From: Zygnema cylindricum
Taxonomy: Eukaryota > Streptophyta > Zygnematophyceae > Zygnematales > Zygnemataceae
Length of the DNA stretch: 64,000 bases
Assembly: GCA_037447655.1 (NCBI GenBank)
Contig: JBBHKE010003261.1
Location: forward strand, 1-64,000
Direction of reading: 5' to 3'
The notes beneath the pieces were generated by a model, which was not told where the DNA came from, did no database searches, and saw nothing but the letters and a program-made list of their open reading frames with translations. The position numbers and the translations under genes were made by a program. This document shows, one piece after another, positions 1 through 64,000 of the stretch; the first letter of the stretch is position 1, and each line of letters opens with the position of its first letter.

Positions 1-382
1 GCCCCTGGCCCATGACTATGGTTTGCGACATCAATTAGGGATGGCCACTTGGGGAGGTGGGGAAGCCATGGTCCATGGTATTTGTGCTTTCCCTGTCCGG
101 AGGTCTCCCAAGATGATGTCTCGGATCTTTTACTACAGTGATCCTGGACGCTTCCTTTTCAGACCTTTTGTCTGCTCTCTCACCGATACTCCAGATCTTC
201 CATTATTTGCTAGCCTTTTGATCCTTCACCAATCGCCTATTTTTCTCGGCACGTCACGGCTCGGTTTCTCTTCTCTGTGATTGGTGGTCGTTAGGGTGAC
301 TCCAGGAGGACCTTTAGTCCCCCTTGTTATTTTGGCTTGCAAGTTTCAGCTTCCGGTTTCCCTCCTGCCTCGCCTTCAGAGA

Positions 383-392
383 GTGACGTCAC
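383..392. promoter_or_regulatory. CRE/bZIP-type palindrome GTGACGTCAC
   Basis: This is a perfect 10 bp palindrome containing TGACGTCA, the core bound by plant bZIP factors. It is preserved at 44844-44853 in the duplicate despite nearby substitutions. No adjacent gene could be identified, so function is only suggested. Confidence 0.35.
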
Positions 393-775
393 ACACGGTA
401 TCAGCGCAGTAGAGCCGATCCGGCCGTCAATTTTTCCAGAGACCCATTGCCAAATCCTTGTCTTTATATTCTGGCAGCCGAGCCTGTTGCCTCGTCTTCT
501 CCTACTCTCCCATTTTCTCTCCTCCCCCTCACGGTTTTCAGAGGCCCCCTCTCATGGGGCATTTCTACGTTAGGGAGTCCACGGGGCTCGAGTTCTTTTC
601 TAATTGAGTTTCTTGACTCTGTTTTTCAAAACCGATTTCTTCCAAATAAAAGACCTTTCCGAGCTTCCTGGCCCTTTGAAATTTTGACCACCACCGACCT
701 TCTCCTCCTCAGACATGTCCCTTCAAACCCGTATTTTTCTTTTCTCCTTCCACCTACAATGATTGCCAAATGAAC

Positions 776-1141
776 CATAGTTCAAAAGTAGGCGTTTCTA
801 TTGTAGGCCTTTTGTCGGCGCCTTTATCGTATGTTGTGTTATGGGCTTTTCATGTGATCTTCTTAGATCACTACTTTCATCAGCGACCGTCCGATCGTCC
901 GAATCTGACGGATTAAATAAAAAATATCTCAAAACTCAGAGAAAAATATTTTTTTGTCCGAATGTTTTTCAAAATTTAGACTTGACGTTTAACTCTCTAT
1001 TGATCGATGTGCAACTCAACCCTGTTACTATTTTTTTTTTAAATTTGCGACCAACACAATATGGGTTTTAAGGTCATATTGTATGTTTTGCGTACAATAT
1101 GCATATTGTATGGGCGTACTTTCACCTACTTTTGAACTACG
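776..1141. mobile_element. hAT-like MITE, 366 bp, 8 bp target duplication
   Basis: The ends are inverted copies of CATAGTTCAAAAGTAGG (one mismatch). They are flanked on both sides by the 8 bp AAATGAAC (768-775 and 1142-1149). The duplicate at 44462-49024 has the uninterrupted site (AAATAAAC). There is no coding capacity, so it is non-autonomous. A related copy sits at 24876-25325. Confidence 0.85.
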
Positions 1142-2820
1142 AAATGAACATCCTCCTCCACTTGTTGAACCACAGGGCCATTGACCTACAGCCTGGCCAC
1201 GTGGAGGGTTTTAGGAGCATCTTCCCCTACCGGAGAATGGGAGTTAGGTTTAATACCTATGTCTCAATCCTGTTCTTAATCTTATAGAGGGAAAGTGAGT
1301 CTTGCCTCGACGACATTTATTTCTTGTTTCTTAGCTGGGGTTAATCTATTTTGTTCTTGCTGCCATACCCTCATATCTCAGACAATGTCTTCTCTTTTTA
1401 GCAATATTTTTCGAAGTCTCTTTTTGGAGAACCGTGACTGTACAAGATATTATTGCTGTGGATGGTATTCTTCCAATGACAGTCAAGCATTTTGGCAGTG
1501 GCTGTTTTCGCATTGATTTGGATGTCATCGTGCACACTTACTGCCGATATTCTCTCAAGAGAAGCCCCAAGAATCCCTCCCTCTGTCGGTCTTTCATCAA
1601 CAATGTTTAATTGGGACTTTCTGGCACTAGGAAACTCTACAACTTTATTCAATGGGATGCTGCTGTTATATATTGTCACTGTGGTCCACGACCCCACGTT
1701 GTCCGGGGTCAGGGATTTTATGGGCTAGGACCACATCTAGAGGTTTGGTAAAGGTATGGATTATCTGTTCCCATGGACAACATTCGTAGTTATTTACTGC
1801 TGTTCTTCATCTGCCATTATCTAACATGCTGCAGTAAGAACAAGCCATTTTAAACCATCTGCATGAGGACAAAAGAAAGAAGAACCAGCACCAAACCAGA
1901 TGAACTTACACAATATCAAACAAACATGTAAATACCTCAAAAATAGCAGAAAGGTGGAACTGATGGAGGACATTATGAAAAGAACAACACTGACCACTCA
2001 ACACTAGAGACACATCCATCTGAGATATTCACACATCTCACAGACTATTTGCACACCCCACAAAGTTCCACCGCCTGTAAGTGCCTCAGAGCAGTGCTAA
2101 TAAAGCAAAAGACCACCCAAGCCTCCCTCATTTCCTCCTACGGCCATGTACATCCATCACACAAAATTATCTTTATCCTTCAGAAAATTAAACAATTGCA
2201 ACACAACTTTCCAGTGAAACAACCTACTCGGCCCAGGAGAGCCTTAACCAACTGGAAAAAGAAAAAGAAATGCTAGTTATTTATGAGTGACACCTGTCCA
2301 CTGTCTGTTCTGCAACAAGACAGCAAAAGCTGATGGGGGGAGCTGCCAGTTTCACACATCCTCTCCCATGCAGTTATAATATAATAATGAAGAAATAAAC
2401 AACTGCAAACCTAACAGAAAACCAGGAGAACTTTACTTTTGAAAAGTGGTTCTACCTGGAAAAAAGAGAACATAATCAAACCTATAAACACAACATAGTC
2501 ACCTCCTTCTGTCGGTATGAACAAAAACTTGTTCATAAAAACGCAAACCTTAAGCGTATCTAGAAAGGAGAGCACTATGAAACTAAACTATTTGAATTTT
2601 GACAAAACAAATAAAAATCAGCTTGAAAGAAAACTCTAGTCAAACCATGCTCCCAAACCTCTTAGAGCCAATAATAAGAATAACCTAAGCAATGTGGCAT
2701 ATCTGAGAGAAACTGTCAGACCATATAGACCTGAAAGGAAAAAAACATGTAAGACTTCCGCATTTACTGACGCAGAAAAAAATGAATTTGCTTTGGTACA
2801 AACCCTTCGTGTTAAGGAAT

Positions 2821-4959
2821 TCAAAAATCAAAGCGAGCACGCTTGTTGCAAGGCTGCTTAACAGCTGTCTCCATACCAGTTTTTGTTAAGTTTGACCAGC
2901 GAAAAGGGTCAAACTGCGTGTGACTTAAAATATTTGAAGAAGATCCTTGAGCATTGTTGCCTGGAAGTTGGGAAACAACTGGCCGGAGATGGTCGTTGCA
3001 AAATGGAGGGAAAGATAGCTGACCTGGAAACTGCTGAAGTAGGTCATCTGGAGAGGTTAAGCCGTCTGAATTGGAGAAAAACTGAAACTGATAATCAGTT
3101 TGTACATGAGAATCCAGGGTCGAATTAATGCAACTGAGTTCATCTGTTTGCGGAAACTGATTGGAGACCGGTACATCTTGCAGCTCAGGCAAAATGTAAT
3201 CTGTAAAGCTCATAGTTAATTCACGACTGTGGACATAAGGAGCCCCGGTTTCCATTGGACTTGGAGTCAGACTGTTTATACTTTTCAAACCAGACGCTAC
3301 AATATCTTCGAGGAGGCCACTCGAAAATGTATTATTATTGGCTTTCTCTAATACTCCTTCATCAAAGAGCTGAAGGAGAGCGCTATCTAGTGGAAGACAG
3401 TCCGTCCATAAAAGATCTTCCAGAGAGGCAGTTTGACTGTTGTCATACTTAGGTGCTGAGCCATCTCCGACTGAATTGTAGACAGGATGAGCCATGTCTT
3501 CTCCTGAAAAACTTAGCTGTTCAAGAATGACTCGAAGGGAATCGTCATCATTTGGAGGCATTTGCACCGCCGTAGACTTCTCATCTACATCAGCCGCAAT
3601 ACAAGGTGTCGTGGTCTCGTTGGAAAATAGAGCTACCCATTCTTGACTGCCAACACAGTCGGAGAGAGAAGTCAAGTCAGAGGCCGATGACAGACAGGTC
3701 AGGAGAGGCATGGAGGCACCACTCGGTGTGGCAATGCTGTTGGAGATGGAAGATAAGGGAGAAGCAGTTTCATTTATCAAATCCGAGGAAGATATGGCCG
3801 GCTGCGTAAGACCTTCGAAGCGGCTTTGGAGAGAATTTCTGAAAATCTCATTATTAAACTCCGAGGAATGGGAGGTTGCCAGAGAGGCAGATGGTACAGT
3901 GTCATTATCCTGAAAGATGAGAAGCGACAAAAATGTGAGAATGTGAAGGCGTGCCGAATTCTCAAGTCAAGAAACAAAAAAATAGGAAGTTCGGAGACCT
4001 AATACCTAAAAGAAAGTAGAGAACAGGCATTCACAGAGGGTGTAAAGAAGAGGACAACCTTCAGATACCAATGCCAACAAACCCTAGACTCAAATGCAAT
4101 GAATTCCTGTATTTGTTACTGCCCTAATGCAAACCTAATGACTAGGCAAAGGATGGTCTTACATGAGATGCAACATCACAACCAGCAGCGTTCAGAGGCT
4201 GTTGCTCCCTCCCACAGTCTTCTTGAGTTGCTGCCATGCCGTCGGTCTGCAGTAACACCATCGCCACGTGTCAGCCAGGCAACAAGGCAATGCAGGAGCC
4301 ACGACGTAAGCGAGAAAGCCTGCGAAGGAAAAGTTGACGTCAGCTGGCAAGTCAAGCGACAGTGTCTTCACCTGAGGAGTGTCAGACGCGAGATATCTCG
4401 CAAGGAGCGCGAGGTAGTTCTTCTTGAGAGTGGAGTGCCAGTGATTCTGCATCCGTACAAGAGAAAAGTACGGAGTAAGTCGCCAGAGAGAAGCAAGCAC
4501 AAGCAGAGGCAGGCAGGCGCCATCTCATAGAGCAGCGGCTGCAGTTATGGCGGAGAGCGCGCCACTGACCTTGATGGCACTGTCCGTACGGCCCGGCAGC
4601 CCTCGCGCCATGACCGCCCACTTGGGCCCGAGCGCTGCGTAGGAGAGCACCACGTGGCGGTCCTCCCGGTCCGTGAAGGGCGCCTTGCGCACCATGGGGT
4701 GCAGGTGGTTGCACCATCGCAGCCGGCAGCTCTTGCTGCTGCGGCCCTCCAGCTCCTTCGCTATGTCCCCCCAGCGCCGCGCGCCGCTCGCCAGCACCAG
4801 CCGCCGCAGCCGCGCGTCCTCCAACGCGCTCCACGCGCGCCGCACCGCGTCGCCGCTGCCGCCGCCGCCGCCGCCCGGCCCCGCCGCCCCGCCCTCCGCC
4901 GCCACGCCCGCCCGCCCGCGCCGACGCTTGCGACTGCGGACGTCGGAGATAGACGCCAT
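2821..4959 (-). CDS. R2R3-MYB transcription factor, copy 1 (three coding exons)
   Basis: I read three coding exons on the minus strand: 4570-4959, 4372-4446 and 2821-3909. All introns are GT-AG (donors GTCAGT and GTGAAG) and the reading frame holds throughout, giving about 517 residues. Exon 1 starts with a basic patch (RSRKRRRGR) and a Gly/Ala tract. It then encodes repeat R2 (AWSALEDARLRRLV, then KSCRLRWCNHL) and most of R3 (APFTDREDRHVV, GPKWAVMARGLPGRTDSAIK). Exon 2 completes R3 with NHWHSTLKK. The first R3 tryptophan is replaced by Phe, as is usual for plants. The family binds DNA in the nucleus. Exon 3 encodes a 362-residue Ser/Asp/Glu-rich tail that could be an activation region. It shares the motifs MPLLTCLSSASDLT and GLLEDIVASGLKS with MYB copy 2 and ends NKRARFDF. 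I chose the ATG at 4959 because the upstream reading frame is not conserved in copy 2. The family assignment is firm; the subgroup and target genes are unknown. Confidence 0.88.
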
Positions 4960-5260
4960 GCGGAAAGGAGGGAGGGAGGAGTAAGCAGCTGGAAACGTCT
5001 CAAGGGTTTTGCTGCTGGACTTGGAGCCTTGGACGGAGGGAAAACGGTCGAGCGGGCGATCTAAAGGTCGTCGGGGAGGTTGAGGTTGGCTGTGGATCTG
5101 GCACACCCCATACGACAGGCTCGGCCCCTTTGTACGACATCCGGGCCTGGGCGAGCCGGCGTGCCCGAGTGGACGCCGGCGGGAGGCGGGCCGATGTGGA
5201 GGCCCAGGCATCACGCGACGCAATCAAGGGGGGGATGAGACAAAACGACAATGGGCCAGT
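4960..5260 (-). promoter_or_regulatory. GC-rich leader and proximal promoter of MYB copy 1
   Basis: This GC-rich stretch directly upstream of the MYB start codon is closely matched upstream of MYB copy 2 (24043-24325). A small indel (at about 5065 versus 24145) shifts the reading frame between the two. It is therefore unlikely to be coding, even though a frame stays open through it. I see no clear TATA box. MYB copy 3 lacks this region entirely. Confidence 0.5.
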
Positions 5261-7090
5261 TAGGTCACTGCTTTGGAAAGGTACTGCTGTGGATTCACCA
5301 AAAAGACAAACTGTTATGATGAAAGCTTAAAAAACACTTTTTTCTTGTCGTTTTGTTATTTGTCGTTTGTTTCAAGCTATAGTTGCGGTTTCTGCGCGCG
5401 TTTACACGCACTAAATTAGCAGAAAAGTTTAGTTCGTAAACTACCCGAATAATACGTGTTCGACTTGCGAAAGTAAAAACAGGTTGAAATGCCGACTGGA
5501 TTAGCATTCGAAACCGTGATGACGTGGCAGCTGGTTTCGCCCCTTATCACAGCTGAGAAAAATTTAAACAGGTTTGGAAATTAAATGCATCTAGACCGAT
5601 GATTCTGAAACAATGAACGTATCCGATTAGCTACTTTTAAATAGGGTGTAGTAATTGATTTGTGCTCTTCAAAGTCAGTTATGAACACAGTAGTACTGTA
5701 CAGTTATGTAATTTACCGATCTAGGGTTTGTCCCATTGACTCCAGGGCAAATCATTCGGCCAATAAAAAATTGATAAACTCTCTAACATTGCGCCAATGT
5801 AAATTGTAGTAATGTTGATAAACACAACGTCAATATTCATGCGGGTTGATGCTCGTGTTATACAATAGTACGGTATAGCAATCGCACTTTAACTCGAGTT
5901 TTGCTTCATTTCGGCGCAATAAAGAATTTCGTAAATAGTTTCACATTAAATCAGATACAAAATGGTATGCGATATCTCGGAATTCAGTACGGTACGGTAA
6001 AGATAACGTTACGCCTGTACTGTACTGTAGTTACCATACAGCAAAAAGCGACAATGTACCTCCGGGCTTTGCCAGCTTTTATTGAAGAACTCGAGGCCAG
6101 AGAACAGCGTTTGTCGCCAGTCAGACTGTACGATAGAGTACCTGGATTGTGTCGGTCAGTCACGTCCAGATAGGGCCACGCCCCAGTAAAACAAACTTGC
6201 ACATCGTCCAAAGGACGCAAAAGGACGTGGATGCGTCAATGCGTCCATGCCTCAAAGCGCTAATGCGTTAATTTTTAAAACCTTAACCGACAAATAGAGT
6301 CAGCGTGGCTCATTGAAAACACTCGCATATGCAAATATTCAGAAGCTTTGTCGGAAATATTGCGAGCGTTTGTCCCTTCTGTCCGGGTGGCTTGAGGACA
6401 GACAGATAAATTGGCCGACTCGCGTGTCCGCTTCGCAGCTTCTTCGTACTCCAACAGCGCCAGCACTCCTGTGAACCACATCCTTCAGCCCGCATGCACA
6501 GCAACAGCTGCGACTGGCTGAAGAGCTACTGGACAAAATATTTACATGTGCATCATTCAATGAAGCAGCTGAACGTGTCGAAAGGATGTTGGCTGGACTT
6601 TATCGTCCTGGTAAAGGACTGTCAACCAAGTGGCGACTTCAGCGATGTGTGCCAGATGGCAGCTGGAAAGAGAGCTTGAAGTCTTGAACCATTCCGTGAA
6701 CTGGAATCTATCTGTCCGTACAGGTCTTCACGTCCGCTCTTGATCTGCTCTCCAAAACCGGCGAACATAATGCATCGCGATACTATTTCTTTGGCGAGTA
6801 CACCGTATCGAACCAGCTGCCCGCATTTTTGTCGTCTAGAACACATTTGCCGTACAGTGATTTTGGCTGTCCCAATGCGATATTTTAGATTCCTCATTGG
6901 TACTTCGTAAATGCTGTGACGTTTTCTGACGCTTGACATCTCTATTTCCGGCAAATAAAAGACCGTGCCGTTAGGGATTAAGGCCCATTGGGTCATAAAG
7001 CGCTACACCGTGAATCGCCATTAGCGTTGATAACGCTAATTCGGCGCCCCCAAAATTTGACCCTCTAACTTAGAATAGGGTTGATAACAA

Positions 7091-7726
7091 TTGCGTGGTT
7101 CACACTTGAAAAAGGGGAAAACGGTATGGTATGAAAACGGTACTTTATTTTGTCCGCCGTGAACTGGCACGTGACATTAGCCTATGTCAGCTAGCGTGTC
7201 GTGATACAAGCCACTTGCCCGTACGAAAAAGGAAACGCTTTGCGGACATGATATGTAGGAATCCTCCCAAACCAAAATGTACTGCCATGCAAGGGTTTGT
7301 ACAGACCGAAATTAACCGCGAAAGAACTTTGGACATGCCTTTTTTTCCATCGGTGTTTTTTTTTTTTTCTTTACATTACGTGTTCTCTTATTGGTTTGGT
7401 CCCCTATTTTGTTCATAAGTTTGCGACGGAATGAATTCTTGTACGGTTTCGCGTCCGTGCGCTTCGTTTTCGAAATTCTTCAAAAACGAAAAAGTGCATT
7501 CCGAACATGATGTCCGATGGCAAACGGCAATTGAAGTTTGCTATCCGCAGCTATCAAGTTTTGAAGCTTAAAACTGCATCATTTGTCCGCAGCTACGCTC
7601 CAAAACGGTCGAAACCTACCGTCCCAACCGTCACCGCCGCGTTTTTTGTCATTTTATGAAATTTGGCGTACGGATCCCAAAATTTATGACGTCGTTTTCC
7701 CATTTTTCCAAGTGTGAACCACGCAA
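7091..7726. mobile_element. TIR element with TTGCGTGGTTCACACTTG ends, 636 bp
   Basis: Perfect 18 bp inverted ends bound a segment absent from the right block, where the flanking sequences join directly (about 27210). I could not settle the target duplication, so the superfamily is unassigned. The interior is non-coding. Confidence 0.7.
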
Positions 7727-7753
7727 ATATCTTTTTTGACGTTGATAGAGGTA

Positions 7754-8276
7754 CACCGCGCATCGTTATTAGTGTCAAAAATTAAATAGTGCTGAAGAAA
7801 ATTTACCGTAATTGATGCTAATTAAGAATTTGAGATTAAAAAAAAAAAAAGGTGTATTCTAATTTCGGCCTTATGCTAATTTGGGAACGGCAAAAATGGA
7901 ATATTCCCGTACAATTATCTACACTATATTAGAAGTCGTACGCCGTCGTGAAACTTAAATATCCGTACATGTCAGACTAATTTACGTGTCAAAATAATCA
8001 TGTTTTTTGAGAGCACGTTCCTATGCATGCGCGTCTGATTTAATTCATTTTTTGTAAAATTTTCACTTGAAAAGGTACATTTATGCACGGTCTGATATTC
8101 CCTGTCCGTACGCCACACTATTTCCATCGCAGTGTACTTTCCTTATTAACGCTAATTGAAAAAAAAACCTAATTAGAATAATGGAAAAAATAAAATTATG
8201 GATTGTATTTCGGGTTTTTTTATTTGAAAAAAGGGCACCGAATTGGCGTTATATACTCTAATAGCGATTGACGGTG
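7754..8276. mobile_element. TA-flanked TIR element, 523 bp
   Basis: The start is CACCGCGCATCGTTATTAGT. The end is the inverse of CACCGTCAATCGCTATTAGA, flanked by TA (7752-7753, 8277-8278). It is the same family as 27362-27913. It is absent from the matching place in the right block, where similarity to the left block is lost after about 27236. Confidence 0.75.
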
Positions 8277-8283
8277 TAGTTTT

Positions 8284-8800
8284 CGCTGTACGATGTACGA
8301 AAACGTACGGAATCCGTCCCCTTAACCCTAACAAATCCTTAAAAAATCCTAAAAACGTACGAAAAACATACGGAAATGTACGTCGTTGTACGACATGTGT
8401 ACCCTATAAAACCTAGGAGTACGGATAATGTAAGGCAGCTGTACTGTAATTTACCGGAATGTACGAAATGCACGGGAAGTACCCTGAACACCCTAAAATC
8501 CCCCCATCACTAACCCTAAAAGTACTGAAATATACGGACGCCGTACGTAGATATACGAAAATGTAAGTCCGTATAACTAAAATATACGGAAAAGTACGAA
8601 AATGTACCCTAAAAATCTCAAAATAATAACCGTCAAAAGTACGAAAAAATACGGACACTATACGTAAATGTACGAATAATAGTTGGATGTTTAACATAAA
8701 TATTTGAGAACGCACGAGAATGTACCCTAAAACTCCTCAAACCCCCTGAAAGTACTAAAATGTACGAAAATAGTACGCAAATGTACAAAAATGTACGGTT
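8284..8800. repeat. Degenerate tandem array rich in TACG and CCCTAAA
   Basis: About four diverged units of roughly 120 bp each combine several (G)TACG(G)AAA motifs with a CCCTAAA-like stretch. The order within units is similar but spacing drifts. It lies directly beside the TA element ending at 8276 and has no full counterpart in the right block. Confidence 0.5.
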
Positions 8801-11178
8801 ACATAGTCAGGTACGCATTTAATATCATTTTTTTCATCGTTAAATGCGTATCGTGCGTAGTATTCGCGCGTTCGTTTCGTGCGTATTATGCGCACGGGAC
8901 AACTATGGCGAAAAGTGGCGTTTTTTACATAAATCCACGACTCTCCGTATCAAATCGTACCGCCTATTTTGTTTTTATACAAAAAACAACATTACAGAGA
9001 ATCTTGTCGATACTCTCTAAAGGTCTTGGAGGTAATATTGGTCGTCGGATGTTCATCTGCGGAGGAGTTCACTTCAATTTTCTCTGTTACACTCAACCCA
9101 CCTCAAAGAGGTGGGTTGGCATATACAGAAAAAAAAATTCGTGACACGGTGGACAGTTAAGCTACGTGTCATGATGGAAAACCAACGAAAAATCTTAAGA
9201 TTTGCATATGACACGCGGCTTCCAAAATAAAACCGAAAATAAAAACGAAATTTCGTAACATTCCCTCGGCACGCTATTATCGGTAACTTTTGTTCTTCAC
9301 ACTATTTCTCTCAAATGACTTTCGTTATGTTCGAAAACTGAAACCCTAAAAAATGAGCTGGCGTACAGACTGGCGTCTGCAAAATGTATAAAAGTTTTGT
9401 CGTATGATTACTTCGTACGCAGGTACATGGTTAGCAAGTCAAGATTTGAAGTTAAGTTTGTCGGTGCTAAAAATCTGAAAGATATTCAATATCTGATCGT
9501 AGCTTGCGGGGCGCCAGTCAATTTAGAACACGTGGCTTACAAACTCTACGTAATGGAATTTCGACTCACTCGACCCGGTCTGTAGAGTTTGTCGTACAAT
9601 TACGAAAACGTATGATGGAACTTCACCCTTACTCTAATTTTGACTTTTTCAATAGTGCAATGTACCAAATGTGTCAAGTCTTTTATGTTAAGTATGTACA
9701 AAAACTTCTCATTATTTCGTATAGACGTACAAAACAAGTGTTAGAGAACGGCGTCGACACTAGAAATTGAGTGAGTCGCCATTGAAAAGCGCACTCGGAT
9801 TTGATTCCCAATCATAAAGTTGAGGGAAAATCGCAATAACCTATTCTCACATGTTAAAACGTCGACTATGTGAACACGTGCTATTGGGACTACAATATAG
9901 GAGAGTGTACCGAAATTAGTGAAGGTGTATAAATTAGCGTTAATGTTTGTTGGCGATAGACCCTTAAACCTAAGATACAGTTGATAACATTAATTTTGTA
10001 TTTACAGTAATTATTTATTAACAAAAATAACGATTTACGTTGTACTTCAATTTTCAAATAATGAAGGGCAATTTTTTAGTGATGACCCCAAGGTGGGCCC
10101 TTTACGTTTACCAAGTCATCCTTTTGGCCATTACGACCCTCGCTATGCCATTACAAACACAAAATAAACAAAATATAGTAAATAAAAAAGTCAAAAACTA
10201 TTTTTTCCAACTGTTTTATGCATCAAGTTCGTTTTTATCATTGGGAGTTTAATTAGATCCTAATTTCTTTCCAAAATTGTAACCCGCATTGAATGACATA
10301 TCCGCCAAATTTTTCGTTTTTGTGCTTAGTCGTTCAGTTTTTTCTGGTATATTTTACTTGGTCATAAATTTGTTCAAAATCAGTGTTATCAATGTTGGGA
10401 TTTAAATGATATCCTAAAAAGCATACAAAATTGAATGCAAGTATGAACGTTTTATCCCCCAGTTTGAAAGCTTTTATTTTTCCTTCTTTTTTTCCTTCCC
10501 CTTTTTCTTTTCCTTCTCCTTCTCTTTTTCCTTTTCATCTTCCCTTTCTTTTTTTCAAACCCAGCTTTGTTGTTTAAGGTTTATAACATGTAATTGTACT
10601 TGTATCCATTATTTGGTTTTTTTCTCTAAATTTGTTGTTGCTGTTATAATTTATCTCCCAATATTGAGCCATAAATGTTAAAAAGCGTGTGTTATTACTT
10701 TTTTAGCCAACAAGCGCACCCTTGTAATATATGTTGATGGTTGGAAGATGCATCATAACTTTTTACTTACGATTTTGGCCAATTAACTCACTTTATAATT
10801 TTCAAAAATTACATATATTTCATATCTTTCTTAAGTATGTACATTTAAGAAGTTTTTTCTACTTCGAAATTGGAATAACTTATTGGTTTAGCCAGACACT
10901 TGGAACATGTACTCACTTTATAATTTAAAAAATAAAACACATTTACTTCATTTTTTTCGTAAGTATGTACTTTTAAGGTGTTTTTTTCTACTTCATAATT
11001 GTAAATACTTATTTGTTCAATCAAACATTTCAAACACGTACCAAAGTAAGAGTTGTTTGAAGCCTTACAAACCTTTGACTTTGAAAGTCATGACATTGTC
11101 TAAACTAATAAAAAAAATTGGTTTCAAAGGTTAAAATGATAAAACATAGACAACATTAGCAATATAACTTGAAAACTT
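8801..11178. other. AT-rich intergenic DNA, left block
   Basis: There are no coding signals beyond short chance frames. It contains a small hairpin (11 bp stem, 9094-9104 with 9108-9118) and the polypyrimidine tract. The part from about 9690 is matched in the right block. Confidence 0.5.
10481..10558. repeat. Polypyrimidine tract
   Basis: This is an irregular run of C/T with TTTTCC-type units, also present at 30724-30800. It creates a spurious Lys/Gly-rich frame on the opposite strand of the second copy. Confidence 0.7.
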
Positions 11179-11766
11179 CACCTTTCACCGCTAATGATGC
11201 TAAAACAAAAATAGCGTAAACGCTAATTTAGTTTTATTAATGGTAATTTATGTATTTGTGTCAAAAATAATTAAACATTGATCTTGGCACTTAACGACGA
11301 TTCGACTATGTAACGTCTATGGCAAGCTGGCATCGACACTATTTCAAATGCAATTATTTTACCTTGACAACATTCGTCCAGATACGTATTTGTAGGGTTT
11401 GAAAATTGTATGAAACATATAAATTATATTATATTTAGGCGTTAATTTTTCAAACTTTACGTTATTTTGTATTTTATATCTAATAATGTCCTAACTTTTT
11501 CCACGACTAACAAGTATTGAAAGTTAGTTAGCATATGAAACGCGCTTAGCGGTGTAAAAATGAGATATCATGTTTTATGTACGAAACAAACCTTTTGTAC
11601 GCAATATTAAATGTTGCGAACATAATATAAAGTGGTTAAGACTAAGTGAAAAATTTGGATGTTATTAATAATTATACATTTATGTTACAAACACTAATTC
11701 GTGATTTTGGGACCAGAAATGTCCCAACAAAATGAGAATTATTAACATTAATAACGATGAGCGGTG
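11179..11766. mobile_element. TA-flanked TIR-type element, 588 bp (left block copy)
   Basis: The right end is the inverse of CACCGCTCATCGTTATTAAT followed by TA. The left end is a weaker match (about 16 of 21). It is present at the same place in the right block (31429-32016), so it predates the duplication. The interior is AT-rich and non-coding. Confidence 0.55.
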
Positions 11767-13482
11767 TAGCGTGTTGACTGTGTTGGTGTTGTTTATTTTT
11801 TAAAAGGTCTCTTTTCAACATGTGAGTTCAAAAAGATAAATAAAGAGTGAAAGTTGAACAATTAAATATTTAAATCATAATTAATTTTGAAAAACAATTG
11901 TATATTTCATAAAAAAACGATCGATCTATGTTTTATGAATTATGGTCTGTTTGTTTTTGTTATTTTTAATTTTGTTATATTCACATTTATTATTATTTTT
12001 TCCAATGGTCAACCTTTTTTCGAAACACAATTTTCATTTGCAAAAACGATTAGTTTTTCATTCAATTTTGGATTATTACTTTAAAACTTTGGATTTTATA
12101 AGTGTGAGTGTTAAATTAGAATCTGCGCGTTGTATTTACTACATTTTGAAAAAATAATGTAAAATTATAAATTACGAGTTCGAAATTCATTTTTTTTTTT
12201 TTTGTGAATTTCATGTGTAAATATAAATGTTTAAATAACTATCGTATTCAAAAGAAACCATTAGTCGATAAAAAATCATTTTGGAAATTATTACTATTTT
12301 TTATCATATTGTTTAAATTAAGTTGGTTATAAAATATCAACATCCATACCATCGTTCATTCATCATTTTGAATGTTTGGACATTTTGAATGGAAGATGAT
12401 AACATTTAATATGGCCCCATCCTTAGTACCTTATAAAGAACCCTTCTTGAATATTGAATCACTTGTTCATTAATTAGTAACGGATTGTTTATAATTAAAA
12501 AAATGACAAGCCCCAAGGTTAAAACGACTAAAATTTGGGTACAAAACAAGTTTCACTCAATCCTTTACGTAAAGGAATGACTCATGTAATACATAAAGCA
12601 ATAAAAGTACCTGTTAGTTTAAATTATATTTTGACAATTGTCATTCATTTGTTTTGCAAAAAAAACATTTCCAATATGTTTGCAGTAAATTTAATATAGA
12701 TATACATTTTTTCAAAGTTGTCTCTACAAATATTTATGGATTCTCATCTAATCGAGTTTTTTGGGTTGTTCTACAAACATTTCACAATTGTTATCTTACA
12801 TATTATGTGAACAAATAAACATAGTCGCTAATATCACATCGAGTGTTTACAATGTTTATATTTGTATAATATTATTTTTTGGTGCAAAACATGGTCGCCA
12901 ACGAAAATACGTTAGCCTCATTAATTTTAAACTTTGTAACTTTTTATGTTAATGTTACCATTTTGAACGTTTTATGGTGGTACAAAGTCAAACATGTTGT
13001 ACAAATTCATTATAGTATTGTTTTGTATAGTGTACCGCACCAATGACAACTTTGAGCCTCAACAACCTAGGAAAAAACTACACCGCCCATCGTTATTGGA
13101 GTTCAACATTTTTCGGGCAATCATTTTTTTTTCTCGTCACATACTTTCCCGACTTTCAATAGTGACGCCATTATTGAAAGGTAATACCGTCACCTTTCGG
13201 TTGTTTTTTCCGACAGGCCCCGTCACAGAGCTAAACCCTTTTGATTGCTAGTAAAATGTTTTACTTTAATAACTAGTGTTGTGTATCGAAGGCCCTTGTC
13301 GATATTCAATATGTACCTAATTTCGAGTACATGACAATCGATATATCGCTTCGATATAACGAGAAGCTCAGTATCGCGATATTAAGCCAATATATCGGTC
13401 GATGATTCGATAGACTTTTACTGCGATACACCGAAGTGACATTAGGTTATTTTTTTTGTCAAAAGCCTCCGCCACGTGCTTA

Positions 13483-14202
13483 AGGTAGCATTCCATTAAA
13501 CGAAAAGTGGGGTTCGTTACTAGACGTCGTACGTTTTCGTACAGCCTCGTACAAAGTCGTATCAGATTTTTTTTGCCAGACATAACATCGTTACAGGAAA
13601 GTTGTCAAGAAGCTCCAATGATGTAGGCGTAATTCTTGACCGTTGGATATTTCATTTTTTGAGATCCCCGAAGCAATCGCGCTCATCATCCAGTGGGACA
13701 CAACTCTCCTCGCGAGGAGAGTTGTGTCCGACTGGATGATTGCCATTCGTACACGTGAAAAAACAAAAAAATATATAATTTGAATAAGCGATCACGGGCC
13801 TACACGTCATACATGCCATGTGACTCCGCCACACTAGATGTTGGTCAACCGAAAATCCGTCTGACATCCACCGACATGCAAAATTTGTCGCGACCATTAA
13901 AGTTTGCCGCTTTTTTTTGCAATTCCGTTTTGAAATTTTGATTTCCATTTTCAAAATCAAAATCTGGCCGCGCATTTGACGTACGAATCATTAACTACCT
14001 CCGGTCGTATAGATATTTCGTTTTGACTTTCCGTTTGTAGATTTTTTTTAAGATTTTCAGAATTTGGACTCTAGCCTATGTGGCGCCAATCATAATTGAT
14101 AAAGGTTTGTTAATGGGCCGACAAAACGGAGCGGACTTCTAGTAAACGTTGTTAGTAGACTTGTCCGTTCATTTACTGGAACCGCCTAATGGAATGTTAC
14201 CC
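13483..14202. mobile_element. Harbinger-like MITE, about 720 bp
   Basis: The ends AGGTAGCATTCCATTA and the inverse of GGGTAACATTCCATTAGG resemble the 14820-15524 element. The left flank is TTA and the right flank GTA, so one side has mutated. It carries a 56 bp palindrome at 13685-13740. Confidence 0.55.
13685..13740. repeat. 56 bp near-perfect palindrome
   Basis: The arms ATCATCCAGT and GACACAACTCTCCTCG are followed directly by their inverse, with a two-base mismatch in each arm and no loop. It lies inside the Harbinger-like element. Confidence 0.85.
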
Positions 14203-14620
14203 GTAATGGGGGCGGTTTGCAATGGGAATTTTGTACGATTTAACGTGTTATTTACGGTACGATTTGTAGTGCTAAAGCTGTACAAATCCCCATTCCCTGC
14301 CACATATATCGCAATAATTTTTGTTGGTCGGGAGCGATATATAGAGCCCTCTGATTGTTTTTAATTGATATACGGAATATCAAATTTATGGCGTTAAATT
14401 TGTACCCGATATACAACAGATAATAACGATGGGCAGTGTAGTTTTTTGTATCGGCAACTACATAACGATATCCGATATGTACCTCTTATTGAGCTACCTA
14501 TCAATATTTTGTCTCGCCATAGCGATATGTAAATTATCGCAATGATTGCCGTAATATTTGTATGATATGCCAATATAATCTTTTTGGTTTAACTTTGTAT
14601 TGTATTCGTACTCTACAGTA

Positions 14621-15867
14621 CACTGCGAATTGTTATTAGTGTCAAATTTTAAATAGTGTTGAAGAAAATTTACCGTAATTGATGCTAATTAAAAATTTGA
14701 TTTTTTTTTTTTAAAAAGGTGTATTTTATTTCGGCGTTTATGCTAATTTGGGAACAGCAAAAATGGAATATTCGCCGTACGATTATATACATTAATATAT
14801 GTATCAGTACAAATTATTAGAGCATTGTTCCATTAGGCGGTCTCAGTAAATGTCAAAACTTCGTTTACTGAAGCCATCGTTCCATTGTGTCGGGTCAGTA
14901 ACCGACATTTTATTTGTGTGGCAAAACTTGATTGGTCCACGTAATTAATGAATAATATTTTGGAAATCTTAAAAGAATCTGTGACAGCAAATTGTGACCA
15001 CAAATTCGTACTGGCGAAGGTAAAAAGTGACTCGTACGACGTATTGAATAAAATCTGTACGGGCGGACGAAACTTAAGATTTGTAAAAGTGTACGAAAAT
15101 GTCAAAATGGTTTAGTGGATGGCAACAGACGCGTGAAACAATATCCTCCGTCAAAGATTTTATCGCGGCTTCCGGTGGCCTCGCATCCTCCCTGGCGGAA
15201 GGCACATGTCATATGCGACGTGTACCCACCTGGTCGCGCGGTCGTCGTCGATATTTGTTCACTTTTCCACAAGGCACGATGCTATTCGTTCAGGCGCTAA
15301 GATTAACCTACTCCGGGTCACTTGTTGCGAACTGAAAGTGTCTGACGATGGAGTATCCGATTATGCATCCGACGGTCCACGTTTACGCCCATAAACGTGG
15401 AGAATCAAATCCCTCATACAGTAGGCTTGTTTTTCTGACATTTTTTGTTTTTTGGTACGGCAATGTACAGAAGAATACGGCTTTCAGTAGGCAACGACAT
15501 TTTTCCCCTAATGGAACCTTACCCTTAGAAATCGTACGCCGTCGCGAATTTAAAATATCCGTACATGCTGTACTAATTTACGTGTCAAACTAATTCCATT
15601 TTTTTAGCACACGTTTTTATGCGTGCGCGTCTGATTTAATTCATTTTTTGTAAATTTTCACTTGAAAAGGTACATTTATGTATGGTCTGACATCTACCGT
15701 ACACGACACTATTTATATTTTATTGTACTTTCGGGCTTTACGCTATTTTGTACAGTACCTTAATTAACGTCAAGGAAAAATTAAAATCATGTATCCTATT
15801 TGAAAAAAAAAATCAAAATTTTAAAAACCCAAATTAGTGACTTTGACACTAATAACGCTTCGCGGTG
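14621..15867. mobile_element. TA-flanked TIR element with a nested insertion
   Basis: The terminal repeats are CACTGCGAATTGTTATTAGT and the inverse of CACCGCGAAGCGTTATTAGT, flanked by TA. Removing the nested element 14820-15524 leaves about 540 bp, the usual length of this family. The interior matches 7754-8276. Confidence 0.75.
14820..15524. mobile_element. Harbinger-like MITE, 705 bp, TTA target duplication
   Basis: The ends are GAGCATTGTTCCATTAGG and the inverse of GGGTAAGGTTCCATTAGG, flanked by TTA on both sides (14817-14819, 15525-15527). The related host element at 7754-8276 shows the uninterrupted TTAGAA site. A 3 bp TTA duplication plus a G-rich end fits PIF/Harbinger. No transposase is seen. 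Confidence 0.7.
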
Positions 15868-16019
15868 TAGTTACAAATTTTTGTTCTACAAAGTACGTAC
15901 TTGGTTGCGAAACCAGCCCCCCATCCTCGCCCTCCTCCCCCAAAATATCGGAGATATCAAATTGTTTGTCCCTCACCTTGCAGTTCGAACACTACGAAAA
16001 ACGTTTAGATATTACGGTA

Positions 16020-16602
16020 CATCGCTAATCGTTAATAGTGTTAATAACACTAATTTTGACGCGGCTTTTTTCGGCCCAAAATCATAAATTAGTGTTATTA
16101 ACATTAAAATAGAATTAACGCTAATATGGAAAGTATTTATTTAGTGTTAACCATTTTATATTACGTTCGTCGAAATTAGTGTGATGTACGAGAAGCTCGT
16201 TTACGTACATCGCGTCGTCGTGACATCTCCATTTGACAGCATTAAGTGCGCTTCGCATGTAAATTAAATTTCAGTACCAATTAGACGGCGGAAAGAGCGG
16301 AACATTACGAAATATAAACATAAAATAGCGTTAATTTTACTCTAATTTACATCTTTCCTACGATTTCCAAACTGCACAAGTACGACTTTCGGCGAAAGCT
16401 GTCAGGATAGTACACCTCAACGTGAAATAGTATCGATGACAGCTCAGCGTACACCATACGAAGTCGACACACAAGTTGGTTTAAGTGCCAAATTAATGTT
16501 CATGCTTTTTTTTTTTTTGACACAAAATCACAAATTAGCGTTAATAACACTAAATTAGCGTTTACGTTTTTTTTTTTCCTACACTAATAACGATTAGTGG
16601 TG
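16020..16602. mobile_element. TA-flanked TIR element, 583 bp
   Basis: The left end CATCGCTAATCGTTAATAGTG and the right end (inverse of CACCACTAATCGTTATTAGT) sit between TA dinucleotides. The interior is non-coding. Confidence 0.6.
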
Positions 16603-16739
16603 TAGTAATGTTACGGATATTGATGGCAGCGCGTATATTTCATCACGATTATTCCCGATACGGTAATCGAATCACTATATCGAACATCGATTAACCCCCA
16701 AAAACGTACATGTCAATAATTGGCGAAACCTCCTTTAGG

Positions 16740-17569
16740 TGAATCCACTCCACATCATATAATGAAAAACTAAAATCATTTTGTAGCTTTATTTTTTTAA
16801 CCTGTTTGATTTACCGTGCTGAAATTTTGTGGACTCCATTAGCCCACAGAATGCACAGTTCTAAAATCCATCTTGGATAGTATCACCCTCTTTGACTTTC
16901 TCAGTTAATAAATGCCACCCGACGTAGGCAATGCATTTAACCAGCTTCACCCCTATGAAGACAAAGCTCCCTTGAGCTAAACGCAAAAAAAAGTGTTTAA
17001 TTTTCTCTTTTGAGCACTTACTTATGGCTGCTGAAAGTTAGCCCTAAATACAGACTCTCTCTGGGAGAGAAAGACTCAAAAAAATCTTAAAACATCTACA
17101 ATTTTAAACTACACTAGCCGCCATACGATATGTACGATGTCTGTACGGCGTCAGTAGAAACTCACCTTCCACAACCGACGCCATGGAGTTGTCTCCTTCT
17201 CCTCTGGTGTCCACTGAGGTGATACCACGTGTCACTTTGTGGCTCTTTTGGCGTAAGTCGCCAAAATAACCATTCCGGCCTGTCAGGATTCACGCGGACC
17301 GTCCGATCATAAATTTCCTTTATCGACGTCCGTTCGATCATGCGGCGCGCCGAATGTTCCGTGCGCCTGATATGATTATCCTTATCCAGGAGCACCTGTT
17401 TGACTGATTCTGTCAAATGGTAATTTCGTGCATAACATGTTTATTACCGAATAACACCCCATGTGTGTATCGGCATCTTCTACATCAAATGGATACCAGG
17501 CAGGCTAATATTGACCCTGTAGGGCCAGGATCAAATTCTGGCCAGTCCACCCCTTTTTGTCGAAGGCTA

Positions 17570-17600
<31 letters not shown>

Positions 17601-18065
17601 AGCCTCTCTTCCTGGCTACCTGAGAAGCAGCCATGGCTCTCTCTCTATATCTCTTACACTCTTAGAGCCTGGAAATTTAGAAATCCAAGAGAGAGATAAG
17701 ATACAAATTACCCTTTTCAACACTCCCTTAATTTTTAGCTTCTTGTCTCCTTTAGACCACAACCTTTTCTATAATAAATTAATTTGGGAGATGGGACAAA
17801 CTTGGTCACCATATATGCAAGCATTTCCCCATCTGGTCTATAAAAAAGTTTAATTATTTTGTTTTCCACTTTTTCCCTTACAAAGCTAAGTTTTATATCC
17901 ATGTGTTTGGCATGAAAAAGATGTATTGGAAACAAAAGGAAAAGATGCCATGCAGCAAGATTATTGATATCATCAGCCAAAAGCCCAACGGGAACCGAAG
18001 TGCAACTTGAACGATTTCTCGAAGATGAGGAGGAATCCGCGAATATAGCCGTGGTTTGGTGTAGC
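16740..18065. other. Degraded LTR-like sequence
   Basis: Stretches at 17100-17700 resemble parts of the solo LTR (33470-34640). These include a GCCATACG/GTACGG-rich part and a segment around GGATCAAATTCTGG that recalls a tRNA-type B box. No gene is supported. Confidence 0.35.
17570..17595. repeat. (CT)n microsatellite
   Basis: This is an uninterrupted CT dinucleotide run of about 13 units. Confidence 0.9.
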
Positions 18066-18758
18066 CTAAATGGTAGCATCCCATAACGTTAAGATTGCGG
18101 ACAAAATCCCAATCGTGGTGAGAGGGGTGGCGTTTGGAGGGGGGGAGCATTGGTGTCGTCTTGGGCATTGGAAGGGGTTGGAACGATCTTGGGACACGAT
18201 TTTACATGACGCGCTAAACCAGCACCTTGAGCGTAAGGCTTCCCACAACCCGGACAAGGGACCCAAGATGTAAGGGAACCAGAGGAAGGGTGGACATGCG
18301 AAGGAGAATGACGAGAAGTGTGGGTCGAATGTGGGGACGTAGAAACAAAGACTTGAGAGGGAGGTATGATTTTTGTGCAAGGGGAATGGGACGGCGAAAT
18401 TGGTACATGGGGGAAACATAAGGGTGGGTTGGTTGGAGGAGGGGTTGAATGGATCTCCGATGGGGTTGGAGGAAGAGGAGGGTCGGAAAGGAGGGCCAAA
18501 GACAAGGCTCGAGGTTGCTCTCAACGATGAGGAGGGCAGTACCGCGGTGTAGCGAAGGGTAGGGTATGGTTCTCTCCCGATTGGGTCGATGATAGGGGAA
18601 CAAGGGGAGCGTTTGGGTGAAAGGGTTGGGGTGAGGGTGGGTGGGGGAGGAGGCTGTTCGGGAGGGTGGGACAACCCTGAGGAGATGGTTTGTACACGCA
18701 GATGCGTGGGAGATGGTGGGGAAGGAGAGCGAGACGCTCTTCGTTTATGAGAGGCCAT
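18066..18758 (-). pseudogene. Proline/serine-rich frame with a C2H2-like zinc finger, frameshifted
   Basis: A 230-codon minus-strand frame opens with MASHKRRASRSPSPPSPTH and is rich in Pro and Ser. From about 18505 downwards the better coding signal moves to another frame, which contains CPGCGKPYAQGAGLARHVKSC, a single C2H2/C2HC-type zinc finger. Pro/Ser-rich leaders with one such finger occur at the N-terminus of some non-LTR retrotransposon ORFs and in host zinc-finger proteins, so the origin is open. The frame change suggests a degraded gene. It has no counterpart at the equivalent place in the right-hand block. Confidence 0.45.
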
Positions 18759-19633
18759 AGGAACTTAAGAGTAACTTGCCAAAGGTCCGCAAATAAGAGG
18801 GCCCCACAAAGGTCTCGTCCAACCCCGCAAGACGAAAAAAGAAGGAAGTAAAGGCAGAAACCCCGAAACCGTTAATTGAAAGCCCCGCACCGGGGATCGG
18901 AACCTGATTTCTGGCTCTATGTTTGTGTTGTTTTTTTTTTTTTTTGCGTTGGGTTTGTGTTTTGTTTCCTTGGCCAACCAGTCTCCCGCTGGTTGATTTG
19001 CTACTCCCTTGACCTATTGCAGGCTGGAACGCTCACCGGATGTCGTGTGCCACCCGCAGTGTGGAAGATTGAGCACGGCCACCAAGGTGTTCAGGTGGCA
19101 CTCACCCCAAAGGGTCCGGGCGTCCACGCACGGCAACGGAATTTCCAAACCAAGTCCTCTTCTCTGTGTGCAGTAAGTGCAAAAGCCTGATGGCCGACTA
19201 ATGGCACGCCAAATTTGGCGGCAAAGACGGTAGGAGATGGCCACAAAAGGAAAAAAGGAAATCGGCCGAAACTGGCAGAGCCGATTCTGGAAAAACGAGA
19301 GAACGGATGGAGCTGATTTCCCGACTATTAGATTTTTTTTTTGATTACGTGCACACAAAATTTGGCGCCGGATACACGAAGAAAAAGTAAAAAAACCCTA
19401 GCAGGAAGCCATGGCCGAAGCTTCTAGAAGGAAGAAAACTATCGGTTTGTCTCATAAAACAAGAATTTGCGCACGCCCAAATAGTATACATAGTCAACCG
19501 AGAGTAGTCTTGTAGTTTGTGGAACGTGAATACAAAAACATGTTTCCCTGAGGGCTTAAGGAGTTCTCAAGAAAGGGTGTGCTGCCGTTTCAGACTCAGG
19601 AATATGCTGTTTTAATACGTATTTTTTATTTTC

Positions 19634-20049
19634 CTATGCCATGAAGGACAAAGCATTAGCTGCCATAGCAGCTTGCAGTTGGGTGGCCAGCTTAGTAAGT
19701 GCTGATTGACTTTGATGAAGTTTGGGCTTTTTGAAATCAAGATCATACAGATCATTAAGTGGAACCAGATGTATGTGTGGTGAGAAATTTATAATCCTAC
19801 TACTGCCATGCCTACGCGTAAGCAAGGGACTATCGTCCGCATGCCTAGTGCCACCATTTTTGCGAAAACCATGAGATTAGTAAACATATCGTCCAGATCA
19901 AATAAGTAATACATTTCTTTTTTAGGTACTACTAGGGTATGGTCTACTGCCAGGAGATGTATGTCCAAAAAAACAATGTTATTTGAATCTTCAGAAACGA
20001 TATAGCCTGGAATATCTCTATTAATGATTTTAGTAAATATGCTTGCCAT
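19634..20049 (-). pseudogene. Bacterial HIT-family hydrolase, decayed (copy 1)
   Basis: The frame begins MASIFTKIINRDIPGYIV. It continues with FLDIHLLAVDHTLVVPKK and LRVGMAVVG, a textbook bacterial HIT (histidine triad nucleotide-binding) protein. A TAA then replaces the expected acidic codon after VVGL, and one base is missing in the HxHxH triad. The sequence resumes in the next frame as PHIHLVPLNDLYDLDF and runs to a stop at 19634. Combined length is about 138 codons, normal for the family. Intact members hydrolyse nucleoside phosphoramidates and related substrates. The broken triad makes this copy inactive. It lies directly downstream of the greA remnant on the same strand, an order commonly seen in Bacteroidota. 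Confidence 0.88.
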
Positions 20050-20127
20050 TTCAAATAACAATAAACAATCTAAAAATAGAGTAAATATTTTTTTTTTACC
20101 TCAAGCAGTCTGTTTGTGCTACAAGTG

Positions 20128-20602
20128 TTATAGTCCAATCTCAATAATTTTGAATTCTAGCTTTCCAGAAGGTGTATCAATGCTTGCCACTTCTCCTACT
20201 TTTTCCCAAGAAGTCCTTTGCCAATAGGGGATTCAATAGATATTTGTTCTGCTTTCAAGTATGCTTCTTCTTCAGCAACAATGGTATAAGTAAAAGAATT
20301 CCCTTGTTTGGTATTTTCGATTTTTACTTTGGCGAAGATAGAAACCTGCGAGAAATCAATATCAGCTTTTGAAATTATGTGTGTGCGTTTGCAACTGCTT
20401 GTTCTAGGTTGCTGATTTTCGCTTCCAGCAATCCTCGAGCATCTGTAGCTGCATCATACTCAGCATTTTCGCTTAGACCGCCCTTGTTACGAGCCTCAGC
20501 TAGCTGTTCCGCAATACTGGACCTTCCTTTTGTTCTTAAGGTATGCAGCTCGCCTTTGAGCCTTTGTAATCCTTCTTCGGTATAGTATGATATTTTTTCC
20601 AT
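20128..20602 (-). pseudogene. greA: Bacterial GreA transcription elongation factor, decayed (copy 1)
   Basis: The sequence starts MEKISYYTEEGLQRLK and continues with TKGRSSIAEQLAEARNKG and LSENAEYDA, the N-terminal coiled coil of bacterial GreA. The YYTEEGLQ start followed by TKGR is characteristic of Bacteroidota. The first frame stops after 75 residues. A one-base loss shifts the reading to a second frame (20172-20374 region) with the C-terminal domain, including KVKIENTKQG, YTIVAEEEAYLKAEQISIES and PIGKGLLGKK. A second one-base loss shifts again to VGEVASIDTPSGKLEF, ending at 20128. Total length matches the usual roughly 157 residues. The Asp of the G-D-L loop needed for RNA cleavage is Gly here. 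No plant nuclear gene is expected to look like this. It sits 78 bp upstream of, and on the same strand as, a HIT-family gene remnant. Confidence 0.9.
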
Positions 20603-22023
20603 AACTATGTGGATTCTATGCGTATTTGCTCTTAAAAATTTATACTACTAGACGCTAGTAAAAAACACATACCATACCTTTGTTTTTTTAGGTATATGAT
20701 GCAAGGGAGTAACAAGGGCCTATCATTATCCGGCACGCTTGTTGGCCAAAGCAATTAGGTTATTTATTAAATTTATGCAAGAGCTATTTAATGGCCGGCT
20801 ATAAATAGCAAGACAAAAGCACCAATAGCAAGCCAAAATTCATAAATACTTAGTGCCGGAATTTTAGGTGTATTTCAATGAAATGGCATTTCAATTCAGT
20901 GCGGATAAGATACGTTGACAGTGCAGTGTCTGTCAAGGCTTCTAGCAGCGGCGAATCACTGGTCGTGAAGCGCACTCCAGCCGACCGCTCGTGCACAGCT
21001 GCAGGGCCTCCATGTCAAGGCTCAACACCTCGGCTCCAGAATGGATAAGACAACACCAGGTGAATGCTGGAAATGGTGCGGAATGGTGTGCGCTGTACCA
21101 GCATATATATTCGCGACGCTGGACTGTGGAAGAGTGGACCAGCTTGTGAGATGCAAAGATGACGCATTATGCTACCATCCTCACGCAGGAGGGGAAATAT
21201 TACAAAAGTAATTTCCAGGAATTTGCCCGTCTCCTTTTAGATGGATAGTCCAAATCAAAGGTTACTAAAAATTACGAAAATGTTCCAAGTGTTCCCATAC
21301 AAGTACATGAAACCATCTAATGGCAAATAAGAAACAAACAGAAAGGGATCAGATCACACATAGAGATAACAAGCTCATGAAAAAGTGTCCACATCATCAT
21401 GACATAGTATAGCTTAAATATCAAACGGCCAATATTACAAATTTATAATTAAAATCAGTTAAAACATGACGAGCAACATACATAACTTCTGTTCAACAGA
21501 TACTCACGAACTACGTCTCAATATGGCACATGGAAGATCTGCTCAACATCGGGACGGTAATAATGCACTACCAGCTAATACCATATTTTAAAACACTAAG
21601 ACTTTACAATTGAAGTTGCTAAACAAGGTGAAAAATCCCCTGTAAAAAAGAAGTAACCTCTTTCAAATAATGTCACTGTCAACTTTCCACTACCGCAGGA
21701 GCAGAATTAGCTCAAAAACACACAAATGCTTGCGGTCTCAAAGAAGCGCCAAATGCTTCTAAAATGGGGTAAGGCTACTGAAGATGTATGAAAAACATGT
21801 TTCAAGAATAAACGTCAGAAAAAGGTCAGAAAGACCTTCAAAAAGAAACAGTTTTAGATACTATGGTCCACTTCCTTCTCATCCAATGGGGATAGAGTCG
21901 GAGCTGACAACTAAAACTGAAAAGAGCTAAAAACTACAAATAATTCACCTTATTTCTTCCAATGCAAACCACTCCGATTTGAGGGAAAAAAAAAATAGTA
22001 CACAACCATTCCCCTCAGGGAAC
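20603..22023. other. Upstream flank of greA remnant and 3' flank of MYB copy 2
   Basis: The first 270 bp next to greA may still be bacterial: on the minus strand a short frame around 20720-20850 reads SRPLNSSCINLINN and is conserved in the right block. I do not recognise it. From about 20900 the base composition changes and the sequence looks like plant 3' flank. No further gene is supported. Confidence 0.3.
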
Positions 22024-24042
22024 TCAAAAAGTGAAGCGGCTCCGCTTGTCACTTATCTGCAAAACATTTCCAAAGCTGTTCCATGACCGTTGATGTTCAT
22101 GCCGTCCAGAATTGAAGGGCTTCTGAGAGGGAGTCTCGGATCCATTCAAAACAACAAACCTCTGAGGGCCGTTGAAAACATTAGGAACTCACTGCTGCGG
22201 CAAAACACGAGCAGGCAAAAAAACACAGGTTTTTCTTGTGACCTGAAATAGTTTCAAAACGAATCGGATGTCTGTCAACATCCTCCACAAATAAGACAGG
22301 ATTTACAGAGTATGAGTTGAGGAGCTCTGCTTCCCCAGACTGTATGAGAGGCACATCTTGAATCTCGGGCAAAAACCAATCTGAAGCGCCAGAAAAAGCT
22401 TCCGCAGGAAAAAAAGTCGAGCCACATTTGCTTTTCAGCCCAGATGACACAATGTCTTCCAGCAAACCACTCGAGGAGTTCAGAAAAGGCAATGAATCTA
22501 CTTTCTCCACAGTTTCTTCATCCAGACACTGCAGAAGAGAGCCGTCTAGTGGAGGAAGATCAGTCCAGAAAATGTCGTCCATAACAGCCCCTAGTTCTTT
22601 TTTCTGCTGCACAAGACTCCCTTCCTCGGAAGTGAATTTTTCTCCAAAAGTACAACTGTCAGGGTAAGCTGCATCGTCTCCAAAGTGCATCATCTGGTGA
22701 AGAATTTCCTGAACCGAGACTACATCATTCAGTAGCATCTCATTCGTTTCAAAAGATCCCTGATTGGCATCACCCACATCGCTCACTGTCTCCCCTAAGT
22801 TCAGAGAAATGCTCGACCATTCTTGACCACCGACATTGTCGGAGAGAGCAGTCAAGTCGGAGGCCGATGACAGACAGGCCAGGAGAGGCATGGAAGCGCC
22901 GCTGAAACTGCTGGACGTGAGACTGCCCATGGAAACAGAAGATAGCCGGGAGCCTCTCATGGTCGGTGGGTCTGGGAAGGACTGGTCCAGATTCAGTGGA
23001 GGCTGAGATGCCAAAGAAGACAGCCGGCTTCGGAGAGACTGGCTCCGCAGTTCCTTCTCATTTTGTGGAAAAGAAGATGCTTCCGGCGAGGCGGCGCCTG
23101 GCACGTGATTTCTCTGCAACAGAAGAGACCGCAAGACAGAGCTCAGCGAGAGCCGGAGAATCTTTGGCTGGAATGGAAAAGCAGAGCAGCAAGAAACTGT
23201 TGCCTGAGCTGACTGACGCTCTGCAGATCCAAGGGGAGGTTGCAAGAGTGCAGCGTAGTCCTCACCTGAGGCGGTAGAGTGGATGCGAATGGTCCAAAAG
23301 AAGGTTCCTCAGGCGGGTGGTCTTCACCCTGCTCTGCGAGGTTCTCCCTCGTCTGCATTGCCACGTGGAGGTGTCAGATTGGATGCTGCTTTCCAGCCGA
23401 AAGCACACATTGGCTGCATGCTGGTTTTGGCACCGCCTGCCATGTGGCAGGGAGGCGTTACGTTACCTGGTGCTGACACGCGGACAGGTGCTTTTCGAGG
23501 AGCGCGAGGTAGTTCTTCTTGAGAGTGGAGTGCCAGTGATTCTGCATCCGTACAACAGAAAGGTACAGACTCAGTCTCCAGAGAGAAGCAGGCACAAGCA
23601 GAGGCAGGCAGGCGCCAGCTCATAGAGAAGCGGCTGTAGTTATGGCGGAAAGCGCGCCACTGACCTTGATGGCGCTGTCCGTACGGCCCGGCAGCCCTCG
23701 CGCCATGACCGCCCACTTGGGCCCGAGCGCTGCGTAGGACAGCACCACGTGGCGGTCCTCCCGGTCCGTGAAGGGCGCCTTGCGCACCATGGGGTGCAGG
23801 TGGTTGCACCATCGCAGCCGGCAGCTCTTGCTGCTGCGGCCCTCGAGCTCCTTCGCTATGTCCCCCCAGCGCCGCGCGCCGCTCGCCAGCACCAGCCGCC
23901 GCAGCCGCGCGTCCTCCACCGCGCTCCACGCGCGCCGCACCGCGTCACCGCCGCCGCTCGGCCCCGCCGCCCCACCCTCCGCCGCCCCGCCCGCCCGCCC
24001 GCGCCGACGCTTGCGACTGCGGGCGTCGGAGATGTACGCCAT
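22024..24042 (-). CDS. R2R3-MYB transcription factor, copy 2 (chimeric; possible 31-nt intron)
   Basis: Exons read on the minus strand are 23665-24042, 23467-23541, 22193-23113 and probably 22024-22161. Exons 1-2 are almost identical to MYB copy 1 up to about position 23498, just after NHWHSTLKKNYLALL. Exon 3 is strongly diverged from copy 1, keeping only short blocks (MPLLACLSSASDLT, GLLEDIVSSGLKS, LPEIQDVP). Read straight on, the frame stops at 22181, giving about 461 residues. If the 31-nt GT...AG segment 22162-22192 is removed, it continues in frame for 45 more residues ending SDKRSRFTF. That ending resembles the NKRARFDF end of copy 1, and the total becomes about 503 residues. The role is presumably that of a nuclear DNA-binding regulator. 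The tail differs enough from copy 1 to suggest a different activity. What is uncertain is the true 3' structure. Confidence 0.82.
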
Positions 24043-24325
24043 GCGGAAAGGAGGGAGGGAGGAGTAAGCAGCTGGATACGTTTCAAGGGTTTTGCTGCTG
24101 GACCGGGAGCCTTGGACGGAGGGAAACCGGTCGAGCGGGCGATCTACAGTAGAGGTCGTCGGGGAGGTTGAGGTTGGCTGTGGATCTGACACATCCCATG
24201 CGACAGGCTCGGCCCCTTTGTACGACATCCGGGCCTGGGCGAGCCGGCGTGCCCGAGTGGACGCCGGCGGGAGCCGGGCCGATGTGGAGGCCCAGGCATC
24301 ACGCAACGCAATCAAGGGGGGGATG
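24043..24325 (-). promoter_or_regulatory. GC-rich leader and proximal promoter of MYB copy 2
   Basis: This is the counterpart of 4960-5260. A continuous frame from a Met near 24339 reads into the MYB start here and would add about 99 residues. Because that frame is broken in copy 1, I treat it as untranslated leader. Confidence 0.45.
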
Positions 24326-24875
24326 AGACAAAACGACAATGGGGCCAGTTAGGTCACTGGTTTGGAAAGGTACAGTACTGCTGTGGAGTCACGAAAAAGA
24401 CAAACTGTTATGATGAAAGCTTAATAAAACACTTTTTTCTTGTCGTTTATTATTTGTCGTTTGTTTCAAGCTATAGTTGCGGTTTCTGCGTGCGTTTACA
24501 CGCACTAAATTAGCAGAAAAGTTTAGTTCGTAAACTACCCGAATAATACGTGTTCTACTTGCGAAAGTAAAAATAGGTTGAAATGCCGACGGGATTAGCA
24601 TTCGAAACCGTGATGACGTGGCATCTGGTTTCGCCCCTTATCACAGCTGAGGAAAATTTAAACAGGTTTGGAAATTAAATGCATCTAGACCGATGATTCT
24701 GAAACAATGAACGTATCCGATTAGCTACTCTTAAATAGGATGTAGTAATTGATTTGTGCTCTTCAAATTCAGTTATGAACACAGTAATACAGTTATATAA
24801 TTCACCGTACTAGGGTTTGTCCCATCGACTCCAGGGCAAATCATTCGGCCAATAAAAAATCGATAAACTCAAAAC

Positions 24876-25325
24876 CATAGTTCAAAAGTAGGCGTTTCTA
24901 TTGTAGGCCTTCTGTGGGCGCCTTTATCGTAAGTTGTGTTATCATGTGATCTTCTTAAATCACTACATTTATCAGCGACCGTCCGATCGTCCAAATCTGA
25001 CGATAGTCCTATCGTAAGTTGTGTTATGGGCTTTTCATGTGATCTTCTTAGATCGCTACTTTGATCAACGACCGTCAGATCTTCCAAATCTGACGGTTTA
25101 AATAAAAAGTCGCTCAAAACTCACAGAAAAATATTTTTTTGTCAGATTTTTTTTTCAAATTTAGGCATGACGTTTAATTCTCTATCGATCCATGTGCAAC
25201 TCAACCCTGTTACTATTTTATTTCATTTTGTGGCCAATACAATATGGGTCTTAAGGGTTATATTGTATTTTTTGCGTACAATAGGCATATTGTATGGGTG
25301 TACTTTCACCTACTTTTGAACTATG
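24876..25325. mobile_element. hAT-like MITE, 450 bp, 8 bp target duplication
   Basis: This is the same family as 776-1141 with the same inverted ends. It is flanked by perfect 8 bp repeats CTCAAAAC (24868-24875 and 25326-25333). The left block has no insertion at the matching place (about 5790). An internal stretch of about 100 bp is repeated (24917-24995 with 25010-25090), which explains its greater length. Confidence 0.85.
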
Positions 25326-25575
25326 CTCAAAACATTGCGCCAATGTAAATTGTAGCAATGTTGATAAACACAACGTCAATATTCATGCGGGTTGATGCTC
25401 GTATTATACAAGAGTACGGTATAGCAATCGCACTTTAATTCGAGGTTTGCTTCATTTCGGCGCAATAAAGAATTTCGTAAATAGTTTCACATTAAATCAG
25501 ATACAAAATGGTATGCGATATCTCGGAATTCAGTACGGTACGGTAAAGATAGCGTTACGCCTGTACTGTACAGTA

Positions 25576-26131
25576 CACCGCCAATCGCTATTAGCGTAGA
25601 AGTTTCTTTAGCGTATATGAATAATTACCGTTGTTTACGTTAATTAAGAATTTGAAAATTTTGAAAAAAAACATACATTCTAATTGTTTAATAATTCTAA
25701 TTTGGGTCTTTGAAAAAAGTAAATGTCGGTCGCAAACACGTTACACTAATATAGGTAATGTACAAAATCTGACAAATCGTACACAAATCGTACATTCACA
25801 CAGTCGAAACGTGGTTGTTGGACGAATATATGCGAACGTGATATTTGACAACCCGATTTGACCCCCTTTTTAGACTGCACATTCTCATGCGTCCGCGGCT
25901 ACTAAACATAATGAATTGTACTTTTTCACTTAAAAAGGTATGTTTTTGTACGGTCTGAATCTGACGTACATCACACTATTTAAAAGATGACGTACTTCCG
26001 TTTTGTACGGTACTTGGAAAATAACCCTAAATGGCGTAAAGAAAAAATAGAATAAGCTACGCTATTTGAGAATAATAAAAAAAAAAGCGGGACGGAATTA
26101 GCGTACACTACGCTAATAGCGATTGGCGGTG
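25576..26131. mobile_element. TA-flanked TIR element, 556 bp
   Basis: It begins CACCGCCAATCGCTATTAGC and ends with its exact inverse (24 bp perfect terminal repeats), flanked by TA on both sides. The left block has the empty TA site at about 6026. The interior is AT-rich, without a transposase. TA duplication is typical of the Tc1/mariner superfamily; that assignment rests on the target site alone. Confidence 0.85.
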
Positions 26132-27361
26132 TAGTTACCATACAGCAAAAAGCGTCAAAGTTCCTCCGGCTTTGCCAGCTTTTATTGAAGAACTCGAGGC
26201 CAGAGAACAGCGTTTGTCGCCAGTCAGACTGTACGATAGAGTACCTGGATTGTGTCGGTCAGTCACGTCCAGATAGGGCCACGCCCCAGTAAAACAAACT
26301 TGCACATCGTCCAAAGGACGCAAAAGGACGTGGATGCGTCAATGCGTCCATGCCTCAAAGCGCTAATGCGTTAATTTTTAAAACCTTAACCGACAAATAG
26401 AGTCAGCGTGGCTCATTGAAAACACTCGCATATGCAAATATTCAGAAGCTTTGTCGGAAATATTGCGAGCGTTTGTCCCTTCTGTCCGGGTGGCTTGAGG
26501 ACAGACAGATAAATTGGCCGACTCGCGTGTCCGCTTCGCAGCTTCTTCGTACTCCAACAGTGCCAGCACTCCTGTGAACCACATCCTTCAGCCCGCATGC
26601 ACAGCAACAGCTGCGACTGGCTGAAGAGCTACTGGACAAAATATTTACATGTGCATCATTCAATGAAGCAGCTGAACGTGTCGAAAGGATGTTGGCTGGA
26701 CTTTATCGTCCTGGTAAAGGACTGTCAACCAAGTGGCGACTTCAGCGATGTGTGCCAGATGGCAGCTGGAAAGAGAGCTTGAATCATTCCGTGAACTGGA
26801 ATCTATCTGTCCGTACAGGTCTTCACGTCCGCTCTTGATCTGCTCTCCAAAACCGGCGAACATAATGCATCGCGATACTATTTCTTTGGCGAGGTCACCG
26901 TATCGAATCAGCTTTAGGACGCGTCCAGCTGCCCGCATTTTTGTCGTCTATACCACATTTGCCGTACAGTGATTTTGGCTGTCCCAAACTCCCAATGCGA
27001 TATTTAGATTCCTCATTGGAACTTCGTAAATGCTGTGACGTTTTCTGACGCTTGTCATCTCTATTTCCGGCAAATATAAGACCGTGCCGTTAGGGATTAA
27101 AGGCCCATTGGGTCATAAAACGCTACACCGTGAATCGCCATTAGCGTTGATAACGTTAATTCGGCGCCCCCTAAATTTGACCCTCTAACTTAGAATAGGG
27201 CTGATAACAATATTTTTTTTGACGTTGATATAGGTACTGTTTAACTATCGCCCTAAGGGTGAAGTTCCATCAAGCGAAAAGCATAGTTGTCCTATTCGTA
27301 CGGATTTTCGACTTTTTTTCCGAAAACTACGTAGTATTCGTTACTTTCATACCGTTCGTTA

Positions 27362-27913
27362 CACCGTCAATCGCTATTAGAGTAAAGGAATAAATAGCGT
27401 AAAAAAAAAATTAGTGTTATTAACACTAATCGGGAATTATTTTATTTTTTTTTTAAATATATATACTAATTAATCCCTAACTGTAATTTGGGTTGTCCTG
27501 AATAATAAATGCCCGCCCTTTCGATGTCTACAATAATCTGTGTAGCCGTACAAAATCTGACAATTCGTACGCCGTCGCGCTGTTCACACGGTCGACGGAC
27601 GAACATATGAGAACGTGATTTTTGTCGACGAGTTTGCGTCTCTTTCTTCCAGTGCACATTCCTATGCATGCGCGTCTGATTTAATTCATTTTTTGTAAAA
27701 TTTTCACTTGAAAAGGTACATTTATGCACGGTCTGACATCGACCGTACACCATACTATTTAGATCTTATTGCACTTTCGTTTTTTACGCTATTTTGTAGG
27801 GTACCTTAATTAACGTCAAGGAAAAATTAAAATCATGTATCCTATTTGAGGAAAAAAATCAAAATTTTAAGAACCCAAATTAGTGACTTTGACAGTAATA
27901 ACGATACGCGGTG
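27362..27913. mobile_element. TA-flanked TIR element, 552 bp
   Basis: The ends are CACCGTCAATCGCTATTAGA and the inverse of CACCGCGTATCGTTATTACT, with TA on both sides. The interior shares long stretches (CGCGTCTGATTTAATTCATT and following) with the elements at 7754-8276 and 14621-15867. It is non-coding. Confidence 0.75.
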
Positions 27914-28195
27914 TAATGTTTAACTATACCTTGAATCGTTATTAGCGTATAGAAGTTATTAGTGTAAAGAAAAAAATAGCGTCATTCATTCTAATTTAGT
28001 GCCAGGAGACGTGGCAGATTGTGGTCCACGTCCTTAAATAGTGTAATTCATTATATTTAAGGTATCAATGTCAAAATTTTGGGGTGCTGATATAGCGTAC
28101 ATAAGGCTAAAAACGATTCACGGTGTAGCATTAATTACTCTAATTTCGACTTTTTCAATTGTGCAATGTACCAAATGTGTAAAGTCTTTCATGCA

Positions 28196-29045
28196 GTGTT
28201 GTTCAAATCATGTGATTTTTTCAAATTTTCCGATTGAAACGTATAATTCGTGACGATTTTGAAAATCGCAAAAAAATGTCTACTGTAAAATGAAACTGAA
28301 AATTTAAGGGAAAAATACCATATTTTCGTAATATAAACAGTTGTTTTACGGAAATGTACGAAAATCGAGGAAAAGATACGTCGTAGTTATTGGTACTTTC
28401 TGTTCAGTGAACTAAACAGAAATATCACGGAACTTGTACGTCTCTTCATCGAAAATGTACGGACATTTTCGAAAAGAGACATTGAAACGTCACACTATTT
28501 TCGCCCGCGTTTTTTTATGTCGTGCAATGCTTAATGTGAAAATTGTCATTTGTACATGGTCTGTACTTAATTTTTTTGCAGTAGTGTGCTGTCTGATAGA
28601 TAGAGAGAGAAGGCAGAGAGAAGGCGGCCATGGTTGCATCTCAGATAGGCTCAAACACGACATTTGATAAAAATGTGAAGGCGGCCATAGCTGCGTGTTA
28701 GATAGGCTCAAACACACGGAATTTGATAAAAACGTGCGTTCGAACCGGGGTGCGCTATTCTTTTAGCGTAGCCTAATTCCACTTCACCCGATACCAGTTG
28801 ATGAAGGAATTATGATACCTACACGGAGTGTTATATTTACTTAAATATTCATAATAGTCAAACGCTCATTTAACAAAAAACTTACAAACTGCGTTATATG
28901 TACATTGTTTATTGTTTTAATTGTACGGAATTGTACGGATGCAAATTCATTAACGATTTTTTACGATTTGTTCAAAAGGTTCAATGCGTTCGTTACGTAT
29001 AATTCGTGCGACTGGTATGTTCGCACTAATCGTCGTGAACAACTA
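28196..29045. mobile_element. Dispersed element related to 51619-52092
   Basis: Its two ends (around GTTGTTCAAATC and the inverse of GTTGTTCACGACG) and internal stretches reappear in opposite orientation at 51619-52092. A roughly 58 bp unit is tandemly doubled at 28620-28734. The boundaries are approximate. Confidence 0.45.
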
Positions 29046-29245
29046 TGCTTTCATGTAAAGTCTGTACAAAAACTGCTCATTATTTCGTACAGACGTACAA
29101 TACAAGTGTAATAGAACGGCGTCGACACTAGAAATTGGGTGAGTCGCCATAGAAAAGTGCACTTGGATTTGATTCCCAATCATGAAGTTGAGGGAAAATC
29201 GCAATAACCTATTCTCACATGTTTAAACGTCGACTATGTGAACAG

Positions 29246-30125
29246 TAGTGTTGAGTATCGGTAAGGATTTGCCGATAACCGATATGGGTCTTTTTTCGGG
29301 TATCCGATAATCGATATATTGGTATGATATATCGCCATCGATCTTATCGCCGATAAGTAGTTGATAATATCGGGTACTTATCAACGATAATGCCGATAAC
29401 GATAACTGTACTGGCCGTATAGATAAATCTACGGCAAGTACACTCAACTGTACGTCTTATTCCTCGGACGTCTACAAGCACAGAAAGTACAATAGCCGCC
29501 ATGAGATCTGTACGGTTTTGATACGGATCCAGTAAAAACGATGTACCTTTCACATCCGACGCCATGGCTTTGTCCCTTTATTCCTTGAGATCCACTGGGG
29601 ACCTGCCACGTGTCAATCTGTCGGCTTTTTTGGCATAAGCTGCCAAAAGAGCCATTCCGGGATGCCAACGCTCACGTTGGCTCGTCCACTCGTGTTTTCT
29701 CATTCCAAGTCGTCCGTTCAATTCCGGCGGCGCACAGAATGATATTTTGCGTCCGTTGTACTTTGTGTCCGCCGTCTTTTTCCAATTCCATGTTCACCAG
29801 TTTGTTAGTAAAATTATGTACTTTGCCGTAAAAGTTCTGTTCGTTTAACCAGCCAACGTTTATGTGCTGCGCTGTCCGTAGAAAATCGCAGTTAAACGAG
29901 AACGGAACAGGTTTTTATACGTGGCATGCCACGCTATGTAAAGTCAATAAAATAATACAATATGTTATAAAGTACTATCGTATGCATACTATATATTTTT
30001 TAAGTTATCGCCGATATGGAATTCGTTGGTCTCAGACCGATATATCGGAACCTCTGACCGTTCGATAACACATAACTAGCGCTATCGTGTTATCGCGATA
30101 AGTTTTTTACCGATAGACAACACTA
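29246..30125. mobile_element. hAT-like element, 880 bp, 8 bp target duplication
   Basis: The inverted ends are TAGTGTTGAGTATCGGTAA and the inverse of TAGTGTTGTCTATCGGTAA. Its flanks are GTGAACAG and ATGAACCC, both derivable from the GTGAACAC of the empty site in the left block (about 9880). Interior sequences resemble parts of 17100-17420 and 34000-34260. No intact transposase is present. Confidence 0.75.
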
Positions 30126-31428
30126 ATGAACCCATGCTATTGCGACTACAATATAGGAGAGTGTACCAAAATTAGTGAAGGGGTATAAATTAGTGTTAAT
30201 GTTTGTTGGCGATAGACCCTTAAACGTGAAATACAGTTGATAACATTATTTTTTTATTTACAGTAATTATTTTTTAACAAAAATAACGATTTTCGTTGTA
30301 CTTCAGTTTTCGAATTATGAAGGGCAATTTTTGAGTGATGACCCCAAGGTGGGCCCTTTATGTTGACCAAGTCATCCTTTTGGCCATTACGACCCTCGCT
30401 ATGCCATTACAAACACAAAATAAACAAAATATAGCAAATAAAAAAAGTCAAAAATATTTTTTCCAATTGTTTTAGTCATCAAGTTCGTTTTTAGCATCGG
30501 GAGTTTAATTGGATCCTAATTTCTTTCCAATATTGTATCCCGCATTGAAATAACATGTCCGCCAATTTTTTCGTTTTTGTGCTTAGTCATTCAGTTTTTT
30601 CTGGTATATTATACCTGGTTATAAATTTGTTCAAAATGAGTGTTATCAATGTTGGGATTTAAATGATATCCTAAAAAACATAAAAAAATGAATGCAAGTA
30701 TGAACGTTTTATCCCCCAGTTTGAAATCTTTTCTTTTTCCTTCTCTTTTTCCTTTCCCTTTTCCTTTCCCTTTTCCTTTTCGTTCTCCTTTTCTTTTTGT
30801 CAAACCCACTTTTGTTGTTTAAGGTTTATAACATGTAATTGTACTTGTATCCCATTATTTGGTTTTTTTCTCTAATATTTTTGTTGTTATTATAATTTAT
30901 CTCCCAATATTGAGCCATAAATGTTAAAAAGTGTGTGTTATTATTTTTTTAGCCAACAAGCACACCCTTGTAATATATGTTGATGGTTGGAAGATGCATC
31001 ATAACTTTTTACTTATGGTTTTGGCCAATTAACTCACTTTATAGTTGTTCAAAGATTACATTTATTTCATATTTTTATTAAGTATGTACATTTAAGGAGA
31101 TTTTTCTACTTCAAAGTTGGAATAACTTATTTGTTTAGTCAGACACTTGGAACATGTACTCACTTTAAATTTAAAAAAAAAACACATTTTTTTCATTTTT
31201 TTGTAAGTATGTACTTTTAAGGTGTTTTTTTCTACTTCATAATTGTAAATTCTTATTTGTTTAATCAAACACTTCAAACACGCACCAAAGTAAGAGTTGT
31301 TTGAAGCCTTACAAACCTTTGACTTTGAAAGTCATGACATTGTCTAAACTAATAATAATAAAAATGGTTCCAAAGGTTAAAATGATAAAACATAGACTAA
31401 CAACATTACCAATATAATCTGAAAACTA

Positions 31429-32016
31429 CACCTTTCACCGTTAGTGATGTTAAAACAGAAATAGCGTAAACGCTAATTTAGTTTTATTAACGCTAGTTTA
31501 TGTATTTGTGTCGAAAATAATATAACATCAATCTTGGCACTTAACGGGGATTCGACTATGTAGCGTTTATGGTAAGCTCGCATCGACACTATTTCAAATT
31601 ATATTATATTACCTTGACAACATTTGTCCGGATACGTATTTGTGGGGTTTGAAAATTGTATGAAACATATGAATTATATTAAATTTAGACGTTAGTTTTG
31701 ACTACTCTACGATATTTTGTATTTTATATCTTATAATGTCCTAACTATTTCCACGACTAAGAAGTATTGAAAGTTAGTTAGCATATGAAATGCTCTTAGC
31801 ATTGTAGAAATGAGATATCATATTTTATGTACGAAACAAACCTTTTGTACGCAATATTAAATGTTGCGATCATAATAAAAAGTGGTTAAAACTAAGTGAA
31901 AAAAATGGATGTTATCAATAATTATACTTTTATGTCACAAACACTAATTCATGATTTTGGGACCATAAATGTCCCAACAAAATGAGTATTATTAAAATTA
32001 ATAACGACGAGCGGTG
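31429..32016. mobile_element. TA-flanked TIR-type element, 588 bp (right block copy)
   Basis: This is the counterpart of 11179-11766, with the same boundaries and length. Here the left flank is an intact TA. Confidence 0.55.
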
Positions 32017-32990
32017 TAGCGTTCTTTGCCTGTGTTGGCGTCGTTTATTTTTTAAAAGGTCTCTTTTCAACATGTGAGTTAAAAAAGATAATTAAAGAGT
32101 GAAAGTTGAAGGTTTAAATATTTAAATCATAATTAATTTTGAAAAACAATTGTATATTTCATAAAAAACTATCAATCTATGTTTTATGAATTATGGTCTG
32201 TTTGTTTTTTTTATTTTTTATTTTGTTTTATTCGCATTTACTATTATTTTTTCCAATGGTCAACCTTTTTTCGAAACACAATTTTCATTTGCAAAAATGA
32301 TTAGTTTTTCGTTCAATTTTCGATTACTACTTTAAAACTTTGGATTTTATAAGTGTAAGTGTTAAATTAGAATATGCACGTTGTTACAAACTACCTTTTG
32401 AAAAAATAATGTAAAATTATAAAATAGGAGTTCGAAATTCAAAAAACTATTTTTTTGTGAATTTCATGTGTAAATATAAATGTTTAAATAACTCTCTTAT
32501 TAAAAAAAAAAAACACTAGTCGATAAAAAATCATTTTGGAAATTATTACTATTTTTTATCATATTGTTTAAATTTAGTTGGTTTTTAGTACCTTATAAAG
32601 AACTTTTGTTGAATATTGAATCACTTGTTCACTACTTGTTAACGGATTGTTTATAATTATAAAAATGACAAGCCCTAAGGTTAAAACGACTAAAATTTGG
32701 GTACGAAACAAGTTTCAATCAATCCTTTATGTAAAGGAATGACTCATGTAATACATAAAGCAATAAAAATACGAGTTAGTTTAAATCATATTATGACGAT
32801 TGTCATTCATTTGTTATGCAAACAAAACAATTCCAATATGTTTGCAGTAAATTAAATATACATATAAATTTATTTCAAGGCTGTCTCTTCAAATATTTAT
32901 GGATTCTCATTTAATCAATTTTTTGGGGCTGTTCTACAAACATTTCACAATTGTTATCTTGTATATTATGTGAAAAAATAAACATAGTCG

Positions 32991-35088
32991 TGTTGTTCAT
33001 AGCCATTTTCAGCCATGAATGTACCCTCGGAAGCACCACAGACTACCCCAAAACAACCTAGTTTTATTCCACTCAGAATCCTACAGAGTTACCAAAACAA
33101 GCTGAAACTACACAACCAGTTAGTTCCTAGAGCAATACGTTTTCCCACAAATTTTCATATAAAAGTACCCACCTGAATTATCACATCACCCAATCAAAGT
33201 TGCAGAAAAACAGCCTGCCAGAACTTTGATAAATCTGACCACTTCACAATGAAGCCCCAAGCAAATCATACACACAATAGGTCTGCAAATTTGCCACAAT
33301 ATTTCCAATACAAGGAGGAACACACATGCAGAGTTTCAGATAGTTCTGCCAATAGAACTGAGAGCAATACTCAGATGAAATTCCCAAAAAAGAGCAAAAC
33401 AGTTTTTGTCCAAAAAAGTTCCCGAGTCTAAAAATGACTAAGTCCTACAAATATACACTACAATTTACTACAAACTGTACGGAGGCGTACCAGCCGTACG
33501 TAATCAATCAACTACCTCTATTAATGTGAGTGTACGTGAGATCTACACTAATAATTAATACACAGGACAAAACATTGTTAAATATTTACAAGTCTTATGA
33601 ATTCCGTCAAACGAATTGGGACTGTCCCAAATAAATATCATGTGATGGACGCGATTTAGCGTCCCTCACCAAACTGACGACGTCGCCGTCCGTAGCTCCG
33701 GCGGTGTAACTCTGAGACCTCCATATGTCCTCAGAGTGGATAGCTTCCAAGAAGCCTCTAGGATAACCCTGACCCCTTTGTGTTTCAGCAAAAACAACAA
33801 CCACCCTGGTATACAATAACTCTAACCACCTTCACCTTTGTAAAGGCAAGACTCCCGTGAGTCGATAACAAAAATAATCTCTGAATTTGCTCCCCTGAGC
33901 AGTTAGTTATGGAGGGTCAAAGTTGACCTTTTGTACAGAAGCTCTATGGGAGAGAGGGTCCTATCTCCTAATTTTTCTAAGTCCTATCTCTCTCACAGAC
34001 TCTATCTACTGATGTACGGAGCCAATCAGATCAGAGTTCCGTACACAAAAGTACAGCTGCCGGTATACTTTATGTACGGACACTGTACGACATGGCCTAA
34101 ATGTCGACACGTGGTATGTCCGGATTCGCTCCCTTAATCCTCGGAGATGCCGCAATCCAATGTCATTCCGCCACGTGTCATCCGATGTGGCGATGACCAA
34201 AAACCGCCGAAATCCTCTTCCGCGATCTCGGCGTTAATTCCGACCGTCCGACTAAATTCACATTTAATCGTAACCGTAAAAAATACATGTGCGGTATTCG
34301 TTTCACTAAAGAAATAAATGCACGGTATTGGTTTCTTATCCGTAGCGTAATCCGTACTTTTACATTACTGGATCTATGTCTTCTGTAAACAGTTTCAGTT
34401 AAATGAACTATCCTACGTATAAATGTTTAATTAAATATCAAACCATATTTTACGTAACACTAGCTAAAGACTTAACGGCTAAGGCTACTGGCTGCCGGCT
34501 GCCTGTCGTCCGACAGATACTAGGATCAAATCCTGTGGCCGACACATACCTTTTAGTAAATAAACCCCTAACTAATATATATTTCCCGTAAACCTCTGGA
34601 TAGCCTATGCAGCCATGGCTCTAGCTCCCTCTCCAATTTCTCATTGACTACGACAAGTTTGAGAGTTGGAGAGAGAAGTTAGAGTTAGACTGCCTCGGCT
34701 TCTTTCTATATTTCTATTTAGACCTAGAAAATACTTTAAATGGACCATTAATTTCTACAGTGTCCACTTCATCAAATGTCACCCGTCACATTACGTTTCG
34801 TACGTGCGACATACAATTCTGACCGCGTCGGTTATATAACGTCGGATCGTTTGGCGATCCGTCGTCAATTTCCCTTTACGCTCGTACTTTCGTATATCTT
34901 TTTTCGCGTCACTTGAATTCCAATTCCGTACGCTCCAATACACTTAGTACCATTACTCTCCCAATTCGCATATCCATTCGAACCTCCACAGTAAATCAAG
35001 ATAGCATTAGAATCTCGTACTGTACCCACGAAACATTGTGTACGCACGAAATGTCACACACGCACGAAACTAACTTTTCAAACCAACA
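32991..35088. mobile_element. Solo LTR, 2,098 bp
   Basis: The insertion begins TGTTG and ends CAACA. It is flanked on both sides by AGTCG (32986-32990, 35089-35093), a 5 bp target duplication. The left block shows the empty site at about 12823. No internal coding region is present, so a full LTR retrotransposon has been reduced by recombination to one LTR. Parts of it (about 33470-34640) resemble 17100-17700, suggesting another, degraded member there. Confidence 0.8.
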
Positions 35089-36299
35089 AGTCGCTCTTAT
35101 CACATCGAGTGGTTATAATGTTTATGTTTGTATTAATCTTTGGTGTAAAACATGGTCGCCAACGAAAGTACTTTAGTCTCCTTAAATTAAAACTTTAATA
35201 CTTTTTATGTTAATGTTACCATTTTGAACGTTTTACGATGGTACAAAGTCAAACATGTTGTACAAATTCATTATAGTATTGTTATATATAGTGTACCGCA
35301 CCGAAGACAACTTTGAGCCTCGACAACCTAGGAAAAAACTACACCGCCCATCGTTATTAGAGTTCAACATTTTTCGGGCAAACATTTTTTTTCTCGTCAC
35401 CTACTTTCCCGACTTTCAATAGTGACATCATTATTGAAAGGCAAGACCATCACCTTTCGGTTATTTTCTTCAACGGGCCCCGTCACAAAGATAAACGCTT
35501 TTGAGTGCTTGTAAAATGTTTTACTTTAATAACTAGTGTTGTGTATCGAAGGCCTTTGTCGATACTCAATATATACCTAATTTCGAGTACATGACAATCG
35601 ATATATCGCTTCGATATAACGAGATGCTCAGTATCGCGATATTAAGCCAATATATCGGCTGATGATTCGATAGACTTTTTCCGCGATATACCGAAGTGAC
35701 ATTATAATTTTTTTTTTGTTAAATGCCCCCTCCACGCGCTTAGGGTAACATTCCATTTGACAAAAAATTGAGTTCGTTACTGGACGCCGTACGTTTTCGT
35801 ACAACGTCGTATAGAGCCGTACCAATTTCTTTTTTGTCAAACAAAACATCATTACTCGAAAGTTGTCGGGGAGCTCCAATGATGTAGGCGTTTAAATTAT
35901 ATGGGGTCCATTCCCCCACAGAATTCGCTGATCCAAAGAAGCTTATCTAGATAGTGTCGCCTCCAAGTTGATATAAACCTAAATGACTGACACCCTGACG
36001 ATCAGATCCCCAATACAGCTTCACCCATGTGAAATAAGACTTTATGTGTGTAACAAGATCTCCTATCTCTCAGAAAATCCCATTACTACAAACAATCCCA
36101 ACCACACATTCCACACATTGGAAAATACCTATCCACATTGGACAACACTCACATAAGGATAAACTTTAAATTAGAAGAAGCTTATGTCCACATAACATTA
36201 GCTTGGTCTCTTGCCCTCGTGGCTCAACCTTTATTATTAAAGTGTTTTCCACTACTCTCCACTCTTAAAAATTAAATCTCTTAACTACCAAAACACTAT

Positions 36300-36575
36300 T
36301 TAGTTAGTAAGAGATTTCAATGCCAAAATGTCACTTCTCCAATTTGGTTTTAATCGCTAAGGACCAAGATCAGTCGGAATTTCCACAAACTTTTCCCCAA
36401 GGAAAAATATGTCTACTCTCCTCTTACACTTCACTATTTATCCATCATCGCCCTAGACTCACCAGGCCAGAGTCAACGCTCCGTTTTAACAGGCTTTTAC
36501 TTGGGCCAATCATTGATCAGCAAGGACTCAGACTGATCAATGCAAAAACATGCGAAATCTCTTACTAACTACTTA
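36300..36575. mobile_element. Short foldback element, about 275 bp
   Basis: The ends AGTTAGTAAGAGATTTC and their exact inverse lie about 250 bp apart. The interior is non-coding. It lies in the right-block segment (35.9-37.1 kb) that probably belongs to the untranslated end or LTR of the Ty3/gypsy remnant. Confidence 0.5.
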
Positions 36576-37119
36576 GCATTTTACTAACCAATTAAACGTT
36601 ACGTTTCACTACGTAATATTTACGTGCAAAAGTGCGCGCCAAACGAAACGCGACTTCGCACGATCGTGCGTAACAAATTTCGCACGCGAAACTTTCTACG
36701 AAATTCCCTTAAGTGAAAGTGACGTTTCGTACTAAAATTTGTACGAAACAAACCACCCTGCATACTAAACGTTTCATTAGAACTTTATGAAACGTATACG
36801 CGAAATTTCGGTACTAATTTTGACCCTTGACCCGTTTCAATGATACCCACTTATTATTTAGACCCCACACTGTCACCTAAATACACCCATCGCTATAACT
36901 TTTAAAATATAACTCCAAATAGCGTGATTCTTTCGCGGACGTCTACCAAATTTAGTACTATATAATTAAAACAACTAAATACCCCTTTATAAAAAATTTC
37001 GATCCGCAATTACTGTTACATCATCCCCTCCTTATTGTTAACTGACCTCAGTTAAAACACCTTTAATTCTCAAGACGGGACTTCTATATTATTATCCCTC
37101 CAATATAAATGTAAAAACT

Positions 37120-37800
37120 CATAATTTTTATCCTCTAAAGTCAAATCATCCTCAGGCCTTCCTAGATAATGCACTTGTCATAATATAGTATCGCCGACCT
37201 TGAACCGTCTCATAATTTTTATCCTCTAAAGTCAAATCATCCTCATGCCTTCCTAGATAATGCACTTGTCATAATATAGTATCGTCGACCTTGAACCGTG
37301 GACCAGCCCAATCTATTACCCATCTGTGGACTTCAAGTTCTATAATTATTGAGGGATCCAATTCCAATTCTCCTTCAGTTGGTCGAAGATTTGCTGGTTT
37401 CAATTGGCTGATGTGTATCACTGGATGAATTTTTGTTGAAGGCGCAAAGTCCAATTTGGTAGCAACTGACGATATCATCTCGATTACAGTAAATGGTCCA
37501 ATGTATTTAGGAGCAAATTTCCCCGTAGGATCCGATTGTCCCTCGATCTTGCACCTGTAATGAGTTGTAGAAAGCCAAACCTTGTCACCTGTGCGTATCA
37601 CCCAATCACCCCGTTTGCGATTAGCATTTAATTCTTGCCTCCTTTGTGCCTCCACTAATGCATCCCGGACAGTTTTCCAAACTGTTTGAACGTATTCCCA
37701 AAACTCTGTTCCAGAACCTCTATTCTCTTGAGTGACCCTTGTTTTTAAGTCTAATTCTTCTCTAGGTTGGTATCCGTATGCAACTTTAAATGGTGAGAAT
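37120..37800 (-). pseudogene. Ty3/gypsy retrotransposon integrase C-terminus, remnant
   Basis: The minus-strand translation gives PFKVAYGYQPREELDLK, then ALVEAQRRQELNANRKRGDW. After these come DKVWLSTTHYRCKIEG, GKFAPKYIGPFTVIEMIS and HPVIHISQLKP. This is the C-terminal end of a Ty3/gypsy integrase, followed by a chromodomain-like tail (VDDTIL..., VHYLGRPEDD). The open part spans 37269-37655; the rest is readable across small breaks. At 37120-37300 an approximately 90 bp piece of the tail is tandemly repeated. No reverse transcriptase or gag is seen nearby, so this is a dead fragment. Confidence 0.8.
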
Positions 37801-37832
37801 CATGTACTAGCATGTTTACATGAATTGTACTG

Positions 37833-38350
37833 GCACGCCAAATTGGGCGGCAAAGACGGTAGGAGATGGCCACAAAAGGAAAAAAGGAAATCAGTCGAAA
37901 CTGGCAGAGCCGATTCTGGAAAATACGAGAGAACGGATGGAGCTGATTTTCCGACTATTAGATTTTTTTTTTATTACGTGTACGCCAAATTTGGCGCCGG
38001 ATACACGAAGAGAATGACAGAAAACCTGAGCAGGAAGCCATGGCCGAGAAAGCCGCCGGCGAAAAAGCAATTCTTCGCAACACGAACTGATTTTTGACGG
38101 AAGATGACAATAAGTGCAAAAATTCTGATGGCCGACTAATGGCACGCCAAATTGGGCGGCAAATGTGGGAGGAGATGGCCACAAAAAGAAAAAAGGAAAT
38201 CGGCCAAGTAGCATAGCCGATTATGGAAAAACGAGAGAATTGATGGAGTTGATTTTCCCACTAATAAACAGATTTAAAAAAAAAATCCTTAGAGTACATG
38301 CACACGAAATTTGGCGCCGAATACACGAAGAAAAAGTAAAAAAACCCTAG
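37833..38350. repeat. Tandemly doubled segment of about 300 bp
   Basis: The stretch beginning TGGCACGCCAAAT (37833 onward) recurs at 38142 onward. The left block has it once, at 19199-19400. It directly precedes the bacterial greA-HIT remnant in both blocks. Confidence 0.65.
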
Positions 38351-38582
38351 CAGGAAGCCATGGCCGAAGCTTCTAGAAGGAAGAAAACTATCGGTTTGTC
38401 TCATAAAACAAGAATTTGCGCACGCCCAAATAGTATACATAGTCAACTGAGAGTAGTCTTGTAGTTTGTCAAACGTGAATACAAAAACATGTTTCCCTGA
38501 GGGCTTAAGGAGTTCTCAAGAAAGGGTGTGCTGCCGTTTCAGACTCAGGAATATGCTGTTTTAATACGTATTTTTGATTTTC

Positions 38583-38998
38583 CTATGCCATGAAGGACAA
38601 AGCATTAGCTGCTATAGCAGTTTGCAGTTGGGTGGCCAGCTTAGTAAGTGCTGATTGACTTTGATGAAGTTTGGGCTTTTTGAAATCAAGATCATACAGA
38701 TCATTAAGTGGAACCAGATGTATGTGTGGTGAGAAATTTATAATCCTACTACTGCCATGCCTACGCGTAAGCAAGGGACTATCGTCCGCATGCCTAGTGC
38801 CACCATTTTTGCGAAAACCATGAGATTAGTAAACATATCGTCCAGATCAAATAAGTAATACATTTCTTTTTTAGGTACTACTAGGGTATGGTCTACTGCC
38901 AGGAGATGTATGTCCAAAAAAACAATGTTATTTGAATCTTCAGAAACGATATAGCCTGGAATATCTCTATTAATGATTTTAGTAAATATGCTTGCCAT
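38583..38998 (-). pseudogene. Bacterial HIT-family hydrolase, decayed (copy 2)
   Basis: This is a near-identical copy of the HIT remnant at 19634-20049, with the same in-frame TAA and the same single-base loss in the histidine triad. Only a couple of residues differ near the C-terminus (QTAIAANALS here, QAAMAANALS in copy 1). It is followed on the same strand, on its upstream side, by the second greA remnant. It cannot make an active enzyme. Confidence 0.88.
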
Positions 38999-39076
38999 TT
39001 CAAATAACAATAAACAATCTAAAAATAGAGTAAATATTTTTTTTTTACCTCAAGCAGTCTGTTTGTGCTACAAGTG

Positions 39077-39551
39077 TTATAGTCCAATCTCAATAATTTT
39101 GAATTCTAGCTTTCCAGAAGGTGTATCAATGCTTGCCACTTCTCCTACTTTTTCCCAAGAAGTCCTTTGCCAATAGGGGATTCAATAGATATTTGTTCTG
39201 CTTTCAAGTATGCTTCTTCTTCAGCAACAATGGTATAAGTAAAAGAATTCCCTTGTTTGGTATTTTCGATTTTTACTTTGGCGAAGATAGAAACCTGCGA
39301 GAAATCAATATCAGCTTTTGAAATTATGTGTGTGCGTTTGCAACTGCTTGTTCTAGGTTGCTGATTTTCGTTTCCAGCAATCCTCGAGCATCTTTAGCTG
39401 CATCATACTCAGCATTTTCGCTTAGACCGCCCTTGTTACGAGCCCCAGCTAGCTGTTCCGCAATACTCGACCTTCCTTTTGTTCTTAAGGTATGCAGCTC
39501 GCCTTTGAGCCTTTGTAATCCTTCTTCGGTATAGTATGATATTTTTTCCAT
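39077..39551 (-). pseudogene. greA: Bacterial GreA, decayed (copy 2)
   Basis: This is the second copy of the greA remnant, about 18.95 kb away in direct orientation. It carries the same two frameshifts and the same Asp-to-Gly change in the cleavage loop as the copy at 20128-20602. It has a few private substitutions: GARNKG for EARNKG, AAKDARGLLET for AATDARGLLEA. The private changes show that the two copies have been evolving separately since the block duplication, while the shared lesions predate it. Confidence 0.9.
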
Positions 39552-40962
39552 AATTCTGTGGATTCTATGCGCATTTGCTCTTAAAAATTTGCACTACTAG
39601 ATGCCAGCAAAAAACACATACCATACCTTTGTTTTACACCATACCTTTGTATTTTTTAGGTATATGGTGCAAGGGAGTAACAAGGGCCTATCATTATCCA
39701 GCACGATTGTTGGCCAAAGCAATTAAGCTGTTTATTAAATTTATGCAAGAGCTATTTAATGGCCGGCTATAAATAGCAAGACAAAAGCACCAATAGCAAG
39801 CCAAAATTCATAAGTACTCAGTGCCAGAATTTTAGGTGTATTTCAATGAAATGGCATATCAATTCAGTGCGGATAAGATGCGTTGACAGTGCAGTGTCTG
39901 TCAAGGCTTCTAGCAGCGGCGAATCACTGTTCGTGAAGTGCACTCCAGTCGACCGCTTGTGCACAGCTGCAGGGCCTCCATGTCAAGGCTCGAAACCTCG
40001 GCTCCAGAATGGATAGGACAACACCAGGTGAATGCTGGAAATGGTACGGTATGGTTTGCGCCGTACCAGCATATATATTCGCGACGCTGGACTGTGGAAG
40101 AGTGGACCATCTTGTGAGATGCAAAGATGATGCATTTTGCTACCATCCTCACGCAGGAGGGGAAATAATACAAAGTAATCTCCAGGAATTTGGCTGTCCC
40201 CTTTTAGATGGATAGTTCAAATCAAAGGTTACTAAAAGTTAGGAAAATGTTCCAAGTATTCCCATACAAGTAAATGAAACCATCTAATGGCAAATAAGAA
40301 ACAAACAGAAAGGGATCAGATCACACAAAGAGATAACAAGCTCATGAAAAAGTGTCCACATAAACGGCCAATATTACAAATTTATAATTAAATTAAGTTA
40401 AAACATGACGAGCAACATAAATAACTTCTGTTCAACAGATACTCACGACCTACGTCTCAATATGGCACATGGAAGATCTGCTCAACATCGGGACGATAAC
40501 AATGCACTACCAGCTAATACCATATTTAAAAACACAGACTTTAAAATTAAAGTTGCTAAACAAGGTGAAAAATCCCCTGTAAAAAAGTTAATTTGAAGTA
40601 ACCTCTTTCAAATAATGTCACTTTCCACTACCGGAGGAGCAGAATTAGCTCAAAAAACACGCAAATGCTTGCGGTCTAAAAGAAGCGCCAAATGCTTCTA
40701 AAATGGGGTAAGGCTACTGAAGATGTATGAAAAACATGTTTCAAGAATAAACGTCAGAAAAAGGTCAGAAAGACCTTCAAAAAGAAACAGTTTTAGATAC
40801 TATGGTCCACTTCCTTCTCATCCAATGGGGATAGAGTCGGAGCTGACAACTAAAACTGAAAAGAGCTAAAAACTACAAATAATTCACCTTATTTCTTCCA
40901 ATGCAAACCACTCCGATTTGAGGGAAAAAAAAAATAGTACACAACCATTCCCCTCAGGGAAC

Positions 40963-41874
40963 TCAAAAAGTGAAGCGGCTCCGCTTGTCACTTATCTGCA
41001 AAACATTTCCAAAGCTGTTCCATGACCGTTGATGTTCATGCCGTCCAGAATTGAAGGGCTTCTGAGAGGGAGTCTCGGATCCATTCAAAACAACAAACCT
41101 CTGAGGGCCGTTGAAAACATTAGGAACTGACTACTGCGGCAAAACACGAGCAGGCGAAAAAACACAGGTTTTTCTTGTGACCTGAAATAGTTTCAAAACG
41201 AATCGGATGTCTGTCGACATCCTCCACAAATAAGACAGGATTTACAGAGTATGAGTTGAGGAGCTCTGCTTCCCCAGACTGTATGAGAGGCACATCTTGA
41301 ATCTCGGGCAAAAACCAATCTGAAGCGCCAGAAAAAGCTTCCGCAGGAAAAAAAGTCGAGCCACATTTGCTTTTCAGCCCAGATGACACAATGTCTTCCA
41401 GCAAACCACTCGAGGAGTTCAGAAAAGGCAATGAATCTACTTTCTCCACAGTTTCTTCATCCAGACACTGCAGAAGAGAGCCGTCTAGTGGAGGAAGATC
41501 AGTCCAGAAAATGTCGTCCATAACAGCCCCTAGTTCTTTTTTCTGCTGCACAAGACTCCCTTCCTCGGAAGTGAATTTTTCTCCAAAAGTACAACTGTCA
41601 GGGTAAGCTGCATCGTCTCCAAAGTGCATCATCTGGTGAAGAATTTCCTGAACCGAGACTACATCATTCAGTAGCATCTCATTCGTTTCAAAAGATCCCT
41701 GATTGGCATCACCCACATCGCTCACTGTCTCCCCTAAGTTCAGAGAAATGCTCGACCATTCTTGACCACCGACATTGTCGGAGAGAGCAGTCAAGTCAGA
41801 GGCCGATGACAGACAGGTCAGGAGAGGCATGGAAACGCCGCTGAAACTGCTGGACGTAAGACTGCCCATGGAAA
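40963..41874 (-). pseudogene. Truncated 3' fragment of MYB copy-2 type
   Basis: This stretch is nearly identical to exon 3 (from its GSLTSSSFSG region) and exon 4 of MYB copy 2. It includes the 31-nt GT...AG segment (about 41101-41131) and the final SDKRSRFTF coding end. It lacks the DNA-binding exons altogether: similarity stops abruptly at about 41874, where unrelated purine-rich sequence leading towards the flavodiiron exons begins. The remaining open frame starts at a Met at 41869. It would encode only the acidic tail, without any MYB repeat. It is the right-hand end of the second 18.5 kb block and is best read as a breakpoint fragment rather than a gene. Confidence 0.8.
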
Positions 41875-42129
41875 CGGGGCTTATGCGGGCAGAAGGGTAT
41901 CGGTTTTTGAAGTGGGGATGGAGTTATGTTGGAGGGAGTTTTGTGGGGAAGGGTTGGAAGGGAAGGGAAGGGAGGAGGAGGTAAATGCAGGGAACTGTTG
42001 GAGAAGAGGCGTTTTAAGGACGATATGGTTTTTGTCTGTATTGGAGCTAGGGGGAATTATGAAGGGAATGGTTATCTAGGGGTCTTGTGGGAAAGAGTTC
42101 ATAGGGGAACAGGAGAGAGAAGAAATTTA

Positions 42130-42151
42130 GAGAGAGAGAGAGAGAGAGAGG
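42130..42151. repeat. (GA)n microsatellite
   Basis: This is a GA dinucleotide run within the purine-rich stretch between the MYB breakpoint and the flavodiiron exons. Confidence 0.85.
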
Positions 42152-42638
42152 AGCGCACATGGAGCATGGGAAGGGCAGGAAGAAGAAAGAGAGAGTCAGC
42201 AGTCTGATTATCTTTTCCCCAAGAACAAAAAAGTAGTGATGTTTTTCTTTTCATCGAACCCACCTGACTGTCTGAAGGCAGAAAGGCGTGACGGGTTCAT
42301 GTGAAAAAAAGATAGCATCATCAAAATTAGTGCTGTCCATGTTATTCATATATTGGAGTATGTCTGTATTCTAAAATGCGGTTACGATAATTTCTTAATT
42401 TCGAAACAATAGCTCGTGTAAAACCCTCGTTCCCCTAGAACTCTGCCATCACTAATTGTGGGACCAAATTTTGGGAACAAAAACTGGATCTTAGTGATGG
42501 CAATACCATGGCAAAACGTCATTATCTTAAGTCTGTAAAGCAAAAATCCGGCGTAACTTAGGCAATAAGCCCACACAGGTAAATAAGATTTTATGGTTTT
42601 TGCGGTGTTTGGATTGGGAACTATATGGGGTATTGCAG

Positions 42639-43648
42639 GCGAGCTTCAAGCCTCTGGGAATCACTATTGCCGTTGCAAAGGATCGAGCTATCGAGTCCCT
42701 CATGCAGGTGAGAGAAACAGGAGGAGAGATGGGGAGATAAAAGTGCAATGTATGAGAAATAAATGGAGTAGGGGAGAGGGTGAGGGGTGTAAATAGAAAA
42801 AGCAATAAAACTACGGTTTTCAAAAGGCTAATAAGGTTAGGTGTTTAAAATAGGAGCAAAATAACAAAAAAAGAACATTGAAGTGGTTTGAACAGGAGAA
42901 GCAATGTTGTGGTTAATGGGTACCAGCGGAGTTGAGATGGTTATTTTGTCGTTCAGGCAATGAGTGAAAGATGTGATGATACGTGCTTTTGTTTGGTTTC
43001 TTTTTTACATTTTACAGCCGTTTTGTGGACATCGTCATATTGAAAGAATGTTTTTTTTTTGTGTGTATGTCAACTTTTTTTAATGCAGGTCGGTGACACA
43101 TTTGTTCTGAACTGTTTGGAGGAAGGCAACTACGCACCATTGATGAAGCATTTTCTGAAGCGTTTTCCTCCCGGAGGTGCGACATTTACTACCAGCGGTT
43201 AAAATAATTCACTTAAAAGTCGTCCATTATCTGTGAAAAATGTCACTGTCTTTTGGTGTCTTAGCAGTTTATGCTTCAATTCAACTCTTATCGTTGTTGC
43301 TTTCTTGGTCATATACCTGCTGCTGATCTTTCAATTCGTCTGCCCTATCTTGCCCACAAACATTCTGCTAAGTTTGGGTATAATTATATGATATAAAATG
43401 TGTTTTTGTTCTGTTTTTGCTCACCACTTTCTTTTGCAGCCGACCGTTTTGAAGGCGTTGAGTGGGTTCCGGCGCCGACTGGCTCCCCCATCTTGACTGG
43501 TGCCTTGGCCTACATGGAGTGCACGGTAGTGAGCCGCATGGAGACAAACGACCACTGGATAACCTATGCAGAAGTGACAGATGGCAATGTCGCCAAACAG
43601 GAGGGGAGGACAGCGGCTCACCATCGTAAAATCGGTGATTACTACTAG
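42639..43648 (+). CDS. Flavodiiron protein (FLV), C-terminal flavin-reductase part, three exons, 5' truncated
   Basis: Three plus-strand exons join in frame: 42639-42707, 43089-43176 and 43440-43648 (AG acceptors, GT donors), giving 121 residues to a stop at 43648. They encode SFKPLGITIAVAKDRAIES, then VGDTFVLNCLEEGNY and MKHFLKRFPPG. After these come ADRFEGVEW, ILTGALAYMECTVVSRM and NDHWITYAEV, and finally TAAHHRKIGDYY. This is the end of the flavin-reductase-like domain of cyanobacterial and plastid A-type/B-type flavodiiron proteins, which pass electrons downstream of photosystem I to oxygen. The metallo-beta-lactamase and flavodoxin parts are missing. I find no preceding exon between the MYB breakpoint (41874) and 42639. 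It is probably a 3' fragment left by the rearrangement. The alternative is that earlier exons lie elsewhere and were separated by insertion. I do not assign FLVA versus FLVB. Confidence 0.85.
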
Positions 43649-44461
43649 AGCGTGTGAAGGACTAGGATGTCAATGTACAGAGGAGCCACTGTTGTAGTAG
43701 GCGGTGGTTTAGTTACAGCCCTCTATATCGCGGGAGGCTGTTTTTTTTTTGTGTGTAAATGCTATTTAAGTGTGAAATGTTTAGTTTTCCTGATTATTAT
43801 TTGACATAAGGGGTAGACACCACTTATTATTATTAAAAAACTAATAAGATTTACAAAAATAGTGTGATCTATTTGATGAATTTATGTTATCTTACTAAGC
43901 TGAAGTTCAATTTCGTGGGTACGATCAGCTTTATATTGGAGTGTGGACTGATTTGGGGCAATTTGAGAAGTTGTGGCTGGGATGGAAATGCGAGTCACTT
44001 TGAGATCACAAAACATTTCACTTTAAAGCCCAATGAAACTGAATAACGACAGAGGACAAATCTTCACAAATGTCTAAGCATAGAGTTTGAAGAGAATCAC
44101 CTGTTGAAAACCAAAACAATTATTACCATAATAGAATATTAAACTGCCCATGGGCTTATATTGTGAAAGAGTAATTATTTGTATGGAACTCGAATCGCGT
44201 TGGTACTTTTCTAGCTCTCTATATCCTGAATTTGCTTTTGTACCCGGGAATAATGGTATATTCATTGAACTTTGGTCAGTCCATGGGTGTGGAAAACACA
44301 ATCTAACACATATCGTCGATCAACAGTATTTAAAATTTCAAGTTGACTCTGTCCTTATTTGGTTGAAGCTTGTACATTTGGCTTTTAGGGGTGGATGTCA
44401 CGAGCAACAAGCGTAGAACAAACCTACCCCTGACCTCCCTCCATCAGTACAGAGCTCCAGC
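43649..44461. other. Flavodiiron 3' flank
   Basis: This is AT-rich sequence between the flavodiiron stop codon and the start of the MYB duplication. No further gene was recognised. Confidence 0.45.
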
Positions 44462-47400
44462 CCCTGGCCCATGACTATGGTTTGCGACATCAATTAGGGA
44501 TGGCCACTTGGGGAGGTGGGGAAGCCATGGTCCATGGTATTTGTGCTTTCCCTGTCCGGAGGTCTCCCAAGATGATGTCTCGGATCCTTTACTACAGTGG
44601 TCCTGGACGCTTCCTTTTCAGACCTTTTGTCTGCTCTCTCACAGATGCTCCAGATCTTCCATTATGTGCAAGCCTTTTGATCCTTCACCAATCGCCTATT
44701 TTTCTCGCCACGTCACGGCTCGGTTTCTCTCTTCTCTGTGATTGGTGGTCGTTAGGGTGACTCCAGGAGGACCTTTAGTCCCCCTTGATATTTCGGCTTG
44801 CAAGTTTCAGCTTCCGGTTTCCCTCCTGCCTCGCCTTCAGAGAGTGACGTCACACACGTTATCTGCGCAGTAGAGCCGATCCCGCCGTCAATTTTTCCTA
44901 GTCTTTATATTCTGGCAGCCGAGCCTGTTGCCTCCTCTTCTCCTACTTCTCCCACTTTCTCCCCTCCCCCTCACGGTTTCCAGAGGCCCCCTCTTCCTAA
45001 GCTAGGGAGTCCACGGGGCTCGAGTTCTTTTCTAATTGAGTTTCTTGACTCTGTTATTCAAAACCGATTTCTTCCAAATAAAAGACCTTTCCGAGCTTCC
45101 TGGCCCTTTGAAATTTTGACCACCACCGACCTTCTCCTTCTCAGACATGTCCCTTCAAACCCATATTTTTCTATTGTCTCCTTCCACCTACGATGATTGC
45201 CAAATAAACATCCTCCTCTATTTGTTGAATCACAGGGCCATTGACCTACAGCCTGGCCACGTGGAGGGTTTTAGGAGCCTCTTCCCCTACCGGAGAATGG
45301 GAGTTAGGTTTAATACCTATGGCACAATCCTGTTCTTGATCTGAGGGAAAGTGAGTCTTACCCCATCAACATTCATTTCTTGTTTCTTAGCTGGGGTTAG
45401 CCTGTCTTGTTCTTGCTGCCATACCCTCATATCTCAGACAATGTCTTCTCTTTCTAGCAATCTCTTTCGTAGTCTCTTTTTGGAGAACCGCGACTGAACA
45501 AGATATTATTGCTGTGGATGATATTCGTCCATTGACAGTCAAGCAATTTGGCAGTGGCTGTTTTCGCATTGATTTGGATGTCATCGTGCACACTTACTGC
45601 CGATATTCTCTCAAGAGAAGCCCCAATAACCCCTCCCTCTCGTTCTTTCATCAACAATGTTTCACTGGGACTTTCTGGCACTAAGAAACTCTACATCTTT
45701 ATTCAATGGGATGCTGCTGTTATATATTGTCACTGTAGTCCACAACCCCGCGCTGTCCAAGGTCAGGGATTTTATGGTCTAGGACCACATCTAGAGGTTT
45801 GGTTAAGGTAGGGCTTTTCTGTTCCCATAGACAACATTCGTAGTTTTTTATTGCTGTTCTTCATCTGCCATTATCTAACATGCTGCAGGAAGAACAATCC
45901 ATTTTAAACCATCTGCATGAGGACAAAAGAAAGAAGAACCAGCACCAAACCAGATGAACTCACACAAGATCAAACAAACAACATGCAAATACCTCAAAAA
46001 ATAGCAGAAAGGTGGAACTGATGGAGGACATTATGAAAAGAACAACACTGAGATCGGTCACCACTCAACATTAGAGACATCCATCTGAGATATTCGCACA
46101 TCTCACAGACTATTTGCACACCCCACAAAGTTCCACCGCCTGTAAGTGCCTCAGAGCAGTGCTGATAAAGCAAAAGACCACCCAAACCCCCCTCATTTCC
46201 TCATACGGCCATGTACATCCATCACACAAAATTATCTTTATCCTTCAGAAAATTAAACAATTGCAACACAACTTTCCAGTGAAACAACCTACTCGGCGCA
46301 GGAGAGTCTTAACCAACTGGAAAAAGAAAAAGAAATGCTAGCTATTTATGAGTGACACCTGTCCACTGTCTGTTCTGCAACAAGACAGCAAAAGCTGATG
46401 GGGGGGACTGCCAGTTTCACACATCCTCTCCCATGCAGTTATAATATAATAATAAAGAAATAAACAACTGCAAACCTAACAGAAAACCAGGAGAATTTTA
46501 CTTTTGAAAAGTGGTTCTACCTGGAAAAAAGATAACATAATCAAACCTATAAACACAACATAGTCACCTCCTTATCTCGGTATGAACAAAAACTTGTTCA
46601 TAAAAACGCAAACGTTAAGCGTATCTAGAAAGGAAAGCACTATGAAACTAAACTATTTGAATTTTGACAAAACAAATAAAAATCAGCTTGAAAGAAAACT
46701 CTAGTCAAACCATGCTCCCAAACCTCTTAGAGCCTATAATAAGAATAACCTAAGCAATGTGGCATATCTGAGAGAAACTGTCAGACCATATAGACCTGAA
46801 AGGAAAAAAACATGTAAGACTTCCGCATTTACTGACGCAGAAAAAAATGCATTTGCTTTGGTACAAACCCTTCTTGTTAAGGAATTCAAAAATCGAAGCG
46901 AGCACGCTTGTTGCAAGGCTGCTTAACAGCTGTCTCCATACCAGTTTTTGTTAAGTTTGACCAGCGAAAAGGGTCAAACTGCGTGTGACTTAAAATATTT
47001 GAAAAAGATCCTTGAGCATTGTTGCCTGGAAGTTGGGAAACAACTGGCCGGAGATGGTCGTTGCAAAATGGAGGAAAAGATTGCTGACCTAGAAACTGCT
47101 GAAGTAGGTCATCTGGAGAAGTTAAGCTGTCTGAATCGGAGAAAAACTGAAACTGATAATCGGTTTGTACATGAGAATCCAGAGTCGAATTAATGCAACT
47201 GAGTTCATCTGTTTGCGGAAAATGATTGGAGACCGGTACATCTTGCAGCTCAGGCAAAATGTAATCTGTAAAGTTCATAGTTAATTCGCGACTGTGGACA
47301 TAAGGAGCCCCGGTTTCCATTGGACTTGGAGTCAGACTGTTTATACTTTTCAAACCAGACGCTACAATATCCTCGAGGAGGCCACTCGAAAATGTATTAT

Positions 47401-49024
47401 TATTGGCTTTCTCTAATATTCCTTCATCCAAAAGCTGAAAAAGAGCGCTATCTAATGGAAGACAGTCCGTCCATGAAAGATCTTCCAGAGAGGCAGTTTG
47501 ACTGTTGTCATACTTAGGTGCTGAGCCATCTCCGACTGAATTGTAGACAGGATGAGCCATGTCTTCTCCTGAAAAACTTAGCTGTTCAAGAATGACTCGA
47601 AGGGAATCGTCATCATTTGGAGGCATTTGCACCGCCGTAGACTTCTCATCGACATCAGCCGCAATACAAGGTGTCGTGGTCTCGTTGGAAAATAGAGCTA
47701 CCCATTCTTGACTGCCAACACAGTCGGAGAGAGAAGTCAAGTCAGAGGCCGATGACAGACAGGTCAGGAGAGGCATGGAAGCACCACTCGGTGTGGCAAT
47801 GCTGTTGGAGATGGAAGATAAGGGAAAGGCAGTTTCATTTATCAAATCCGAGGAAGATATGGCCGGCTGCGTAAGACCTTCGAAGCGGCTTTGGAGAGAA
47901 TTTCTGAAAATATCATTCGGAAACTCCGAGGAATGGGAGGTTGCCAGAGAGGCGGATGGTACAGTGTCATTATCCTGAAAGATGAGAAGCGACAAAAATG
48001 TGAGAATGTGAAGGCGTGCCGAATTCTCAAGTCAAGAAACAAAAAAATAGGAAGTTCGGAGACCTAATACCTAAAAGAAAGTAGAGAACAGGCATTCACA
48101 GAGGGTGTAAAGAAGAGGACAACCTTCAGATACCAATGCCAACAAACCCTAGACTCAAATGCAATGAATTCCTGTATTTGTTACTGCCCTAATGCAAACC
48201 TAATGACTAGGCAAAGGATGGTCTTACATGAGATGCAACATCACAACCAGCAGCGTTCAGAGGCTGTTGCTCCCTCCCACAGTCTTCTTGAGTTGCTGCC
48301 ATGCCGTCGGTCTGCAGTAACACCATCGCCACGTGTCAGCCAGGCAACAAGGCAATGCAGGAGCCACGACGTAAGCGAGAAAGCCTGCGAAGGAAAAGTT
48401 GACGTCAGCTGGCAAGTCAAGCGACAGTGTCTTCACCTGAGGAGTGTCAGACGCGAGATATCTCGCAAGGAGCGCGAGGTAGTTCTTCTTGAGAGTGGAG
48501 TGCCAGTGATTCTGCATCCGTACAAGAGAAAAGTACGGAGTAAGTCGCCAGAGAGAAGCAAGCACAAGCAGAGGCAGGCAGGCGCCATCTCATAGAGCAG
48601 CGGCTGCAGTTATGGCGGAGAGCGCGCCACTGACCTTGATGGCACTGTCCGTACGGCCCGGCAGCCCTCGCGCCATGACCGCCCACTTGGGCCCGAGCGC
48701 TGCGTAGGAGAGCACCACGTGGCGGTCCTCCCGGTCCGTGAAGGGCGCCTTGCGCACCATGGGGTGCAGGTGGTTGCACCATCGCAGCCGGCAGCTCTTG
48801 CTGCTGCGGCCCTCCAGCTCCTTCGCTATGTCCCCCCAGCGCCGCGCGCCGCTCGCCAGCACCAGCCGCCGCAGCCGCGCGTCCTCCAACGCGCTCCACG
48901 CGCGCCGCACCGCGTCGCCGCTGCCGCCGCCGCCGCCGCCCGGCCCCGCCGCCCCGCCCTCCGCCGCCACGCCCGCCCGCCCGCGCCGACGCTTGCGACT
49001 GCGGACGTCGGAGATAGACGCCAT
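44462..49024 (+). repeat. MYB-containing duplication, right copy
   Basis: This is the counterpart of 1-4959. It lacks the transposon found at 776-1141 and so preserves the empty insertion site around 45203-45215. The match stops at the start codon of MYB copy 3: copy 1 continues into a GC-rich leader, while this copy enters unrelated sequence. Confidence 0.9.
46886..49024 (-). CDS. R2R3-MYB transcription factor, copy 3 (near-identical to copy 1)
   Basis: Exons are 48635-49024, 48437-48511 and 46886-47974 on the minus strand. Splice sites and length (about 517 residues) match MYB copy 1. Exons 1 and 2 appear identical to copy 1. Exon 3 has scattered substitutions (for example SEFPND for SEFNNE, LEDLSWTD for LEDLLWTD, LLDEGILEK for LFDEGVLEK) and no stop, so it still looks functional. 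Both R2R3 repeats are intact. The odd feature is the 5' side: similarity to copy 1 ends at the start codon, and the sequence beyond 49025 is unrelated to the GC-rich leader of copies 1 and 2. An in-frame ATG nine codons upstream (49051) exists only in this copy. Transcription must therefore depend on a different promoter, if the gene is expressed at all. Confidence 0.86.
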
Positions 49025-51343
49025 ATGCACCTTCTCGGGAGATAGGAACAAACGATGTTAACTTATCTGCACTGCCGCGCTTGACTGACTTTCAAGAAGG
49101 CCCGATTTCAAGCGCGAGTAAGTTGAAAAGCGTTAAGAGTTGAAAGAGTACTTGTGACGTAAATGCGGACAAATTTGTAGAGTACAGTTCTGTCCTGTAA
49201 CAGTCGCAAAAAGGCGTAATGTACGGCTTGAAACTTACGTATAGCTGGCGGATGACAGGCTGGTATATGTACAAAAGCGAAAGACCATTGCGACGATTTT
49301 GGATTTATTGAACACGACGTGGCTTGTGCTGCATCACCCGCGTAGCGTGAACGGAACTCGATGCCACGCGACGAAATGTACGGCACCAGATATGCATCGT
49401 TTTGAGCTATTAGATTCTATACGAACTAGCACGACGTCTGGTGGGGCACTTTCGAAAAGGACGCTTTTAGCGATAGTTCACAGAAACGGATAGCCTTGCC
49501 GGAAAAAGCGCCTTCGTCAAAAGGTCATGATAACAATAGGGCACAACTATTCTCAGGTGTCGAACCATCCGAAGGTGCATTTTCAGAACTGCCGTAGTGG
49601 TCGAGCTCATTTTCAATACGACCATGTTTTCCTCAGTACTAAAAGGTAAACGGAGAGCGAGTCGTTTCAGTGTCGTAGGCAACGCAAAAGGAAATTCAAT
49701 TGCTCAAGTTTTTCGTTTGGGTTTTAGCGAACGGATTGTTGAATAGACGTATGAACATTTGAACTACCAGTTTAAGCCATTTAAGATTTAAATCGTGTTC
49801 TTTTATTTTTTTAGTTTTGTCTAAGTTAATTGGAAGTGCCTTCCACTGTTTAGCAAGATCAACAAATTTGTTGTCTTTATAATTTTATATTATTATTATG
49901 TTTGTCAATAACAAATAAAAACCTTTTTTGTTTTTACTTTTTCACCAACGAACACCTTCTTTAAATATCTATTGGCTGCTAAGTTCTTTGGCAACACAGT
50001 TAAACGTAGAGCGTCCCACGCAAGGTCCAGCATACGCGTGAGCACAATTCCTCAAAAAGATGAAAAATGGATTTCGCTTCCTAGCCTTGTAATGTATAAG
50101 AATGGCTTTTTACGGTGGGGATCGACAGGCTTTCCTCAATGGAAATTTAATGCGTAAATTTGGCCAAAGAATAAATATTCGTGTGCAGGGCAGTTAAACA
50201 AAATAGAGATGTAGTTCCCAGGTGTTATAGGCTATCAAGAAACTAGATTATAGGAAGGGGGGGATTCCTCAAGGTTTTTAAAACGAAACGAAAAAAGTAA
50301 ACAAGTACAAAAAAGCACCATCTAAAAAAAAAAAACCTTTAGTCCTACGTACGACATCACCACATAGACGCTTCAACTGTTGCGAAGTGTTTAAATAAAT
50401 ATACGTTTTTCATCTTTATTGTGGTTATTACATATCGCACTGGATCGAATGCACTATTTTCTAAAGAAAACACGTTTTCACCTCGAAAATCTACATTATA
50501 ATAAATTATGTTAGTGTATATGTTAACTCTTGGAGAAACATAACAAAACGTGTTTTTTTTTTGCATTCCAATTGGCTGAACATGAAAACATGAACCTTAT
50601 TTCGATGAAAATTTTCGTTTAAGTCGTTTTTCCTTTAAACGATGAGTCCTTTGATTCAATGCTGAACAAAATATAGCAACAATAAATAAAGATCGTATTC
50701 AAACAAAAGTAACAAGTACAAAATAACGCATGTGTAAATTTATGGGTACTTGTCCGACGGTGGTAAAATAATGATAAAATAAATAAAGATTTTCACTTTG
50801 TTTTTGGCTTTGGCATGTTTTACCTCGCTCTTTCTTTTTATTTTTGTGTTAAATCTCAATTTAAATTTTCACTTAACGTAATTTGGTATATGATGGCGAT
50901 GAACATGTTGGAACGCATATCAACAATTTGTTTAAACCCCTTACCCATGTTTAACATTTGTTGGGGCAATCACTTCCGATCTTATGCATATAATCCCTTT
51001 AACCATTTTTCGTAACATACAAATAAAATACTTTTATTTATTTTCGAAGAGGAATCGTCTTCACAAGTGCATTATTTGTTTGCGTCGACACACAAAAACA
51101 TAATGTTTTAAGGTTAATTAAGACAAAATGCTCGTTAAGTCAAAAACTAAATACCTAAATGGTACGTCTTTGACATTCATCTTGAACATTGTACATCAAT
51201 TTTGTTTCAAACTCCGTTGTATACAAATCACTGTCCAAGTTTGGATAAAATTACACCTAGTTAAAATAAATTGCTCTTTGACTATTTACTTCATTTGTTT
51301 GAATGTGGTAGGAGCCGAATTAGTTTGCGTTAAATGATATTAA

Positions 51344-51455
51344 AGACAATTTGATTAGATTTAATCCAATCAGACAATTCGATTGGATTTAATCCAATTA
51401 GACAATTTGATTGGATTTAATCCAATTAGACAATTTGATTGGATTTAATCGAATT
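51344..51455. repeat. Four tandem 28 bp units, each a hairpin
   Basis: The unit AGACAATTTGATTGGATTTA plus ATCCAATT repeats four times with few changes. ATTGGATT-T-AATCCAAT within each unit is a perfect inverted repeat around one base. Confidence 0.85.
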
Positions 51456-51618
51456 GAACCAATTTATATCGACATGCTTTTATATGTCGAATTCATATTA
51501 AAGTACAAGCTGTTTAAATAGTACACAGGTTTAACAAAACACCATAAAGTCACGTAGTATTTTATGAAAGGTATATTTTGGATATTTGCTTTTTGAAAGG
51601 TATACTTTGAATATTTAG

Positions 51619-52092
51619 CATAGCTGTTCACACCGTTTAGTGCGAACGGTTCAATCGTGACGAATTATATGTAACGAACGCATTGAACGTTTTGAAAAAA
51701 TCGTAAAAATCGTTTATGAATTATTGTCCGTACTAATCCGTACATGTAAACAAAAATGAATTTTACATATCTCGCAGTTTGTACAGTTCCCGTCTCTTTT
51801 CGTCATAGTCCGTACATTTTTGGTACAATTCCGTACGTTTCCCCGTAAACTTTCTGTTCAGTTTACCGGACGGAAAGTACTACGAAGTGCAACGTATCTT
51901 TTCATCAAACTCCGTACTTTTGTCATATAAAACTGTACATTTACCGAAAACACCGTACAGTTTCTGTATATTCCCGTTCAATTTACTGGACAGAAAGTAA
52001 ATCACTATTTTTTGCGATTTTTTCAAAAGTCACGAATTATACGCTTCAATCGCAAAAAAGGAAAAAAATAGCTCGATTTGAACAACCGCGAT
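51619..52092. mobile_element. Dispersed element related to 28196-29045, opposite orientation
   Basis: Stretches such as AACGAACGCATTGAACG and GATTTGAACAAC match the inverse of the 28.2-29.0 kb element. It is shorter and non-coding. Confidence 0.45.
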
Positions 52093-52248
52093 ATTTAGTT
52101 TCTATCTCTTTTGTAGCGGTATAGTAAAAATAAAAGTTTGAGCGTGCTGCACGACATGATTTACATAAGATATCAAATATTTGCCCGAACTCAATTTTAG
52201 TTTACACCGTTGCTCGCAAAATTTTTGTCATAAGACCATATTTGTTGC

Positions 52249-52694
52249 ATTCACACTAGAAATGGATGATGAATGAGATGAAGAAACAAATAATCCCGTA
52301 CCATTCATTACACAAAAAACAAAAAGAGAGGCGCCAAACAGGCCGACCGCTCTGTCAATCTTTTTGGAGCGTAGCGACGGACAAAATAAACGATTGACGG
52401 ACAAAAAATACGGTCAAGTGCGTCAACAACTGTTGTAAATCATCTTCTTTTCCGGAAAACCTTTTCGGAATTCAGAAATCCGACTTTGAAAAAACAAGAA
52501 GTCGTATCCCGAATGAATGAATGAATGAATGGTACGGACGGATTGGAGTCATCGGCGCCTAGTTGTACGGCAACATGAACCACATCGCGACGTTTTTGTT
52601 GACGTGAGATGACGTCAAGAGCGATTCACGTCCAAACAAAAAAAAGGGACATTCATTTCCTCATCTCATTCATCATCCATTTCTAGTGTGAATG
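52249..52694. mobile_element. MITE with about 34 bp inverted ends, 446 bp
   Basis: CATTCACACTAGAAATGGAT and the following 14 bases are repeated as a perfect inverse at the other end. A (GAAT)n run lies inside at 52511-52531. The exact outer boundary and target duplication are unclear because similarity continues weakly outwards. Confidence 0.65.
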
Positions 52695-53879
52695 TAGCAA
52701 GTCTTGTTTATTTTAGCGTAGCCCTCAATCGAGTCTTCGGTGAAAAAGGTTAAAATAACTGTTTAAAATTCAAACTACTCCATTCGAACTTGACTTAAGA
52801 ATTACTTACCGTATTCATAAAAGGACAAAAACCTGACTTTTGTCAGTTTGTGGGATATTTGCGCCAGGCTTCACGAATGAGCGGGCGCGCCCGGGTCTGC
52901 AGTCTGCACCTACTCTTCGAAACTCCCAGATTACCGGTGACTCTGTTCATAAAGTTTGTACAGCTGTAACAGCCGTACCATCTTTCTTTTCGTTTTGTCC
53001 AGGTGTCCACGTAGCTTGGGGTGTCAACAATGCAATTCTCGTTGGAACACGGTCCACCTCCAGGTACGGTAATGTTGTCTTTGTCCCCGGCTGAATTGAG
53101 AAACGACGAAAAGTCAGATTGAAATACAATCAGAAGTCCCATTTGGACAGAACCTGGAAGACGTGATGATTATCTTTGAGTTTGGATTTCCTAACGAGAC
53201 ACAGAAATGTGGTGAAGCTTCCAACACGACAAGCTCTAGGGTGGCGGCCCTTTTCCTTTCCGATGTGTTTGCATGGTCTTTATGCTCTGACAAGAAAATG
53301 CCACGCTCCTCCTTCAAAAGATGCCACGTTGAAGACTGTTAGGTAAATTTTGTGGACGAACAGGCATGTACGTGAGAAGTCAACGTGGCGATTTCTATAT
53401 AGCTGCACGTGTGTACAGAACAGAACCGTTGTCGGTACTGTAGTATTGACTCCGTCGCTTTCATCTGAAGAATTATACAAAGGACCTCAAGCTTTGTGGT
53501 TGTCCTCCTCTGTCCGTACCCGACCGACCAAGGGTGACAGACGTCCCGACGCGTCATCGAAAAAGCGGGACCGCGGACCCTTTCCCACGTGGCGGTCAAT
53601 TGCAGATCGAGGCATCTAGTGCAGCGACGCCCTAGTGGTTCTCCGGACGTTTCTGACAAACGAACCTTCAGCAGCTTTCGGGCGCATGTTTCGCTCGCCG
53701 TGCGCCTCGGAACTCTCGCCGACCGCAGCAAACAGGATATGCCGCCGTGGGGCAGTTCTGGTAGGCTGTTGCAAATATCACTTGTGTACTCCCTACGAAA
53801 GTAGAACTTCATAAGGGTTCCCATAAGTAGCAAATTTGTTCACAGTGATGTACGAATTTCTCACGAGTACACAAGAGTA

Positions 53880-55097
53880 CACCGCGAATCGTAATTAGAG
53901 CTATGTACGCTAATTCTGTCACCCCGAATTTTGACTCTTTCACCCTAAATAGAGGACATTATTCTAAATTATTATTTGCATTAGTTAAGGTACTTTTTAA
54001 ATGAGCGTTAATAACTATGAGGGTCAAGTTCCATCAGTCGTTTCTGTAATCGTACGGCCAACTCTACGGGCCGGGTTAATTGAGTCGATGTTCCATCACT
54101 AAGAGTCTGTAAACCACGTGTTATACATTGAGTGGCACCACGTGGGTTTTGACCGGATATTTAAAATCTTTAAAAAATATCCACACCAACAAAATTCACT
54201 TCAAATCTTCACTTACGTACCATGTACCTGCGTACCATGTCATAATGCGACATAACTTTGTACTTTTTTCAAACGTCAGTCTTTTACGCCATCTCATTTT
54301 TTACGGTTCTTGTTTTCGAACATGACGAAAATCCTTTGCTTGAAACAATGTGACGAAAGATTGTTGCCAGAAAAAGCGCGACGAAGGACCGTTTCGAGAT
54401 TACTTTTTAATTTTCAGTTGCATTTTGGAAAGTGCATACCTTGGGCAAATTTCATCAACTTTCGTTGGTTTTACATCATGACACGTAGCGTTATCGACCA
54501 GCGTGTTAGAGGTAAATTAATAGTTACAGAGAAAAATGAAACGAACGCCTAACATATGAACATCCGACAGTCAATATTACCTCCCAAACCTTCGAAGAGC
54601 ATTGGCAAGATTCTCTGTAATGTTGTTTTTCGTATAAAAACAAGATAAGCGGTTTGAAACGGATAGTCGCGGATTTTTGTAAACCACCTCACTTTTCGGC
54701 TGATGGAATCGTGCCCTAATACAATGCCGTTTTAAATAGTGTTGTGTACGGCTGGTGTCTGACCGAGCAAAATTGTACTTTATTAAGTAAAAAAGTACAA
54801 ATAATTATTTAATACAGGGCGTTATCATGTAACTGCGTTTTAACAAACCGCATAGTACAAACGTCAAAATGACGTGAAACTGTACGGTTTGACAAATTCT
54901 GTACGTGTACCTAATTTACAGAAGATGTATTCAGCGCCCAAATTAACGCCCAAATTAACGCCCAAATTAGAGCTATTGATAAATTAGAGTAATATTTGTT
55001 TTGAAAAAGGCTGATAACGAAAATAGAGTTAATAACTCTATTTTTTTTTCCTTTTTTACTCTAATTATTTCTTTTACTCTAATTTCGATTCGCGGTG
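53880..55097. mobile_element. TA-flanked TIR element, 1,218 bp with nested insertion
   Basis: It starts CACCGCGAATCGTAATTAGA and ends with the inverse of CACCGCGAATCGAAATTAGA, TA on both sides. Its centre (about 54017-54718) has inverted ends GAGGGTCAAGTTCCATCAG and the inverse of TAGGGCACGATTCCATCAG, resembling the Harbinger-like elements. The target duplication of the inner element is unclear. Confidence 0.7.
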
Positions 55098-56163
55098 TAC
55101 TATACTTCTCATCTATGATCCAACCTTTCAAGTTGCAACAGTTGAACGTCGCTTTCGATATACTTTCTCGGTCAAATTCCGAAATGAAGCGGAACGATGT
55201 GACGTTACGCGAACCTTCGAAGGTGAAACACGAAAGTACGTTTTATGACATGCCAATTCGATAGTTCTACAAGGGGCCAGGTAGCGCGTAAATCTCGTAT
55301 CGCATTGCATCGGGGGATACACGTCGCCGAATTTTCAAAATCCAATGATATACGTTACGGGCCCATTTTTGTCGAATGCGAAACGCAGCATGTTTTACCT
55401 TCGAAAGTACAGAGCCCAGCCGTACCCGTCCAGTTTCATATGGACGGCTCTGATTACGTATACCAATTGGTTCGATATGTCATATTTTTTGTCACCTGCC
55501 GGGAATCCGAGCGCCGCAACCCAATTACCTTCGCAAGCAAGCGACCCCCCCCACCCCCTCTCCCCCAAGCCCTCTCTTCCTTGCCTTAGGCTTGCTTGCC
55601 TCCTTCAAGTATATTTGATTGAAGCGTTAAAAGTGAGAAAACTATGTTAACAAGGGCGAATCCAATGTCTCAACGAGGAATATTTATAACCTGGAATTTC
55701 AGACCATTTTCAAGCTTCTTTGACCTTGCAGTCGCCATTGGGCCTCACAAAATATACCCATAATGTTAGCACAGGTCAATACAAACAACCACACCAGTGG
55801 CACCAGGTCTTCCAGAGTTAGGAGTGCGTGTGTGCCGAGACACAAAGATAGACCGTCACATTATGTCTTCAGGGGGTAAAGGTAGACTGAAAAAATACAT
55901 ATCACATTTCAGAATTCACGATACGAGACCTCAACTTAGCAATAAGCGCTTTGCTTAAAAGATACAATGTGAAGCTTGTCGTTAACAACATTGAATGAGC
56001 AAAATCTGGAAAACGTTCAGTAAAAACATGCCTCAGTTAAAATCGATGCAATAGTGCAACGTTACACATACATTTTTGCGGACTACATGAATTCCAAGCA
56101 TGTAAGAAAATTGTTGGTCGATTGCCATTCGGCCTTCTATACATAACTTTCAGCACGACGGAG
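55098..56163. other. 3' flank of the NEMF homologue
   Basis: This is a mixed-composition stretch after the TA element. It includes a C-rich run at about 55548-55570. There is no supported gene; the part closest to 56164 is presumably the NEMF 3' untranslated region. Confidence 0.45.
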
Positions 56164-59100
56164 TCACTCTTTACTGGATGATGACGCCGCCTGCTTCTTT
56201 CCTTTCTTCTGACTCTGCTTTATTTTCGTGAGACCCGGCGCCGTAACCTTCACATTCCCAACCATGGCCGCCACGAGCTCCGGCTCTGTCACTGCCTTCA
56301 TCAGCTCCTTCTCTCGAGCACTTGCGTCGGGCAACCGCGAAAAAACCTCGATCGCCGTTTTTGCCGCTGACCCAGCCACAGAATGACAACAGAAAAGGCA
56401 CAGACCTCAGAAACCTTAAAAGACATACAGGAAATAAATGAAAAGATAAACTCGGTGTAAAATTTTGACAGCTTCCGAGCATTCGATATGATTTGGATTC
56501 TTACGTTATGAAAAAGATCGACAGGGAAACATGATATCTATTCAAAGATTTATCATCACAACCACCATTGTTTCCTTCTTTCAAAAGCACCTCTGCATCC
56601 CTTCTGACTGACCTTTTCCCTTTTTCCCAGATCCTGGCGTGAGCTTCACCCTGTATTTATACCCCTGCAGTGCGCTATACGGTGCACAAACCGGAACTGC
56701 ATAGAGCAATATATCGTTTGGTTTTGAGATTCCAGTCAGCATGTCCTGCTCCGTCAACTTCACCTCCTCTCCCACTTCCTGCACGTTTTCCTCCTCAAGT
56801 AACCTTCCAATCTCAGCTTCGGCTAGTTTTCGTTGCGCTCTACGACTAAGTCCTTCCCTCATCTCCTTCTCTTCCCTGCCAGGTTCCTGCATTTTGTCCA
56901 AAACATTTCGGTCTTCTCTATATTCCGTGTCCTCGACGTCAAGAGCCATGTCTCCTTCTCTTGAGATTTCCTGATCTATCCCAATGTACTTGTTACCTTC
57001 TTGAGATTGACTCTTCAAAGTCAAGTTCTTTGACTCTACCCGCTCATTTTCTGCTGGAAGTTTGACATTTGTGGGACATTCTCGCGCCACGTGACCTTCT
57101 TGTTGGCATTTGTAACATATTGGCAAAGGCTTCACTGAGTCTGCACCGAAAAATATGCACAGTAAATCCTGTGAGGCATGACTGCAAGGCCATGGGCGTG
57201 GAGAGGGGTTCACGGTAGGCTTTACAAAACACATTTAGCCAAGTGACATTTGTCGTTACACAACAGTACAAGAGACGAGTCACTCGATTATTCACAACTG
57301 CTATTCAGGATTCAGTTCGATGGACCATCGTCAGGGCTCTTTTGAGCTCTACCAGGAGGTAAATGGTGGGGGAAAGAGACCAAGAGGCTTCCAGAAAGGT
57401 TCAAAAGTTTGCAACTTCAACAGACCATTAGGTGAGAAAAACAGAAATCGAAACCCCGTTTACTCTTCTCCAACCAAAAAAATAAAATCAGTTGAGCACA
57501 AGAAAGGCCGTTGAACCCAAAATCACAAAAACTAATAATAATATCGCCTGTAATATTGCCATCACAATTCAAACATATTTAGAAAAAGCTCATCTTAGCC
57601 TTTAAAAAAGAGGAATTTCAACATCCCAGCCCAAGCAAGAAACAAAGTGAAAGCACCAGAACCTGAATACAATTAACAGAGATCTCCTCATCAATTGACA
57701 AGTTCCGCTGATTCAGTATGCCCCCTAAAAACAAAAAAAACCTTCGTAAGAACATACCTTTTGCCTTTTCTTGAATTGTTTTAGCTCCTTTCCCTCCCTT
57801 TTTAGGACCCAGAACTGTACTTTGTCCGGAATTCTTCGATTTATCTGGACGACCTTCTGACTGTCAACTCGTACAATTCAATTACAGAATCAAAGAACAA
57901 AAAAAAAACAAGAACGCGGCATGAGTAAACATCATTTGCAAACTGACTCCCGAGATAAAAACGAACAGATTTTCTTCACAATATTAAAAAGATGGGAGCA
58001 TCTCTACTCCAGGAAAAAAAACTATCACTGACACTGGAAAAACTATGTTGTATAGGCTTTTCCATTCGTAAACAAAACGTGAAACAGAAAATGGTTCAGA
58101 AATAACTCACTCCTAGCAGTGCCATGGTCACTCTTCTCTCCTCCTCATCTTGATCTCTGTATTTCTCCTTCACTTTCTTCATTTTGCCTCGTTTTCCACG
58201 ACCGACCTTAATTCCGTCACTATCCATCGTCCCACTCCCCCCTTCGTCCCCCTCTCTCTCTTTCCCACTCGCTTTATTGGTCCTTCTCCCCCTCTCTTCC
58301 TCCTTCAAACGCTCCCCACTCTCCACTGCCTTTCCCTTTCCCCTGCCTCCTCTCCCTGGACCATCAATTTCCTCTATTTTTATGTCAACCTCTCCCTGTC
58401 CTTCACTATTTCCAACCCCCCCTTCAACAACCTCCCTCCCAATGTCTCGTCCCTCTTCTTTGCTGCCATCAGGTGTTTCCTCTCTGGGAATGTCCCCAGC
58501 AAGTTTATCTCTGCTTTCATCTCCTATTCCCTTTTCACCTCCTCCATCTTCCTCATCTCGCACATCTCCTCCTTTCTTTGACCGTCTCCTCTCCACTTTT
58601 GACACATATGGCCTACTTCTAGTCGACACTTGAAGATTTACCGGCAAAATCTCAGCTCCGACCTTCCCACTAGCCTTCTCCTCCTCCCCACCAGCTTGGT
58701 CGAGCCCATACTTGTCTCTCCCCCTTGAGAGCCAGCCCTTCCCTGAAAAAGCTTCATCGAGCAACTCATCCAACTCTGCCTTCACGCCATCCTCATCGTT
58801 TTCTTCTATCTCATTACCTTCCCCGACCCCTCCTCCTTCTATCTCTTCACCTGCATTTGTCTCTCTTTCTTCTGTCCTACTACCTTCATCAATCTCTCCG
58901 CTAACCTCTTCCTTCCCCTCAATGTCTTCAACACTACCTCCCTCATCGTGATCTGAGTCCCTCTTCCCTGCCCCTTCATTCGTTTCACTCTCCTTGTCCT
59001 TTCCCTTTACCTCCTCCCACTCCCCCTCTTCATCCTCATCCTCATCCTCATCCACATCCCCGTCCCTCAAGGTTTCTTCCTCCCTGTTCGCTGACGCGCT

Positions 59101-62100
59101 CCCCACCTCTCCCTCACCTTCCTCTGCCTCTCCCCTCACCTTCCTCTCATTCAAGTGTGCCCCCAGACAGCTGTCATCTACTCGAAACATCATCGCAAAC
59201 CCCATCACCAATTGATTGGGCGGCAAAAAGTTTTTCTTCCCGCGAATCATAAAACTTCCTACTGTCAGATACTCCCCCGTCGGTGCTGTTTTTGACACCT
59301 GATTTGGGTACACCCACCAAGCACTTGTGACAATTTTGGAGTCCCATGCGGCGCTTCGGCAGACAGTAAAAGCTCCCGCCTGGTTGATAGAAAGAGGGGG
59401 GATTGCAGCCGCGGGATTGTGGTTCTTTATAACGGTACTGGAAGCTCCATGAAGGTCAGCATGGACATATCTGAGAGCGACACATGGCACAAGAGGGGCC
59501 AAAAGCAGCCCAAGGAGCATACATATCAGGACACGCTGGATAGAATCTGAATAGGAATCGGGACAAGCTGACATCAGGAGAAGGCAGGGAAGTGAAGGAC
59601 AGGACAAGGTTCAGATAAAATATTCTTACAGGTCGCCTTTTCCAAGATATCGTTTCACGACAAGCTCATTCTGCTGAGCGTCACGACCACTGATAACGAG
59701 GAAATTTTCACTTGTCACAAACCAGTTGAACTTCTCAAACCAGTGGACCTTTCGGAGGTGAGAAATGGAAGCCACGACTTTTGCCTACCCTCAAGGAATA
59801 GCAACACACGCATTCAGCAAGCATGAAAAAAAAATGATTAGTGAAGTACACTATGAAAAAGCTTTTGTAGTCAGAAAACGTCAAGAGAGATAACTGAGTG
59901 TCAAAAGACTATAACAGACATGAAAAAAGAACATCAAGCCTTACTTTCGCAACTATATTCTGTGACCAAAACTGGAAGAAAAAAAAAGTCAGAAGCCATC
60001 CTGGCTCCTCTTCTCCCTCTGACCGCCAAAATATCAACTCCCACCACAAACAATCTCTTTCCCTTGCTCCAAAACTAAAATCCTCGGAAAAACTCCATCA
60101 TGCATGGCCTTCTGCATAAACTTAGGACATAACTAAAGCCTGTTGGCCTTCTGGAGTACGTAAGAAAGGGAGAACAGGAGGCAAAGGGAGGGGGAGGGGG
60201 GGGAAGACAAAGACCTGGGCTAGTTGTTGCTGTGATTTTTTAGCCGCAGCTGCAAATGCCTGCTTATGTGCCGCCACAGTCTTCTCTCTCTTTGCCTCGT
60301 GCTTCTTTTTGGCGTCAAACCACATTCGGGCATTTCCATAGGCTGTGAGAGAAAGGTCCACCTCCACCTGGCAGGAGGGGAAAAAGGGACGGAAAGGGAA
60401 TGAGATCGATCACCAGAAACAGAAGATACCACACTAAGACAATGATGATCACAAATTCACCAAAAGTTTCAGCAAACATCACAGCCTCTCCTCTGAAATT
60501 AACATCTCAACGCAAATGACAATAAGAGAGCAGTCTTACAAAGTCTTGGCGCCTTTCCCTTTTGCTGTTATCGTTTCCCCTAAAGTACAACTACACATAA
60601 AACAACACAGACCTTCATCACCGGTGCTGTCCTTTGTTCGTCATCCATTTCGTCCAAGTTATTAGCAAGAAGAAGAGTGATTTGGTTCTTTTCCAACTGC
60701 ATGCTGTGAATGAGCCCTGCCACAGGATTACCGGCCTTCCTCTCTTCTTTCACCATCCGCTGTAAATCCCCCCAATTCATCCCATTCGCCAAAGCCGCGC
60801 AAACTGCCTTTATGGCCGCGTCCACGTCTTCCAGGTTGTACTCGATCAGGGCGCCTTTCTGCACCGACACATCCACTTCATGCGCCAGCTGTTCTGCTCG
60901 CTTTGTCTGCCAGAGAGAGGGAAGGAGGGAGGGAGGGGGGAAGTGAGAGAGAGGAGGAGAGAGGGGCGAGAGAGGAGAGAGGAGGAGAGAGGGGCGAGAG
61001 AGGGGCGAGAGGGGAAGAGGGAGCGGGAGAGGGAGAGGGAGAGGGGGAGGGAGAGAGAGAGAGAGAGAGAGAGCACATGACAGCTTAATTCTGTATCGAA
61101 GACACATTCTTAGAACATGGAAACATGGGCTTCCACCCATATTGCGCTTTTTTTTTTTTAACTGAAGAAATGTATCAAATTTGCGTGAAATACATCCCAT
61201 GTGGAAAAGGACGTTCATCCCACCAGCAACCTGCTAAAAACGGAGTCTACTTGTGCCTAACAAAAAGTTGCCGAATTACCAGGTGTCACACTATATGCTG
61301 GAGGTCACTATGCTGCGGGACATCCCAGTGAAACAACTCAAACAATCAGAGGTGCTTCACCCAAATGATGTGTTACCTATCCAGGAAAATCAAATTTTGA
61401 GGTAATAGAAAAAAAAAAAAACAGAACAAGTGAAAACTGTATCTCTATTTTGAAAAGATCCCTACCCCAAGTGTGCATTTCATTTCTATCCTTATTGCTC
61501 ACAATCGCCCAAAGCTGACAAAGGCAAAAAAAAGGAGCCAAACCTCTCTCTCAAAAAGAAATTATCAAAGGTATTGCTAACAAGATTAAACAAATCGAAC
61601 CGGAATTGTCCAAATTCCACTTGCCACAAAATGCACACAAATTACAGTAAATGGCGTTAAAAGGATCCACTCACCTGATCTGCCCGAATCTTTTCTAGCT
61701 TCGCCATTGCTTGGTTTTCTGCCGCTGCCCGATGTTGCATGGCTCTTTGACCCTCAATTTTTGAAAAAAAATCGTCCATTGCGGCATCAAAGGTGGGATA
61801 AACCAAATTCTCACGACCCATGTACTGACACAGGAGGATGGGAGTAAACTCGTCAAACATCTGCAACAACAGAGAAGAAGGTCATGAAGAGAGTTTTGAG
61901 TAAAAATGCATGTGATTTAATCAGTGACACTTTCTCATTCCATGCTGTTTATGAGCAAAGTGATTACGCTCAATCAAACACATGTTTTTGCTTTCAAATG
62001 TGTGTATGAACCACAAAAATATTCCTATAAAATTCACATCAAGAAATGCCAAGCCGTGTTCCTTGTCAATTTCCCACAGCTTACCTTTCCGGAGGTCATC

Positions 62101-63717
62101 TCACCTTCACGTCTTCTTCCTGTTTCTCTCCATTCGGTGAAACGCCATTGGACAACAAGCCATTAGATTCTTTATTCCCTTTCTGTTGTATTATAATAAA
62201 GCCCTCTAATGACAACTCCCCTCTTGCAACCTGCCCAAGCCACCTCTCAAACCTCCAGACTGCATCTATGAGCAATTTTACCTCTCCTTCTTTGAAACCC
62301 ATCACTCCTGAATCTGAGTCTTTATCAGCCCAAACTTTTATTCCAGGTTTAAGACCTGCGTCCAGAATAATGTGCTCCAAAAGAGCAGGTCCATAGCCTA
62401 AAACCTTACCCAGCAAAAATTTCAATGGCCTACCACAGCCCATTTCTCCTCCTATTTCACCCTTTTCTCCGTTGGCTCTTTTACCCTCACCACGTTTCCC
62501 CTCTCCTTTTGCTCCTTTCTTTCCTCTACCCCCTACTTCATCACCGTCCTTGTCGAATTTAACTTTCTGACTTGTTTTTCCCTTGTTACCCTCCTTCTTG
62601 GATTCCGTTGTTGTACTGCCTTCATGACCCTCGGCCACAGCCTCCCCTTCCCCAGCAAGGACCTCATCCTCCTCCCTCAGAGCCTTTAAAATTGCTTCAC
62701 GAGAGGTGGTTTCGAGCTCACGACACGCCTCAACTGGATATCGTTGATGTGTTACCATCGACACTCCCGACTCGTCATCTCTGCAAAACAAGTACGCAAC
62801 ATATTCTCACCTCCGAAAATGTCGAAGTGGACACAGACATTCTCTGCTTAAAATTTCGCAGATGGGAATAACAGACCTCAAAGGAAATGTCCTCAACAAA
62901 TTTACAACTCATTTGCATTCTGCCATGTTTTGATATTCAAAGAGAGATTTGTCATGTGATTCTCCAAAGCTTCTAAAAACTTTACCTCGTATAACACAAA
63001 AATAAGCCAACATCCTTCAAACTATCGTCATTCAGCCTTACTCAAAATTGCTTTAAGCTATGAATATAACCTTATCAAAGGATATTAAACAGCAAAAAAC
63101 TCTCAAACCCAGACCAGATCACACTCAGAAACCTGGGAATCCATGGTTAAACATAAACACCTACAACAGACCAACTCACCGAAGACACTGCAGATAGGTG
63201 ATAATATAATAGTTACCGGTGAGTCCGTAACAGAATTAACACATTGTAATCGTTATCAGTTAACAATATGTTGCCTGAAGCATAGAGCTCCAGTATCAGA
63301 TGATGGGCCCCGCTCCCAACCCCAAACTGAAAGTCGACAACCTGTGAATGCCTCGAACAACACACCAGAATAAAGGAAATATCGATGTTTCACCTTTCAT
63401 GGCTTCTTCAGAGTTTGTGGATTTGAGTTGGGCCCTCTGGGCTTTTAGAATTAACTCTTTTTCAGTTCACAATAAACAACCTTTTCAGAGAGGAGAAGTG
63501 ACGTCAAAGAACAAAACCATGAGTCCTTGAAGCACAATGCCACTTGAACACTGTCATTATTCCTTCGAGGTTTACGGCCGAGGGAAAAAAACAAGTAAAA
63601 GAAAAAGGTTGGCAGCATACCCGATCGATGCCTAATTGACGAACATCCTCCAACCTCTTCGTCCGTATATGTCGCCTTAGTTTCAGGGTAAAGCCGGATG
63701 GAGTTGAACTCTTGTCT
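56164..63717 (-). CDS. NEMF: NEMF/Rqc2 homologue, ribosome-associated quality control factor (5' end outside window)
   Basis: Eleven minus-strand exons join in frame: 63621-63717, 63217-63341, 62105-62780, 61675-61860, 60613-60906, 60215-60367, 59630-59784, 58111-59470, 57758-57860, 56613-57140 and 56164-56366. They give about 1,293 residues; the first N-terminal exon or exons lie beyond 64000. The NFACT-N part includes [18 protein letters not shown] and the invariant Asp-Arg of LGIDR. A helical middle part ([32 protein letters not shown]) follows. The NFACT-R domain ([33 protein letters not shown]) comes next, then a zinc knuckle C-x2-C-x4-H-x4-C at about residues 1059-1072. The C-terminal domain ([31 protein letters not shown]) completes it. 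The architecture matches the plant zinc-knuckle NEMF type. The family binds stalled 60S subunits, recruits Listerin and extends the nascent chain. Two long charged low-complexity insertions are unusual. Confidence 0.93.
60912..61074. repeat. Purine-rich simple sequence in an NEMF intron
   Basis: GA/GGA/GAGG repeats fill most of the intron between exons 61675-61860 and 60613-60906. They produce several artefactual frames on both strands. Confidence 0.85.
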
Positions 63718-64000
63718 CTGATATGCATCAATTGTCGTATCATGTTAGTCAAGACATCATATAGTTGTCAATGCAGACTGAAGAGCGTGTTCTCAGGAGG
63801 AACTCATTTGTAAAGGAAAATTTTGTAAGGCAAAGAATCATGGACACTCTTCAAATGTCAAAAAGAAAAAAAGTGTATATACACATTCGCTACCACTGTA
63901 CCCATAAAAGATAACGATTTCTTATCACTCTTTCCAAACACAGCCATAAAAACCCGAAAAAAGCATAACGTTCAAAGAGGTGCTCTTGTAAGAGAGAGGT

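Follow-up and report, generated by a model that had tools for sequence, protein, structure and literature searches.

A piece of bacterial chromosome some 1.4 kb long, of Amoebophilaceae type, has with little room for doubt been captured in a green-lineage nuclear genome beside an array of R2R3-MYB genes, and has since decayed and been duplicated, probably with gene conversion between the copies and without serving any function. The fragment, found in the window (the whole 64,000-nucleotide stretch analysed here), is bacterial in origin, sits within a host contig, has been duplicated, and carries gene-breaking lesions that are common to both copies. The symbiont that supplied it very probably lived inside cells, either those of the host or those of another organism dwelling in or on that host. 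In the history that we propose, a stray piece of symbiont chromosome would have been captured during double-strand break repair and would have decayed neutrally before the block around it was duplicated about 19 kb away, after which patchy gene conversion between the copies may have followed.

Extent and decay of the bacterial fragment

Copy 1 of the fragment (19479..20862, minus strand, ~1.38 kb) was delimited by DNA alignment to the Amoebophilaceae locus L082. It opens with the end of an upstream gene, which a 188-bp gap separates from greA; a 78-bp spacer then leads to HIT, and approximately 160 bp more follow. The first-pass annotation had described adjacent greA and HIT frames at 19634..20602, separated by 78 bp; the two remnants do lie side by side there on the minus strand (NF001263, Pfam), with 78 bp from the greA stop to the HIT start, but the bacterial segment extends beyond this pair and takes in the end of a third gene.

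The interval 19580-20862 is collinear with L082 (genome G018) at 74.1% DNA identity over 1304 columns, in coding and intergenic DNA alike, and shorter stretches align with L084 (69.0%, 1245 columns) and L083 (68.4%, 1235 columns). Past HIT, the likeness to L082 continues to about 19479, with 1 of 500 shuffles scoring as high for 19636-19565 and none of 500 for 19564-19420. The same two intervals were not significant against L083 (198 and 36 of 500 shuffles as high) or L084 (407 and 96 of 500), so that the outermost 100 bp of the fragment rest on one relative. Likeness to L082 was absent in 19470-19300 and in 21000-20863, the right end of the match being 20862.

The upstream gene is represented by its last 24 codons (20791..20862, minus strand, located by tblastn) and, to judge by eye, encoded a membrane protein; in the relatives this small gene lies directly upstream of greA. 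The tail is 75% identical to that of L082, 71% to those of L084 and L083, and 59% to that of L085, each of which adjoins greA. The gap between the two genes measures 188 bp in the window and 183 bp in L082 (stop codon counted), and the greA-HIT spacer (20050..20127, minus strand) 78 bp against 80 bp in L082, L083 and L084. On this layout the fragment is read as one piece of chromosome, not as two genes acquired apart.

Two lesions, an insertion of 2 nt (20384-20385) and the loss of 1 nt near 20203, have broken the greA pseudogene (20131..20602, minus strand) into three pieces in three frames (20378-20602, 20199-20387 and 20131-20199). Read through these lesions, the protein exceeds the cut-off of NCBIfam equivalog NF001263 (148.3 bits, with 145 required) and matches both Pfam GreA domains. 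The HIT-family (HinT-like) pseudogene (19637..20049, minus strand) is left in two pieces in two frames (19792-20049 and 19637-19798), the first of which passes Pfam HIT at 24.2 bits (cut-off 21.5); chance is not a possibility as the source of the GreA and HIT matches. Its lesions comprise a 3-nt deletion near 19888, a GAA to TAA nonsense change near 19788, a 1-nt deletion near 19780 and a further 1-nt gap near 19660, at the extreme end of the gene, and the histidine-triad motif (HxHxH region) is damaged. The spacer is also gapped near 20070 in both copies relative to three bacteria. Every indel found in 19634-20602 by alignment with these three bacteria, as well as the TAA stop, is carried by both copies of the fragment.

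The earlier reading of two frames encoding GreA and HIT therefore stands for their identity and falls for their integrity, neither gene being intact. A functional bacterial-type GreA would need an intact frame, and both copies contain the two frameshifts; a functional HIT/HinT hydrolase would need an intact frame and histidine triad, and has neither. Judged from these lesions, both genes are dead, no GreA or HIT protein would be made, and the fragment has no function that can be proposed. What had been called an operon-scale transfer is accordingly integrated DNA of symbiont type, but a dead fragment and not a working operon.

Changes specific to the window number 29/21/47 at the first, second and third codon positions, compared with 12/5/50 on the L082 branch, when L083 serves as the third row (Fisher p = 0.001); with L084 as the third row, the numbers are 28/17/40 for the window and 13/7/49 for L082. 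This pattern is as expected of constrained bacterial evolution followed by unconstrained decay. As a rough estimate, some 20 changes per 287 sites at each codon position, or ~7%, would have been unconstrained if the L082 ratio holds for that portion of the branch which was bacterial. Nuclear residence might also show itself as CpG decay, but no such signal appeared, with 3 of 21 CpG sites changed as against 64 of 349 sites elsewhere.

Source of the DNA and its route into the host

The protein search and tree placement proposed by the first-pass annotation returned best matches that are bacterial. Among the 120 matches listed for each protein, GreA reaches up to 77% identity and HIT 72-74% identity to the best database proteins, and one close HIT match (P0124) is named Amoebophilaceae bacterium. 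The DNA is bacterial rather than plastid, mitochondrial or host in origin, and plasmid records yielded two remote greA matches. The true donor is not among the sampled genomes, since the closest bacteria differ by ~22-28% in protein.

The gene order had been presented as common in Bacteroidota, and so it is: among the matches listed in a genome scan, 72 of the 80 loci retained have greA and HIT in this order, on the same strand and within 600 bp. Being general in Bacteroidota, the order is no marker of Amoebophilaceae, and it is the flanking gene tail together with the tree, not gene order alone, that point to this family. Amoebophilaceae loci were fetched with the GreA profile, greA being present in 21 of 21 genomes of the family of G001. 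HIT adjoins greA in 10 of the 21 Amoebophilaceae rows and was not found in 11, one of them cut by a contig end (the count omits L086, which is the same locus as L001). Ten of these donor-family loci (L089-L098) lack HIT beside greA in the fetched stretch, a split of the otherwise common Bacteroidota pair. The local order of small upstream gene, greA and HIT is common to the window and L082-L085. With the Amoebophilaceae pair (L082-L085, L001) the fragment shares its gene order, spacing and small upstream gene; unlike that pair, which is intact in the bacteria, it is broken.

The HIT tree, built from 25 rows, groups the window with six Amoebophilaceae rows at 99/99, and with L082-L084 at 98/96. 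The GreA tree has 38 rows (L086 and L101 omitted, 17 outgroup loci picked from 79); there the window joins L082, L083, L084 and the long-branched L091 at 94/92, a fork that is not starred. A wider grouping, of the window and 16 family rows, has support of just 86/43, in a bootstrap that had yet to settle. The divergent family rows L088, L099, L100 and L102 fell outside the main group in both trees. Placement inside Amoebophilaceae is supported strongly by the HIT tree, and the GreA tree agrees more weakly. The suggested neighbourhood of Amoebophilus and Cardinium is borne out by this HIT tree and by DNA collinearity that takes in two genes, the third-gene tail and two intergenic gaps.

The draft genomes G018, G019 and G020 are ~0.9-1.1 Mb long, the size of reduced symbionts, and from the family and these small drafts we infer that the donor was intracellular. 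Whether the host lineage once housed an Amoebophilaceae endosymbiont of this small-genome clade (G018-G020) in its own cells, with the fragment as its fossil, is evenly balanced in our judgement; if true, the host range of the Amoebophilaceae would extend to the green lineage. The host cells are presumably walled and not particle-eating. Known hosts of the family are amoebae, arthropods and nematodes, and one study reportedly concerns the Cardinium of a nematode. These known hosts lend something to an indirect route, in which the DNA came via an amoeba, fungus, nematode or virus carrying Amoebophilaceae DNA and not from the host's own symbiont, but the plain bacterial gene order has been kept with its intergenic DNA and no third-organism flanking sequence was recognised in the window, and we consider such a detour rather unlikely. 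Contact of the family with green algae is made plausible by a 16S study of the cultured green alga Ostreobium, which gives Amoebophilaceae as 7.01% of the bacterial community (PMC10497448).

The fragment records contact between a Bacteroidota endosymbiont family and a green-lineage nucleus. Wolbachia insertions occur in insect nuclear genomes and likewise consist of intracellular-symbiont chromosome fragments in host chromosomes, but their hosts are animals and their donor belongs to another phylum. The closest known case is the rickettsial insert of Volvox carteri: the nucleus of V. carteri EVE holds an insert of ~9 kb with four rickettsial gene-like sequences, and 13 strains were compared (PMC4324946). 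Both cases concern multi-gene endosymbiont DNA in a green nucleus, compared for synteny with the symbiont; in contrast to the Volvox insert, the present one is ~1.4 kb long, has an Amoebophilaceae donor, is duplicated and comes from one assembly. In the mitochondrial genome of the fern Haplopteris, 30 degenerate Rickettsiales regions have been described (PMC10027690). There too, intracellular bacteria are the source of decayed coding regions in a plant genome, whereas here a single fragment, from Bacteroidota, lies in nuclear DNA.

With the Volvox case, the kind of event is already known; among the papers listed by searches of the open-access literature, none reported Amoebophilaceae DNA in the nucleus of a plant or alga, or an Amoebophilaceae donor for a green nucleus. 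Neither a new mechanism nor a new function comes with the fragment. It provides a marker that is testable in the host's relatives, and a warning against taking every bacterial-looking gene in such an assembly for contamination.

Host contig and the question of contamination

The contig is 176,059 bp long without any N, in an assembly of 352,776,454 bp and 2689 contigs. The R2R3-MYB gene adjoining copy 1 lies at 22181..24339 (minus strand, from its ORFs), with Pfam Myb domains in 23620-24339. Further MYB units are present at 2821-5223 (Pfam Myb domains in 4525-5223, and repeat identity) and at 46886-49051 (repeat identity), and a unit at 41120-41869, also recognised by repeat identity, is seemingly truncated inside its last exon. 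These belong to an R2R3-MYB array that takes up 1-49100 of the window, where 1142-4959 matches 45202-49024 at 96.7%. The bacterial pair had been described as lying between MYB genes; the insert in fact has its nearest MYB neighbour on one side only, and the last long frame of that gene ends at 22181, ~1.3 kb away. Exons of a NEMF/Rqc2-type gene follow at 56581..59607 (minus strand; Pfam NFACT-R, NFACT-C and zinc knuckle). In the rest of the contig, the four frames tested gave another MYB, a MATH-domain protein and two copia-type frames (RVT_2; integrase region). A search with the window MYB protein brought up no close relative: its best match shows 58% identity across 21% of the protein, and none of the 120 matches listed covers more than 44%. 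The R2R3-MYB genes place the host in the green lineage. At the level of the assembly, the fragment is thus contiguous with host nuclear DNA, in a 176-kb contig with MYB and NEMF exons. The window contains no RNA families at the gathering score and no tRNAs.

Directly left of the insert lies a host repeat (19199..19418, plus strand, 92.3%), with a third copy at 37828-38047; its match stops at 19418, which places the left junction within 19419-19478. This repeat of ~220 bp, also present at 38137-38367, borders the insert and contains an ATG frame that comes after a TGGCGCC motif. By eye, the repeat is possibly the start of an LTR retroelement, and it may be part of the integration site. The tail of a Ty3-type polyprotein (37269-37655, minus strand; Pfam SH3_Tf2-1) adjoins the second block. 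An 83-nt repeat, family D3, is scattered in six diverged copies over 7751-31508.

Algal cultures are often not axenic and the joins here are known from the assembly alone, as would suit an assembly chimera or contamination in which reads of culture bacteria became fused to host DNA. A search of the 352.8-Mb assembly with the insert DNA found at least two matches, both in this contig. GreA protein gave four matches among the 10 candidates scored, all at the two copies and none elsewhere. For the third probe, the donor IleRS (TIGR00392, 956 bits, cut-off 621), 16 candidates yielded six short matches of 39-47% identity. Five of these share a contig and the sixth lies on a different one; they are read as the host's own exon-split genes. 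The counts from these assembly searches are lower bounds, and no match is no proof of absence; taken by themselves, the three probes (insert DNA, GreA and IleRS) are compatible with a small contaminant. Further bacterial DNA in the same contig was sought with 155 ORFs of at least 100 codons, drawn from a small part (119 kb) of the G018, G019 and G020 genomes; greA and HIT gave the only matches.

Contamination is nevertheless very unlikely, because the same frameshifts and stop are shared by both copies in a diverged duplicated block, greA, HIT, flanks and MYB are continuous in both copies of a 176-kb host contig, and the assembly yielded only these two copies, no other GreA and no donor-like IleRS. 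Decay, the position of the copies in a host duplication and the lack of a donor genome by the three probes all speak for DNA that belongs to the host. The conclusion of the first-pass annotation that the DNA is integrated, and not a stray contig join, is upheld by the lesions common to both duplicates and by the finding in the assembly of two copies only, both in this contig.

Divergence between the two copies

The duplicated host block with copy 1 (19171..22936, no strand assigned) is partnered by 38108-41875, at 95.1% over 3808 columns with 103 mismatches. Copy 2 of the fragment (38428..39830, minus strand) is displaced by +18,949, in agreement with the 18.95 kb given earlier, is 96.7% identical to copy 1 and has the same lesions. 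Integration is probably older than the duplication, and some lesions could have spread by conversion afterwards.

Divergence along the block is patchy. In 100-bp steps, no substitution occurs in 19771-20370, 21771-22170 and 22371-22770, elsewhere a step contains as many as 8, and at the far left the counts reach 9 and 17. These substitution-free stretches, flanked by up to 8 changes per 100 bp, resemble gene-conversion tracts. The 969-bp greA-HIT stretch has 6 differing sites between the copies, against 87 of 2001 ungapped sites in three neighbouring stretches.

That the host uses GreA or HIT, or that selection keeps this patch, would fit such low divergence but is scarcely credible, as the non-coding spacer is unchanged too (0 of 78), the MYB end, which the comparison omits, differs little as well (8 of 756), both genes are frameshifted, HIT has a nonsense codon and a damaged active-site motif, and gene conversion accounts better for the low divergence. 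Coding selection on the patch was accordingly rejected, the spacer being equally unchanged and low-divergence stretches lying beside and in the MYB gene. Gene conversion within the repeat array seems the simplest cause of the patchy divergence, better than selection on broken genes.

On another contig, C2447 (L110), the same pair of long frames occurs at 135842-136503 and 140124-140785, on opposite strands and ~4.3 kb apart, with the compared 150 residues identical; this inverted duplication looks like a very recent one, or like an effect of the assembly.
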